Position numbers and translations under genes: made by a program. Positions 1-64,000 of a DNA stretch of 64,000 nucleotides are shown one piece after another (the first letter of the stretch is position 1; each line of letters begins with the position of its first letter). The notes under the pieces were generated by a model. That model was not told the origin of the DNA and ran no database searches. It saw only the letters and a list, made by a program, of their open reading frames with translations. Source of the DNA: Glandiceps talaboti (Eukaryota > Hemichordata > Enteropneusta > Spengelidae); NCBI RefSeq assembly GCF_964340395.1, contig NC_135566.1, positions 12,342,001 through 12,406,000 of the forward strand, given 5' to 3'.

Positions 1-480
1 AAATGACCCTGCTCTTTTTTCCAAACCGTTAAGTTTTGACAATTTTTTTGGTGCATTTGAGAACACTTTCCCTAAAGTTGAGGATATGAACACAGATGTG
101 AAGAAAAAAAATTTGATCAAAAGTTATGTGACAAATGGTCAGGAAATGGCTGAACTCGTTTTTTCCAAATTGTGGAGTTTTGGCAAGTTTTGTGATGCAT
201 TTGTGAAAATTTTCCCTAAATTGTAATTTTGATGATATGAACACGTGAAGAAGAAAACTTGATCATAGGTCATGTGACAGAAAATGGTCCTGCTCTTTTT
301 TCCAAATTGTGGAGTTTTGACAAGTTTTGCGATCTTTTGCGATGCATTTGAGAATACTTTCCCAAAATTTGAGGATATGAACACAGATGTGAAGAAATGA
401 TCACAAGTAATGTGACAAGTGGTCAGTAAATGACCCTGCTCTTTTCTTGCTTAAAACCATAGTAGCTTTGTCATATTTTC
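1..480. repeat. Degenerate tandem repeat, ~135-145 bp period
   Basis: Blocks beginning TGACCCTGCTCTTTTTTCC, followed by a TTTTGACAA/TTTTGGCAAG stretch and GATATGAACAC, recur at about 4, 150, 285 and 430. They differ by substitutions and small indels. The open reading frames here share the repeat and have no recognisable protein. I read this as non-coding repeat DNA that probably continues to the left of the window. Confidence 0.75.
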
Positions 481-879
481 AGTGCCTGTATTTTGAAGAC
501 CTTTTTTTCAAAAGTTGTAATTTTCACCAAATTAGATTAGGCGAAGAGAGGACTGTGGGAAAAAAGATGGCTGACCAGGATTAGTGTACATGTATGTCAG
601 TGTTATATTTACAAATTATGAATTCTGCTTGGTTACTTGGGTGCTACTGAAAATATTTTTTTAGTCAAAATGTTACTGTAACACTTTCTTTGTCCTCATG
701 CAGCTGAACGTTAAAAAGAGATTTACATTATTCAAAAAAGTATTGCAATGTAATAAAAACAATGTATAAATTATAATAAGTACATAAATATTGGTATTAT
801 TAATGGCAAGAATATGACTAGTTTTTATATGTTCTTTTCTGTGAATTATAACAGGTTACAACTTACAACAGTCAGTTAA
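481..879. other. AT-rich intergenic stretch, nothing recognised
   Basis: No supported gene, splice pair or repeat boundary is seen. It separates the tandem repeat on the left from the duplicated segment on the right. Confidence 0.5.
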
Positions 880-1933
880 TCATTTTTGATGCAAATAATT
901 ATATTTGTAGTGTTAAATTTCAATATTAAATGGAAAGGTTACTGTGTGAATTCACCTTTATTAAAAAACTTGAACTTATGTTAAATCAGATGAAATGTGT
1001 TGGAGTTGGCATCAATCAGAACTTTGATGCTAATAGGTAGAATTGATACACATGTCTAGCTCATTGCATTAGTGTTATCTTACTAAGGCTTACATGGGAT
1101 TATTCTGTTGTGGACCAACTCTTTCTAACAACATACATGAATATGGCAACATGGAGTAGAATGACAGGAGACAGATGGGAATGGAAATTGCTGGAATAGG
1201 GCTTCACCCAACATTGGATGAATATAGCTTCGACCGACCGACCGACCATTCGCCATCCGTCCGACCGACCAACTAACCGACCGTCCATCCATCTGTTAGG
1301 GCAAATAAAAAAATAGTGTATTTCCGATAACCTGAGCAACGCTAGTTTTAAGCCCCTGACCCTAAACCTTTGGTTGCATGCAAAAAGGTAAAATGGTAAC
1401 AAAAAGTCAATAAAATAAAGTTCCGACCTACCTACCCTATTTTCTGAAGTCATGTTATAAAAAGCAAACATTTTATTTTATTTTGCCTTATTGCAGTTGT
1501 AAGGTTAGTTTGTCTGTGTATTAGATGTTAGAGAGAGATAATATATGTATGCATGCAGAAAGTACAGTGACAGTTTCACACGAAAAAAGGTGTTTGATTA
1601 CATATGTATGTTATGAACCAGAGTATACAGACTGAACAAAAAGATAGTGAACCAGATAGAGACACTCATAGTGGCAATAATAGTCTGGACATCTTCACAA
1701 AAAGTCCATGTGATGAATTAGAAACACCTGGTGATCACTCTCAACCGTCACCAACTATCATTTTGTAAATGCAGCCATTGTGACATTACCTCAATAAATG
1801 CTACCAACAACAAAAAAGATTGACATCCATTGAATAGCTATATCAGAAAATGACATTTATCAAAAAACAAAACTGATGCATGCAAACTTGTGTTCGTTGA
1901 ATATTACAGCACATGGCGTGCATTGAGTATTTG
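880..1933. repeat. Segmental duplication, copy A
   Basis: The segment from the TTAAATTTCAATATTAAATGG region through the Trp/His-poor AT-rich stretch to GCGTGCATTGAG matches 2620-3395 nearly base for base over long blocks. An extra block of about 220 bp (roughly 1430-1655) is present here and absent from copy B. A CCGA/CCGT simple repeat near 1230-1290 differs in length and motif between the copies, which suggests later slippage. No convincing protein is encoded. Confidence 0.8.
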
Positions 1934-2283
1934 AAGTGGCCATATGGATGAGGGTCAAATATTTATTTTGATTTTTAATTTGTAAAACAATTTTATCATC
2001 ATGGCTTTCTCTTGAAAATTCAACGTGAAACAACATAGACCAAATATGTGTTTGTAACTCAATACATTGCTAGAAAATGTGTGAAAAATTTGTTATTGTA
2101 CATGCAATAACAAAGATTGTACAAATTTATCAATCTTTTGCAATGTATTGAGTTACAAACAAGGACTTGCATGGTATATGTCTCGTATTGATTTTTCAAG
2201 TAGGAAGCCATGATGATAAAATTTTGTTTTATAAATGAAATATCCGAATTCAATACCCAATCCTCTTCCATATGGCCACTTTA
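1934..2283. mobile_element. Foldback MITE 'GTGGCCATATGG', full copy 1
   Basis: The left end reads AAGTGGCCATATGGATGAG and the right end reads CCATATGGCCACTTT, its reverse complement. The inverted similarity continues inward through TTGTAACTCAATACATTGC and GCAATGTATTGAGTTACAA to a centre near 2105, so each arm is roughly 170 bp. No transposase is present. Related copies lie at 3396-3738, 3804-4044 and 53559-53878, plus a single arm at 2435-2600. Confidence 0.85.
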
Positions 2284-2434
2284 GATAATAACTTTGATGT
2301 GTATTTCACACAGATGGCAAAGAAAACTATCAAAACCCTCACCCGAATGGGCTCAGTTGACTAAATATTATAAAAATGAAATAAAACCAGCTAGGAAAAG
2401 TTTATTTAATTCTGATCGTTTAGTAACGATGTTT

Positions 2435-2600
2435 AAAGTGGCCATATGGATGAGGATTTGGTATAAAACAGATTTATCGTGGATTCCGACTTGAAAAATC
2501 AATGTGAAATAATATATGCCAAGTCCTTGTTTGTAACTCAATAAATTGCAAAAGATTAATAAATGTGTAAAATCTGTGTTATTGTATGTACAATGACAAG
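2435..2600. mobile_element. Single arm of the GTGGCCATATGG foldback element
   Basis: AAAGTGGCCATATGGATGAG is followed by arm sequence down to TTGTAACTCAATAAATTGC, with no matching inverted arm after it. This is a half-element left by deletion or recombination. Confidence 0.7.
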
Positions 2601-2619
2601 CCCTACCAGTGAATTATTT

Positions 2620-3395
2620 TTGATACATTAAATCATATTTTAGTGTTAAATTTCAAAATTAAATGGAAAGGTTACTGTGTGAATTCACCTTTATTAAAAA
2701 CTTGAACCTACGTTATAAAATCATATGAAATGTGTTGGAGTTGGCATCAATCAGAACGTAGGTTGAATTGATACCCAGCTCATTATTATAGCATTAGTGT
2801 TATCTTGATAAGGCTTACATGGGATTAATCTTTTGTTGTGGACCAACTCTTTCTAACAACATACATGAATATGGCAACATGGAGTAGAATGACAGGAGAC
2901 AGATGAGATGATGGAAATTGCTGGAATAGGGCTTCACCCAACATTGGATGAATATAGCTTCGACAGACCGACCGTCCGTCCGTCCGTCCATCCATCTGCT
3001 AGACCAAATAAAAATAGTGTATTTCCGATAACCTGACCAACCTTAGTTTTAAGCCCCTGACCCTAAACCTTTGGTTGCATGCAAAAAGGTAAAATGGTAA
3101 CAAAAAGTCAATAAAATAAAGTTCCGACACTCATAGTGGCAATATTAGTTTGGACATCTTTACAGAGTCAATGTGATGAATTAGAAACATTTGGTGATCA
3201 CTCTCAACCGTCACCAACTGTCATTTTGTAAATGCAGCCATTGTGACATTACCTCAATAAATGCTACAAACAACAGAAAGGATTGGCATCCATTGAATAG
3301 CTATATAAAAAATGACATTTATAAAAAAACAAAACTGATGCATGCAAACTTGTGTTTGTTGAATATTACAGCACATGGCCTACATTGAGTATTTG
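2620..3395. repeat. Segmental duplication, copy B
   Basis: Counterpart of 880-1933, with about 220 bp missing between GTTCCGAC and ACTCATAGTGG. Like copy A it runs directly into a foldback element, so the duplicated unit included that element. Confidence 0.8.
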
Positions 3396-3738
3396 AAGTG
3401 GCCATATGAGGATCAAATATGTATTTTGATTTTTAATTTGTAAAACAATTTTATCATCATGGCTTTCTCTTGAAAATTCAACGTGAAACAACATAGACCA
3501 AATATGTGTTTGTAACTCAATACATTGCTAAAAAATGTGTGAAAAATTTGTTATTGTACATGCAATAACAAAGATTGTACAAATTTATCAATCTTTTGCA
3601 ATGTATTGAGTTACAAACAAGGAGTTGCATGGTATATGTCTCGTATTGATTTTTCAAGTAGGAAGCCATGATGATAAAATTTTGTTTTATAAATGAAATA
3701 TCCAAATTCAATACCCAATCCTCATCCATATGGCCACC
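3396..3738. mobile_element. Foldback MITE 'GTGGCCATATGG', copy 2
   Basis: Same arms as the copy at 1934-2283, ending CCATATGGCCACC at 3738. It sits at the same relative position behind duplication copy B. Confidence 0.8.
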
Positions 3739-4044
3739 AAAGCTGATGCATGCAAAATTGTGTTCGTTGAATATTACAGCACATGGCCTGCATGGATTAT
3801 TTGAAGTGGCCATATGTATGAGGATCAAATATATATTTCGGAATTTTGAGTTATAAAATAATTTTGCTGAAAAGTGTAAAAGTTTGTTATTGTACATGCA
3901 ATAACAAAGATTGTACACATTTATTGATCTTTTGCAACGTATTGAGTCTCGTATTGATTTTTCAAGTAGGGAGACATCATAAAAAAATTTTATAAATTAA
4001 AAATCCAAAATAAATACCCAATCCTCATCAATATAGTCACTTTA
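3739..4044. mobile_element. Third partial duplicate with shortened foldback element
   Basis: 3739-3803 repeats the last ~60 bp of the duplicated segment (GATGCATGCAAA...GCACATGGCCTGC). It is followed by a foldback copy from 3804 (AAGTGGCCATATGTATGAGG) to 4044 (ATATAGTCACTTT) with a large deletion in the left arm. Confidence 0.7.
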
Positions 4045-5220
4045 AAATATCTATAATTTTAAGAAAAAGCATCTGTACTTTGTGAAGATAGTCATTCAGC
4101 GACTTATACTGATTACAAATCATTCAACACAATCTAACATCTAGCTACATTTGGAAAAGCACAAGCAAGGAGAAAAAGTCAACGGCTGAATATCCACAAA
4201 ATCCAGTCTTATTTATGTTGTATATGCACACACACACTTAATGACTCAACCTTCCCCGTCCGTCGAAATGGACCAGTCCTTTATATTATATTATTATACT
4301 GCAAATGCAGTATATTCTTCGTCGTATATGTGTCAAACGGCTCCTGCGATACTCGATCGGCAAAATCATCATCACAGAGCGTAGATTTTAACCCGATTGT
4401 AAGAAAAATGAAGTAAGTCTTAAAAGCTTTTGATGTATTTTTCCCGCGAACAGTGCGTATGACAACATCACTGGAGAGAATGTTACATATATATATTTAT
4501 TCTATGTAGAAATGTCTTGATTGTCATCATTCAGCCATTTCTAGCCTCCTTCGTTGTAGCTTTTATCCCTTTGGGATTCCACTGCACTCACTTAACGTAG
4601 TAAGGTGCTGTAGACATGCATATACACGTTGTACATTTTTTTAAGTTCGTTCAATAACTGAAGTAAATTTAAATTTGCGGTCGATGACGAGCTAAAGCCA
4701 GAAGCGGTTTTCAAGGCGAACAATTATGTTACATTTAATGTAATTTCAGTAGGCCTCGGTACAGATTGATAAATCTCCGACGGATTATTGGCAACTGCTG
4801 TAATTATTGAGTGGTTTCAACTTTATTAGCCTCATTACGCTGCAAATTTGGCAATCTAAAAAGCATGCTTCTAACTCTAGTGTACTGTCTACCACGCTAT
4901 TTTATTTAATTAGACATGATAATCTCACGATATTGCAATTCTTATTTTAAACATTTCTCTGAAATAGTAAAAACTCAGACGTAGTCTGATATCAGAAAAG
5001 ACAGACAGGACCTATAGGAATGGGTGGTTTTGCAATGTAGGTATTCGGATTTGTCTATTTACAGATCATGAAATTGTAAATTACCATTTCACAGCAAATG
5101 TACAAGAAAATGAGTGAAAAGTATTTTACAGTATTAAAATTATCAAATGCAGGCACTAATGTATAGCCATAAATAGTGTGCCTGTATTTTCTTCAAATTC
5201 GGTGTGGAATGTGAAAAGTT

Positions 5221-5254
<34 letters not shown>

Positions 5255-6071
5255 GTGTGTTTTATTACAAATGAGGCCTTCAGTACGGGTGTGTGTTATG
5301 AGACCCCTAGTTTGTTGTGATGCTAAATCCATGAACATGATATCGTATATTCTTCCCCTAGTAGACTATACAAAAATCATCGCAGTTTAAAGAAACAACC
5401 ATTAATGAGCTTTCTGTAGGCATGTGAACTTGTGAAGCCTTCCCAGGCTGACGTGGTTTATGGAGCCATTGGGTGTGAAGCATTTACTGGGCATAAGCTT
5501 AAAAGTAGAACCTTGGACCGAGTGTGTACTTTTAAGTGGGAAGTAGGGCCATTTACATACTCATGGAAGTAAAGTATAAAATAGGACCTTTATGTATTTT
5601 TAAAAGGTAAATTAAGTATCCCGGTATTTTTCGTTGTATCTTTACACAACAGCAACTGCAAAATTTTCAGAAAACTGACAACCTACTGTAATAATCTGGT
5701 ATTTGACATGATTTAATATGCTTTCTTCCTTGAAATATATATAGACTTTTGAGAATGCAGAGTAGACAGAGGAAAAGATACCAAAAACTCTTGAAAACTT
5801 CAAAACCAGTTTGAAGTTTACTAGGTTGTTAGCATGTTATTAGTAGACTTCCTGAAACACGATTGTAGTCATATACTGGCGAGTAAAATCAGACTTTTAC
5901 CTTTATTTGACAATGATTTAATTGGCCGATAAAGACTAGGTAAAACAATATGGCAAATTTGAACACCCCTTGTTGTAACTGGTCTGCACAAAGGAACAGT
6001 GTGATTACATATAGGTTTTTGCATAGTGCTCTTAGCATTCTGAAGTCATGGGCTGATATGACACTAGACAC
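4045..6071. other. Intergenic DNA with one (AC)14 microsatellite
   Basis: Mostly unique AT-rich sequence. A perfect (AC)14 run occupies 5223-5250. Short reading frames around it (60-83 codons, on both strands) overlap each other or the microsatellite and show no family signature. I see no supported gene. Confidence 0.5.
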
Positions 6072-9000
6072 AGATATTACACCAGAGACAGAAAAATATA
6101 CTGATCATATATTTTTAATTGAAACATCAAAACCAACAGTTAGAACTTTGCTATGTTGTGGACCAACATTATTTTGTTTTGGAATACAGAATTCTACTTA
6201 AAAGGGTTTCTTAGCTGATCTGGCAAGTAAAACGTGTGCAAGAAGTGAAACAAATTTTGAACATGATGTTTACATAAAGTATACCCAATCCTTGTTCAGT
6301 TTATTTATTTTCCAAAAAATGTGAAAAACTGACTTCAAATGAACAATACGAAATACAGTTCCTGCACACCAAAATTTTGCAGTCTGAGTCAAAGTTGAAC
6401 TTTTTAAATAAAATGGTGTGACAGGTGAACAAAGAAATGAGTAGGTGGCCCAGAATGCCAGGTCCACTTATATTATCACTTCACATACTCCAAAGCTTCA
6501 TGGTTAGTCAGAGATTTCAATTATTGTGCAGGTACTGAGTATTTTTGTTTGGGCAATGGAAAAAAATAAATTAAATGGTACATTTCCAAGGAAAGCCAAG
6601 CATTATTTTCAGAATGTGGTCGATCAATACACTAGCTATTTGTCACAGCTGAATTTATGTATGACATGCATTGAGCCCAGGTGACAGTGTAGTGTCCATA
6701 GTTGGCAGAACTCACATGGAGTCTAAAGTAGGTTACATGATGCATTTGTATAAATAACTCTGGCCCACCCCCATCTGTCAAAAATTGTTGTGCCTTATCT
6801 CACTAACAAATTTACTTTTTTTTAAAAATAAATAAGAAAAAAGTCTGCTTACAAAGGTCAAACTCTTTCCTGTACATTACAGATTTGTCCAGTTAGTGAC
6901 TAGCTACTATCTGCATTGAAACATTTTTCCAGGAAGAGGAACATGAATCAAAATTATTCCACTGTTGTTATATTTAGGAAAGTGAGTTTAAAGTATTGAG
7001 CTTTTGAAATAAGACTGTGATAGGTTAGCAAACAAGTTACTATGTAGCCTAGGATCAATTCAACTTCCTAATACTATAGTCACCACAAAGTCACCAAAGC
7101 TTAGGCCACAGATGAGAGATTCAATTTCTGCTGTAATTTCAAATAGAAGACACAAGTCAGATTGTGTACACATTACAAGCTACAAAGTAATACTTTGGTG
7201 TGTGTATTTTCAACAGAAAAGCAGGACCATTCACACACCCTTGGTACCATGGTACAATAGAAGGCCCTGGAGTGTGATAATTTAAGTGACAAATAAGGCC
7301 ATCTACACACTCTTAGTAATATGGCAACATGACAGACCTTTGACTGTCTATTTATACATTGAAAGTTGGCCATTTATACAATCATAGTAATAATATGGCA
7401 CAATGAAAGGAGTTTGTAGTGTGTACTTTTACGAGGAAAGTTGGACATTTACACATTCAAAGTATTTTGGTAGAATGTATTTTTTAAGTTGAAAGTGGGG
7501 TCATTTAAACACTCATGGTAGTTTGGTGGAGAGAGAGACATTATTGTGTTCTGAAGTGGAAAAGTAAGAAGTCCCAGAATGTAAACAGACAAGAGGTCAA
7601 CTACAAGCTATGCAGCTTTGAACAGCAACCAATACACAATTGTAAGATGACTGATGACTCAATATATTGTTCTCACATTTGACAGCACTTCATATATGTG
7701 GTCTTGCTAGATATTAGACTTTAGGGGGATATTACACCAAACACAGAAAAAATATACTGATCACATATTTTTAATTGAAACATCAAAACCAACAGTTAGA
7801 ACTTTGCTATGTTGTGGACCAACAATGTTTTGTTTTGGAATAAAGACTTCTACTTAAAAAGGTTTCTTAGATGATCTGGCAAGTAAAACCTGTGCATGAA
7901 GTGAAAAAATGAAGTAAGAAAAGTTTCAACTTAAACTTTGAACATGATGTTCACATTAAGTATAACCAAGCCTTGTTCAGTTTATTTATTTTTCAAAAAA
8001 TGTGAAAACCTGACTTCAAATGAACAATAAGAAATACAGTTCCACCATAATACTCAGTGAAGGTTGAACTTTTTAAATAAATGATGTGATAGGTGAACAA
8101 AAAAGTGAGTATGTGGACCAGAATGCCAGGACCACTTAAATTATCACTTCACATACTCCAAAGCTTCATGGTTAGTCAGAGGTTTCAATTCTTGTGCAGG
8201 TACTGAGTATTTTTGTTTGGGCAATGGAGAAAAATGAATTAAATGGTACATTTCCAAGGAAAGCCAAGCATTATTTTCAGAATGTGGTCGATCAATACAC
8301 TAGCCCATGGTCACAGTTGAATTTATGTATGACCATGCATTGAGTCCAGGTAACGGTGTAGTGACCATATTTGGCAGAACTCACATGGTGTCTAAACTAG
8401 GTTACATGATGCATTCGTATAAATAACTCTGCCCCCCCCCCAACCTGCCAAAAATTGTTGTGCCTTATCTGACTAACACATTTACTGTGTAAAAAACAGA
8501 ATAACAAAAAATTCTGCTTACAAAGGTCAAACTCTTTCCTGTACAACAGAGATTTGTCCAGTTAGTTACTAGCTACTACCTGCATTGAAACATTTTTCCA
8601 GGAAGAGGAACATGAAGCAAAATTATTCCATTGTTGCTATATTTAGGAAAGTGAGTTTAAAGTATTGAGCTTTTGAAATAAGACTGATAGGTTAGCAAAT
8701 AAGTTACTATGGAGCCTAGTATCCATTCAAGTTCCTAATACTATGGTCACCACAAAATCACTAAAGCTCAGGCCACAGATGAGAGATTCAATTTCTGCTG
8801 TAATTTCAAATAGAAGACACAAGTCAAATTGTGTACACATTACAAGCTACAAAGTAATACTTTGGTGTGTGTATTTTCAACAGAAAAGCAGGGCCATTTA
8901 CACACCCTTGGTACCATGGTACAATAGAAGGCCCTGGAGTGTGATAATTTAAGTGACAAATAAGGCCATCTACACACTCTTAGTAATATGGCAACATGAC

Positions 9001-12000
9001 AGACCTTTGACTGTCTATTTATACATTGAAAGTTGGCCATTTATACAATCATAGTAATAATATGGCACAATGAAAGGAGTTTGTAGTGTGTACTTTTACG
9101 AGGAAAGTTGGACATTTACACATTCAAAGTATTTTGGTAGAATGTATTTTTTAAGTTGAAAGTGGGGTCATTTAAACACTCATGGTAGTTTGGTGGAGAG
9201 AGAGAGACATTATTGTGTTTTGAAGTGGAAAAGTAAGAAGTCCCAGAATGTAAACAGACAAGAGGTCAACTACAAGCTATGCAGCTTTGAACAGCAACCA
9301 ATACACAATTGTAAGATGACTGATGACTCAATATATTGTTCTCACATTTGACAGCACTTCATATATGTGGTCTTGCTAGATATTAGACTTTAGGGGGATA
9401 TTACACCAAACACAGAAAAAATATACTGATCACATATTTTTAATTGAAACATCAAAACCAACAGTTAGAACTTTGCTATGTTGTGGACCAACATTATTTG
9501 GTTTTGGAATAAAGACTTCTACTTAAAAGGGTTTCTTAGATGATCTGGCAAGTAAAACCTGTGCATGAAGTGAAAAAATGAAGTAAGAAAAGTTTCAACT
9601 TAAACTTTGAACATGATGTTCACATTAAGTATACCCAAGCCTTGTTCAGTTTATTTATTTTTCAAAAAATGTGAAAAACTGACTTCAAATGAACAATAAG
9701 AAATACAGTTCCACCATGATACTCAGTGAAGGTTGAACTTTTTAAATAAAATGGTGTGATAGGTGAACAAAAAAGTGAGTATGTGGTCCAGAATGCCAGG
9801 TCCACTTATATTATCACTTCACATACTCCAAAGCTTCATGGTTAGTCAGAGATTTCAATTATTGTGCAGGTACTGAGTATTGTTGTTTGGGCAATGGACA
9901 AAATGAATTAAATGGTACATTTCCAAGGAAAGCCATGCATTATGTTCAGAATGTGGTCGATCAATACACTAGCCCATGGTCACAGCTGAATTTATGTATG
10001 ACCATGCATTGAGTCCAGGTAACGGTGTAGTGACCATAGTTGGCAGAACTCACATGGTGTCTTAAGTAGGTTACATGATGCATTTGTATAAATAACTCTG
10101 CCCCCCCCAACCTGGCAAAAATTGTTGTGCCTTATCTGACTAACACATTTACTGTGTAAAAAACAGAATAACAAAATATTCTGCTTACAAAGGTCAAACT
10201 CTTTCCTGTACAACAGAGATTTGTCCAGTTAGTGACTAGCTACTACCTGCATTGAAACATTTTTCCAGGAAGAGGAACATGAAGCAAAATTATTCCACTG
10301 TTGCTATATTTAGGAAAGTGAGTTTAAAGTATTGTGCTTTTGAAAAAAGACTGATAGGTTAGCAAATAAGTTAGTATAGAGCCTAGTAACCATTCAAGTT
10401 CCTAATACTATGGTCACCACAAAGACACTAAAGCTCAGGCCACAGATGAGAGATTCAATTTCTGCTGTAATTTCAAATAGAAGACACAAGTCAAATTGTG
10501 AACACATTACAAGCTACAAAGTAATACTTTGGTGTGTGTATTTTCAACAGAAAGGCAGGACCATTTACACACCCTTGGTACCATGGTACAATAGAAGGCC
10601 CTGGAGTGTGATAATTTAAGTGACAAATAAGGCCATCTACACACTCTTAGTAACATTGCAACATGACAGACCTTTGACTGTCTATTTATACATTGAAAGT
10701 TGGCCATTTATACCATCATAGTAATAATATGGCACAATGAAAGGAGTTTGTAGTGTGTACTTTTACGAGGAAAGTTGGACATTTACACATTCAAAGTATT
10801 TTGGTAGAATGTATTTTTTAAGTTGAAAGTGGGGTCATTTAAACACTCATGGTAGTTTGGTGGAGAGAGAGACATTATTGTGTTCTGAAGTGAAAAAGTA
10901 AGAAGTCCCAGAATGTAAACAGACAAGAGGTCAACTACAAGCTATGCAGCTTTGAACAGCAACCAATACACAATTGTAAAATGACTGATGACTCAATATA
11001 TTGTTCTCACATTTGACAGCACTTCATATATGTGGTCTTGCTAGATATTAGACTTTAGGGGGATATTACACCAAACACAGAAAAAATATACTGATCACAT
11101 ATTTTTAATTGAAACGTCAAAACCAACAGTTAGAACTTTGCTATGTTGTGGACCAACATTATTTGGTTTTGGAATAAAGACTTCTACTTAAAAGGGATTC
11201 TTAGATGATCCTGCAAGTAAAACCTGTGCATGAAGTGAAAAAATGAAGTAAGAAAAGTTTCAACTTAAACTTTGAACATGATGTTCACATTAAGTATACC
11301 CAAGCCTTGTTCAGTTTATTTATTTTTCAAAAAATGTGAAAAACTGACTTCAAATGAACAATAAGAAATACAGTTCCACCATGATACTCAGTGAAGGTTG
11401 AACTTTTTAAATAAAATGGTGTGATAGGTGAACAAAAAAGTGAGTAGGTGGCCCAGAATGCCAGGTCCACTTATATTATCACTTCACATACTCCAAAGCT
11501 TCATGGTTAGTCAGAGATTTCAATTATTGTGCAGGTACTGAGTATTTTTGTTTGGGCAATGGAGAAAATAAATTAAATGGTACATTTCCAAGGAAGGCCA
11601 AGCATTTTTTTCAGAATGTGGTCGATCAATACACTAGCCCATGGTCACAGCTGAATTTATGTATGACCATGCATTGAGTCCAGGTAACCGTGTAGTGACC
11701 ATAGTTGGCAGAACTCACATGGAGTCTAAAGTAGGTTACATGATGCATTTGTATAAATAACTCTGCCCCCCCCCAACTGTCAAAAATTGCTGTGCCTTAT
11801 CTGACTAACATATTTACTGTGTAAAAAACTTATAACAGATTCTGCTTGCATAGGGTAAACTCTTTCCTGTACAATAGAGATTTATCCAGTTAGCAACTAG
11901 CTACTACCTGCACCAAAGCATTTTTCCAGGAAGAGGAACATGAATCAAAATTATTCCACTGTTGTTATATCTAGGAAAGTGAGTTTAAAGTATTTTGCCT

Positions 12001-15000
12001 TTGAAATAAGATTGTGATAGGTTACCAAACAAGTTAATATGTAGCCTATAATCCATTCAAGTTCCTTATACTATGGTCACCACAAAGTCACCAAAGCTCA
12101 GACCACAGATAAGATAGTCAATTTCTGCTGTAATTTTAAATAGAAGACAATACAAGCTATGATGTGTGTATTTTCAACAGAAAAGCAGGGCCATTTACAC
12201 ACCCTTGGTACCATGGTACAATAGAAGGCCCTGGAGTGTGATAATTTAAGTGACAAATAAGGCCATCTACACACTCTTAGTAATATTGCAACATGACAGA
12301 CCTTTGACTGTCCATTTATACATTGAAAGTTGGCCATTTATACAATCATAGTAATAATATGGCACAATGAAAGGAGTTTGTAGTGTGTACTTTTACGAGG
12401 AAAGTTGAGCATTTACACATTCATAGTATTTTGGTAGAATGTATTTTTTAAAGTTTAACATGGGGTCATTTAAACACTTATGGTAATTTGGTAGAGAGGG
12501 AGACATTATTGTGTTTTGAAGTGGAAAAGTAGGAAGTCCCAGAATGTAAACAGACAAGAGGTCAACTACAGGCTATGCAGCTTTGAACAGCAACCAAAAA
12601 AATGAATTAAATGGTACATTTCCAAGGAAAGCCATGTATTATTTTCAGAATGTGGTCGATCGATACACTAGCCCATGGTCACAGCTAAATTTATGTATGA
12701 CCATGCATTGAGCCCAGGTGACGGTGTAGTGACCATAGTTGGCAGAACTCACATGGAGTCTAAAGTAGGTTACATGATGCATTTGTATAAATAAGTCTGC
12801 CCCCCCCCCCTCATCTGCCAAAAATTATTGTGCCTTATGTGACTAACAAATTTACTTTGTAAAAAACTTAATAACAAAAAAATTCTGCTTACAAAGGTCA
12901 AACTCTTTCCTGTACAACAGAGATTTGTCCAGTTAGTGACTAGCTACTACCTGCATTAAAACATTTTTCCAGGAAGAGGAACATGAATCAAAATTATCCC
13001 ATTGCTGTTATATTTAGGAAAGTGAGTTTAAAGTATTGTGTTTATGAATTAAGACTGTGATAGGTTAGCAAACAAGTTAGTATGGAGCCCAGTATCCATT
13101 CAAGTTCCTTATACTATGGTCACCACAAAGTCACTAAAGCTCAGGCCACAGATGAGAGATTCAATTTCTGCTGTAATTTCAAATAGAAGACACAAGTCAA
13201 ATTGTGTACACATTACAAGCTACAAAGTAATACTTTGGTGTGTGTATTTTCAACAGAAAAGCAGGGCCATTCACACACCCTTGGTACCATGGTACAATAG
13301 AAGGCCCTGGAGTGTGATAATTTAAGTGACAAATAAGGCCATCTACACACTCTTAGTAATATGGCAACATGACAGACCTTTGACTGTTCATTTATACATT
13401 GAAAGTTGGCCATTCATATAATCATAGTAATAATATGGCACAATGAAAGGAGTTTGTAGTGTGTACTTATGAGGAAAGTTGAACATTTACACATTCATAG
13501 TATTTTGGTAGAATGTATTTTTTAAAGTTTAACATGGGGTCATTTAAACACTCATGGTAATTTGGTAGAGAGGGAGACATTATTGTGTTCTGAAGTGGAA
13601 AAGTAGGAAGTCCCAGAATGTAAACAGACAAGAGGTCAACTACAGGCTATACAGCTTTGAACAGCAACCAAAAAAATGAATTAAATGGTACATTTCCAAG
13701 GAAAGCCATGTATTATTTTCAGAATGTGGTTGATCGACACACTAGCCCATGGTCACAGCTAAATTTATGTATGACCATGCATTGAGCCCAGGTGACGGTG
13801 TAGTGACCATAGTTGGCAGAACTCACATGGAGTCTAAAGTAGGTTACATGATGCATTTGTATAAATAACTCTCCCCCCCCCCTCATCTGCCAAAAATTAT
13901 TGTGCCTTTTGTGACTAACAAATATACTTTTCAAAAAACTTAATAACAAAAAATTCTGCTTACAAAGGTCAAACTCTTTCCTGTACAACAGAGATTTGTC
14001 CAGTTAGTGACTAGCTACTACCTGCATTAAAACATTTTTCCAGGAAGAGGAACATGAATCAAAATTATTCCATTGTTGTTATATTTAGGAAAGTGAGTTT
14101 AAAGTATTGTGCTTTTGAAATAAGACTGTGATAGGTTAGCAAACAATTTACTATGGAGCCCAGTATCCATTCAAGTTCCTTATACTATGGTCACCACAAA
14201 GTCACCAAAGCTCAGGCCACAGATGAGAGATTCAATTTCTGCTGTAATTTCAAATAGAAGACACAAATAAGTCAAATCATGTACACAATACAAGCTACAA
14301 AGTAATACCCTGGTGTGTGTATTTTCAACAGAAAAGCAGGGCCATTTACACACCCTTTGTACCGTGGTCAAATGGAAGTCCCTGGAGTGTGATAATTTAA
14401 GTGACAAATAAGGCCATCTACACACTCTTAGTAATATGGCAACATGACAGACCTTTGACTGTCCATATATGCATTGAAAGTTGGCCATTTATACAATCAT
14501 AGTAATAATATGGCACAATGAAAGGAGTTTGTAGTGTGTACTTATGAGGAAAGTTGAACATTTACACATTCATAGTATTTTGGTAGAATGTATTTTTTAA
14601 AGTTTAACATGGGGTCATTTAAACACTTATGGTAATTTGGTAGAGAGGGAGACATTATTGTGTTCTGAAGTGGAAAAGTAGGAAGTCCCAGAATGTAAAC
14701 AGACAAGAGGTCAACTACAGGCTATGCAGCTTTGAACAGCAACCAAAAAAATGAATTAAATGGTACATTTCCAAGGAAAGCCATGTATTATTTTCAGAAT
14801 GTGGTTGATCGACACACTAGCCCATGGTCACAGCTAAATTTATGTATGACCATGCATTGAGCCCAGGTGACGGTGTAGTGACCATAGTTGGCAGAACTCA
14901 CATGGAGTCTAAAGTAGGTTACATGATGCATTTGTATAAATAACTCTCCCCCCCCCCTCATCTGCCAAAAATTATTGTGCCTTTTGTGACTAACAAATAT

Positions 15001-17204
15001 ACTTTTCAAAAAACTTAATAACAAAAAATTCTGCTTACAAAGGTCAAACTCTTTCCTGTACAACAGAGATTTGTCCAGTTAGTGACTAGCTACTACCTGC
15101 ATTGAAACATTTTTCCAGGAAGAGGAACATGAATCAAAATTATTCCATTGTTGTTATATTTAGGAAAGTGAGTTTAAAGTATTGTGCTTTTGAAATAAGA
15201 CTGTGATAGGTTAGCAAACAATTTACTATGGAGCCCAGTATCCATTCAAGTTCCTTATACTATGGTCACCACAAAGTCACCAAAGCTCAGGCCACAGATG
15301 AGAGATTCAATTTCTGCTGTAATTTCAAATAGAAGACACAAATAAGTCAAATCATGTACACAATACAAGCTACAAAGTAATACCCTGGTGTGTGTATTTT
15401 CAACAGAAAAGCAGGGCCATTTACACACCCTTTGTACCGTGGTCAAATGGAAGGCCCTGGAGTGTGATAATTTAAGTGACAAATAAGGCCATCTACACAC
15501 TCTTAGTAATATGGCAACATGACAGACCTTTGACTGTCCATTTATGCATTGAAAGTTGGCCATTTATACAATCATAGTAATAATATGGCACAATGAAAGG
15601 AGTTTGTAGTGTGTACTTTTACGAGGAAAGTTGAACATTTACACATTCATAATATTTTGGTAGAATGTATTTTTTAAGTTGAAAGTGGGGTCATTTAAAC
15701 ACTCATTGCAGTTTGGTAGAGAGGGGGACATTATTGTGTTTTGAAGTGGAAAAGTAGGAAGTCCCAGAATGTAAACAGACTAGACATCAACTACAGGCTA
15801 TGCAGCTTTGAACAGCAACCAATATACAATTGTAAGATGACTGATGACTCAATATATTGTTCTCACATTTGACAGCACTTCATATATGTGGTCTTGCTAG
15901 ATATTAGACTTTAGGGGGATATTACACCAAACACAGAAAAAATATACTGATCATATATTTTTATTTGAAACATCAAAACCAATAGTTAGAACTTTGCTAT
16001 GATGTAGACCAACATTATTTTATTTTGGAATAAAGACTTCCACGTAAAAGGGTTTGTCAGTTGATCTGAGAAGTAAAACGTGTGCATAAAGTGAAAAAAA
16101 TGAAGTAAGAAAAGTTTAAACTTAAACTTTGATCATGGTGTTTACATAAAGTATCCCCAATCCCTGTTCATTTTTTTTTATTTTTCAAATATTTGAAAAG
16201 CTGACTTCAAATGAACAATAAGAAATACAGTTCCACCATGATACTCAGTGAAGGTGAACTTTTCAAATAAATTGGTGTGATAGGTGAACAAACAAGTGAG
16301 TAGGTGGCCCAGAATGCCAGGTCCACTTATATTATCACTTCACATACTCCAAGGCTTCATAGTTAGTCAGAGATTACAATTATTGTTCAGGTACTGAGTA
16401 TTTTTGTTTGGGCAATGGAGAAAATGAATTATATGGTACATTTCCAAGGACGGGGTAGTTCCATGCATTATTTTTAGAATATGGTCGATCGATACACTAG
16501 CCCATGTCACAGCTGAATTTATGTATGACCATGCATTGAGCCCAGGTGAGAGTGTAGTGACCATAGTTGGCAGAACTCACATGGAGTCTAAAGTAGGTTA
16601 CATGATGCATTTGTATAAATAACTCTCCCCCCCAACTGTCAAAAATTGCTGTGCCTTATCTGACTAACAAATTTACTTTTAAAAAACTTAATAACAGATT
16701 CTGATTGCATAGGTTAAACTCTTTCCTGTACAACAGAGATTTATCCAGTTAGCAACTAGCTACTACCTGCACCAAAGCATTTTTCCAGGAAGAGGAACAT
16801 GAATCAAAATTATTCCACTGTTGTTATATTTAGGAAAGTGAGTTTAAAGTATTTTGCCTTTGAAATAAGACTGTGATAGGTTACCAAACAAGTTAATATG
16901 TAGCCTAGAACCCATTAAAGTTCCTTATACTATGGTCACCACAAAGTCCTCAAAGCTCAGGCCACAGATGAGAGATTCAATTTCTGCTGTAATTTTAAAT
17001 TGAAGACACAAATAAGTCAAATCATGTACACAATACAAGCTATAATAATACCTTGGTGTGTGTATTTTCAACAGAAAAGCACAGGGCCATTTACACACCC
17101 TTGGTACCATGGTACAATGGAAGGCCCTGGAGTGTGATAATGTCAGTGACAAATAAGGCCATCTACACACTCTTAGTAATATGGCAACATGACAGACCTT
17201 TGAT
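6072..17204. repeat. 11-kb tandem satellite array, ~1.67-kb and ~1.08-kb monomers
   Basis: The landmark CCTGGAGTGTGATAAT(TT) recurs at 7266, 8933, 10600, 12230, 13306, 14381, 15456 and 17126, giving spacings of 1667, 1667, 1630, 1076, 1075, 1075 and 1670. Each monomer holds a C-run of about 8-11 and a GGTACCATGGTACAATAG-type palindromic core. The array starts inside a monomer near 6072 and its last copy decays near 17204. Reading frames of 60-102 codons recur on both strands at the same place, overlapping each other. They vary by frameshift and look like by-products of repeat similarity, not genes. Confidence 0.9.
12231..15456. repeat. Block of three short (~1,075 bp) satellite monomers
   Basis: In these three monomers GAACAGCAACCAA joins directly to AAAATGAATTAAATGG. 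In long monomers about 592 bp separates these words (for example ~9301-9898). The second and third short monomers are almost identical over their full length, so this block was probably amplified most recently. Confidence 0.85.
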
Positions 17205-17930
17205 TTTGACTTCACAATTATGAAAAAGAAAAAAAAGACCTTGAAAAAGTAGGATCATTTACAAAGTAACATTGCAACATGGTTAAATGTGCGACAGGGG
17301 AGAGTACACAAACTCTTTTTTATAAACATCAAAGCCAACAAAGTTACAAATATACCATACTGAGAACCCATGTTTTTTTAATATTGGGTAAAAAAAGTCA
17401 TTTCCCAGATAAACAAATTCCTACATACTCTGTGAAGTCAAACTTGCATATGAAGAGGAAAACAGGAACTTGGAAAACTCAACGTCAAAAAGCCTTCACC
17501 TTTGAATAAAATGTTTTGATGAAGTATCTTAGTTACTCTAGTTCATATGAGCTGTCTTTCAAAAATGTCAGAAAACAGGCGCCAAAAATCAAACACCTTA
17601 CAGCACACTTAAGTTTTGTTTTGTCAGCGAAAGGTTGAGATTTTGAAATCAGTGGGTAATCACAAAATATGTAGCCTAGAATCAAAGCCAGTTCCGATTG
17701 CATTTATTGTTAGTGTAACACAACACAAAGGCTTGATGGTCAGTCATTTTAATTACAATGAAAATTGACTAATTTTGATTAGAAAATGCTCATATGAAAA
17801 TTACATTGTGTGGTAAATTTCCATGGCAATGCCAATGTTTTCAAAATGTCAGTACTATACCACACCTGTTTGATTCCTTTTTCCCCCTTTTTTCATATGA
17901 TATTGCTCTGGTTTGAACATGCCATTTTAT
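17205..17930. other. Unique AT-rich sequence, nothing recognised
   Basis: The satellite similarity stops near 17204. I see no supported exon, repeat or RNA gene before the exon-like remnant at 17931. Confidence 0.45.
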
Positions 17931-18103
17931 TTATTTCCAGTCCCTGTTGCACAACACTTTCTCCTTCAATTGGCATTCTTCAGCTTCAGTCTTTATTACA
18001 GCTTTCCTCTTTTGAATGTGAGACATGAAATGCCTGTCAATGGCTTCTTCTTCAGCCTTTGTCCATGGCAATTTTCGTCGAACAACTTTAGACTTTGTCC
18101 CAA
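17931..18103 (-). pseudogene. Exon-like remnant of an RxxWT...RDWK domain protein, interrupted by a stop
   Basis: On the minus strand an acceptor-like CCCTTTTTCTTTGCACATGTAG ends just before base 18103. It is followed by an open exon whose translation contains RRKLPWTKAEEEAIDRHF, then HIQKRK, a Glu/Cys segment and CNRDWK. This resembles a C-terminal domain I know from uncharacterised lancelet and fish proteins (basic W-T/S-x-E-E...RHx..I...E.C...RxWK.IK.x.x.x.x). The TAA directly after DWK is followed in the same frame by IKWHVQT, which continues that motif, so the stop looks like a nonsense mutation. AATAAATAAA overlaps the stop and could act as a poly(A) signal, so a truncated functional terminal exon is the alternative. 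I find no upstream exons. Family assignment is by memory of pattern and is tentative. Confidence 0.45.
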
Positions 18104-19369
18104 CTACATGTGCAAAGAAAAAGGGACAATTTTCAGCAATATACATTAAACAGAACTCTAGTGTGTTCAGACCCATGTTGCATCCAAACACTATGTCAGC
18201 CCACAACTGCTTGAAAGAAAGTTTGACACTAACAACTTGTTAGCATATGTAGGTCCATATATATATTATTTGTTACAGTCATGTTGTAACCACTCATAAT
18301 CAGTGTCTAGAATGATACAAATATTTTTGGTTACACATTTAATGTTTTCTCATCCATATATACTATTTATTGTGCCATGATTCATACAATAATATGCTTA
18401 TACAGCAAAAGGAATGCAAACAGTATTCAGCAATGAGCCGTTTCTTTACAAATCAAGGAATTGCTATATTTACACAAAATGCAAGCATCATTTAGGTATA
18501 ATCACTGACAGAGATAATTTAATTGTATGACATCAAGCTGAAGTCCAGTAAGAAATCTGAGGGTGTTCCAGTATTCCATATGCTGCAATGCAAGTCATCT
18601 CATTCCCTTCTCATGCATTGTCAGTTTTATGCTCAGATGTCTAGCAAGACATTAAGAGATTGATCTGGCATTTGGGACCGGTCAGTTTCTTTGCCCTGGG
18701 GGGTGGGGTGGGTGGATTGGGAGGGGGTCACCCTGTTTTTGAAATTGTCAGTGGGGGGGGGGGGGTATTCTGTTTTTAAAATTATGGATAGGGGGGAGGG
18801 GTCATTGTGTTTTGGATTGTGATGGAAGAAAAAAATCCTTTTTCTGCAATGGCATATAGCCTTGTCAGAAATGTGGTACATGTAAATATTTGTTCTTGTC
18901 CCTGTTTCTTACATGAATTTTTTAATATTACTTATTAGTTCAAGCATAACTATAAATATACATATACATGTATTACCTAGCTACCACACTAGTTACAGAA
19001 CATGTCATGTAAATGATTGACTGTTTCACAATCAGTGCTTCACTTATATTGCACTTTGGGGCAAAAGTGAACTTGAAGGTTTCGTAATCATGGTAATCTT
19101 CATAGATAGTTTATAAAAGAAGTTAATCTAAAATGTTCCCTACTCGTCACTATGAACTTGTCAGAATTAATACACTTTCTATTTTGGACACTACAAATCA
19201 CCACATCTCATCAATTTCCAGTTTCTATAAATACACTAGGTATGACCACCTAAAGTTCTCTAACATACCGGTGACTTTACTATACATGCAATATTAATGC
19301 CACTATACCAATGTTACAGGGCCATTTTTATGTGACATGGGAAACCCATTTAAAACTTACATTTACGTT
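18104..19369. other. Intergenic; purine/pyrimidine-rich G tracts near 18.7 kb
   Basis: No gene is supported. 18690-18800 contains several G runs (GGGGGGTGGGGTGGGTGG-like and a run of about 13 G) separated by short loops, which could form G-quadruplexes on the plus strand. The remainder is plain AT-rich sequence. Confidence 0.5.
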
Positions 19370-20160
19370 AGTTATTCGAAGCTTGGAAATATTAGCTCAA
19401 AGGATATGAATAACCTAAGCATTTCCTTAATAGAAGCAAAAAACTGCAGATCTCCCAGGGGGAAACCCCCAAGGACTCCCTCACCCCCAGAGGTCACTCA
19501 TGCATTCAACCAACAACCTTTTTACTGTCATAATGGTATTAAACTTTTCTTAAATATTTTCACCCAATTCTAATTTGAGATGATATTGTCTTTTAAAGAT
19601 GTGAAATGTTTGCCAAGGTAGTCTAAAATTGTCTTAAACTCCAAATCTCCCCTACCAATGATAGTACCAGTAGATGTGCTGACCTTTACTACATGTATAT
19701 AATGATGTCATTTAACTGTTTAAGAACATATTTTCAACCCTATGTAAGTTATAAATAATAGTTTCTGATACTTGATTGTGCTGTCTTGTAAAGCATGGAT
19801 TGAGTTATTGCTTGAAAGGGTTTGAATAGCCTAAAATTGGCTTTAAGAATAACAATCCTCCAGGGCTTCTAGAGGGAGATCCCTTGGACCCCCCCCCCCC
19901 CACATAAGGTGGACATATCCCAGTCTCAAGCTCTTCCCGACTTACTGTCAAGATGCTATCAAAGTATAAGTATTTCAACCCTGTGTAGTTGCTTTTTACA
20001 TGTTGGTGCTGTCTTGTAAAGCTTGGAAATTATTGTCTGAAAGGGTCTGAATAGTCTCAAAATTGACTTTTCACAGTACAAAACCTCCAGGATTTCTAGG
20101 GGGAGACCCCTAGGACCCCTCCCCCACTACATGAGGTGTACACTGTAAATTTTGTATGGT
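19370..20160. repeat. Diverged repeat with C-rich 'GGGGGAGACCCC' core, 3-4 copies
   Basis: Segments beginning GTCTTGTAAAGC(T/A)TGGA recur at about 19780 and 20010, with a looser match near 19377. They run through TGAATAG(C/T)CT(A/C)AAATTG to CTCCAGG(G/A)(C/T)TTCTAG(A/G)GGGAGA(C/T)CCC and a C run. Near 19450 CTCCCAGGGGGAAACCCCC is the same core. Spacing is ~230 bp between the two best copies. Non-coding. Confidence 0.65.
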
Positions 20161-20988
20161 AAGCATAAACATGGTCTATATTTTCATTCATTTGTGACTT
20201 TTCGTTTTTCAGTACTCTTGGCTTCTGTGCTTTCCCTTTTCAGACTACCCAGATTTAGGCATGTCGCCATCAACTAAAATTGTACAGCCCTAGAAGATCG
20301 CCTCTGTCTGGAACATGAGCGACTACTTTTAAATAAAAAAACACATACATGCAGATGAATGTCTCTATCCTTTGATGAAAGGCTTGGCAACAATAAATGC
20401 TGAAAATGTTGACAAAAATAGATGAATTCAACAACATCTACAGCACAGAGGGCCACACATATGAGCGACCATATTCAATTTGAGTTTGCTCACTGTGAAG
20501 GGTCAGAATAATAGTGTCGCCAATTCATTTTGAAACTCTGAAATAATGGTCTTAAATGGTAGTCATTAAATTACCAAAATATGAGTGGTGGATTACTAAC
20601 CTTCAGAAAAAGGAAACTCCAATGACAGGACTTGTCATGAGGTCGTGAATGCTCCCTGGAAGTACTCACAAGTGAACAGCAAACTTACACTAGTTACAGA
20701 GATACGCGCATGCGCACATGAACGATTTCAACTCTTGGTGGCGCTATGTGCCTAGAACATGTGTGTGTGCTTTCCTGGTGACTTTTGCGAACACTCACGC
20801 CGATTTTCGCACATATTATATTTTTGACAAAAAAGTAGGACCATCGCTGAGAACATTTCTAGGCACTTTTTATGCCTTTTTAAGCGTAATAGGAGGGCCA
20901 AAAGTGTGGAGCCCGAGTGCGTGGCTTCACAACATTTTGTGGCTTTACAGCGGTGGTGGTTTCGGGGGGTAATGGATTGACATTTGAT

Positions 20989-20990
<2 letters not shown>
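20161..20990. other. Intergenic, nothing recognised
   Basis: Unique sequence with slightly higher CpG content near 20700-20900. I could not pair splice sites or find a recognisable protein. Confidence 0.4.
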
Positions 20991-21059
<69 letters not shown>

Positions 21060-21102
21060 CGCACGCGCGTATGTATGTATGTATGTATGTATGTATGTAT
21101 GT
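20991..21102. repeat. Compound microsatellite (AC)32 + (GTAT)n
   Basis: 20991-21054 is an uninterrupted AC run. A CG-rich bridge and then about eight GTAT units follow to 21102. Confidence 0.95.
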
Positions 21103-21109
21103 AGAAAGA

Positions 21110-21360
21110 AATGCATGAGGAACTAATAAACCAGTCCGTATATATAGCTGTTAAATCCGACGTTTCGAATAAATATTCTTATTCAAAGGAAAAATTGGCG
21201 AGACACAAAAATGCCAGGTCAAAACCCGAACATTTCTAAATATAATGGAACAAAACCGCGCGTGATATATATAAACGGTTATATGTGGGATAAGTTCTTA
21301 AATTCGCACGCACCAAATAGAACCCAATAGAATACGCCTGAAATTTAAAAAAATACCCAG
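21110..21360 (-). mobile_element. Probable terminal region of a Penelope-like or related element
   Basis: Contains CCGACGTTTCGAATAAATAT and TTCTTATTCAAAGGAAAAAT. On the minus strand this is a CTTTGAATAAG...GAAACGTCGG block, a design common at the ends of Penelope-like retroelements in invertebrates. A similar GCGACGTTTCGG...TTTATCAAGC block occurs at 26997-27032. No coding part is left here. Confidence 0.4.
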
Positions 21361-21390
21361 TTTTTTTATTGGGAAAGACATATGTATTTT

Positions 21391-21604
<214 letters not shown>

Positions 21605-21874
21605 CACATAAATACGTGCATATCTTCTACTGTGTGACGTCAAACAGGGGGTGATTTCAGAGCATATCACCCCTGTTCTACCGAACTATTTTTTCTCCGT
21701 ACTGTTCGAGTGTTCGTCCAATCCTATGCTACGATCAAGTTTATCGTAATAATTATGTGCTTTCAAAATGTAAATGAATACATTACGTTACGTATATCCT
21801 TGGATGGCATGAGTTTGATACATAGAGGTACTTTTATTTTTATTTGGTACATTTTATTCTATTTAAAAATCACG

Positions 21875-22370
21875 TAGATTATCATAATATAATAATAATA
21901 ACAGTTTTATTTCGAGAGCAAGCTCATAAACAAAATAAATTGCACGAACAACACAAAAAACAGACACAAAAAGACTAATTTACAGTACACATTTAAAAAC
22001 ATTCAATAAAAAATCTTCTCCAAAATTTACTATTAAAAATGACAAAATCTGACAACGATGCAGCAATCAAAATATTATTACTCGCTTTAAGTCTAAAATA
22101 AAATTTAGATTTCAGAATACGCTGCTTACTTTCAAAAGTCATAATGAAACTACGAACAAACATGTTAGAAATACTAACACGCCTCTTGATACCAAGTAAA
22201 ATTCTAAAAGCATTATTGTACGCAACTCGTACATCATTAAAACACTTACTGGTATAAACACTCCAAATATGCGAACAATACATTGACGAACAATACGCTT
22301 GAAATAAAATACATTTAACAGAATATTTAGCGATGTAGCAGCCTGCAAACTTAATATATCACAGAATTCG
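21875..22370 (-). mobile_element. 3' end of a CR1/L2-like LINE (reverse transcriptase C-terminus)
   Basis: Read on the minus strand, the frame ending at 21993 contains YCSSMYCSHIWSVYT, then a DVRVAYNNAFRILLG segment, RRVSISNMFVR and an FxxxxR-rich tail. This is the characteristic C-terminal region (thumb and beyond) of CR1/L2/Crack-type ORF2 proteins. The frame is closed upstream by TGA near 22360, so the copy is 5'-truncated. Downstream of the ORF, GAGCTTGCTCTCGAAATAAA and a (TTA)n tail near 21885-21900 match the usual structure of these elements, with a 3' microsatellite instead of poly(A). Non-functional fragment. Confidence 0.75.
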
Positions 22371-23463
<1,093 letters not shown>

Positions 23464-23479
23464 ATAAAGGGAACACAGT

Positions 23480-24946
23480 TTGAGGAAACAGCATCCGGAA
23501 AGCCAGCCACACAAGAAACTTACAAAATCCATCGGAGTCACATTGTTGGTCCTTTTTTCTTTTTCTGGCTTGTACATAAGTTATGTCAGGATGAATATAA
23601 CGAATTATCCACCAATAATGAATCCTAATAAATACAAGACCGTCGTTGAGAATGACTTGTTAAGAAAATGGTCAACGTTAAAAAGTTCCGTGGATCTTTT
23701 GAGAAAAGGACTTCTACAACTTGAAAGAAACATGTCGAGGTGGAGAAACGACGAGGGCATCAGTGCAACAATGATGAAACGGGCATTGAAGCACGTAGAA
23801 AGTACAATTGACTTTCAACGGGTGATATTACATGCAATACAAACAAAAAGAGCACTGCATATTGGAGTAGCAGGAGGTTCTATTTCGGCGACACGTTATT
23901 GTTATGCCAACATTTTAGTCGAAGCTATGCAAGCTACATTAGGGATTCCTGTGATACTGCACAATGCAGCGATTGGGGCAACAGACAGTAGATACTTTGC
24001 ATACTGCTTTGGTTATCATTTGAATATTCATGAACTGGACATCGTCCTTTGGGAGTTTGCAGCCAACGATTTCATAAAGAAAATCGGTCCTTGGGCCCAA
24101 GAAGAATTTACAAGAATGGTACTGGAGCTACCAAATCGACCCCAATTGATTTTTGTCAATTTTTTACATGGCGCACAGATGGAGAGCAAATCACCATGTC
24201 TGAATAATGAAAAGATTGCAAGCGAACCTTTAAGTGAATACTACAATGTCTGTTCAATTAGTATGCCTGATGGTGTGTGCCCTGCAGTAAAAGAGGGGAA
24301 ATATGCAGACTTGATAGCTGGCCATGGAGACAACCACCCCAGTATGAAGAGTCACAGAATGGTGGGAACATTCCTTACTGAACTTTTCAAAGAAGTGCTC
24401 TATAATTTAACTAATAGCAAGACAAGTGTACATTCCCTGGAAACACTTGCAATGAAACTTTCTCCAAGAAACGGAATTCAAAAACCATTGTTCAAAGATG
24501 CGATACTGAACTCCCCAAATTGCTGGTCATTTATGGGTACCAAGGAAAATACGAGTGTACAATTAAGTCCAATTAAAGTGGACGGCTGGCAATTACTGAC
24601 ACCGAAAAAACAAGCTGACCCTACCAGAACAGATATCAAACGATTTTGGCAAAGTGACAAACCACAGGGTATAATTATTTTCACTTTTGATATCCCACCA
24701 TACAAAGATCTGAATTGTACTGTTTCCATATCAACGTCAGGGTGTCCTCAATGCGGGAAGGCTAAAGTCTATATAGATGAAGACGAGGAGGGGGCTACTA
24801 TAGTGAATGGAAAATGGGGATACGCAGTGACACTGACCCAAAGAATTTGTTTTAACCTTTGTCCAGGAACTCACAATCTAACTCTTGTCTCGCAAGACAG
24901 AAACCCTTTCCGACTGGCCGCAATAATGACGTCATATCGGCTTTAG
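23480..24946 (+). CDS. SGNH/GDSL-type hydrolase-like type II membrane protein, long 3' coding exon
   Basis: A 488-codon open frame. Counting from 23480, residues ~14-36 are a hydrophobic segment after basic residues, so this is probably a signal anchor with a luminal or extracellular catalytic part. SGNH motifs follow: AGGSIS (Ser134, block I), NAAIGATDS (Gly166, block II), EFAANDF (Asn196, block III) and GDNHPS (Asp284/His286, block V). The acid-His spacing is DxH instead of the usual DxxH. A Cys-rich beta-type C-terminal region follows (~350-488), with several NxT/S glycosylation sequons. The frame has stop codons just upstream and no ATG before Met38 (23591), so the start is not in this exon. 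Splicing onto the AG at 23478 from an upstream exon is the best explanation; starting at 23591 would delete the anchor. Substrate unknown; acylesterase or deacetylase activity on glycans is possible but not shown. Confidence 0.75.
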   Translation: MRKQHPESQPHKKLTKSIGVTLLVLFSFSGLYISYVRMNITNYPPIMNPNKYKTVVENDLLRKWSTLKSSVDLLRKGLLQLERNMSRWRNDEGISATMMKRALKHVESTIDFQRVILHAIQTKRALHIGVAGGSISATRYCYANILVEAMQATLGIPVILHNAAIGATDSRYFAYCFGYHLNIHELDIVLWEFAANDFIKKIGPWAQEEFTRMVLELPNRPQLIFVNFLHGAQMESKSPCLNNEKIASEPLSEYYNVCSISMPDGVCPAVKEGKYADLIAGHGDNHPSMKSHRMVGTFLTELFKEVLYNLTNSKTSVHSLETLAMKLSPRNGIQKPLFKDAILNSPNCWSFMGTKENTSVQLSPIKVDGWQLLTPKKQADPTRTDIKRFWQSDKPQGIIIFTFDIPPYKDLNCTVSISTSGCPQCGKAKVYIDEDEEGATIVNGKWGYAVTLTQRICFNLCPGTHNLTLVSQDRNPFRLAAIMTSYRL

Positions 24947-25287
24947 CTATTTTACCACATTTGTGATACATTTAGTGGCATTCTGGTCTTGAGCTACTTG
25001 CAATTATGTTGATAAATTATGCAACTAGTATGTCATATTCACTATTTATATATCTCTCCGTTGATTTTAATATTTCAAAGACTCTTTTTAAAGTATGTTG
25101 ATCAGGTTGGTGACTTCAACATATTTTTAAAAATATTGTCTGTTTAGTCTGTTTACCCCCACCAATACATATACACCAGATTCTTTTATGCAACTAATAC
25201 ATCATTCCATGCACACACATACACACATACAATTATACACTAGTATGCACACATACATACGTGTATGTCAGCAAATAAACAAAGAAT
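24947..25287 (+). other. 3' flank of the SGNH hydrolase gene
   Basis: AT-rich sequence following the TAG stop. No canonical AATAAA is seen within it; AATACA-type variants occur. The 3' end of the transcript could not be placed. Confidence 0.4.
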
Positions 25288-25527
<240 letters not shown>

Positions 25528-25529
25528 AA

Positions 25530-25684
25530 ATACACAAGTTCGGACGAAGATCGCATTCAAGCGTGAAACTCTGAGTAACGGCTCCGTACCATAACTTGTG
25601 TATTTTGTGTAATACAGCTCTACTTCTCAGTATTGAGCGCTTTTCCTTCAGTTTATGACTTACCTCTTACACTGAATTAGTATA

Positions 25685-25771
<87 letters not shown>

Positions 25772-26060
25772 TCAACATATACAATATGTATACTGCAGAG
25801 CAAACAGTGCTCAATACATATACATGTAGAGCGGTATAACTATTAAAAATAGTACAGTATCAAGTAAGATACACAGGAGCCGTTACACAGTGTGTCATGC
25901 ATAGGGGGCTCGTCTTCCAACAGTGAATGAATTGCAATAATAAACAAGTGATGTAGAATATACAATAAAATGAGATAAAATGAATTAATACTTAGTCTGG
26001 GTTCTTTTTTGATAGATCGAGAATGTGCGACTTGATGAGTTAGATGGATTAAACGTGTAT
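25530..26060. mobile_element. Retroelement-associated repeat block containing a (TA)n run
   Basis: GTAACGGCTCCGT (25575) and GGAGCCGTTAC (25876) are inverted partners. Both flank a GTATTGAGCGCTTTT...GTGCTCAATAC pair and a (TA)41 run at 25689-25770. The stretch 25900-25963 has an inverted copy at 26490-26553. Together with the adjacent GIY-YIG fragments this looks like a rearranged Penelope-like element. Confidence 0.5.
25900..25963 (+). repeat. Inverted repeat arm 1 (partner 26490-26553)
   Basis: CATAGGGGGCTCGTCTTCCA and the following ~45 bp match the reverse complement of 26490-26553 with only a few differences. Confidence 0.85.
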
Positions 26061-26489
26061 ACAAATAATGACGCATGTGCGCATGTGCATAATGGGTTGG
26101 CTATTTAAATTATATCGTGGGCACGCGCTTCAACAACACTGTCACCTGTACACAAATATATAAATGTAGGAAAGGGTTAAAGCTTCCCAGGCCAAACAAT
26201 TCTAGTCAAACCACAACAAATCAAAAACCACAAAATCAAACCCCAAATACACAACACCTTACGATCGACAACATAATTGAGTAACCTCACAACTAAAATA
26301 GAGAACACCAAAGTGGCAAATTAAAAAGATACGCTCAAAAGTATATAATTTTTTGCCGATTTTAGGAACGTTCAGGCAGAGGTCGAGCTCTTTACAACAT
26401 CCGGGTCTTATACAGTGTTCAGCGCGTACAAAGACGCGCACGACTACAGGTGTATTTGCGATACCCAAGGGCCAAGAGATGTTATTTAT

Positions 26490-26553
26490 GTATATTCTAC
26501 ATCACTTGTTTATTATTGCAACTTATTCACTGTTGGAAGACGAGCTCCCTATG
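26490..26553 (-). repeat. Inverted repeat arm 2 (partner 25900-25963)
   Basis: Reverse-complement partner of 25900-25963. It abuts the minus-strand GIY-YIG fragment, so arm and coding fragment probably belong to the same element. Confidence 0.85.
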
Positions 26554-26791
26554 GACAGTGATCACATCGCTTTGAAACATTAGAATAGGATGGTGCGCGT
26601 GTGATGACAGACCAGTCGATGGTATACTCTCGACCTTGACCTTTTCTTTTCAAGTTCCAGATATGTTTTGATAATGATAGCTCAGTACAGCATTGGTATT
26701 TCTCATTGGTGATGGATTGTTTGTGGTTGACATGTCGGAGTTTGAAACTGTTATCCGTTAAACCAATAAATACATTAAAACAAGATACCAC
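26549..26791 (-). mobile_element. Penelope-like element, GIY-YIG endonuclease fragment (minus)
   Basis: The minus-strand frame reads VFIGLTDNSFKLRHVNHKQS, then NEKYQ, LSKHIWNLKRKG, YTIDWSVITRAPSYSN and KRCDHC. This is the pattern of the GIY-YIG endonuclease domain (YxGLT...FxxRxxxH...LSxxIWxLK...W.I...) found at the C-terminus of Penelope-like and related retroelements. Only ~75 residues remain and the reverse transcriptase is missing, so the copy is dead. Its 5' part overlaps an oppositely oriented second copy. Confidence 0.75.
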
Positions 26792-26930
26792 AGCTGTACT
26801 GAGCTATCAAAACATAATGAAAAGAAAAGTTCAAGGTCGAGAGTATACCATCGACTGGTCTGTCATCACACGCGCACCATCCTATTCTAATGTTTCAAAG
26901 CGATGTGATCTCTGTAGGCAATATAAGTGA
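26775..26930 (+). mobile_element. Penelope-like element, GIY-YIG endonuclease fragment (plus)
   Basis: The plus strand again encodes LSYQNIMKRK, EYTIDWSVITRAPSYSN and KRCDLC, followed by a stop at 26928-26930. It is the inverted counterpart of 26558-26650; the two are near-identical over ~90 bp and face each other across ~170 bp. Confidence 0.75.
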
Positions 26931-27041
26931 CTCGATGGATAGATAGCAAACGTTCGAAGTCGTCCTTACTTCAATCCCAAGTTGAAATCTTGATAGCGAC
27001 GTTTCGGTTTGTCTAGCACACCTTTATCAAGCTGTTACATG

Positions 27042-27043
<2 letters not shown>
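26931..27043 (+). mobile_element. Probable 3' end of the plus-strand Penelope-like fragment
   Basis: Runs from the stop codon through TTCGAAGTCGTCC and GATAGCGACGTTTCGG...CCTTTATCAAGCTG to a (CATA)n tail. It is collinear with the GIY-YIG frame just before it. Confidence 0.5.
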
Positions 27044-27072
<29 letters not shown>

Positions 27073-27106
27073 CATACATACATACATACATACATACATA
27101 CATACA
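27044..27106. repeat. (CATA)n microsatellite
   Basis: About 16 uninterrupted tetranucleotide units directly after the retroelement end. Confidence 0.95.
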
Positions 27107-27111
27107 CATGT

Positions 27112-27292
27112 ACACACCTGTTTGATTATCACTCAGGACAAGTGTACTCTTTTGAAGAGAAATCTACATTTATAACAAGTCATTGAAATAACTAAGTCTA
27201 AAAAATGTCCAACCTTGAGAGACAAGGAATAAATCAAAGACAATTGCTTTTCCTTTGTAACATAAACATACATACACACATATGTGCATAAA
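27112..27292 (-). mobile_element. Short dispersed element with (ATGT)n tail, copy 1
   Basis: About 170 bp from CACCTGTTTGATTATC to GTAACATAAACATAC recur in reverse orientation at 36276-36456 with only a few differences. In both copies the same side runs into a long (CATA)n/(TATG)n array. This looks like a SINE-like or other short retroposon whose tail is a microsatellite. Confidence 0.75.
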
Positions 27293-27417
27293 TATACATA
27301 CATACATACATACATACATACATACATACATACATACATACATACATACATACACACATATATACATACATACATACTGATAAATATTCACTAACCAATC
27401 ACTCGAGTGCGCACACG

Positions 27418-27479
<62 letters not shown>
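27293..27479. repeat. (CATA)n and (CA)n microsatellites
   Basis: CATA units at 27293-27378 and a 53-nt CA run at 27427-27479, separated by ~50 bp of unique sequence. Confidence 0.95.
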
Positions 27480-27483
<4 letters not shown>

Positions 27484-27996
27484 CGAACAATAACAACAAC
27501 AGCATTTTTGGCCTACGCGTGGTGGTTTTATGAATGTTTTTTTTTAACTTAATATCTAGAGCTGTATTTATAGTAATAAATAAGACATATCAATATTATA
27601 AGGTTTTTAATGTATGTTGTTTTCAATTGTATAAAGAATTATATTCCATCTCTCTTCATTTGCAATTTGCTATTTTTTTCGACATTATTCTAGTTTTAAA
27701 GCGTTTCCATGTAACCCTGGTTGCGGCACAGTTCATTTCAATGGACTTAACATCATTATTATTGGACACCTGGTAGGTATAGTCTATAATTAAATTGTAT
27801 ACATTATCGGCGACATGTTGTCTCTTATTTTCAATATATTTATTTCATTGACGTACGTACGTTTATTAAAAGTGTTTTCAGTTGGTGTTTATAGAAGTTT
27901 TATTTGACAAAATATTTTACGAATATGAACGAGAAATTTATGCAAACTCAGACGACCATATAGTTATTTGAGATTCCAATGATGAATACGTATATA
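27480..27996. other. Unique AT-rich sequence, nothing recognised
   Basis: No supported gene or repeat. A short ACGTACGTACGT stretch lies near 27852. Confidence 0.4.
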
Positions 27997-28111
27997 TAGA
28001 CTGTAAGATACGTCGTGACGTTCCGCCCTCACGGTCCCCCAAGCTCACCCGCGACGTGGGAGGGGTTGGCCGATGTGTGAGGGCGCCCGTCACGGCGTAC
28101 CTTACAGACTA
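27997..28111. mobile_element. GC-rich MITE 'TAGACTGTAAG', copy 1
   Basis: Ends TAGACTGTAAGATACG and CGTACCTTACAGACTA are inverted repeats extending through GTCGTGACG / CGTCACGGC and GCCCTCAC / GTGAGGGC. The element is 115 bp and CpG-rich in AT-rich surroundings. Flanks ACGTATATA and ACGTGTAAA are a decayed 9-bp target duplication. A second copy at 52591-52694 has a perfect one. Confidence 0.85.
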
Positions 28112-28805
28112 ACGTGTAAAGTGAAGTGTGCCATCTTCTGTTCATACATGCTTCCTGAACAAGAAAAGGGTTGTACGTATTACGAATATATTGACACTGA
28201 CTTGACGAAAAAATGACATGAATGTGTAACACTCAACTTATAATACTCCAGGACATATACATGTGTCAACTATCGTAATCTATATGTTCCTATATTGAAT
28301 TTTATTTATTATTTGAATCAGGCTCGAGGCCCATATAAACAAGGCTTTAATAGATTCAGTTCATGAATTTAACTTCGTATTGCACCGAAATTTTCAATTA
28401 GCCCACTAAAGCTTTCGCCAGGTATCCACCATGGCTTCGTCACTGGTTTACTAATAGCTCATGAATTGGCGACATACCATGACTTTAGACTGAACGTTTG
28501 CACAGGTGAGCATTCATCATACTATTGAATAAAGTAGCATAAAAAAGTAATGACAGTGCCTCCATCCATGATAAACACACTGTACATAAACATTGCTACT
28601 GTCTACCACTCTCTTGTGACAAAGTTTTAGACGCTTTAACTTTCCGGACAAATTTACCACCGTCTATATACCTATATTTTCCTATCATTAAAGTCATCAC
28701 TGCGGCTATAGTTTGATGTCCTTTGATCATCTAGTTCTGTAGCCTAGTTTTTTCTCTCTGCCCGTGTGTCTTTTAGTCTTTTTGTTTGTCTATTTGTCTA
28801 TTTGT
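28112..28805. other. Intergenic, nothing recognised
   Basis: Unique sequence between the MITE and a microsatellite. No splice-consistent exon was found. Confidence 0.4.
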
Positions 28806-28814
28806 CTGCCTGCC

Positions 28815-28873
<59 letters not shown>
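28806..28873. repeat. (TGTC)n microsatellite
   Basis: About 17 TGTC/TGCC units. All frames are open across it, but this is low-complexity only. Confidence 0.95.
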
Positions 28874-29593
28874 ATCCTTATCGTTTACACTATATATGTC
28901 GTCAAAAACTACTGGGCTGTGGTTTGGGTTTACTTTTGCTGTCAAGTTGTTCAAGGGAAAATGGTGAGATCAGATTTAGTGAGTATGTCTTTAGGAGTAG
29001 TTAGATCAAAATTTTTTCAGGACGAATCGATTACGTTGTTAATACAAATTAAGTCTACGAAGATGTGACTTTAGGTAAAAAAAAAGAAAGAAAGAAAAGT
29101 ACCCATAAATGATATGTTTTTGTGTTCTTTTCTTTTTCTTTTCTGGTTGGTTGGTTTATTAGATTGTGTTGAATATTCCTTCTTGGATGGAGCACCCTCT
29201 TCAAGGGGTAAAAGTTACACAGTTAAAAATCGAAAGAGTTAAAATAAAACACACTCTGATACAAGGTAAATGACTACTCCTGATCCCGGGATTAATCTGG
29301 TTCAAAAAGTCACACTTTATGTAAAACCTGCAACTTGGTTTCCTCAGCTCACGGAGGTCCATGCTTGACATCAGCAGGTCGGTAGCTGACGAGATATCAT
29401 GATGAGATCCCGGGGATGAGATATCTATATTATATACCGCCATCATACAGCTAGGTCTTAAAATATATATCAAGCGAGGTCTTCGGTAGAGGGCGCAAAA
29501 CAACATCCGGGTAATTTTACCTTCTTACCGGTACATGACGTCATTTCTCATTCCGCCCATGTGCATTGATGTACTCAGGATAGTCCAACAATC
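28874..29593 (+). promoter_or_regulatory. Putative promoter / 5' region of the PITP gene
   Basis: The ~70 bp before the PITP start codon contain a perfect palindromic CRE, TGACGTCA, at 29536-29543, and lie in a locally more GC-rich stretch (GGGCGCAAAACAACATCCGG near 29490). No TATA box is evident at a fitting distance. An AAAGAAAG-type simple repeat sits at 29078-29096. Placement of the transcription start is an inference. Confidence 0.45.
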
Positions 29594-29610
29594 ATGCTGA
29601 TCAAGGAATT
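29594..29610 (+). CDS. PITPNB: PITP exon 1 (start codon, 17 nt coding)
   Basis: ATGCTGATCAAGGAATT followed by the donor GTAAGT encodes MLIKE plus two bases of the Phe codon. It ends in phase 2 and matches the conserved (V/L)xIKE(Y/F)R N-terminus of class I PITPs. Confidence 0.9.
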
Positions 29611-31714
29611 GTAAGTAACAAATCTTGGCATATTACTACCTTTCTTGTGTTTTTCGCCGATATATTAACATCGATATGATTCTTTGTTTTATGCTCCATA
29701 CAAGGAGCTCAATCATGTTGTTTGTAATCAGTGAATCATTACGATTTTGTTACGTTTATTGAAACTAACTTGGTTCAATTTTTAATTTTATCTCTGTCCT
29801 GTCATTATACGTACGTGTGGTTGCTTCCTGTTTGTCATCGAAGTCGCATCGTTCTACCTATATCAGTAGAAGAGGTAAGTCACTCTTATTTAAATAGCGA
29901 TTTGTTCTACCATGACACGTCAGAAAAATCGAGATTTCTTTGGTCAAACTGTCACAGTGACTATGAGCTGTTCAAATACTGAAAGCGATGTTGACAATGT
30001 CACCGTATTGTAGTGTCCGATCGAAACGCTCAAACTATGTTTGCGATCACCACATACGTCAGGTGTGTGGGTTGACAAACATGAAAAAAAAAACATGACG
30101 TCTCCTCTTCTAGGTGTTGTCATCCTCTCTCACTGGATCGTTTGTTCGGAAAAAAAAGACATTCACATAAATAGGTTATCGTTTACGACGTGTGCAAAAT
30201 AAGTACAAATCGGGTCAACAGAGTGCATGTTATCACTGAATGGGGCGGTAGACAAGCCAAGTCGTAGGAGAATCATTGACAGTGCTATTGTTATGATAAC
30301 TAAACTAGACATTGTTAACACTCCCTGGTCAGTTGTTAGTTGGCAGATTGTGACAGTACTACATGTACATGAATTCTTGATATAATTGTTAATCTGTATT
30401 AGATCTCATGACCTGTAAAGAATTAACTGACACAGTTGTACAGTAAAAAATACTTAAAGTGGCACAAGCTGGGTTTATAAGCGTTTTACTCCAATGAACA
30501 TACACACATAATAACCTCAATTAAAGTATTTTAAACTGATATTAATGTTGATGCATGCTTTCAATAAGTTATAAAATTACAATTGTCTTCTGGTGTTGTT
30601 AGAACTGCCTTTTGCTTAGAAGGGATATTGTGAGCATTTTTGATTCATATGATAAATTTATGAGATTGGATCATAATACCTAAATTATATCTTGATACCA
30701 AGTTTGAGCTCAGTTCATTGCAAATGGTGGTTGAATACAATACTGCAAGTACCTTATAAATATGCAGCATTAACTACATTCAAACACGACATGTAAGCTT
30801 AGCTTGTGTCTCTTTAATTCTTCAAATATCTTTGAAAAAAGTATATGAATTATTTGCTGTTTGTCATTATGAAATTGATACAAAATATTACCCCCCCCCC
30901 CCCCCCCCCTGAACAATAAATGTCTTTTACATTACTCTTGTCAAGGTTACAACCTTGTCAAGTCACAAACCTTTTAAACACTAGAAAGTTTGCTGACTTT
31001 ATTCCAAAAATACCATGATCTTATCTAGAAATGATGATATATTATAACTTGGAGGAGGTAAAAGGACTAACAACAAATAGAACCATAAAGGACTCCTTAT
31101 TTGTGAGGATTGAAGTTGACATGTACTCTCCTTCCGTGAGAGAGTAAATTACAGCAATCTGTGAAGTAGAGCAGTCATTATAAATATTACTCTCTTACTC
31201 TCTATGAGTACTTCATGAAGCAGAGATTAGAACCAGTTGCAATAGAAGGAACAAGACATGGGGGTGTGTCCCAGGTGGGTCCCAATGTCACAGAGGTCAG
31301 GAGACACAACAATATGTGGATTTTAAAATGTTGGCTTTACAGTGACAATATAGAAATAAATTTAAAGGAAAATTTACATTGAGTCATGTACGAAAATCTT
31401 GCTGATTTTGAAAATTTGGGACAAGAAATTTGTTATTCTGAAATATATTATTTGTAATGTTGTACATAATGATAATCATATTAGGATGTAGGTTCATTTC
31501 GGAAGAGGTATTTACAGGCTTGTATTATATGCAATATCTTGTGTTGAGGGTCATGTCAGTAATCGATACCTGTGCACCGTGTGCAAGCAGGCTACATAGG
31601 ATAGTGTAGGGTAATGTACAGATTGTTTTATCTGCAAACATTAACAGCAAGCATTAGATCTGAGTGTCATTCATTTCCCCACTAAAAGATATTAATATTT
31701 GGAAAATATATCGA

Positions 31715-31781
<67 letters not shown>

Positions 31782-34700
31782 TCAATGCAAATGTAAAACT
31801 GAGATGAATTTAGTGATATTCAAGAGATACAGTAATGAAACATTGAAACTAACTGAAATTAAAATGTGTTCTTTCAATGGCCTTTCATCAATAATTTGCT
31901 AACAAAACCACCACAGCACAAACATGTTCCACAATTGTAGATAAAATGGAAATGGCCAAACACTAATATTCTCTGTTGAAGTCAATTAGGTATTAGGTCA
32001 AAGGTTATTTGCAAGAGTTCAAAGGTCGAGGATGAGGTGATACATATGTATTTGCTCTGATATGACTGAGCTTAGCCTAAAATAGTACACTCAGCTACAT
32101 GTAATTGATCATGACAAATGTAAAACCCGAATCAATGTATTACATAATACAGCAATGTTTTACTTTGTGAACCTATGCATGTGTGTGGTAGCTCTGGATA
32201 TATATGCTGTGGTGTTCCGACTCGTCGTCTCCCCTCTGCTGTGGTTTGTTTCCTGTTTCAAATAGTTAGACTGCGAATGGATTTCATTCGCACGGATTTG
32301 CATGGATTTGGGGGAATAAAAACCACCCATGCCCTTGCTAATGACTAAATGAAATACTGAAAACAACTTTATAGATCATTTAATGTAACCCACGCTGTGT
32401 GTATTCTGTCATTTCTTGTCTAACATTCGCTCGGGTTGTTACATGGTTTAGCGAACGGAGACAAGGAATGACAGAATACTCAAGACTTAGGTTACATTTA
32501 ATGATCTAAAGTTGTTTTCTGTATTTCATTTAGTCATTAGCAAGGGTATGAGTCGTTTTTATTCCCCAAAATCCGTGCGAATCCATGTGAATGAAATCCA
32601 TTTGCGGTCTCGCTATTTGAAATAGGGAAGACACCATAGCGAAGGGGAGATGATGAGTCAAAACCCCACAGCGTATATATCCAGAGCTATGTGTGTGTGG
32701 TTGCCATAATCAATTCAGGAAGGCCATTTACCATATTGTATGGCCATAAGATAACTTATTTGCATAACAATATGTGGAGAGTTTTGTAATTATATCAAAC
32801 TAGATAAAATAATTCCCATTGTGTTGTAACATTGATAGGTATTAAGATATCCTGATGATTATAGTTGTGATATAATTTTATATACTGAAGTAAAGCTATG
32901 ATGGCTGTCTTCCGAGTCTAAAGGAGTTTATTTCTATACCATAACAAATTAAACAAACTTTTCACATACACACATATGGGATTCCATTCTTTTGTCACAT
33001 GATTCCAGTGATGAGTCAGGTGACCAACCTAGACCATCAGACTAGTGTGGACGGGTTTGGATGACAGCTTAAGTTTTGCTTTCACAGAATATTAGTTGTA
33101 TGTAGTGTCTCAAACGTTCAAATGTCTAGGTTCATAACAAATTGAATGGGGTTACTTTCAAGGTCAGAGGTCAAGGGTCAGGGTTACCTCTTCCTTTAAA
33201 GCCATATTGGAGTAAAGAAGTGTGTGACAGATTGAAAACCCATGTAGATGTACCTTGAAATATACACTAAATATTTATTGAAAATATTCATTTCTTTATA
33301 TGTGACTTCGCTGTCCATATTGTGAACTCATAGCTGATGGTAATGTGCACATACTCTATTTTGGCATAATTGTGTCTAGTCCAGTGTGCCCTCTAATGAC
33401 AGCCAAATTTTGTTGGTGTGGGTCAAAATGATAAAAATTGGCATTTCTTATGAGTCACCACATAGTAAGAGATAGGCGAATACCAAATTTTGGTGTGTCA
33501 TTATAGATTGTGTGCATTTGTCTATAAATTGTGTGTCAGTGGCATGTGAAATTGGCTTAGAGGGTACACTGGTCTAGTCTAAACAGTCTTAACAATCCAG
33601 CAATTCAAATTGTTTGACATATTGTAAATTTATTTTTTGCTGATAGACTATGATCACTAATAATATCTCTATTTCATAAGTGCATGCCTTTATAAAGCAT
33701 GACTTAGTACATAAATAACATGTATAGATTGCATGTAGGGTTTGATGTCTTAGGACTTATTCCAGCTCCCCCACCCCTCCTTCCCTCCCACACAAGAAAG
33801 GAGTTCATAATGATCTTTTCATTATTTTTGCCATAAACCTCCCTAGAAAGTAATAACAGTTATTTGGAATTTGCATAGCAAATTACAATGTAATGCATTC
33901 TTATGTTTATATAATTGGTTTTCATGAGTGTATAGTAATTGATAGGGTGAACCCACTGTATATATAAAGGCCTTTAGAATGAGGCAGACCTGGTTATGTT
34001 TGAAGAAAAGATTAAACCCGGCAAATCAAATTGTGTACTGTAGTTTATAATATTATACATTGTACTCTGACACATTGTAAATATTAAATATTTCACATTT
34101 AAACCAGACTATGATATAACTGGATTATAGTATTACAAGTGTGTGAACCAGTGAGGAATGTGTTTGTCATTCTTTCAGGGTGCTATTGTTTGATAAGGGT
34201 AGGGGAACGGAAAAAAAAACACTCCTGTCATTCATTCATATGATGTTTTAGTGATAGCAAGAACAGCATATACAGTATGTTTGTTAATTCAATTAAACTC
34301 CATATGGCAACAGTTGGGACTGTAGCATGAATTGCCTCAATATTCTGTACATTTCGTAGCAGTGTAAAACTAACTAGACAGGAATCAGGTTGACTAGGAA
34401 TATACTGGCCAAATTGTAATTGTTTTTGTGTACAACATTACTTTGTGATTTCGTTCACTATTGTATTGTTCTTAGCTATGATGGCGAGTTTGTGTGCAGT
34501 CATATTACATAACACAATTCTTGTATATGTTGAATTTACCATGAACTTTGACATGTTTGTGTATGATAACATCAGTGCATATGGGTGAATAGTTACACAA
34601 ATGTAAGCCATGTTGTGTTATTCATGGAAAGACATGCAACATCTGTCAATTAGAGAATAGGTTCCAGGTTGTATCATTGATCAGATTGAAAAGAAAAAAG

Positions 34701-36115
34701 TATTGGTTTGAGTTCATAAATGTATGACATTTAGGATATGAATTAACCACAATAGGCTATGAAATGCCGAGTCCATTTCATCTTCATTTCTGTTAGCCTA
34801 GAATCCAGTGGGGACTTTTGGTTCTCGCTTTTCCTTTACTATGCCTGGTATTTCGCTCCTGGCCTTTTACTTTAATTATTTGGTTTTAAATTTTTCCCCT
34901 CTTTAAGATGACATCAACTGTCATTATGTGATTAGAACCAATTCAGACGGTTGAGCTAGATGATGTACACATAATTACCATATTCAATCATTGCTATAGG
35001 GGAATTTGTAATCTAATTTTAGATTTGACGGAACAGTTACTAGCAAAATGTCAGGCATGGTAGAGGGAATTGAACACATGCTTAGCTACAAGACCACAGC
35101 CATAGCAACACTGAAATGATGGTGTTTATTGCAAAACCAACAACAGAGATGGGTAGGCAAGTGGATAAACATTCAAAATATGAACACATACGTGTATGCC
35201 TAGCAACAAGACAGTGTCCATAGAAACAGTCAGCTGATGTTGTATTGCAGTGATAACAATAGGGATGAATAGGCAAGTGGATAAACATTGAAAAAATGGA
35301 CATGGGAATGAATCAACTTGCCAAGACAGAATAATAAATGTAACCATTCTGATGTATCATTAGAATTGACCTTTGACCTTTGTGATTTTGCTTTCAGTAT
35401 CAAGTAGGACAACTATGGTCTGTAGCTGAAGCTAGTAAAAATGAAACTGGTGGTGGAGAGGGTATAGAAGTGATAGTCAATGAACCTTTTGAAAATGATG
35501 AATTTGGTAAAGGGCAATACACACACAAAATCTACCATTTAGCAAGGTAAGTGGACAATATTTTCACAGATCGATATTTTGCAGTTGTCCGTGCTTTCCA
35601 TCTAAATATATGTGATGCGTACAAATTGATATCGTTAGTACCCTCATCCAGTTGCTGAATAGGCTCTGATGAGATTTAACATAGAAGTGCACATTTGTAG
35701 AAGAGGAAGATATGCTGTGCAAAGTATCACAGTGGTATATGATTTTTCAACTTCTCTGAAGTGTTTAGATTACTTCCTTGGTTTCTGTAGTAAAGGACAT
35801 AAGCGTTACCATTTCTTGTATTCTTTTGTGAACATTGATAATGTTCAAATTTGAAATATCGCTGTTCCAAGTTTGTTCCAAGTTCACATACATGTACAAT
35901 GTACATTCAAACTTGTTGGAATGTCCGTTTACTTTAATCAGCTGTGAAATGTAAGGATTTGAAAGTGTTTTATTTTTTGTCATCAAATAATTGTGTAAAT
36001 AGTGCACTCATATTTCTCTTGGCTTGACAGATTAATATAATCATAGACAGTGGTGAGATAATGAAAAAGTGTGTGTGTATGTATGTATGTATGTATGTAT
36101 GTATGTATGTATGTA

Positions 36116-36159
<44 letters not shown>

Positions 36160-39100
36160 TGTGTCTCTGTCTCTGTGTCATGTATATGTATGTATGTATG
36201 TATGTATATATATGTGTATGTATGTATGTATGTATGTATGTATGTAGGTAGGTACGTATGTATGCACGTTTATGTTGGTGCATATGTGTGTATGTATGTT
36301 TATGTTACAAAGGAAAAGCAATTGTCTTTGATTTTTTCCTTGTCTCTCAAGGTTGGACATTTTTTAGACTTAGTTATTTCAATGACTTGTTATAAATGTA
36401 GATTTCTCTTCAAAAGAGTACACTTGTCCTGAGTGATAATCAAATAGGTGTGTACATGTGTACATGTTTATTATACCTTGTCACTGAGATGAATAAAGCA
36501 AAAAAGAAAGGCCCCTAGGGAAGGATGGTAATACATGTAGTTGTTCTTCAGGTGGCTAGGGATAACTGTCTGTAGAGATGCGAGGTGTTTCCTTTCGAAG
36601 TGTATGGTATCTGACACAGATGTGTCTGTTATTGAAGTATATAGCTGAACTGTAATGTTAACAAGATTTCATTTATATTGGAATGGAGTGGGTAGTGTCA
36701 ATACTTTTCATCAATGCATTATGTAGTCCTGGGAAAAGACAACAATTACTTCTGTAGACATGTCTGAAATATGGCTACCGTCTACACTGAAGTGATTGTC
36801 CCCAAATTGACCCCATAACTAAAATAAAATGCATTTGACAAGATTCACAGTTGTCCTGATAAGCAGTGGTTACATAAATGTGTTGTGTGTATTCCAGTGT
36901 GTTGATAAATGATCACAATATCGTAAGAATACAAAATCATCATGTTTTGTATGTCATTAAATTATAGTATGAAAAAAAAGAATAATTTTCTGTACCAAAA
37001 AATCAGCATTTGATTATTGTTCCTCTTTTGAAATTTACCTGGATTCTGTTTACATCAGAGTCATGTTCACGGAACAGGAACTTGTCACTATTTTGTGTTA
37101 GTTTTAGTTCATTAAAAAAATGGAATAACACTAAATTTCTGCTTGAAATGATCCATGTCTTTTTAGTAGCTGAATTATCTGTCTACAAGTCGTTGATAAC
37201 ACAGTGTATATATAAACTATGTTTGAATTATCTAGTCTAGATACTATCCATAGCATCAAATCTCAAGATCTTTCTTTACGGCTAGCTCAATAAGATGCTG
37301 AGATGAAATTTCAAATTCAACTGAAGCCGCTACATAGTCATTTATTAACATCATATCTTTGTAAAAAATTACAGAATTCTGCCTGATAATAAGTTAGTGT
37401 TTATCGGGGCTAATCAGTCGGAACGCAACCACCCACCATAGAGGGCGTTCATCATGCAGAGGTCACGTGATTATTTTCAAATATGGCAGCTCCGTAAGAC
37501 AAATGTTCACGTACGCGAAACACGGGCTGATTTTCACAGTTAAGTCAGGTTTCCATTGAAATGGCCGTAGATTTGGTGAAAGTAGGTATTTAGGACAATT
37601 TATGAGAAATTATATGCCTCCTGCACCGTGCGATCACACTGTGGACATTTTTTCCTAGAATGACCTCGTCGGAAATCTTGTGTGAAATTTACCATTTTCC
37701 ACATTTGACGACCTGAATCTCAAAAAGTTTTGATGGTAGAAAAATAAGTATCACATGGAAGATAGACAATGTATTCATCTGTAATTGAGCCAAATTTTAA
37801 CGTTGGTGGACTTTTTATATAAAAGTGCTGCAGTTTTTTGTGAACGATCTTGGTACCAGCAATGACGGTACTTACTGTATTACATGCATGGGTGAAAGAT
37901 CGAACACATACCGATACGTATGTACAGGGATTTGACCACCCGATAGATAACTCCATGATCTTAAATTGGAAATATGCAAATACCGAGTACAAAAGAGAGA
38001 AAAGACTGAAGATTGAAAGTCAAAAGGTGAAGAAATCAAGTAGTAAGAATTGAAGACACCATTAGCAAGGCAGAGTAATTGTAAAGCTATCAATATATTG
38101 TCATTTTCACTTTTAACAGTGCATATATTTCCACTGCTTCTCGTGCTACTATATGAAAATAGGAAATAATTAACAAAATCGAACAGTGTAAAGACAGTGG
38201 AAGGAAGTATTACGACTACTAGAAATAGAAGTATAGGCAGGAGAAAAAGTAAAAGACAAGAGGTCATTTGATATCCAAAAGAATGAACTAAAGTAAGATC
38301 AACTTGTATTTTATAAGGATCAGAATGCTTCTCATCATTGAACAAGTTGACACCGATTCTATGACACAAAACTTGGTCATTTCTTGCACCAATTTCATCA
38401 CAAACATTTTGGATTATAGCGTCTCTTTCATAAGGAGATTTCAACTGTCTGAGCTTCAATTTCACCAAAATCAAACGAGAGGACACTCTCTGAATGTAGA
38501 CCGTGACCTGGTGTACATGGCCCAATGTATGCATGCCAACGGGCAGTGATGCAGGCAGCAATGCGAGGAGTAACACAAAAACAGTTCCACTAATCACTGC
38601 CTGCGTAATCAGAACTTTAGAGCTACAAACTATCATTTTGAACACCAGTACAAAGTACACCGAGTATGTGACAGCACAACACTTGCCTGGTAACAGTAGA
38701 AGCAAACAAAAAGACGGCGTTTTTCACTGATAACCATGAACAGCGATCGTAAAACAAAAAGTACAAACTTGACCGCCCAAAATAACGATCGTAAAAATAC
38801 CAACTTGACCGCCCAAAATAATAATGGCGGTAAGCCTCAGAAAGCGTGTACGACAAATGGGTTTCTAACACGAACAAAGTAAAGAGATCAACCAACCATC
38901 AAATAAAATTAAACAAGATAATATGATAACAAAATGAAAAAGTACAAACTTGACCGCCCAAAATAACGATCGTAAAAATACCAACTTGACCGCCCAAAAT
39001 AATAATGGTGGTAAAGCCACAGAAACCGTGTAAGGCAAATGGGTTTCTAACGCGAACAAAGTAAAGAGATCAACCAACCATCAAATAAAATTAAACAAAA

Positions 39101-42100
39101 TAATATGATAACAAAATGAAAAAGTACAAACTTGACCGCCCAAAATAACGATCGTAAAAATACCAACTTGACCGCCCAAAATAATAATGGCGGTAAAGCC
39201 TCAGAAACCGTGTAAGGCAAATGGGTTTCTAACACGAACAAAGTAAAGAGATCAACCAACCAACCATCAAATAAAATTAAACAAAATAATATGATAACAA
39301 AATGAAAAAGGACAATCTTGACTTGTTACATGTAAAAGTATCAAAAAAATGACGAACACAACTCAGAATGCAGAGAGGTAACAAGTACACGTCCAGCTCC
39401 TGGGATGACCGAGCGTGAAATGACGTAGTTCAGTCAGGCCAGGGTCAAAGTTGGGTTTCGCAAATGCTTCTGGGAGTAGATACAAGAAATTTCCTAGACT
39501 TTTACAAAAAATAATAAATTTTTCAAAAATAATCTTAAAATGCAAAAATTACTGTTTATATAAAAGTGCTGCAGTTCTAAAAAACCCGGAAGTGCGACAA
39601 AAATTACTTCGGCTTGTTATGGGGTCATGCAATTTATTTCTTCTTTTCACCAGAAAGATACGCCAATTAGACATGTAAATGCAGAAACATAAAGCTCAGT
39701 TATGAAATTGAATATACTGTAAATTTCAGTCGAAAATTTTCAACAGTTGTTTACAGTAAACGGCTTATAAAATTACGCGGGAATGTAACACCGTACTTCC
39801 GGGTTTGATTACTATCTGACGCTGAGGGCGCCAGCAAGAATAGAAATCGTCATGAATAACGGTCAAATGGGTGACCTGCGTTCCGACTGTAATGAGATGA
39901 GTTGATACCACAGAATTGACTAGAATTACAATATACATGTACCTGTGTGCTAGTCATTGATGACACCCTGTAAACTGACTATGGTTTGGCACATGTACAG
40001 CACTTCAATGGTATTAACTAATAGACATTTATCAAATTGTTGATTATGGGATGTAGGTGGGATTTGTTCACTTGCCAATCAAACATGCTTACCAAGTAGA
40101 AGGTAGAGAAGTTGAAAATATTGCGAAGAAAAATTACGAAATTATATTTCAGACTCGGCCGCTGGGTCTTTAATATAGTGAAGGAGAAAGAATAAAGAAA
40201 TGGAGTGTTTTCTATGGTTTATAGAAGTATCTACCGGCAGTGATTAAAACTAATAAAATCATCTTTTTTCTGGTAATTGACTTTTTTGTAATGGTAATAT
40301 TACTGACCCAATGTATAGTATGGCAGCCATGAGTATTGAGAATAGGTAGTACTGTAATAATATAAAGAAATAGCGTGACAGCATGCATGTATTCAAAGAA
40401 CAACTCATTAGTGTACCGGATGTAAAATGGCAAGTATGGTGTATTCACCTTGTACATGTGTACGTTGTTATACATCTAGCACATCCACTGTTTTCACCAA
40501 GTATTCCTTGCTAGTACTATTACCAAGTCCAGTATTTTAACCAAATATATGTTGCTAATAGCAATTGCAGTATTTTCACCAAGTATATGTTGCTAATAAC
40601 ATTTCCAGTATTTTAACCAAATATATGTTGCTAATAGCAATTCCAGTATTTTCACCAAGTTACATATGTTCCTAATAGCAATTCCAGTGTTTTTACCAAG
40701 TATATGTTGCTAATAATAGGTCCAGTATTTTAACCAAATATATGTTGCTAATAGCAATTCCAGTATTTTCATCAAGTACATGTATATGTTCATAGTTGCT
40801 AATGGCAGGTCCAATGTTTCCCCCCCTGTATGTATGTTGCTTATTACCTGTTATTGGTAATTAGTATAAAAAACAGTACAGCAGTATTTAGCCACTATGG
40901 CATTTACATTGTACATGTATCTTGTACCATATTTACACTCTAATATCCTGTTCTTGTTGAAACTAAATAAATTAAATCAATAGCCTTCAAACCACATTGA
41001 GAGAATGAATCATACCATTTACATGTAACCATTGGCACTGTCTCAAATTATCGTACCTGATCTGTTACCGTTAGCAACATTCATTTGTTTACTTTGAACA
41101 TCATCACCCCACCCCATATGAGTGCAAAGGTATGGTAACCTTGGTAACTGGGGTGGGGTTGAGGGGGTTATAACAGTGACTGTAGAATGAAAATTGTGTA
41201 TTCATTTTGGATTTTTTAATTGATAAATACATTAACTTCATTAAAAATTAGTATGAAACAACCCAGCCCAAGTCCATGTTTGTAACTTTTGCAACCTACA
41301 GAAGATGTTTATTTCATATCTGTTATAACAACGTTACGTGTACTGAAGTTTTGTATGGGAATGATGCCTCTGGTACATTTTACCTGAACACTGCCTCTTC
41401 TCTTTAAAATCACATATTGACATTAAAAACACTATCGTCATCTTTCTTTATTTTGACTGCAATGAAAATGACTCTCAAATAAAAAAATCTGAATTGTGGT
41501 GATCAGTGAACAATTATTGTGGAAGAAAATCAAATAAGTATTATCTGAAGTAGTCCCTGTCAATTTTGAAAATTCAAATTTAAACACATCAATTTAATAG
41601 ACTTTTGTAGTATACTCACGCAATCCTCTTTCTACAAAATGTTTTATCATATTGTCTACTTCATGGACTATTTGACAAGGTCAGACATACTGTTTTACAA
41701 AAATAAAAGATTGCATTACTCTTACAGGAATATTAAAAACAAGTTTATTTTTATGATAATCATACACAAACTCAGTAGAATGTTTTCTGGTGAACCTGTG
41801 ACCTGTGTAAGGAGTTGCATTTTGATTTCACAAAAGTAGATCTATATACACTATTGACCGATGTATGGTAGTTTTAAAGAGTCGAAGATGGAAAGGTATA
41901 TATAGTACATGCAGGCAGTACAGTTGTATTATATGCCATGGTTGATTTGAACCATTACAAAAATCTGTGAACGCCCCCTTACATCAAACATTAAATCTGT
42001 GACACACCCCTTTTATCAAATATCAATTCAAAGAACCTAAGTACCATATTAATGAGATAAGTATTATTTATGATAGTTTACAATAACTATAAATTGATAA

Positions 42101-42704
42101 CAAAATGCAATAAATAATTTTGAATTATTTGCACTCTGCAAATCACAGTTTATCTCCATTAGGCAGTGCTCAGTTGTTTTGAGAGACTGTTTACTCGGTA
42201 ATTGTCAATGTAAGACTCTGCAAAGTCACTCACCTGAGGTGATTGCCATAGTAACAAGAGGTCAGAGGTTACTTCTTCACAGCTGTGGCCAGCAAACCAT
42301 TGAATGGTACATTGAAAGCAAGCCAGCTCTTTTGTATACATGTAATAGGTTACAATGTAAATCCTCTACATATGTTTGAGTTTTGTTTTGTTAAAACTGT
42401 TTATGCAGCAGTTGTATCTTGAATGATAGAACAAACAATAATTTTATTTTTATAAGTCAGGTACAGTTCTGTAAATGTGAACAGTGCACACAGAGAATTT
42501 ATCATGTGGATGTGTCTCATACTGGGACCCCATTTCAGATGACACATAATCGAAAATAGTGTAAAGTGGACCCCATTTTAGACTGCTCAGCTCTAAAAAG
42601 ACAGTACCCATATTTTTAGACCAAAGGGTGAGAACACGCCCCAAAGGCCAGCATATATATGTATACAGTATAGCCAGTGGGCAGGAATACCCTGTCTGTC
42701 TGTT

Positions 42705-42755
<51 letters not shown>

Positions 42756-42898
42756 GACAATTTGAACTGTCAGATTGGTCTGTCAGTTCTGTCTCTTAGA
42801 TTGGTCTGTCTGTCTCTGTCTATCTGTTTTTGTGTCTGTTTTTGTGTCTGTGTCTGTGTGTCTCAGATTGGTCTGTCAGTTCGGTCTCTTAGTATAGA

Positions 42899-42958
<60 letters not shown>

Positions 42959-45900
42959 GTCTGTTTCTCTCTGTCAATCAGATTCATCTCTTTGATTGTT
43001 CATTAATCTGTTGGATTGATCTGCCATCTGTCAATCAGATACCACATGCAGTTTTGTAAGGCTGCAGGCTGGTGACCTTGTATAACTGAATGCCTCTATG
43101 TAACTTACTGTACATGTGTATAGCACTTAGTGGTGATGAAACTATATTTTATAGTATTGAGTGGAATATTTATCATGCCACACAAACTGAGAAAACTGAT
43201 CCTAGAGTACCAATAATGATTACTACATGGTCTCCTGGTATACAGAACATAATTTTTGTGTAGTGTGTAATGTTAGCTACATTGACACCTTTATATTTGT
43301 CATCAGAAGCTAAACTGGGTTTTTATCAAAGGTGATGTAATTCATTATCACTTGAAGTCAGTTCATTTGCAATTCACAGTGAAGGCTAGATTTAAGCCTA
43401 TTATAGAATTCTAAGGTCAGTTATTACACCAGGGTATGGACGATGTGACAGAGATCACTGAGATTTAGTAGTGAAATCAGTGATTCACATATTTACATAA
43501 CTCTGTACATTCATCCTTGCCAGGTTACCAAGTTAAATTTAAAACACTGTACAACATTACATGTGTAGGTGTGTGACATAGGTCTTGTTTGGAGAAATAT
43601 ACCCAATATTTTGTCTTATGTTGGTATGTAGATTAGATTATGAATGACTAATAGGGATTAAAAAAGATATATTTTATATCTGTAAAAATGAACAATGGAG
43701 CTTGTGCTCCATTAAAAATAAAACAAAAATTTTTGATCGTCCAATGATTAAAATAAAACAAATTTTTGATTCAACAACTGTACAAGGATTTGATTCCAGA
43801 AAGCAATCTGAAGGGTGAGAATATACATACATGTATGGTATGTATTGTTCTTGTTTTCAAGAATCAATAGGACAGTACAATATAGTTACCTTGAAACAGT
43901 AAATTGGAAACGAATGCAACCACAATCGATCTGTCTACTGCAAACCTTTGCATGATCAAGGTCCATAGTAGACGGATTGTGAAATATTTGTTTCCACTGT
44001 ACCATTCCAAAGTAACTATACTTTACTATACAAACACAGATTTATATAGCTAGTGTACTAGGTCTTGAAAACCTGACTGTGTACTTGGAGGCAAATGTTA
44101 TCAGCATTGTACAAAAATGTAACAGGAGTTGGTCTGATAATACTTAATAGCATTATTGATTAAATCTTGCTCATGGTTTTAATTTGCTAGCAGAAGTCCT
44201 GACAGGTATACAAATAAATAAGAATTCCACTTACATGTTCAGTCTGATGATGATTTAATTTTTTGATTTATTTTTTTATTTATGTATCAGTTTGCAAATC
44301 AAAAACTGAGTTTGTGTGACCATAAAATCTTTGTATGTATTCACAGATTTGCGTCACCAAGTTTATTTTATTTGTTATTCAAAATTTGATAGTGATATTC
44401 ATAGTTGTATTCATGTGAATCTAATAATGGCTATGTGGAGGACCAGTAGATTTGAGATAGTTGAATGGTATTCAGAGATAGAATATAACAGATGTCAGTG
44501 GTTCTCATACATCATGCTATGGATGTAGATACTATAGATGGAAACCAAGATAGTGAATAGATATGGTGATGAAAGAATCTGCCAAAAAAAACCAGATAAC
44601 GGTCAATGTCTCAATGCCAGATTGTAAAGATGTGCCCAAAACAGATAATGGTCACTGTCTCGATGTCAAACTGTCTATTAATTATATCAAAACAGAATGG
44701 CAAAACTCAACCTTCAGATTGCTTTCTGGGATCAAATCATGTGTACGGTTGTTGACAAAGAACTTTCCCTTCAAAATGGGAGGATCAAAATTTTTGTTTT
44801 ATTTTAAATGTTTGTGCAACATTGTTTTGGGTATGAGTCCGAGATATGGTCCCAATTAATGCATTTCTGATGGAATTTTTTGAAAAGTGATAAAGTTTAT
44901 CAAAAAAGTCTTTCTGATTCATTCCTTGTTTGTTTGGTTACAAAGTCAAAAGTCAAAATAGTTGGCAGACACCCAAGGAGAAATGTAAACTAACTGCTTG
45001 CATTTGTTGTACCTATTCTGCAGTCAAAGGTCATTGACCCCACCCACCCACACTGAGTGAGGTAACTGTAGTACCACTTGGTGGTCATGACACTTGGCTG
45101 ATAAAAAAAAAAAAAAAAAGCCTTTTTGTGTTAACTTTAATACTGAGTCTGTGTACGTCCGTCCAAAGTCTAGATGAAACTAAATCAGTATATCACTGAA
45201 TAATTAATGATATCTCTGTACTACATGTGATCTTTGTCCTGTGCTGGGTCAGAGGTCATTTCATTATGAATGTATCACCATAGTGATACATGTTTTTGAA
45301 CCCATCAGTGCGATTAGTACAAGTAGGGCTATATGAGTGAATTGACAGTTATACATGTAGGGCTTTTTGTACAATTGATAAATTCAAATTTAATAACTGA
45401 TGGCAAGAATTGTTGATATGTTTTCATTCATGGAGAACTTACGTTAGTGTCAAATCTCTTCCCTAGCTTTGATATCACAGGTGATGGGCCATGGTCCCCT
45501 TCAGACTGATTCTCCACTAGTTAAATAACTGACCACTATATATACTAGACATAAATACTAATTTTAAGCCCCAGTTTTGTGCTAGCATGGAGATAGCTTA
45601 TTTTTTATGTATTTTCTAGATTTTATAAACTATTGTCTATGCTGAAATATTCCTTCAGTGTGCCCTCAAGTGACAGCCAAATTTTGTTGTTGTGAGTCAA
45701 AATGATAAAAACTGGCATTTCTTATGATTCACCACATAGTAAGAGATAGGGGAACACCAAATTTTGGTGCGTCACTAGAAATTGTGTGCATCAGTGGCGC
45801 TTCAAATTGGCTTAATAGAGGGTACACTATTCCATACAAGTCAATGAATTTTTACTGTAAGTACCATAGTCAGTAAAATATTGAAAAATAGAGATAGAAG

Positions 45901-47441
45901 GGTGAGTTTTTTTTATGTCTACCAGCACTTATCCATTTCTCAGGTCACTTAGTTTTTCTATGGATGTATTTACAAGTATTGAATATCTGGTATGATGTAC
46001 CACACAGAGGGATACTTTTTTTCTAAATGTAAAGTGTTTTGTTGGCAGGTGTCCATATCCTGTATGTAGGTTTTGTTAGTTCATATTTAGTTAATCGGCC
46101 ACAGCAACTCCTCATGCTTGTAGTATTATAGGTTGAAGACTGATTTCTGACCAAAGAAATTCACACCAACAATATCAATATACGTGAGAATTTCTAGTAG
46201 AATTACAAGCAAGGGTTGATCTCATTGTAAGCAGTGTTTTTGTTACGGTTTGAGAACCACGGTAACAGAAATGGAGAAAGGATAAAAGTTGCATAATTTC
46301 CCATACAATCTACCATAATTTTGTTTTGGAACTGTGGTAAAATTTCACCTGGGAACACGGGTAGATTTTATGTGCTTTTTAATACTACCCAAAAACACTG
46401 GTAAATAGTGTACATAGAGCATAAGAGTGACTGTTAATGGCCAGGGTTTCAATCCCAGGTTTTCATACTAGTATACTATCCTGTCAAGGGAGTCATAAGG
46501 ATTAAACATGGCTATTCCTTTGTTTAAGACTTCTTGTATAGTTCTGCTAGACAATTGTTTTCACACTGAAATTTTAATCCAATTTCTAAGTAGGTCTTTA
46601 TACCATAGTATCTATTGTATTGGTATTCCCACATTATCTCAAAGCATTGTTTACAGGCTTGGGTTGCTGAGTCATTGTATTTGATTGCATTATAGGTGTG
46701 ATGTCATAGTTCAAAGACCGTGATTACATAATCAAGCAGATGCATATGGCTGTTTGCTAAAGTATTTATAGTGTCGAGCCTTTTAGAAATATTGACCATT
46801 ACTTTCATTTTTAGATCTATACCAATTAAATTAGCTTAGTAGATATGATTGGATATTCATGATAAGCATGGTGGAATCTATCGCTATATGAAGCCATGGT
46901 TTTTGTCAGTGTATACAGAGAAGTGGCAACTATGGTGTACCTTGGAAGTGGGGGGGGGGGGGAGATAATTATAGTATGTAGTACCCCCTCATGAGGTGCC
47001 TTCAAAACTATAAATGGTAAAGTGGGAATTGGGTGTGTTGTGGGGGGGGGGGGATAGATGATTGGGCATATGTAATACACCCTGATGAGGTGTCCTCAAT
47101 ACAATACTATATGTAGTAAAGTGGGATGGGGGGGGGGGGGGGGGGGTAGATGATTAGGTGCATGTAGGTGAGTAGACCCTGATGAGATGTCCTTAGTACC
47201 AAATGCAAAGTGGGAATAATGTAGTAGTAGGGGATAGATGATCATGTGTGTGTAGCAGACCGTGATGAGGTGCCTTTAATACTGTATATGATGGAGTGGG
47301 GAAGGTGTGTGTGAGTGGGGGTGGGGGTGGGAGAATAGATGATCATGTAACTTATAAGTATGTAAATAATGTAGTACACCCTGATTGATGCTAGTGAAGT
47401 GGGAGTGGTTTGTGTGTGTGTGTGTGTGTGTGCGCGCGCGC

Positions 47442-47506
<65 letters not shown>

Positions 47507-50500
47507 TGCGTGCGTGCGTGCGTGGATGATGGGGAGGGGATGATGACCATGCATATGTAGTAGACCCTGATACAGGTGCCTTCAATACCATATCAGGGGG
47601 GAACTTTGTATGCTATATCAAAAGCACTGAACGTCCTAATCAGCAAGTACAGTCTGTTGTCATTGCTGAAAAGATGAGGTGCTACATCTTGATTATTCTA
47701 TCACCAACTTTGACATTGCACTTTAGCATTAGGGATGCCATGGTAACGGAGATTGCACAAGTATACTATAATGCCAGAGAAATGTTGGTAAAACAATTGT
47801 CAGTTATTTGATGGCGTGATATTACATGTACATCCCATTTCAAGTTACCGTTCACTGGCTCTGTTTGATACAACCAAGCAGAAACCATTAAGAAACTGCA
47901 CATACTATGTAGCAAGATTGAATAAATACATTTTTTTGCGACATTTTGTCTAAATGAAAAGAACTAACATGGCACCATGCAGACATCAAGTACAGACATC
48001 AAGTACAGACATCGAAACATTGGCACCTACCTGTACAGTGTTTTTGCTAAGGTTGGAGGAACCCCGCTAACAGAAAGGGGGAATATTGTAAAACATGCAT
48101 AGTTTCTAAATGTAGTAAACTATAATTTTGGTGGAACCGTGGTAAAATGAAAGGGGAACTCAGGTAGATTTGACGTGTTTACTTGCCTTCACAAAAACAC
48201 TGACCTGTGTGTCTACATCTAGTTACAGTAGTTTAAATGTTTTATTTCATTTTGACAAATTATAGCAAGAAATCATGATCTTGCTAGCTTAGTATAGAAC
48301 ATGCAGTTTCATAATGGTTTCTATGTGCTTGTGTCAAACACAGCCCTTGAATGGTAACTTGACATGGGCTATATATGTTACACATGTGATACCTGAGTCT
48401 GAGTTGCCACTGTAGTTGAATGTGATCCATTGTGCCGTCTATTGATAGCCAAATTTTTGTTGTTGTGAGTCAAAATGATAAAAAAACTGGCATTTGTTGT
48501 GAGTCACCACATAGTAAGAGATACGGGAACACCAAATTTTGGTGTGTCATTATAAATTGTGTGTCAGTGGTGCGTCAAATTGGCTTAGAGGGTACACTGA
48601 TATTTGTGAAGTATGGTATGTCAGATGAGTCTTGATACATCATTGTACATGTACATGTGTATGATTTAGTACTCTGTTCAACCAAGAGAAGTATAGGTAA
48701 CACACAACATGAATTGTGATTATACATGTCAAGGTGTTTGATAAGAGCCTTAGGCTTAGTTTGAGAAAGATGAAAGCAGCATATCACTTATGATATCTTT
48801 GTATGGTTTGCTTTACAGTAAAGTACCAAAATTTATACGTCTTTTAGCTCCGAAAGGAGCATTGGAAATCCATGAAAAAGCCTGGAATGCTTATCCCTAT
48901 TGTAGGACGGAAATCTCTGTAAGTAGAAGGATTTTCCTATTTCACTCTTGACTATATTATAATATATCCCTGATTACTTGTATCAGTGCACGTTCATATG
49001 AGTGGTATTTGTACTTCTGTGCTATACCTTTAACATAAGCCCTGTCCACATCTGATCCAGATCCAATCTGTATTAAAACTGATCCAGATCACTTTAATCC
49101 ACATTGAGTCCATTTTCCATCTACACTAAAAAATTGAAGTGTGGGTTTGATATGAGTTACATTAGCATACCTGTCCACACACTACCAGCTTCAATTCGGA
49201 TTACTTATTATCAAACTATTCACTCGAGTACGCACCTGTCCACTTCGAGCTGATTGTGATCTGATTTGAATTACTTTGATCTGGATCAAAACCACCACCC
49301 AGAGTAGGCTTCGATCCGGATCAGTTAGTTAGAATTAGATACGAATTCACCACAAGTACGGACAGGTAAATCGAACTGGATCAGATTTTGTAGTATGGAC
49401 AGGCTTTATTGTTTCATACTTTCATATGTAAATGAGCATGTGAGCATACCCTGTACACAAAACCATGTGATATATTTCATAAAATATGTCGTTTCAGATA
49501 TAGTACATTAAATAGCAGAATGTATTTGCACGCATGAATATTTGTACACTTGTTCATTCTTCTGCATCATTTTCACTCATTGTGCTCTTGAAAGTGTGAC
49601 CTCAGAGAACCCAGCACTTTACTCATGCATTTTGTACATTTTGACTGACATTTTGATATTTAAAATTGGATAGCTACTCCCTCTGGAATGATTCTACTTT
49701 AGAATTCACTGTCATGGTAACAGAATTCACTGCCATGGTAACGGAATTCACTGCCATGGTAACAAGATAGTTTTAAAGGTAAAGGATGCCGTGTGAATTC
49801 ACATTGTTCATTAAAAATGTGGATGTTAAATAAAATGTGTTGATTTGTTTCACTTTTACTTTACTTCTAAGTATGATCAGAACTTTTGGCAGAAGTGATG
49901 TATGAGACTTGCTATGTAACTCCCTTTAAACATATTGTCATCAGTTACTATTATTATTGTAATTCTCGGTACCTGAACTAGAATATTACCGCTGATGCAC
50001 ATCAAAAAAATAACGAACATTCGACTTCTTGGTTGACACCATAACTTTCACTCCATGCGCTTCACATACATTACTTATAGGCGCGCATGAGAATAAGTCA
50101 ACCTTCTTGTTCTATTTTGACCCTCTAGCATGAGGTAAAATGCTATTGCAGGTACCAAGAATTGGAAGGTTTGTTTAACATTGTCAATGTAACAGAATTT
50201 GTGTAGCTCCTCTGCTGCGTCACTTCTGCCCAAGTTTGGATGGATACTAACTCTGTACTGATCAGTAAAAGTGAATGCAACCAATGCATTTTAGTGCATT
50301 CAACACCCAAAGTTTTTATTAAAGATAGTGAACCAGGTATCCCTCCCAAATATATAAAGTAGGTTTGTTCTTCAGATTTTTTAGCTGTGAAAATAAAATG
50401 AAAGAATCACAATGAATATTGTTTGAGGGCGCCCTAACAATATCTTTCTCACTATGTTTTGTTGTTTCATTTTCAGAATCCTGACTACATGAAGGAAGGA

Positions 50501-53500
50501 TTCTACATTGTTATTGAAACATGGCATAAACCAGATAGAGGTGAACAACATAATGTAAGTTCATATTCTATAATTTTAATTTTAACCTTTTAGGAAAAAG
50601 AGCTTGTACTTTGTTTGTAATCTTGTACCTTGAAATACAGTGTTCAGTGTTCAATGTTCCTGTGTGTGAACACTACTGCCAAGGCACATCATAAAAGACA
50701 GTGAACCCCACTGTCAGACTTGTGGTAAATTCACAAAGTTTCATATGTACATTATGATATCGTTGGTAATGAAGTTGTGTAGATATACCTGCTCAGCATC
50801 CTGAATGATAACATTAGCAGGACACTCGTGGCGGACAGAGTTTGGAACTCGGGATGATTTGACCTATCTGAATACTTCCCATCAGAATAACATTGGTAGA
50901 GAAGCCTATAGTGATTAGGGAACTCAAAAACAAAAATACTGGTTGGGAATCTGGTAAAGTGACTAACAGAGGTAGATTTGTGAACTTACGACTCAAATCA
51001 AAAACACTGGTAGGGAAACCTGGTAGAATGACTATGGAGTGTTGATAGATTCTACCAACTTAAATCAAAATAATTTGAGACATTAATATCTGTAATATTC
51101 GAGACACCTTCCTGAAACTGAAAGTTGTCATGCAGTAACAGAAATCAACTATATAAGAAATATAAGAAAAAAGAAGATCATTATTTCAATTTTGTAGATG
51201 ATATTAATTTGATGAATTTGTTGCAGGTACATAATCTTAATGATGACAAGTTAGCAAAGAGAGAAGTTATCAACATTGATATAGCAGCACCTGTAGAAAG
51301 TAGGGTAGGTATATGTTAAAAAACTAACCAAAAAACCTTTCGTCAAGACTCATAGCCTTGCTACTTTGGCTAATTGTCTTAACATATCAGTTTGACGATG
51401 GGTGTGACTCCTTGTGAGATTTCACTAATACAACCATGGTTTATCTGTTTGCTATAGACTTCAAGTTCAAAATAGCCCTCAACGGTTACTTAAGACTATT
51501 CACAAATGGTGAAAGCCCTTTCACCGCAAAAGTAGCGTGTGGGTCTTTCACTGTTTAGGGGGTTTTAGGGGATTTAGTACTTGATTGATTCCAATGTTTA
51601 TAGCAGTTGTCAAACATTGGACGTATTAGTGAGATCGCACTTACACATCCCAATGGTCAAACTGAAGACAATTTAGCAAAAGTAGCAAGGCTGTGATGGA
51701 GTCTACCCCTCATCTTGAGTAATCAAGGGTAGTCAATTTGCCTTGTTTGTTATTCAATCTTAGCATACAAAGGTGTATGTGTTAGCATGTCCCGTAACAT
51801 TCAACCTGTTTGTCTTCCATCAACGACTCAATACCCAATTGGGTGCCGTGTTGTGTTTACTTTAAAGATGGTTGCGGTGCATTCAGTTCACATCTGGTTG
51901 TGTTTGTTATATGGAAATTGTTCATTGTTTCATTCTGCAGGATTACAAAGAAGATCAGGATCCTACAAAATACAAATCAGAAAAAACAGGTCGTGGTCCT
52001 CTCAGTGGAGATTGGAAAGTAAGTGATGGGGGTTAAAGGTTAAAGGTTAAAGGTTAGGAGGGATGCAAGGTTAAGACATTGTAGAGGTCAAGAGGGGTGA
52101 AATTATGAAATGGGAAAAAGGTCAGTTTTAGTATGTTTTGATCAAAAAGAAATAATACTAGTGAATAATAATATTATTGGGAATATGATTAGTTTGTATG
52201 TGCAAGTAGAAATATTATCAAAACGCCTTAAATTGTAGCCAAAGTAGTATAATGGTACAACCCTTAAAACTCAAGTAAAACTTTGTCATGAGTTGCCACA
52301 ATTGTTTATAGCATCTAAAATGTAAAAGTAAACTGTTTCAATTGCTTTGATCATCAGCCCAGTATGTGGTGTCTCTCAGTGTAATCACGCTGTAAACAAT
52401 GTTAGCAGTGCAGAACAAGTAAATAGTCATTGACTAGAGTGTAAACAATGTTAGCAGTGCAAAGCAAGTAAATAGTCATTGACTAGAGTGTAAACAACTT
52501 GTTAGCAGTGCAAAGCAAGTAAATAGTCATTGACTAGATTGTAAACAACTTGTTAGCAGTGTAAAGCAAGATCTAGATCTCATTGCCAGCTAGACTGTAA
52601 GATACGTCGTGACGTTTCGCCCTCACCGGCCTCCTCTCACACAGGGGTTGGTCGATGTTTGAGGGCGCACCGTCACGGCGTACCTTACAGACTAATTGCC
52701 AGCTAAATATAATCCAGATTTTGATGGCTATCGTTCACTGTAATCAGTGTGATGTTCTTTTTAGCAGAAAACATTGTTTACAAATTTTGACTACATTAAA
52801 AATGCCACATACTTATTATTAAAACAATTGGCAGAGTACATTTTTCACTTGATATGAACACTATAAATGACTGTGACAAACACAGAAAGTGTTGTACTTC
52901 GGTGTTAAGGGTTGTAATGGTGTTGAGATGATAAATTCTCGACCTCAAAGTGACACAACTGTCAGGTAGCTTTCTATATATTTATACAGGTATTAGTGGT
53001 GAAAACAAACACTACGACAGTGAAAGTCTACGAAAGCTGATATCCATATTTTATTATTATCATTTCCAGCAAGCTTCACAGAATACTGTATAAAGCCGAT
53101 AGTAAAATTGATTTTCAAACTTGTATCTGAGATGGGTTTTAGAGGAGAAATATGTTTCAGCAGATTTGAATACCTTGTTGTCCTGTGGTCGAGAATTTCA
53201 TAGATTTATTTTATGCCAATGATGTAGATTATATTTTCAGCGACCTCTGACCTGACAAGTGGGCTTCAGTCCTCAGGTGATACTATATGCAGTGAAGTAA
53301 GCTTTGTAACCAGCTTCTAATTTGCATAATGTATAACAAGGCTGCTGTAATGCAACTGCCATCTGCTGGCTGATTTTACAAATTTTTATATTTGTTCTTT
53401 CATTTCCATTTTCTAATTTTCAATTTTCTACTTTCATCTTATATATGTTCTTCGTCTTACCAATTTTTTTTTACCAGCTTTTCTTGAAGCTGTCAATTTA

Positions 53501-56125
53501 TTTTTCTTCATTCATCTTACATGTTTCATCATTCGTCTTAACTCATCATGTTCCTGATAAACTGACCATATGGATGAGGATTGGGTATTTATTTTCTATT
53601 TTAATCTTAAACAATTTCATGATGGCTTCCGTCTTGAAAATCAGTGTGAAGCAACATATGCCAAATCCTTTCTTGCAACTCAATAAATTGCAAAAGATTA
53701 ATAAATGTGTCAAATATTTATTATTTTATGTACAATAACAAACTTTTTATACATTTTTTGTAGCTTTTTCAGTGTATTGAGTTACAAACACAGACTGTGT
53801 TGTTTGATTTATCAAGAAAGAAGCCTTGATAAAATTGTTTTAAAATAAATACGTAATCTTCATCCAGAAAGCTACTTTACTGTTATACAATCAAGTTCCA
53901 TAGAAAAAATACGACAGCCTTTCAACCCCTCCCCAACACAACCCAAACACAACCCCAAACGCATGTTTCTCACCCAAAACAAACAGCGAGCTGACATTTA
54001 TTTACATCAAATAAAACTAAAAAAGCAAGCATGCAGTTAATAATTGGTTATATTTCATACCCTATTTTCCCTTACTCATCGCCTTTATTTTCATCTTTTT
54101 TGTGTTATTTGTTTGCACTGACCGTTTCACTTCACTGCAGACCACCTGTGAACCTCATATGTGTGCCTACAAGTTGGTCACCATCCTTTTCAAATGGCGC
54201 TTATTACAGGACAGAGTGGAAAGTATGATCAACAAGGTAGACATGTTTCTATTTTCCTTACAGCTGCCTCACCGACTGCACTCCTATGTACATTATACAT
54301 ATACACAGAATGCTTTTTTTGTCTTTTTTTTATTTTCATTTTCTTCCCACGTCTTCAGAAACGTGTCGACCCACACATGTGTGCCTATAAAGTGGTAACG
54401 TGTGAATTCAAATGGTGGGGACTCCAAAGCAATGTGGAAAGTCTAATAATGAAGGTATCCTGCATCCTCATGGAATACATGTTGAATTTCAAGCTATATT
54501 TTTAATGTATTGTGCCCAAAATCAAGTGTACAGAATCCCAATCTCAAATCCTTGTCTTCTTCTCCCTTCAAGTACAAAGAGAGGATTTTTTCTTTCAAAT
54601 TCTTTGGGTGTATCTTTAGGGTATCTTTTCACTTCTGTGTGATCACAAACTGTTTGTATTGACCTTGTCTTTTTTGTCTGATCTTAGATTGTTGTTATTT
54701 TTATCATTTCACTTTGTGTGATAACAAATTGTTGTGTTATCCTTAAAACTGTGATAGCTGTAACTGTGTCATACTTAGAAGAAAAAAAAGTGTTCTTCCT
54801 ACATCTTCTGAAAAACATTGATGTGTGTGACATGGAATGGTGAAGTGTACAGTTGTACAAATACTATGTCTTTCGGTATGCTTTGTAGTCATTCCTCCAA
54901 AATATTATACATAACAGCTAACTCATAGATCTGTCAACAGAATTATTATAGTTTTTTTTCATTGTGGTGTCATTAATTTTATGTTATGGTGTTGGTACAA
55001 ATTGTGGTATATTTTGTTATAAACAAAGTGCTTGATGTCCTGTAAATGTGTGTTTGCATATGTCATAATGTTGGTATATGTCATAGTTCATGGTGTCGGT
55101 ATGCGTTATATGTCACGGTGTTGGTACATGTTATCGTATATTTGATGGTGTAGGTACAAACTTCTGTATCGTTTGTTGACAAACAAAACCCTTTGTTGTC
55201 CTGTAATGGTGTTGGTACATGTTTTGTCATGGTGATGGTGTCAATTGTTGTATGTTTCATCACAAACAAAACTTAGTACATGGTTTTTTGGTTTCTAATT
55301 GTTGTTTTGTTATGTCTCCCTGTGAACAAATCCAAATTGTGATCTACCGATGTATTCTGTGTCTGATATATATGTACCCCTTGTATGTCACAACTCTCAA
55401 ATCTTCCTTTTTATCTGGTTTCACTCAAATTTCAGCTTCTGAACCACTTCTGTCTGCACAATTTGACCACATTTTTTGTTTACACTGCTTATATGAAAAT
55501 ATGTTTCATTGATGGTTTATCCAAGTGAAAAAAGTAATAGTTAATATATATAGTTAATGATTTGAGAATACAATCTATAAATTGGTGCACACGTTGATCA
55601 AATTGTGTTTCCTATAAAGCTAAATTATTCATTTTCATAATTAATGATTTTTGGTAATTAGGCAATACCTTAAGTATACAAATTTAAGATTTCTTATGGT
55701 CTTGCATAACTATTGGCATATCGTGTATGATATCTATAGCTAAGAATTTTGCAACCATTATTGTGTGTAGGAAGGAAAATCTAATCAGTTTGCCCTTATG
55801 GAAGGCATTCAGTTTAAATCTAGTTGTGTATGACTTACTATGGAACATACGCAGATTTGTAACATTAAATATGGTCAAAGTGTGAATCTCTCTTCTAATT
55901 TCCACATAACAGTTGAATGGGCATTTATTGAATCCCCTTTGGTTCGGTGACTTTCCAGTATTTATCGGTAAAAAGGGCACATATTGCATGGACATTTGTT
56001 CGCACATATAATGTTTATGTCGGTGAATTACAAGGTTCATAAAGGAATTGCATACATCCGTACACAAGTGTGTGCATGCATGTCCGCATACATACATACA
56101 TACATACATACATACATACATACAT

Positions 56126-56158
<33 letters not shown>

Positions 56159-58834
56159 TACATGTACACACATACATGCACACACTTATGTGTACATACA
56201 TGTACACATAATATACATATGCACACATACACATACACATGTGCGCACATGCATACATACATACATACATACATACATACATACATACATACATGTACTT
56301 ACACACCTATGTATGTATGTATATGTCTTTAAAAAACACACACATACACTCACACATTATACATGGAAATGCACTCTATGGAGGTATAAGGTGATAACCC
56401 AATCCTCTTGTAGTGTCCTACCCTACCAAAACCATGCTTGGGAATGTTCACATTTGTTGGACAACTGGATATTTGGCAATGTTACCTTGAAACCCTGGTT
56501 CTGTAGAGTGTTTACTAGTGGTTCCTACTTTCTGGAGTCAATACCCTAGATTGAGGGGGTGTCAGGAAAGGTGACACTGTTTTAGTGGGCACAATTACAA
56601 GGAAAATATAGCATCAAAATGTCAATGTGTGTCTTCATTTATTTTACTTTTTATCATGAATTCTATCTGCATGATTTGATGCACATTGGAGAAAAGGGAA
56701 GTGCCGAATGACACCAAATGTTCTGTATGGCACAAAAAAAATATGAGTTGTGAAAAAAAAAAACATTTGTGTGCTTATTGTCGAACAAACATTTTTCAGT
56801 AAAATATTCTTGTGACCTTACTTTATAATAGATATATGATAATTTGATAAGTGCTAAACAGATTTTTAAGTTTCATGAACTCAAAATTTATAACAAGCAA
56901 ACTTCACATTTCCCATTGATGAAAATTACTGAAAAGGGATTGTGCTTTGTGTAAATTTTTATGGGTTCAAAACAAATATAAAGTGGAAACTGGTGTTGAG
57001 ATTGTGTATTTACATGAATTTTATCTATCAGTGTGAGAGCTCTGCACGATTTGCATGTCAGTGAGCTCATTTGCATAACTTGTGGTTTTCTGTTTTATTG
57101 TTGATTACCATTTTAATATGTTATTTGTTACACCACATGTAGAAAATTACCAATTTCAGACATATATACATTGTTAATGAAAAGTTCAGTGCTAACTACA
57201 GAGATATTAAACTTAATCTACAAAAAAAATGGTTTGCATTTTTCAACTAATGAAATGACTTATGCCTCAAAATACTTAAACCGTGTAATAGTTAAGCATT
57301 TGTCATTTTCCCTGCAACATATTGAGATGAGATGAAAAAAACCCACAAATTTGTTCGTGCTCTTAAAAAAATATACGTAACCAAGACGATAAACAGAGTA
57401 AGACTTGAAGAAACTTTATTTTTTTTTATTTGATGACCACATTTTACTGACGACGTTGAAAACAAAATATGAAAAATACATTTTTAGTTCAAAATGCAGA
57501 TACATGTAGTGTAGAGTAACATGTTTTCTACCTGCTACATACTGTAGACTTTGTATGTTCTTTAGTGAAAAATTCTGCAAAATATCTGTTGTGCCCTTAA
57601 AAATTAGTATTTGAGATTTTCAAAATATGTTCAGGATTTAGTACGGTAGTTTGTCGCACTGTAAATACGATGTTCACAATAAAACACATTGCATACTCCA
57701 CAGAGGTGACACCAGAGTAGCTTTAATTGATGTCTAACTGTATACCATTTCCACTGACCAATTTGTGTTACAGACTGAACGCAGGATTTTTACCAATTTC
57801 CATCGTCAGTTGTTTTGCTGGCTGGATAAGTGGCATGGTTTGACTATGGAAGATATCCGCAGAATTGAAGCCGAGACAAAAAAAGAATTAGATGAGGTAT
57901 ACAAATTAAACTCAAAGCAGCGGAAGCTGTAATTTTTTGATATATTTTTTGTTTGTTTATTGACCATTGATAAATACACTAAAGTTTCACTTGGAAGCTG
58001 TTCAGTTCTCACCAGCTGAGTTACCTGTGTAAGCACCGTTGTTGGTTTAGTGTACGACCAGCTTGATGAATATTGTATGTAACCAGTAGTAGTGATTTAG
58101 CGTCCAGACCATTTACTACCAAGTTAGAGGGCGTACAGAGTTTCAATTTGGCGACACAAATTTGTTTACATCTCACACAACATTCTTCGTTTCGATTCAC
58201 AAAAAAACACAAATGCATGCACGCATATTTTTTTTTTTTTGTAGTCTAGTGTTTGCAGTTTTTTCTGCAGCAGAACTTTCACGAGCGTAGCTAGTGAAAG
58301 CACAAATGCAAATATCCAAGTACCCACACTTGAACTCATGCGACATGGGGTTCTGTTATTATTATGTATGTTTATTGTCTGAAATAGCAAATTTCCATAG
58401 AAAAGCTACTGTGCGATTGTGCGTTTTTGTACAACAAATATTTTGGCACCCTCATTTCCATATAATTTGCATGCAGGTATGTAATTTCATTATTACATAT
58501 GTACCAGAGATTACGTACATTGGTGCACGTACATACTAGTGGTATTTTCACTGCAGTGCAATACCGAAAACATTATTGCATACCTGCATACACATAAAGG
58601 CATGATCTTTTGCTACATGTGAAATCACATGATCATGCTGTATGTATACCACACCTGCACTTACGTGTAATAGGGTTCTGTCATAATATTGTACTGCAGT
58701 GCAAATACCACTTATATGCACTTGCAATGGTGCAAGTAATCTCTGGTATATATATGTAATAACGCATGTTTTTTTTTTTCATTTCTTGACAGCAACGTAA
58801 AGGTGGTGAAGTACGTGGTACAGTTGAACAGTAA
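29594..58834 (+). CDS. PITPNB: Class I phosphatidylinositol transfer protein (PITPNA/PITPNB orthologue), complete gene
   Basis: Cytosolic lipid exchange protein that carries one PI or PC molecule between membranes to support phosphoinositide signalling. Joining 29594-29610, 29844-29874, 35398-35546, 48819-48918, 50477-50554, 51227-51304, 51941-52018, one of 54141-54236 / 54359-54454, 57774-57896 and 58793-58834 gives 263 residues (vertebrate proteins ~270) with every phase matching. Expected residues are present: Thr58/Lys60 in QYTHKIYHL, Asn89 and Cys94 in NAYPYCRT, Ser164 in [10 protein letters not shown], and Glu241 in RRIEAET. These correspond to vertebrate Thr59, Lys61, Asn90, Cys95, Ser166 and Glu248. 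Every intron is GT-AG. There is one gene, not separate alpha and beta, as in invertebrates. Exon 8 is duplicated (8a/8b); see those entries. The symbol is given by family; alpha and beta cannot be told apart. Confidence 0.95.
29844..29874 (+). CDS. PITPNB: PITP exon 2 (31 nt)
   Basis: The acceptor TTTGTCATCGAAG precedes T-CGC-ATC..., completing Phe and encoding [10 protein letters not shown] before the donor GTAAGT. The combined 48 nt of exons 1 and 2 give 16 codons and end in phase 0. Confidence 0.9.
31717..31778. repeat. (GT)31 microsatellite
   Basis: Uninterrupted GT run within PITP intron 2. Confidence 0.95.
32189..32689. mobile_element. Long-arm foldback element, ~500 bp, in PITP intron 2
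   Basis: The ends TAGCTCTGGATATATA and TATATATCCAGAGCTA are inverted, and the similarity runs inward ~240 bp per arm (for example GACTAAATGAAATAC / GTATTTCATTTAGTC) to a short centre near 32440. Both flanks read TGTGTGTGG, consistent with a 9-bp target duplication, but that sequence is low complexity. No protein is encoded; probably a non-autonomous Mutator-like or foldback transposon. Confidence 0.85.
33382..33571. mobile_element. hAT-like MITE 'CAGTGTGCCCTCTAA', copy 1, with 8-bp TSD
   Basis: Starts CAGTGTGCCCTCTAA and ends TTAGAGGGTACACTG, an inverted repeat with one mismatch. It is flanked by perfect 8-bp direct repeats GTCTAGTC (33374-33381 and 33572-33579). CAGTG ends plus an 8-bp duplication are hallmarks of the hAT superfamily. 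It is 190 bp long and has no coding capacity. Confidence 0.9.
35398..35546 (+). CDS. PITPNB: PITP exon 3 (149 nt)
   Basis: The acceptor TTTTGCTTTCAG leads into [20 protein letters not shown], then [11 protein letters not shown], a loop END-EFGKG and [10 protein letters not shown], with donor AG|GTAAGT, phase 2. It carries the lipid headgroup-binding Thr58 and Lys60 and the GGGEG segment. Confidence 0.95.
36061..36270. repeat. (TATG)n-(GT)n compound microsatellite
   Basis: TATG units, a 37-nt GT run, GTCTCT units and further TATG units form the tail side of the dispersed element that follows. Confidence 0.95.
36276..36456 (+). mobile_element. Short dispersed element with (ATGT)n tail, copy 2
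   Basis: Reverse-orientation copy of 27112-27292. Over the core, a 45-codon shared frame differs at a single residue, so the copies diverged recently. The shared frame is not a recognised protein. Confidence 0.75.
37430..37520. promoter_or_regulatory. CpG-containing promoter-like patch inside PITP intron 3
   Basis: A short GC-richer patch with an E-box (GGTCACGTGATT), an AAATATGGCAGC element resembling a YY1 site, and CACGTACGCGAAACACGG. It lies near the antisense frame at 37872-38705 but on its downstream side, so a link to that gene is uncertain. Confidence 0.25.
37872..38705 (-). CDS. Hypothetical membrane-protein-like frame, antisense in PITP intron 3
   Basis: A 277-codon open frame, unusually long for this AT-rich DNA outside simple repeats. 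The first internal Met gives [12 protein letters not shown] followed by a hydrophobic stretch ([17 protein letters not shown]). Next comes a ~90-residue soluble segment rich in charged residues ([46 protein letters not shown]), then a second strongly hydrophobic stretch ([19 protein letters not shown]). The charged middle looks protein-like; the part after the second hydrophobic stretch does not. I do not recognise the family. It could be one exon of a nested gene, a retrocopy or chance. A 182-bp tandem repeat lies immediately upstream. Confidence 0.35.
   Translation of the reverse strand: MLLLLPGKCCAVTYSVYFVLVFKMIVCSSKVLITQAVISGTVFVLLLALLPASLPVGMHTLGHVHQVTVYIQRVSSRLILVKLKLRQLKSPYERDAIIQNVCDEIGARNDQVLCHRIGVNLFNDEKHSDPYKIQVDLTLVHSFGYQMTSCLLLFLLPILLFLVVVILPSTVFTLFDFVNYFLFSYSSTRSSGNICTVKSENDNILIALQLLCLANGVFNSYYLISSPFDFQSSVFSLFCTRYLHISNLRSWSYLSGGQIPVHTYRYVFDLSPMHVIQ
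38753..39310. repeat. 182-bp tandem repeat, 3 copies
   Basis: Units beginning GTACAAACTTGACCGCCC start at 38761, 38942 and 39124 (periods 181 and 182). Within each unit ACTTGACCGCCCAAAATAA occurs twice about 37 bp apart. Copies two and three are almost identical. The unit contains GATCGTAAAAATACCAACTT; function unknown. Confidence 0.95.
39311..40487. other. Intron DNA with small GC-rich patches
   Basis: Two CCGGAAGT/ACTTCCGG ETS-like words (near 39585 and 39795) and a GAGGGCGCCAGC word near 39825 occur. TTATATAAAAGTGCTGCAGTT at ~39555 repeats a block at ~37816, a short direct duplication flanking the antisense frame and the 182-bp repeat. Confidence 0.4.
40488..40825. repeat. 38-bp minisatellite, ~8 copies
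   Basis: The unit reads roughly CCAGTATTTTMACCAARTAT followed by ATGTTGCTAATAGCAATT. GTTGCTAATA words start at 40551, 40589, 40627, 40668, 40706 and 40744 (spacings 38, 38, 41, 38, 38). Alternate units differ (TTTTCACCAAGT versus TTTTAACCAAAT), giving a 76-bp higher-order pattern. Confidence 0.9.
42690..42975. repeat. (TCTG)n/(TCTA)n microsatellite with a duplicated spacer
   Basis: TCTG units at 42692-42751 and 42900-42965 are separated by CAGATTGGTCTGTCAGTTC-type blocks that themselves repeat (near 42770, 42865 and 42980). Confidence 0.9.
45656..45829. mobile_element. hAT-like MITE 'CAGTGTGCCCTC', copy 2
   Basis: Same body as 33382-33571, running from CAGTGTGCCCTCAAGTGACA to AGAGGGTACACT. 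The flanks share only an imperfect ATTCC(T/A) word, so the target duplication has decayed. Confidence 0.8.
46232..46400. mobile_element. hAT-like MITE 'CAGTGTTTTTG', copy 1
   Basis: Begins CAGTGTTTTTG and ends CAAAAACACTG, a perfect 11-bp inverted repeat around a 169-bp non-coding body. Its body (ACCGTGGTAAAAT, GGGAACACGGGTAGATTT-type words) is shared with 48036-48202. Confidence 0.8.
46910..47600. repeat. G-rich ~100-bp minisatellite with G19 tract and embedded GT/GC run
   Basis: Words CC(T/G)(G/C)ATGAGGTGCC recur near 46985, 47078, 47177, 47260 and 47564, each followed by AAAGTGGGAAT and GATAGATGATCATGT-like words. G runs of 13, 12 and 19 lie at 46950, 47042 and 47128. 47411-47510 is a GT run interrupted by GCGCGCGCGCGC. 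The G runs could form quadruplexes, and the alternating purine-pyrimidine run could form Z-DNA. Confidence 0.85.
48036..48202. mobile_element. hAT-like MITE 'CAGTGTTTTTG', copy 2
   Basis: Same termini and body as 46232-46400. Flanks TACCTGTA and ACCTGTGT share ACCTGT, a possible decayed target duplication. Confidence 0.8.
48428..48599. mobile_element. hAT-like MITE 'CAGTGTGCCCTC', copy 3, upstream of PITP exon 4
   Basis: CATTGTGCCGTCTATTG to TTAGAGGGTACACTG with the same body as 33382-33571. It ends ~220 bp before the exon 4 acceptor. The first TIR carries mutations, indicating an older insertion. Confidence 0.8.
48819..48918 (+). CDS. PITPNB: PITP exon 4 (100 nt)
   Basis: The acceptor TGCTTTACAG is followed by T (completing Ser66) and [33 protein letters not shown], then donor GTAAGT, phase 0. 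Contains Asn89 and Cys94, the counterparts of the vertebrate PI-contact Asn90 and alkylation-sensitive Cys95. Confidence 0.95.
49037..49407. mobile_element. MITE with 'AAGCCTGTCCA' inverted ends in PITP intron 4
   Basis: Begins AAGCCCTGTCCAC...CTGATCCAG and ends CTGGATCAG...TGGACAGGCTT. Several further inverted CTGATCCAGATC / GATCTGGATCA and CCTGTCCAC / GGACAGG words lie inside, so the element can fold back on itself. No coding capacity; superfamily unclear. Confidence 0.65.
49702..49765. repeat. 21-bp minisatellite, 3 copies
   Basis: GAATTCACTGYCATGGTAAC units start at 49702, 49723 and 49744. Each carries an EcoRI and an adjacent CCATGG-like palindrome. Confidence 0.95.
50477..50554 (+). 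CDS. PITPNB: PITP exon 5 (78 nt)
   Basis: The acceptor CATTTTCAG leads into [20 protein letters not shown] and RGEQHN, with donor GTAAGT, phase 0 on both sides. Contains the conserved Y-M-K-E-x-F and ETWHKPD words. Confidence 0.95.
50870..51070. repeat. ~70-bp degenerate tandem repeat in PITP intron 5
   Basis: Units of the type CAAAAACACTGGTAGGGAA-(A/T)CCTGGTA-AGTGACTA-GAGGTAGATT(T/C)-ACTT recur about every 70 bp, ~2.5 times. The word CAAAAACACTGG is also the terminal word of the CAGTGTTTTTG MITE, so the array may derive from such an element. Confidence 0.7.
51227..51304 (+). CDS. PITPNB: PITP exon 6 (78 nt)
   Basis: The acceptor TTTGTTGCAG precedes [20 protein letters not shown] and APVESR, with donor GTAGGT, phase 0. 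It covers the V-x-x-(I/L)-x-IDIA(D/A) strand of the lipid cavity. Confidence 0.95.
51941..52018 (+). CDS. PITPNB: PITP exon 7 (78 nt)
   Basis: The acceptor CATTCTGCAG leads into [20 protein letters not shown] and LSGDWK, with donor GTAAGT, phase 0. Ser164 lies at the site equivalent to vertebrate Ser166, a reported PKC target, within KSEKTGRG. Exons 5, 6 and 7 are all exactly 78 nt. Confidence 0.95.
52391..52585. repeat. ~50-bp minisatellite, 4 copies, in PITP intron 7
   Basis: Units TGTAAACAA(CTT)GTTAGCAGTG... AAGTAAATAGTCATTGACTAGA begin at about 52391, 52440, 52490 and 52540. Confidence 0.9.
52591..52694. mobile_element. GC-rich MITE 'TAGACTGTAAG', copy 2, with 9-bp TSD
   Basis: TAGACTGTAAGATACGTCGT to GGCGTACCTTACAGACTA, with inverted ends as in 27997-28111. 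Perfect 9-bp direct repeats ATTGCCAGC flank it (52582-52590 and 52695-52703). The TSD length suggests Mutator-like mobilisation. It is inserted directly after the 50-bp minisatellite. Confidence 0.9.
53559..53878. mobile_element. Foldback MITE 'GTGGCCATATGG', copy 4, upstream of PITP exon 8a
   Basis: AACTGACCATATGGATGAGG at the left and CTTCATCCAGAAAGCTACTTT at the right are inverted, as are CTCAATAAATTGCAAAAG and CAGTGTATTGAGTTAC inside. It belongs to the family at 1934-4044 but is more diverged. It ends about 260 bp before the exon 8a acceptor. Confidence 0.8.
54141..54236 (+). CDS. PITPNB: PITP exon 8a, alternative cassette with W-R in place of W-W
   Basis: The acceptor TTTCACTTCACTGCAG opens a 96-nt phase-0 exon encoding [19 protein letters not shown] then [13 protein letters not shown], with donor AAG|GTAGAC. 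It aligns without gaps to exon 8b (19 of 32 residues identical), so one arose from the other by tandem duplication. In vertebrate PITP-alpha this region carries adjacent Trp203-Trp204, which insert into membranes and are needed for lipid transfer. 8a keeps Trp196 but has Arg197 and Leu198 where 8b has Trp-Gly. The exon is open, has good splice sites and conserves the structural residues, so I think it is expressed, not decayed. A protein using 8a would dock differently on membranes (inference). Confidence 0.85.
54237..54358 (+). other. 122-nt intron between alternative exons 8a and 8b
   Basis: GT at 54237, AG at 54357-54358. The last ~50 nt are an almost continuous pyrimidine tract (runs of 7-8 T), stronger than that of exon 8a. 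The tract TCTATTTTCCTTACAG at 54248-54263 mimics a second acceptor only 27 nt from the 8a donor, too close to be used with it but able to bind U2AF. This arrangement could enforce choice of one exon by steric interference. Confidence 0.7.
54359..54454 (+). CDS. PITPNB: PITP exon 8b, cassette with canonical W-W membrane-docking motif
   Basis: The acceptor TTCCCACGTCTTCAG opens a 96-nt phase-0 exon encoding [20 protein letters not shown] then [12 protein letters not shown], with donor AAG|GTATCC. It matches class I PITPs in other animals, including the FKWWGLQ word, and is therefore the ancestral-type version. Because 8a and 8b have equal length and phase, either alone joins exon 7 to exon 9 in frame; including both would insert 32 extra residues into the same structural element. 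Confidence 0.92.
54955..55275. repeat. Degenerate tandem repeat 'GGTGTTGGTACA'
   Basis: GGTG(T/A)(T/A)GGTA(C/T)A words recur about every 30-60 bp, and a longer unit ending ATAAACAAAG...TGTCCTGTAAATG / ACAAACAAAACCCTTTGTTGTCCTG repeats about 175 bp apart. Confidence 0.65.
56088..56294. repeat. (CATA)n/(CACA)n microsatellite cluster
   Basis: Two CATA runs (56088-56145 and 56251-56294) enclose a CACA/TGTACACA-rich stretch. Long reading frames across it on both strands are artefacts. Confidence 0.95.
57774..57896 (+). CDS. PITPNB: PITP exon 9 (123 nt)
   Basis: The acceptor TTTGTGTTACAG leads into [40 protein letters not shown] and E, with donor GAG|GTATAC, phase 0. Contains the RRxFTNFHRQ(L/V)FC signature and Glu241 (vertebrate Glu248). 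Reading through the donor continues in frame for 11 codons ([11 protein letters not shown]) to TAA at 57930-57932, a possible retained-intron C-terminus. Confidence 0.95.
57897..58792 (+). other. PITP intron 9 (896 nt)
   Basis: Ends GTTTTTTTTTTTCATTTCTTGACAG. The last third is a foldback element (58484-58772) reaching to within 20 nt of the acceptor. The rest has no recognised feature. Confidence 0.8.
58484..58772. mobile_element. Foldback element abutting the PITP exon 10 acceptor
   Basis: ATTACATATGTACCAGAGATTAC (left) pairs with GTAATCTCTGGTATATATATGTAAT (right). ACTAGTGGTATTTTCACTGCAGTGCAATA pairs with TACTGCAGTGCAAATACCACTT, and GGCATGATC pairs with GATCATGCTG toward a centre near 58625. 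Arms are ~140 bp. The right arm stops about 20 nt before the splice AG. Confidence 0.85.
58793..58834 (+). CDS. PITPNB: PITP exon 10 (C-terminus and stop)
   Basis: Encodes [13 protein letters not shown] and TAA at 58832-58834. Short variable tails after the last helix are normal for class I PITPs, where the C-terminal residues control membrane affinity and differ between isoforms. Confidence 0.88.
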   Translation, partial: QRKGGEVRGTVEQ

Positions 58835-61104
58835 ACTCTTCCCACATACAGTACCTGTGAATGTTTGCAGTGAAGACAAACATCTTCCTTACTTTTGTTT
58901 AGTTTTCCATGTCAGCACCAAACCTTTCCTGTTCTCCGTACGGAAGCGATCAAAAAAATGAACTCCTCTGTCATAGAGTATAGAAATGAGTGATCACCAG
59001 TTTAATCTTTTTGTTTCAAATCATAGAATTAATGAAATAATTAATTAAATTTTTGTGACTTAATTATCACCTGACATTTTTAGGTTGAGCAGACTCAATG
59101 TACTATTCAAATGGCAATACTTTCAAGGTCAAAGGTCAAAGGTGAAAGTTTATTGGTCATTTTGACATTAACTCTTTACCTTCACTGACAAATTTAGTTA
59201 GGTAGATAATGTTTAATTTTGCGATTTACGTTGGCTTTATTTGTATCATAGAAAAAATTTGAAGCTATCCAGTTGTTTGTTTTGTGTGTATGTGTTGTTA
59301 AAAAGTTGTAAGATGTTTATATCGAAGATCTTAAATTATGCAAGCAATTTTTATGTAAATTTACAAAAGGGTGCGAATAATTTAATATCGATATTAAAAG
59401 GAGAGATATAGAGAATGTGAGGTTTAATAACTGCCTTACTGTATCGTAGGATTGTAATTATGGAAAGTGCTATTCACTTTTTACACAGTTCTTGTCAACT
59501 CAGTGAATGTACACGGATTTATCTGATCCTGCAATGACGTCTAAATAGTCATGAAGTATATAAACACGACATAAACAAGAAAATTAGTGTGTAGTTTATA
59601 AACAGAGATGATACACACCCATCTTTCTCTATGTGCATATGAAGCCCAGATAAATATCATTAGTCAGTAGTGGCTGTGATGCCATGCTTTGCAATACTTC
59701 TGACTAACAGTATTCAATGTACACGTGGCTAGATTTGCAGTAGATGTGTTCTGTATACACATTTTAAAATACCCCCAGTAGTGTACTAAGTTTTAAAGTG
59801 ATTCAAACCTCATAGATGAATACTAACAGTTACAATATGTCCATGGAAGTATAACTTTAAGACTTTTACAACTTCATCATCATGGGTTATACTTCCATGA
59901 TATGTTGAAGTCACACAGAGAGAATATCACTGATAGAAAATATCGGATGCAGATATTTTGTACTATTATTATTGTATTGGTTTAGAGTGGAAAATATCAC
60001 AGTGGGGACACCAAAATCTCATATATATATGAACACAATGGCTTTACACAAGAAATTATGTTTAGAAATTAAAAAGATTTGCATGCTTGTAGCTTCCATA
60101 TTGACTGCCCTCAATGACATAAATTTAAATTACTTTGTTTTTATGACACTTGTAAAGGTTAAAAGTCCGATATATGGGGGAGTGCATTGATATTTAAAAA
60201 ATGTATTTAGTACAGTCAAGAAAATTTCTGAATTGTATTTTTTTTTGTTTTTCTTTTAATTTTGTTTTCTATTTTCTTTGTAATTCCCCAACATTCTCAA
60301 CAATATTCCGTAAAACGTGGCCAACTTGCACAATTCACAGAATAAGTTTATATCCACAAACAGTTGTAAATAAGTAATGAATTCAATATTGCATTTAATT
60401 CTTTACATTTGTAAATTGTTTAAAACAAATATTTAGTCATTTTTCTTCATTTATTTTCTTCAGCGAGATCTTAGATATTTCCCCAGATTTGTGTTTGGTG
60501 ATGGAAGATTTTGACATAATCTGCAGGCTGCTGTCTGTTGTAGGGACAAAACTTAGGTGGTTTTTTTTTGAGTGGTTGTTACAGTCGAAAAAAGTGATGT
60601 TTTGTCTTAAAGTAGCAGATGGATAAGAAGGTGAAAAACCATGTTAGACCCCTTCTTAAAAAGCACCCTCAAGCTTGGGCATGAAACAGTTGCATATTCA
60701 CTACCATCTCTGAACTGCATTTGTTCTCTTTTTTAAAAGAAGATTGACTCTGATTGGCTTTTCACAGGAAAACACTGACCAATCATTGAGTGACTCTCAG
60801 GTTAGTCCAGGTTACAAGATATTTGTTCATATTTCCATAGAAGGTAGTTGCTGATTGGTCATTGGTCATCTGCATTATTTGAAAACAATAATCAGCATTA
60901 ACCAGCAGGGGTTAGGGCTCATCTAGTCCTTGTCCCAGCAACAGACTAACAATCGTGTAGATTTTTGATTCTGAACTTAAAAAAGTAATGAAGTGGTCTT
61001 TAAAGTACTATCTGTAAGAGATTGTCCATGTTGGAATTCTGTGTAATTATGTAGATATAAACAGAACTAATGCCCTATTGTGAACAGTTGGAGCTGAAAA
61101 TAAA
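58835..61104 (+). other. PITP 3' untranslated region (inferred extent)
   Basis: No further gene is seen. ATTAAA variants occur (near 59045 and 59393), but the first canonical AATAAA followed by a U/GU-rich stretch is at 61099. A transcript ending there would have a ~2.3-kb 3' UTR. The true end could be earlier. Confidence 0.45.
61099..61104 (+). terminator. Candidate PITP polyadenylation signal AATAAA
   Basis: AATAAAGAATGG is followed within ~15 nt by TTTTTGTCTTTAGTTGTGTT, a typical downstream U/GU-rich element. Confidence 0.45.
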
Positions 61105-61893
61105 GAATGGAAACACATATTTTTGTCTTTAGTTGTGTTATTTCACATCTGCATGAAACTGAAGTTACATGTAATGATAGTCTGCCTAGTGGCATGGTGT
61201 GTGACTCTCCAATGTTATTCTGTACTTTCCAACTTACTGCCAAATTCATTTTACAGTTTTTTGGAAAGTTGGTAATTTGTTCTCACATATCAAGGCTGCA
61301 ATGGATTGTATGCTCACCAGGAAGTTGAGGAAATATAAAGAACCATTGTGCCGCTATAGATCCGTGCCAGTGGTAATAATTGTAAAGTGCTTTATAATAA
61401 CCAATATTAGTATTATCGTAACCATGTTTAAATTTTCGACCCGTATTAACATAATGCAGAATATTCACTACAACAGCAAGTACACAACCATAAATTTTAA
61501 TTTAAAAATGTTGATTACAAGGTAAATATAATAAACATATAAAAATATTTCTAATCGTCTCTAGCGTGTGCAAGGACAGTACACTATTCAAAACGCAGTT
61601 CGGTGTACAAAGAGTTGCAGTCGGATCCTGTACCCATATCTGTTAGGAATACTGTATGTGTTATTGCACAAAGCTTATATATAATTTAATATAAAGGATA
61701 TTTCGAATCTCTCACTCAAAAAGGAATTAAAAGCATTTTCAATATGGTTGTTTGTCAACACGAATCATACTAAATCAAAAATTGAAAATAAACAAGGAAG
61801 TTACAAAATTGGTCAAGTAGTTTCGGTTGTTGAGGAAATCTTTGCAGTTTTCTGTTGTCATTTTGTGTGTATACGTGTTTGTTTAAAATTTTT

Positions 61894-61896
<3 letters not shown>
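61105..61896. other. Short intergenic space between convergent genes
   Basis: Unique AT-rich sequence. No coding signal is seen. Confidence 0.45.

Positions 61897-61947
<51 letters not shown>
61897..61947. repeat. (GT)25 microsatellite at the 3' end of the KCTD gene
   Basis: Uninterrupted GT run beginning after a T run. On the minus strand it is a CA run ~18 nt beyond the KCTD stop codon. Confidence 0.95.
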
Positions 61948-61948
<1 letters not shown>

Positions 61949-61951
<3 letters not shown>

Positions 61952-61954
61952 ATT
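61949..61954 (-). terminator. Possible KCTD polyadenylation signal AATAAA
   Basis: The minus strand reads AATAAA only ~11 nt after the stop codon and directly before the CA run. It is the only canonical hexamer seen close to the stop, but it would give an unusually short 3' UTR. Confidence 0.25.
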
Positions 61955-61964
61955 TGCAAGCCCT

Positions 61965-62675
61965 TCATGTACTAACATCAATGAGATTGTTCAATTGACG
62001 ATCTGGACGGCGAAACACCCATCTATGGACGGGTTCTATGCCTTCCTGTAGATTACCGGACTGGCACGACGATGAAGAGTGTAACTCGAAACCATGGTAA
62101 CTAAGCTGTTGAAACAGTTTCATTCTTCCTACATCGTTAACATCAGGTAGTTGTCCAGTTGAAATACAATGGAAGAGAGCCGTGTGGTAGTCCCAAACTC
62201 TCAAACGATATTTTTTTGTCTTGTTTACTTCTTTCCTGAGCGTCGGAACGGTTCTCCACAACCTAGGCGGTGCTATTATTTTAACCTTTCCACTACTTTC
62301 TTCTATTTCGACATACTCGTAGACATTTCGCTGCCCTTCCCTCCTTCGTCGCCATTCTCGAACGAATGTTATCAGATCTGGGATTTGATAAAAGTCAGCC
62401 TCGTCTTCCAAAAGGTCAAGTTCGTCGAATTCGTTTGGAAGACGTAAATTTCCCGTCCTCAGGAAATTCAAGACATGGCGAAACATTTCCCCATCACGGT
62501 CAATGACGACGTTTCCTTCACTGTCAGCCTGTGTCGCAAAATCACCACCGAACATTGCTCCCAGCATAGAATCGGGATATCGTGTCAGGGTAGACCGGGA
62601 CGTGGTGTACAATTTTCCTCCGACGTTCAGGTAAACGGTCACATCAACAGAGCCTATTGGCGTTTCGGTGGTCAT
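61965..62675 (-). CDS. KCTD-family BTB/POZ (T1) protein, KCTD6/11/21-like, single coding exon
   Basis: 236 residues from MTTETPIGSVD. Residues ~12-105 form the BTB/T1 domain, with YLNVGGKLYTTSRSTLTRYP, DSMLGAMFGGDF, GNVVIDRDGEMFRHVLNFLR and DLLEDEADFYQI, all strongly conserved in KCTD6, KCTD11 and KCTD21. These proteins oligomerise through the BTB domain and act as substrate adaptors of cullin-3 ubiquitin ligases; vertebrate members restrain Hedgehog signalling through HDAC1. The C-terminal half is diverged but collinear and ends near HRWVFRRPD. A second Met three codons upstream (62684) is an alternative start. An acceptor-like TGTTGTGTTACAG on the minus strand at 62700-62712 suggests a 5' UTR intron just upstream of the ATG. 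It is transcribed toward PITP. Confidence 0.92.
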   Translation of the reverse strand: MTTETPIGSVDVTVYLNVGGKLYTTSRSTLTRYPDSMLGAMFGGDFATQADSEGNVVIDRDGEMFRHVLNFLRTGNLRLPNEFDELDLLEDEADFYQIPDLITFVREWRRRREGQRNVYEYVEIEESSGKVKIIAPPRLWRTVPTLRKEVNKTKKYRLRVWDYHTALFHCISTGQLPDVNDVGRMKLFQQLSYHGFELHSSSSCQSGNLQEGIEPVHRWVFRRPDRQLNNLIDVST

Positions 62676-62699
62676 TGTTAGCATCCAAAGATCGAGTAC

Positions 62700-62712
62700 C
62701 TGTAACACAACA
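62700..62712 (-). promoter_or_regulatory. Splice acceptor just 5' of the KCTD start codon
   Basis: The minus strand reads TGTTGTGTTACAG|GTACTCGATC, with the first ATG 16 nt downstream. This implies a non-coding first exon to the right of the window position, as is common for single-coding-exon KCTD genes. Confidence 0.5.
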
Positions 62713-62965
62713 TAGGCCCATCTCCTTTTTTGTATGGTATACGATTGTCAGGTACGGTTACATTTTTACAGAACGTGTTCTTATTCGCGTGCGTCTTGTA
62801 CGAAACGCAAATCGCATGCATGAGCAGAAGTCGCGCGTAACTATTGATTGGCGTCGAGAACCCATGACTGCGTGGCTGGTGCATCCTCTAATAAATAGAT
62901 AAAATTGATAACTAACCAAATAACTAAGACCTATTTCTTCAATAAGAATTTCGCTTGAGTCTGTT
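62713..62965 (-). other. Upstream flank / 5' intron of the KCTD gene
   Basis: CpG-containing sequence (TTCGCGTGCGTCTTGTACG, GTCGCGCGTAAC) in otherwise AT-rich DNA; possible promoter area. No exon could be fixed. Confidence 0.35.
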
Positions 62966-63145
62966 TTTGTACGCGCATTGTGATAGTTATATGGAATGCG
63001 CTATATAAGAAAATTAGATTAGATTAGATTAGATTAGATTAGATTAACTAACAAACTAACCAACCAACCAACCAACCAACCAACCAACCAACCAACCAAC
63101 CAACCAACCAACCAACCAACTAACTAACTAACTAACTAACTAAAT
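62966..63145. repeat. SINE/MITE-like tail with (GATTA)n and (AACC)n repeats
   Basis: TATATGGAATGCGCTATATAAGAAAA followed by (GATTA)n at 63012-63048. The GCGCTATATAA-plus-pentamer design is a common 3' end of short dispersed elements in marine invertebrates. (AACC)n and (AACT)n fill 63058-63145. Confidence 0.65.
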
Positions 63146-64000
63146 TTACTAAAATAACAGAAGAAAGATACTACAAAAAGCGCCCATTCTTCGAATTGAT
63201 GTTGCATGCTAAATCGATGTTGAGAGTAATGGCTAAATTTATTTGTTGCTGGACTGAAAGTTTAAATTTCACGGCTGGAGTCAATATTTTCTTCATATTT
63301 ATGTAATCATTTCAAATCCACTATAATAAACCTACCCAATTCGACTGTTTACACATGGCCATCAAGCCAGCTTACATTGGACCAACAGCGATGACTATAA
63401 CTTACCTGTAGACTCGAAGGACTAGCGTTTACGTTTTTTTGCTACACTATTACTGACATTTTGGTTTTAAATTTCGCTGATCGAGGAAAAGACAAAATCA
63501 GCAAATAGCGTAGAAGCGGCTAATCCTTCAAGTCTACAGGCTCCGATGACAAAAGATGTAATTCACCTAATAAGAAATAGTGAGCTATATGAATGCCATG
63601 AATCCCAGTGACAAACACTTACATTATGAAGTTCAACATTTTTCAAAGCGTCGGGAGTGGGGTGGTGGTGGAGTTACAGGCTGTACTACAAGACTTGATA
63701 GTTTTGACAAAAATATCCCACCCCATAGCGCCCCGCTGCCCCCCCCCCCCCCCCAGCCATAAATTCAGTTCGTTCCGTCATTCCGGGTTTATTTTGGTCG
63801 GATTCGCCACTATGTCATATATGGAAATGGCGTACCGTTATAATTCTGTACCAATATCTTGTATTGCATCACAGAGGTCATGACCTTTCATCGCAAACAG
63901 ACATATGGAGCATGCATGGTGCAGACGACAGTAGATTTAAATTTCAGCACGAATATTTGAAACTTTTGCACAACTTGCCACGTCAGTAGATAGCAGAAGG
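63146..64000. other. Right end of window, nothing recognised
   Basis: Unique sequence with a C run of ~16 near 63740. Reading frames here (60-91 codons) overlap the C run and have no family signature. Confidence 0.4.

Follow-up and report, generated by a model that had tools for sequence, protein, structure and literature searches.

Tandem versions of the docking-tip exon in a class I PITP gene of the acorn worm Glandiceps talaboti

Can a single PITP gene supply its product with two different membrane-docking tips? The question is raised by a stretch of 64,000 nucleotides from Glandiceps talaboti (contig NC_135566.1, positions 12,342,001 to 12,406,000, referred to here as the window), in which two neighbouring homologous exons both cover the docking loop of a PITP. 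So far, docking and carrying by PITPs have been tested in cells with artificial docking mutants (PMC2635478, PMC4582195). The double alanine mutants (WW203/204AA) of PITP-alpha and PITP-beta show neither retention at membranes nor PI transfer (PMC2635478), and the YW/AA mutant of RDGB keeps PI binding and loses transfer (PMC4582195). The role of the loop in docking and the residues that contact inositol, which in PITP-alpha are T59, K61, E86 and N90, are described in PMC2635478, PMC8266687 and PMC4582195.

A class I PITP gene with two versions of exon 8

A complete class I PITP gene (29594-58834) lies on the plus strand of the window; it has ten coding exons if exon 8 is counted once. Coding exon 1 (29594..29610) encodes MLIKE plus two bases and is followed by exons 2 (29844..29874), 3 (35398..35546), 4 (48819..48918), 5 (50477..50554), 6 (51227..51304) and 7 (51941..52018). 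Exon 8 is present in two versions, 8a (54141..54236) and 8b (54359..54454), and the gene ends with exon 9 (57774..57896) and with exon 10 and the stop codon (58793..58834). When these exons are joined through 8a, the product reproduces, letter for letter, a gene model from NCBI, "PITP alpha isoform-like isoform X1" of G. talaboti, an enteropneust hemichordate of the Spengelidae (P0002). Among the matches listed, P0002 is the sole 100% full-length match to the searched region; by E-value it ranks second, after a mite model in which some parts are duplicated. The 8a form is therefore already annotated, in a public gene model that lacks 8b.

The 263-residue 8a form aligns with the IP_trans profile (PF02121) from position 1 to 246 of 246, scoring 390.4 bits against a cut-off of 21.3. 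The domain is thus full length and carries no long extension, as in a class I PITP. The predicted fold (mean pLDDT 89.0, pTM 0.85) is that of a PITP, its best solved match being PITP-alpha (8pqo_A; TM 0.86/0.89, 67% identity). In this model exon 8 contributes a strand (residues 184-194), a loop (195-199) and the start of a helix (from 200).

Exons 8a and 8b are separated by an intron of 122 nt (54237..54358). Each is 96 nt long, in phase 0 and bordered by AG and GT, and the two are identical at 58 of 96 bases and 19 of 32 residues, both counted with no gaps. Exon 8b is the canonical version, with the loop FKWWGLQ; 8a, the version used in isoform X1, reads FKWRLLQ. When 8b was compared with the 127,810 ungapped 32-residue frames of both strands of the window, its best matches were itself (32), 8a (19) and then a frame with only 8/32, so the likeness of the two exons is not due to chance. 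The initial annotation had described this pair, with its borders, spacing, identity count and loop motifs, as a tandemly duplicated exon of a class I PITP. The coordinates, the letters and a recount all agree with it, and two homologous exons that match in length and phase do lie side by side within a complete gene.

A protein made with 8b would be identical to P0002 at 250 of 263 residues (251/264 counting the stop) and would hence share its 90% cluster, which has two members. Among the matches listed, which come from a set clustered at 90%, no record corresponds to the 8b form of the G. talaboti gene.

Tandem exon substitution is known as a kind: dynamin-1 has the tandem duplicated exons 9a and 9b (PMC3896118), and 14-3-3zeta is listed with others among such substitutions (PMC9013439). 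Like those exons, 8a and 8b are adjacent homologues of equal length and phase, each of which alone completes the protein. They differ in that they belong to a PITP, where they lie over the docking loop, and in that their use is only likely to be exclusive. PITPs are also diversified by splicing in PITP-beta and PITPNC1, but the sp1 and sp2 variants of these proteins alter the C-terminal tail (PMC8266687), whereas the exchange of 8a and 8b acts within the lipid-transfer fold, on its docking loop. In the literature searched we found no such exon pair over the docking loop of a PITP and no work on hemichordate PITPs. Where PITPs and mutually exclusive exons occur in one text, the exons discussed are those of dynamin and a C-terminal exon of PITP-beta, and PITPN is absent from the main text of a study of tandem exon substitution in humans. 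The statement of the initial annotation that a docking-exon pair had not been described in PITPs therefore stands for that literature, and the PITP docking loop as a target of tandem exon substitution is new as far as searched.

Elsewhere in the window, CATA and CA simple repeats occupy 56090-56300, in the intron after exon 8b. Upstream of the gene, a tandem array with long units (6092-17313) contains eight copies of a 300-nt core, which are 64-100% identical to a reference copy and spaced at intervals near 1667 and 1075 nt. Translation at seven places gave frames interrupted by stops, and the array looks like non-coding, satellite-like DNA. Rfam gave no match at gathering score within the window.

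The two docking tips

We consider it probable that this one class I PITP gene carries an old tandem pair of docking-tip exons, which are most likely used singly and whose products differ in docking. The pair would descend from an old tandem duplication of the exon that encodes the late strand, the docking loop and the start of helix F, and splicing would choose between 8a and 8b, most likely with a single one of them in each transcript. Exon 8b would provide the ordinary aromatic Trp-Trp tip. Exon 8a would provide a tip that keeps the first Trp and has a charged or polar residue in place of the second (Arg here, Thr in a relative), with aliphatic residues around it (TILFKW[R/T]LLQ). The resulting isoforms would differ in the strength, speed or lipid preference of membrane docking. 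The positions of T59, K61, E86 and N90 lie outside exon 8 and are common to both isoforms, which should therefore bind similar lipids. However, the strand encoded by exon 8 may line the lipid cavity, and equal lipid binding is for this reason not assured. We infer mutual exclusion, regulation, altered docking and equal lipid binding, and exon choice might uncouple lipid binding from membrane release, as the initial annotation proposed.

From 8b to 8a the first Trp is kept and the second becomes Arg (Thr in the relative, P0004); the Gly that follows becomes Leu, and the Cys-Glu before FKW becomes Ile-Leu. The Trp-Trp motif is accordingly present in 8b (KWWGLQ) and absent from 8a (KWRLLQ). How telling this is can be judged from 126 exon-8 segments of 123 proteins, taken from the best 120 of 808 matches and three proteins from further searches; the set is biased towards relatives of 8a, and the search pattern missed the canonical segment of the psyllid protein P0005. 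Among the matches listed, the first position is Trp in 125 of the 126 segments. The second is Trp in only 58, with Phe in 47, Arg in 8, Leu in 4, Tyr and Met in 3 each, Lys in 2 and Thr in 1. Three of the 126 (P0002, P0004 and P0005) have a Leu immediately ahead of FKW or the corresponding residues.

These counts bear on two earlier statements about the motif. That exon choice swaps the Trp-Trp motif is correct for the second Trp and overstated for the pair, since the first is kept in 8a as it is throughout nearly all of the segments. That loss of Trp203 and Trp204 abolishes transfer holds for the double alanine mutants (PMC2635478), whereas for a change of 204 alone no such published result was seen. 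Because the family does not keep the second Trp constant, changing it alone need not abolish docking, and since position 204 varies naturally the effect of 8a may be small. The WW203/204AA and RDGB YW/AA mutants do alter the same loop as 8a, but they are laboratory double mutants, whereas 8a still has the first Trp and brings in aliphatic residues. With the gain of I, L and L around the loop, 'docking-modified' fits 8a better than docking-dead. We read the 8a tip as retuned from aromatic to aliphatic plus polar, and the comparison suggests that docking is altered rather than lost in the 8a form.

The variability of position 204, where eight different residues occur in the 126 segments, also gives some weight to another reading, which we consider rather unlikely: 8a and 8b are used alternatively and are functionally near-equivalent, either because 8a has drifted within the tolerance of the family and the choice is of little consequence, or because the choice affects the helix or partner binding instead of docking. 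The fold prediction for a WW-type protein (Ptychodera, P0006) has the same outline as that of the 8a form and the same pLDDT of 89.0. Summed interfacial propensities point both ways. Over a ten-residue stretch 8a (-2.45) and P0004 (-3.12) are no worse than 8b (-1.89) and are close to human WW (-2.61), with the double alanine mutant at +1.43, as near-equivalence would have it. Over the five loop residues, on the other hand, about 2 kcal/mol is lost between 8b (-3.26) and 8a (-1.17), with P0004 at -1.84 and the double alanine mutant at +0.78. The unusual TILFKWxLLQ, which G. talaboti shares with P0004, argues for selection and thus against mere drift.

Should the preferred reading, a pair of exons whose products dock differently, be true, a natural isoform pair, alike over most of the protein and different at the docking tip, would make the question of PITP docking testable in a normal animal, and position 204 would be a site that evolution tunes while position 203 is fixed. 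A single acorn-worm gene is probably able to yield two lipid carriers that differ in how they contact membranes.

Probable choice between exons 8a and 8b

Annotation and constraint make alternative use of 8a and 8b very likely, and mutual exclusion of the two appears likely. Exactly one copy of exon 8 is present in each model of the three named hemichordates seen (P0002, P0006 and P0020) and in P0004; it is of the 8a type in P0002 and P0004 and of the WW type in P0006 (Ptychodera) and P0020 (Saccoglossus).

A cis-acting device that would enforce exclusion was sought in the reading frame, in steric constraints and in RNA pairing, and was found in none of them; the class of mutually exclusive tandem exons does not require one. 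Both exons are 96 nt long, so a transcript with both or with neither stays in frame, and exclusion cannot be enforced through the decay of wrong transcripts. The weak donors of 8a (GTAGAC) and 8b (GTATCC) rank 8th and 9th of ten when scored by base frequencies. However, the donor of exon 9, which is used in P0002, is weaker still, and weak donors are therefore not special to the pair. The 122-nt intron contains branch-point-like sites 20, 26, 87 and 98 nt ahead of the 8b acceptor. Since the sites at 20 and 26 nt are 102 and 96 nt away from the donor of 8a, splicing of 8a to 8b is not sterically barred, and nothing forces exclusion by steric means. Competing RNA pairing between this intron and its two neighbours did not rise above that of shuffled sequences (57 and 29 of 60 shuffles were as good). 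If mutual exclusion holds, trans-acting control would be its likely means.

The equal length and phase of the exons, together with the lack of a forced steric block or RNA pairing, would equally allow a good share of transcripts to contain both exons or neither. We regard this as improbable. Zero or two copies are found in none of the three named hemichordate models or P0004, and a second copy would add a strand and a helix start to a conserved fold. Two consecutive exon-8 copies are carried by a model of Branchiostoma lanceolatum PITPNA (P0014, residues about 245-305), which would speak for joint inclusion; gene models can, however, wrongly join mutually exclusive exons. The lancelet model resembles the acorn-worm gene in having the same exon twice, but both of its copies read WWGLQ. 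In a tree of 23 exon-8 segments the two copies form a pair of their own (91/89), apart from 8a, so this duplication looks separate from that in G. talaboti, for which single use of 8a or 8b remains our preferred reading.

Age of exon 8a and docking tips in other animals

Exons 8a and 8b differ at 14 of 17.5 synonymous sites (pS 0.80, which is saturated) and at 24 of 78.5 nonsynonymous sites (pN 0.306). A counterpart of 8a is found in P0004, a hemichordate-like open reading frame of 270 residues on a jgi contig of 1008 nt, a length that points to an intron-free, cDNA-like source. Its exon 8 is identical to 8a at 25 of 32 residues (counted by eye) and has the TILFKWxLLQ signature in common with it. 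Outside exon 8, in a comparison with ten proteins, the closest were those of the hemichordates G. talaboti (198/231), Ptychodera flava (188/231) and Saccoglossus (173/231). A jgi-based exon search with P0004 returned six proteins from seven candidates, and the full TILFKWxLLQ was present in P0004 and P0002 only. P0004 could represent a separate gene that has 8a alone.

The low pN beside saturated synonymous sites, and the signature in P0004, indicate that 8a is not decaying and that each exon has been retained under constraint. The initial annotation had argued from the open frame and the kept structural residues against decay, and its conclusion is strengthened by these data and by the use of 8a in the NCBI model. 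Although 8a lacks the second Trp, a decaying or assembly-made copy is very improbable and was ruled out by this constraint, by the signature in P0004, by the identity with isoform X1, which is placed on a 23.5 Mb record, and by a base identity (58/96) much below what a recent duplicate made in assembly would show.

In a tree of 21 rows P0004 and G. talaboti pair at 92/95, with the four-row hemichordate clade at only 34/78; in an earlier tree of 19 rows the fork of P0004 and G. talaboti was drawn open (under 80). The exon-8 tree of 23 segments pairs 8a with P0004 at 99/93. A version with 22 segments, which takes in a nematode (P0121) and a fish (P0061) segment and omits the two amphioxus segments and one psyllid segment, joins P0121 to 8a (93/94) with P0004 next, and sets the three apart from the rest at 97/94. 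An AU test on these 22 rows did not reject a group that held 8a with P0004 (p-AU 0.434). It rejected 8a and 8b as a sister pair, the arrangement of a recent duplication in Glandiceps only, although on 32 columns only (p-AU 0.0025). The exon trees are weak at this length, and the groups for the AU test were chosen once the first tree was known. The nematode protein has the same seven residues as 8a (FKWRLLQ) and is only 51% identical to P0002 as a whole, and in our opinion its likeness to 8a arose by convergence. That it stands nearest to 8a nevertheless means that 32 columns cannot fully separate ancestry from convergence. Exons 8a and 8b are a genuine tandem pair, old and under constraint, and cover the docking tip of a class I PITP.

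On a wider scale, it is tentatively conceivable that PITPs have been retuned repeatedly by exchange of their docking tips, with the first Trp as a fixed anchor and position 204 as the tuning site. Hemichordates would have taken the route of exon choice (WW to W[R/T]L), psyllids perhaps that of a duplicated exon (P0005), fishes that of variant proteins (FKWRGLQ, FKWKLIQ) and the nematode that of its own gene (FKWRLLQ, P0121).

Several fish PITP-like proteins (P0085, P0088, P0116, P0061, P0072 and P0105) have R, K or M at the position of the second Trp, and P0105 has lost the first Trp as well. Three of them read FKWRGLQ (P0085, P0088 and P0116) and one FKWKLIQ (P0061); in these four the first Trp is kept and the second residue is basic, as in 8a, but the variants are whole proteins. 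In the psyllid Cyamophila willieti, P0005 contains FQWRGLQ and then FKWFGFQ, separated by odd sequence, and may be a faulty join; P0123, from another contig of this species, has only an R-type exon-8 segment. An exon search with the region of P0005 found the same species only (2/2 candidates). In another insect, Diaphorina citri, P0098 has two consecutive exon-5-like segments, NPNYMKEKFLLVVESLH... and NPGYMKENFFITIESYH..., a doubling that hints at another alternative exon in insect PITPs.
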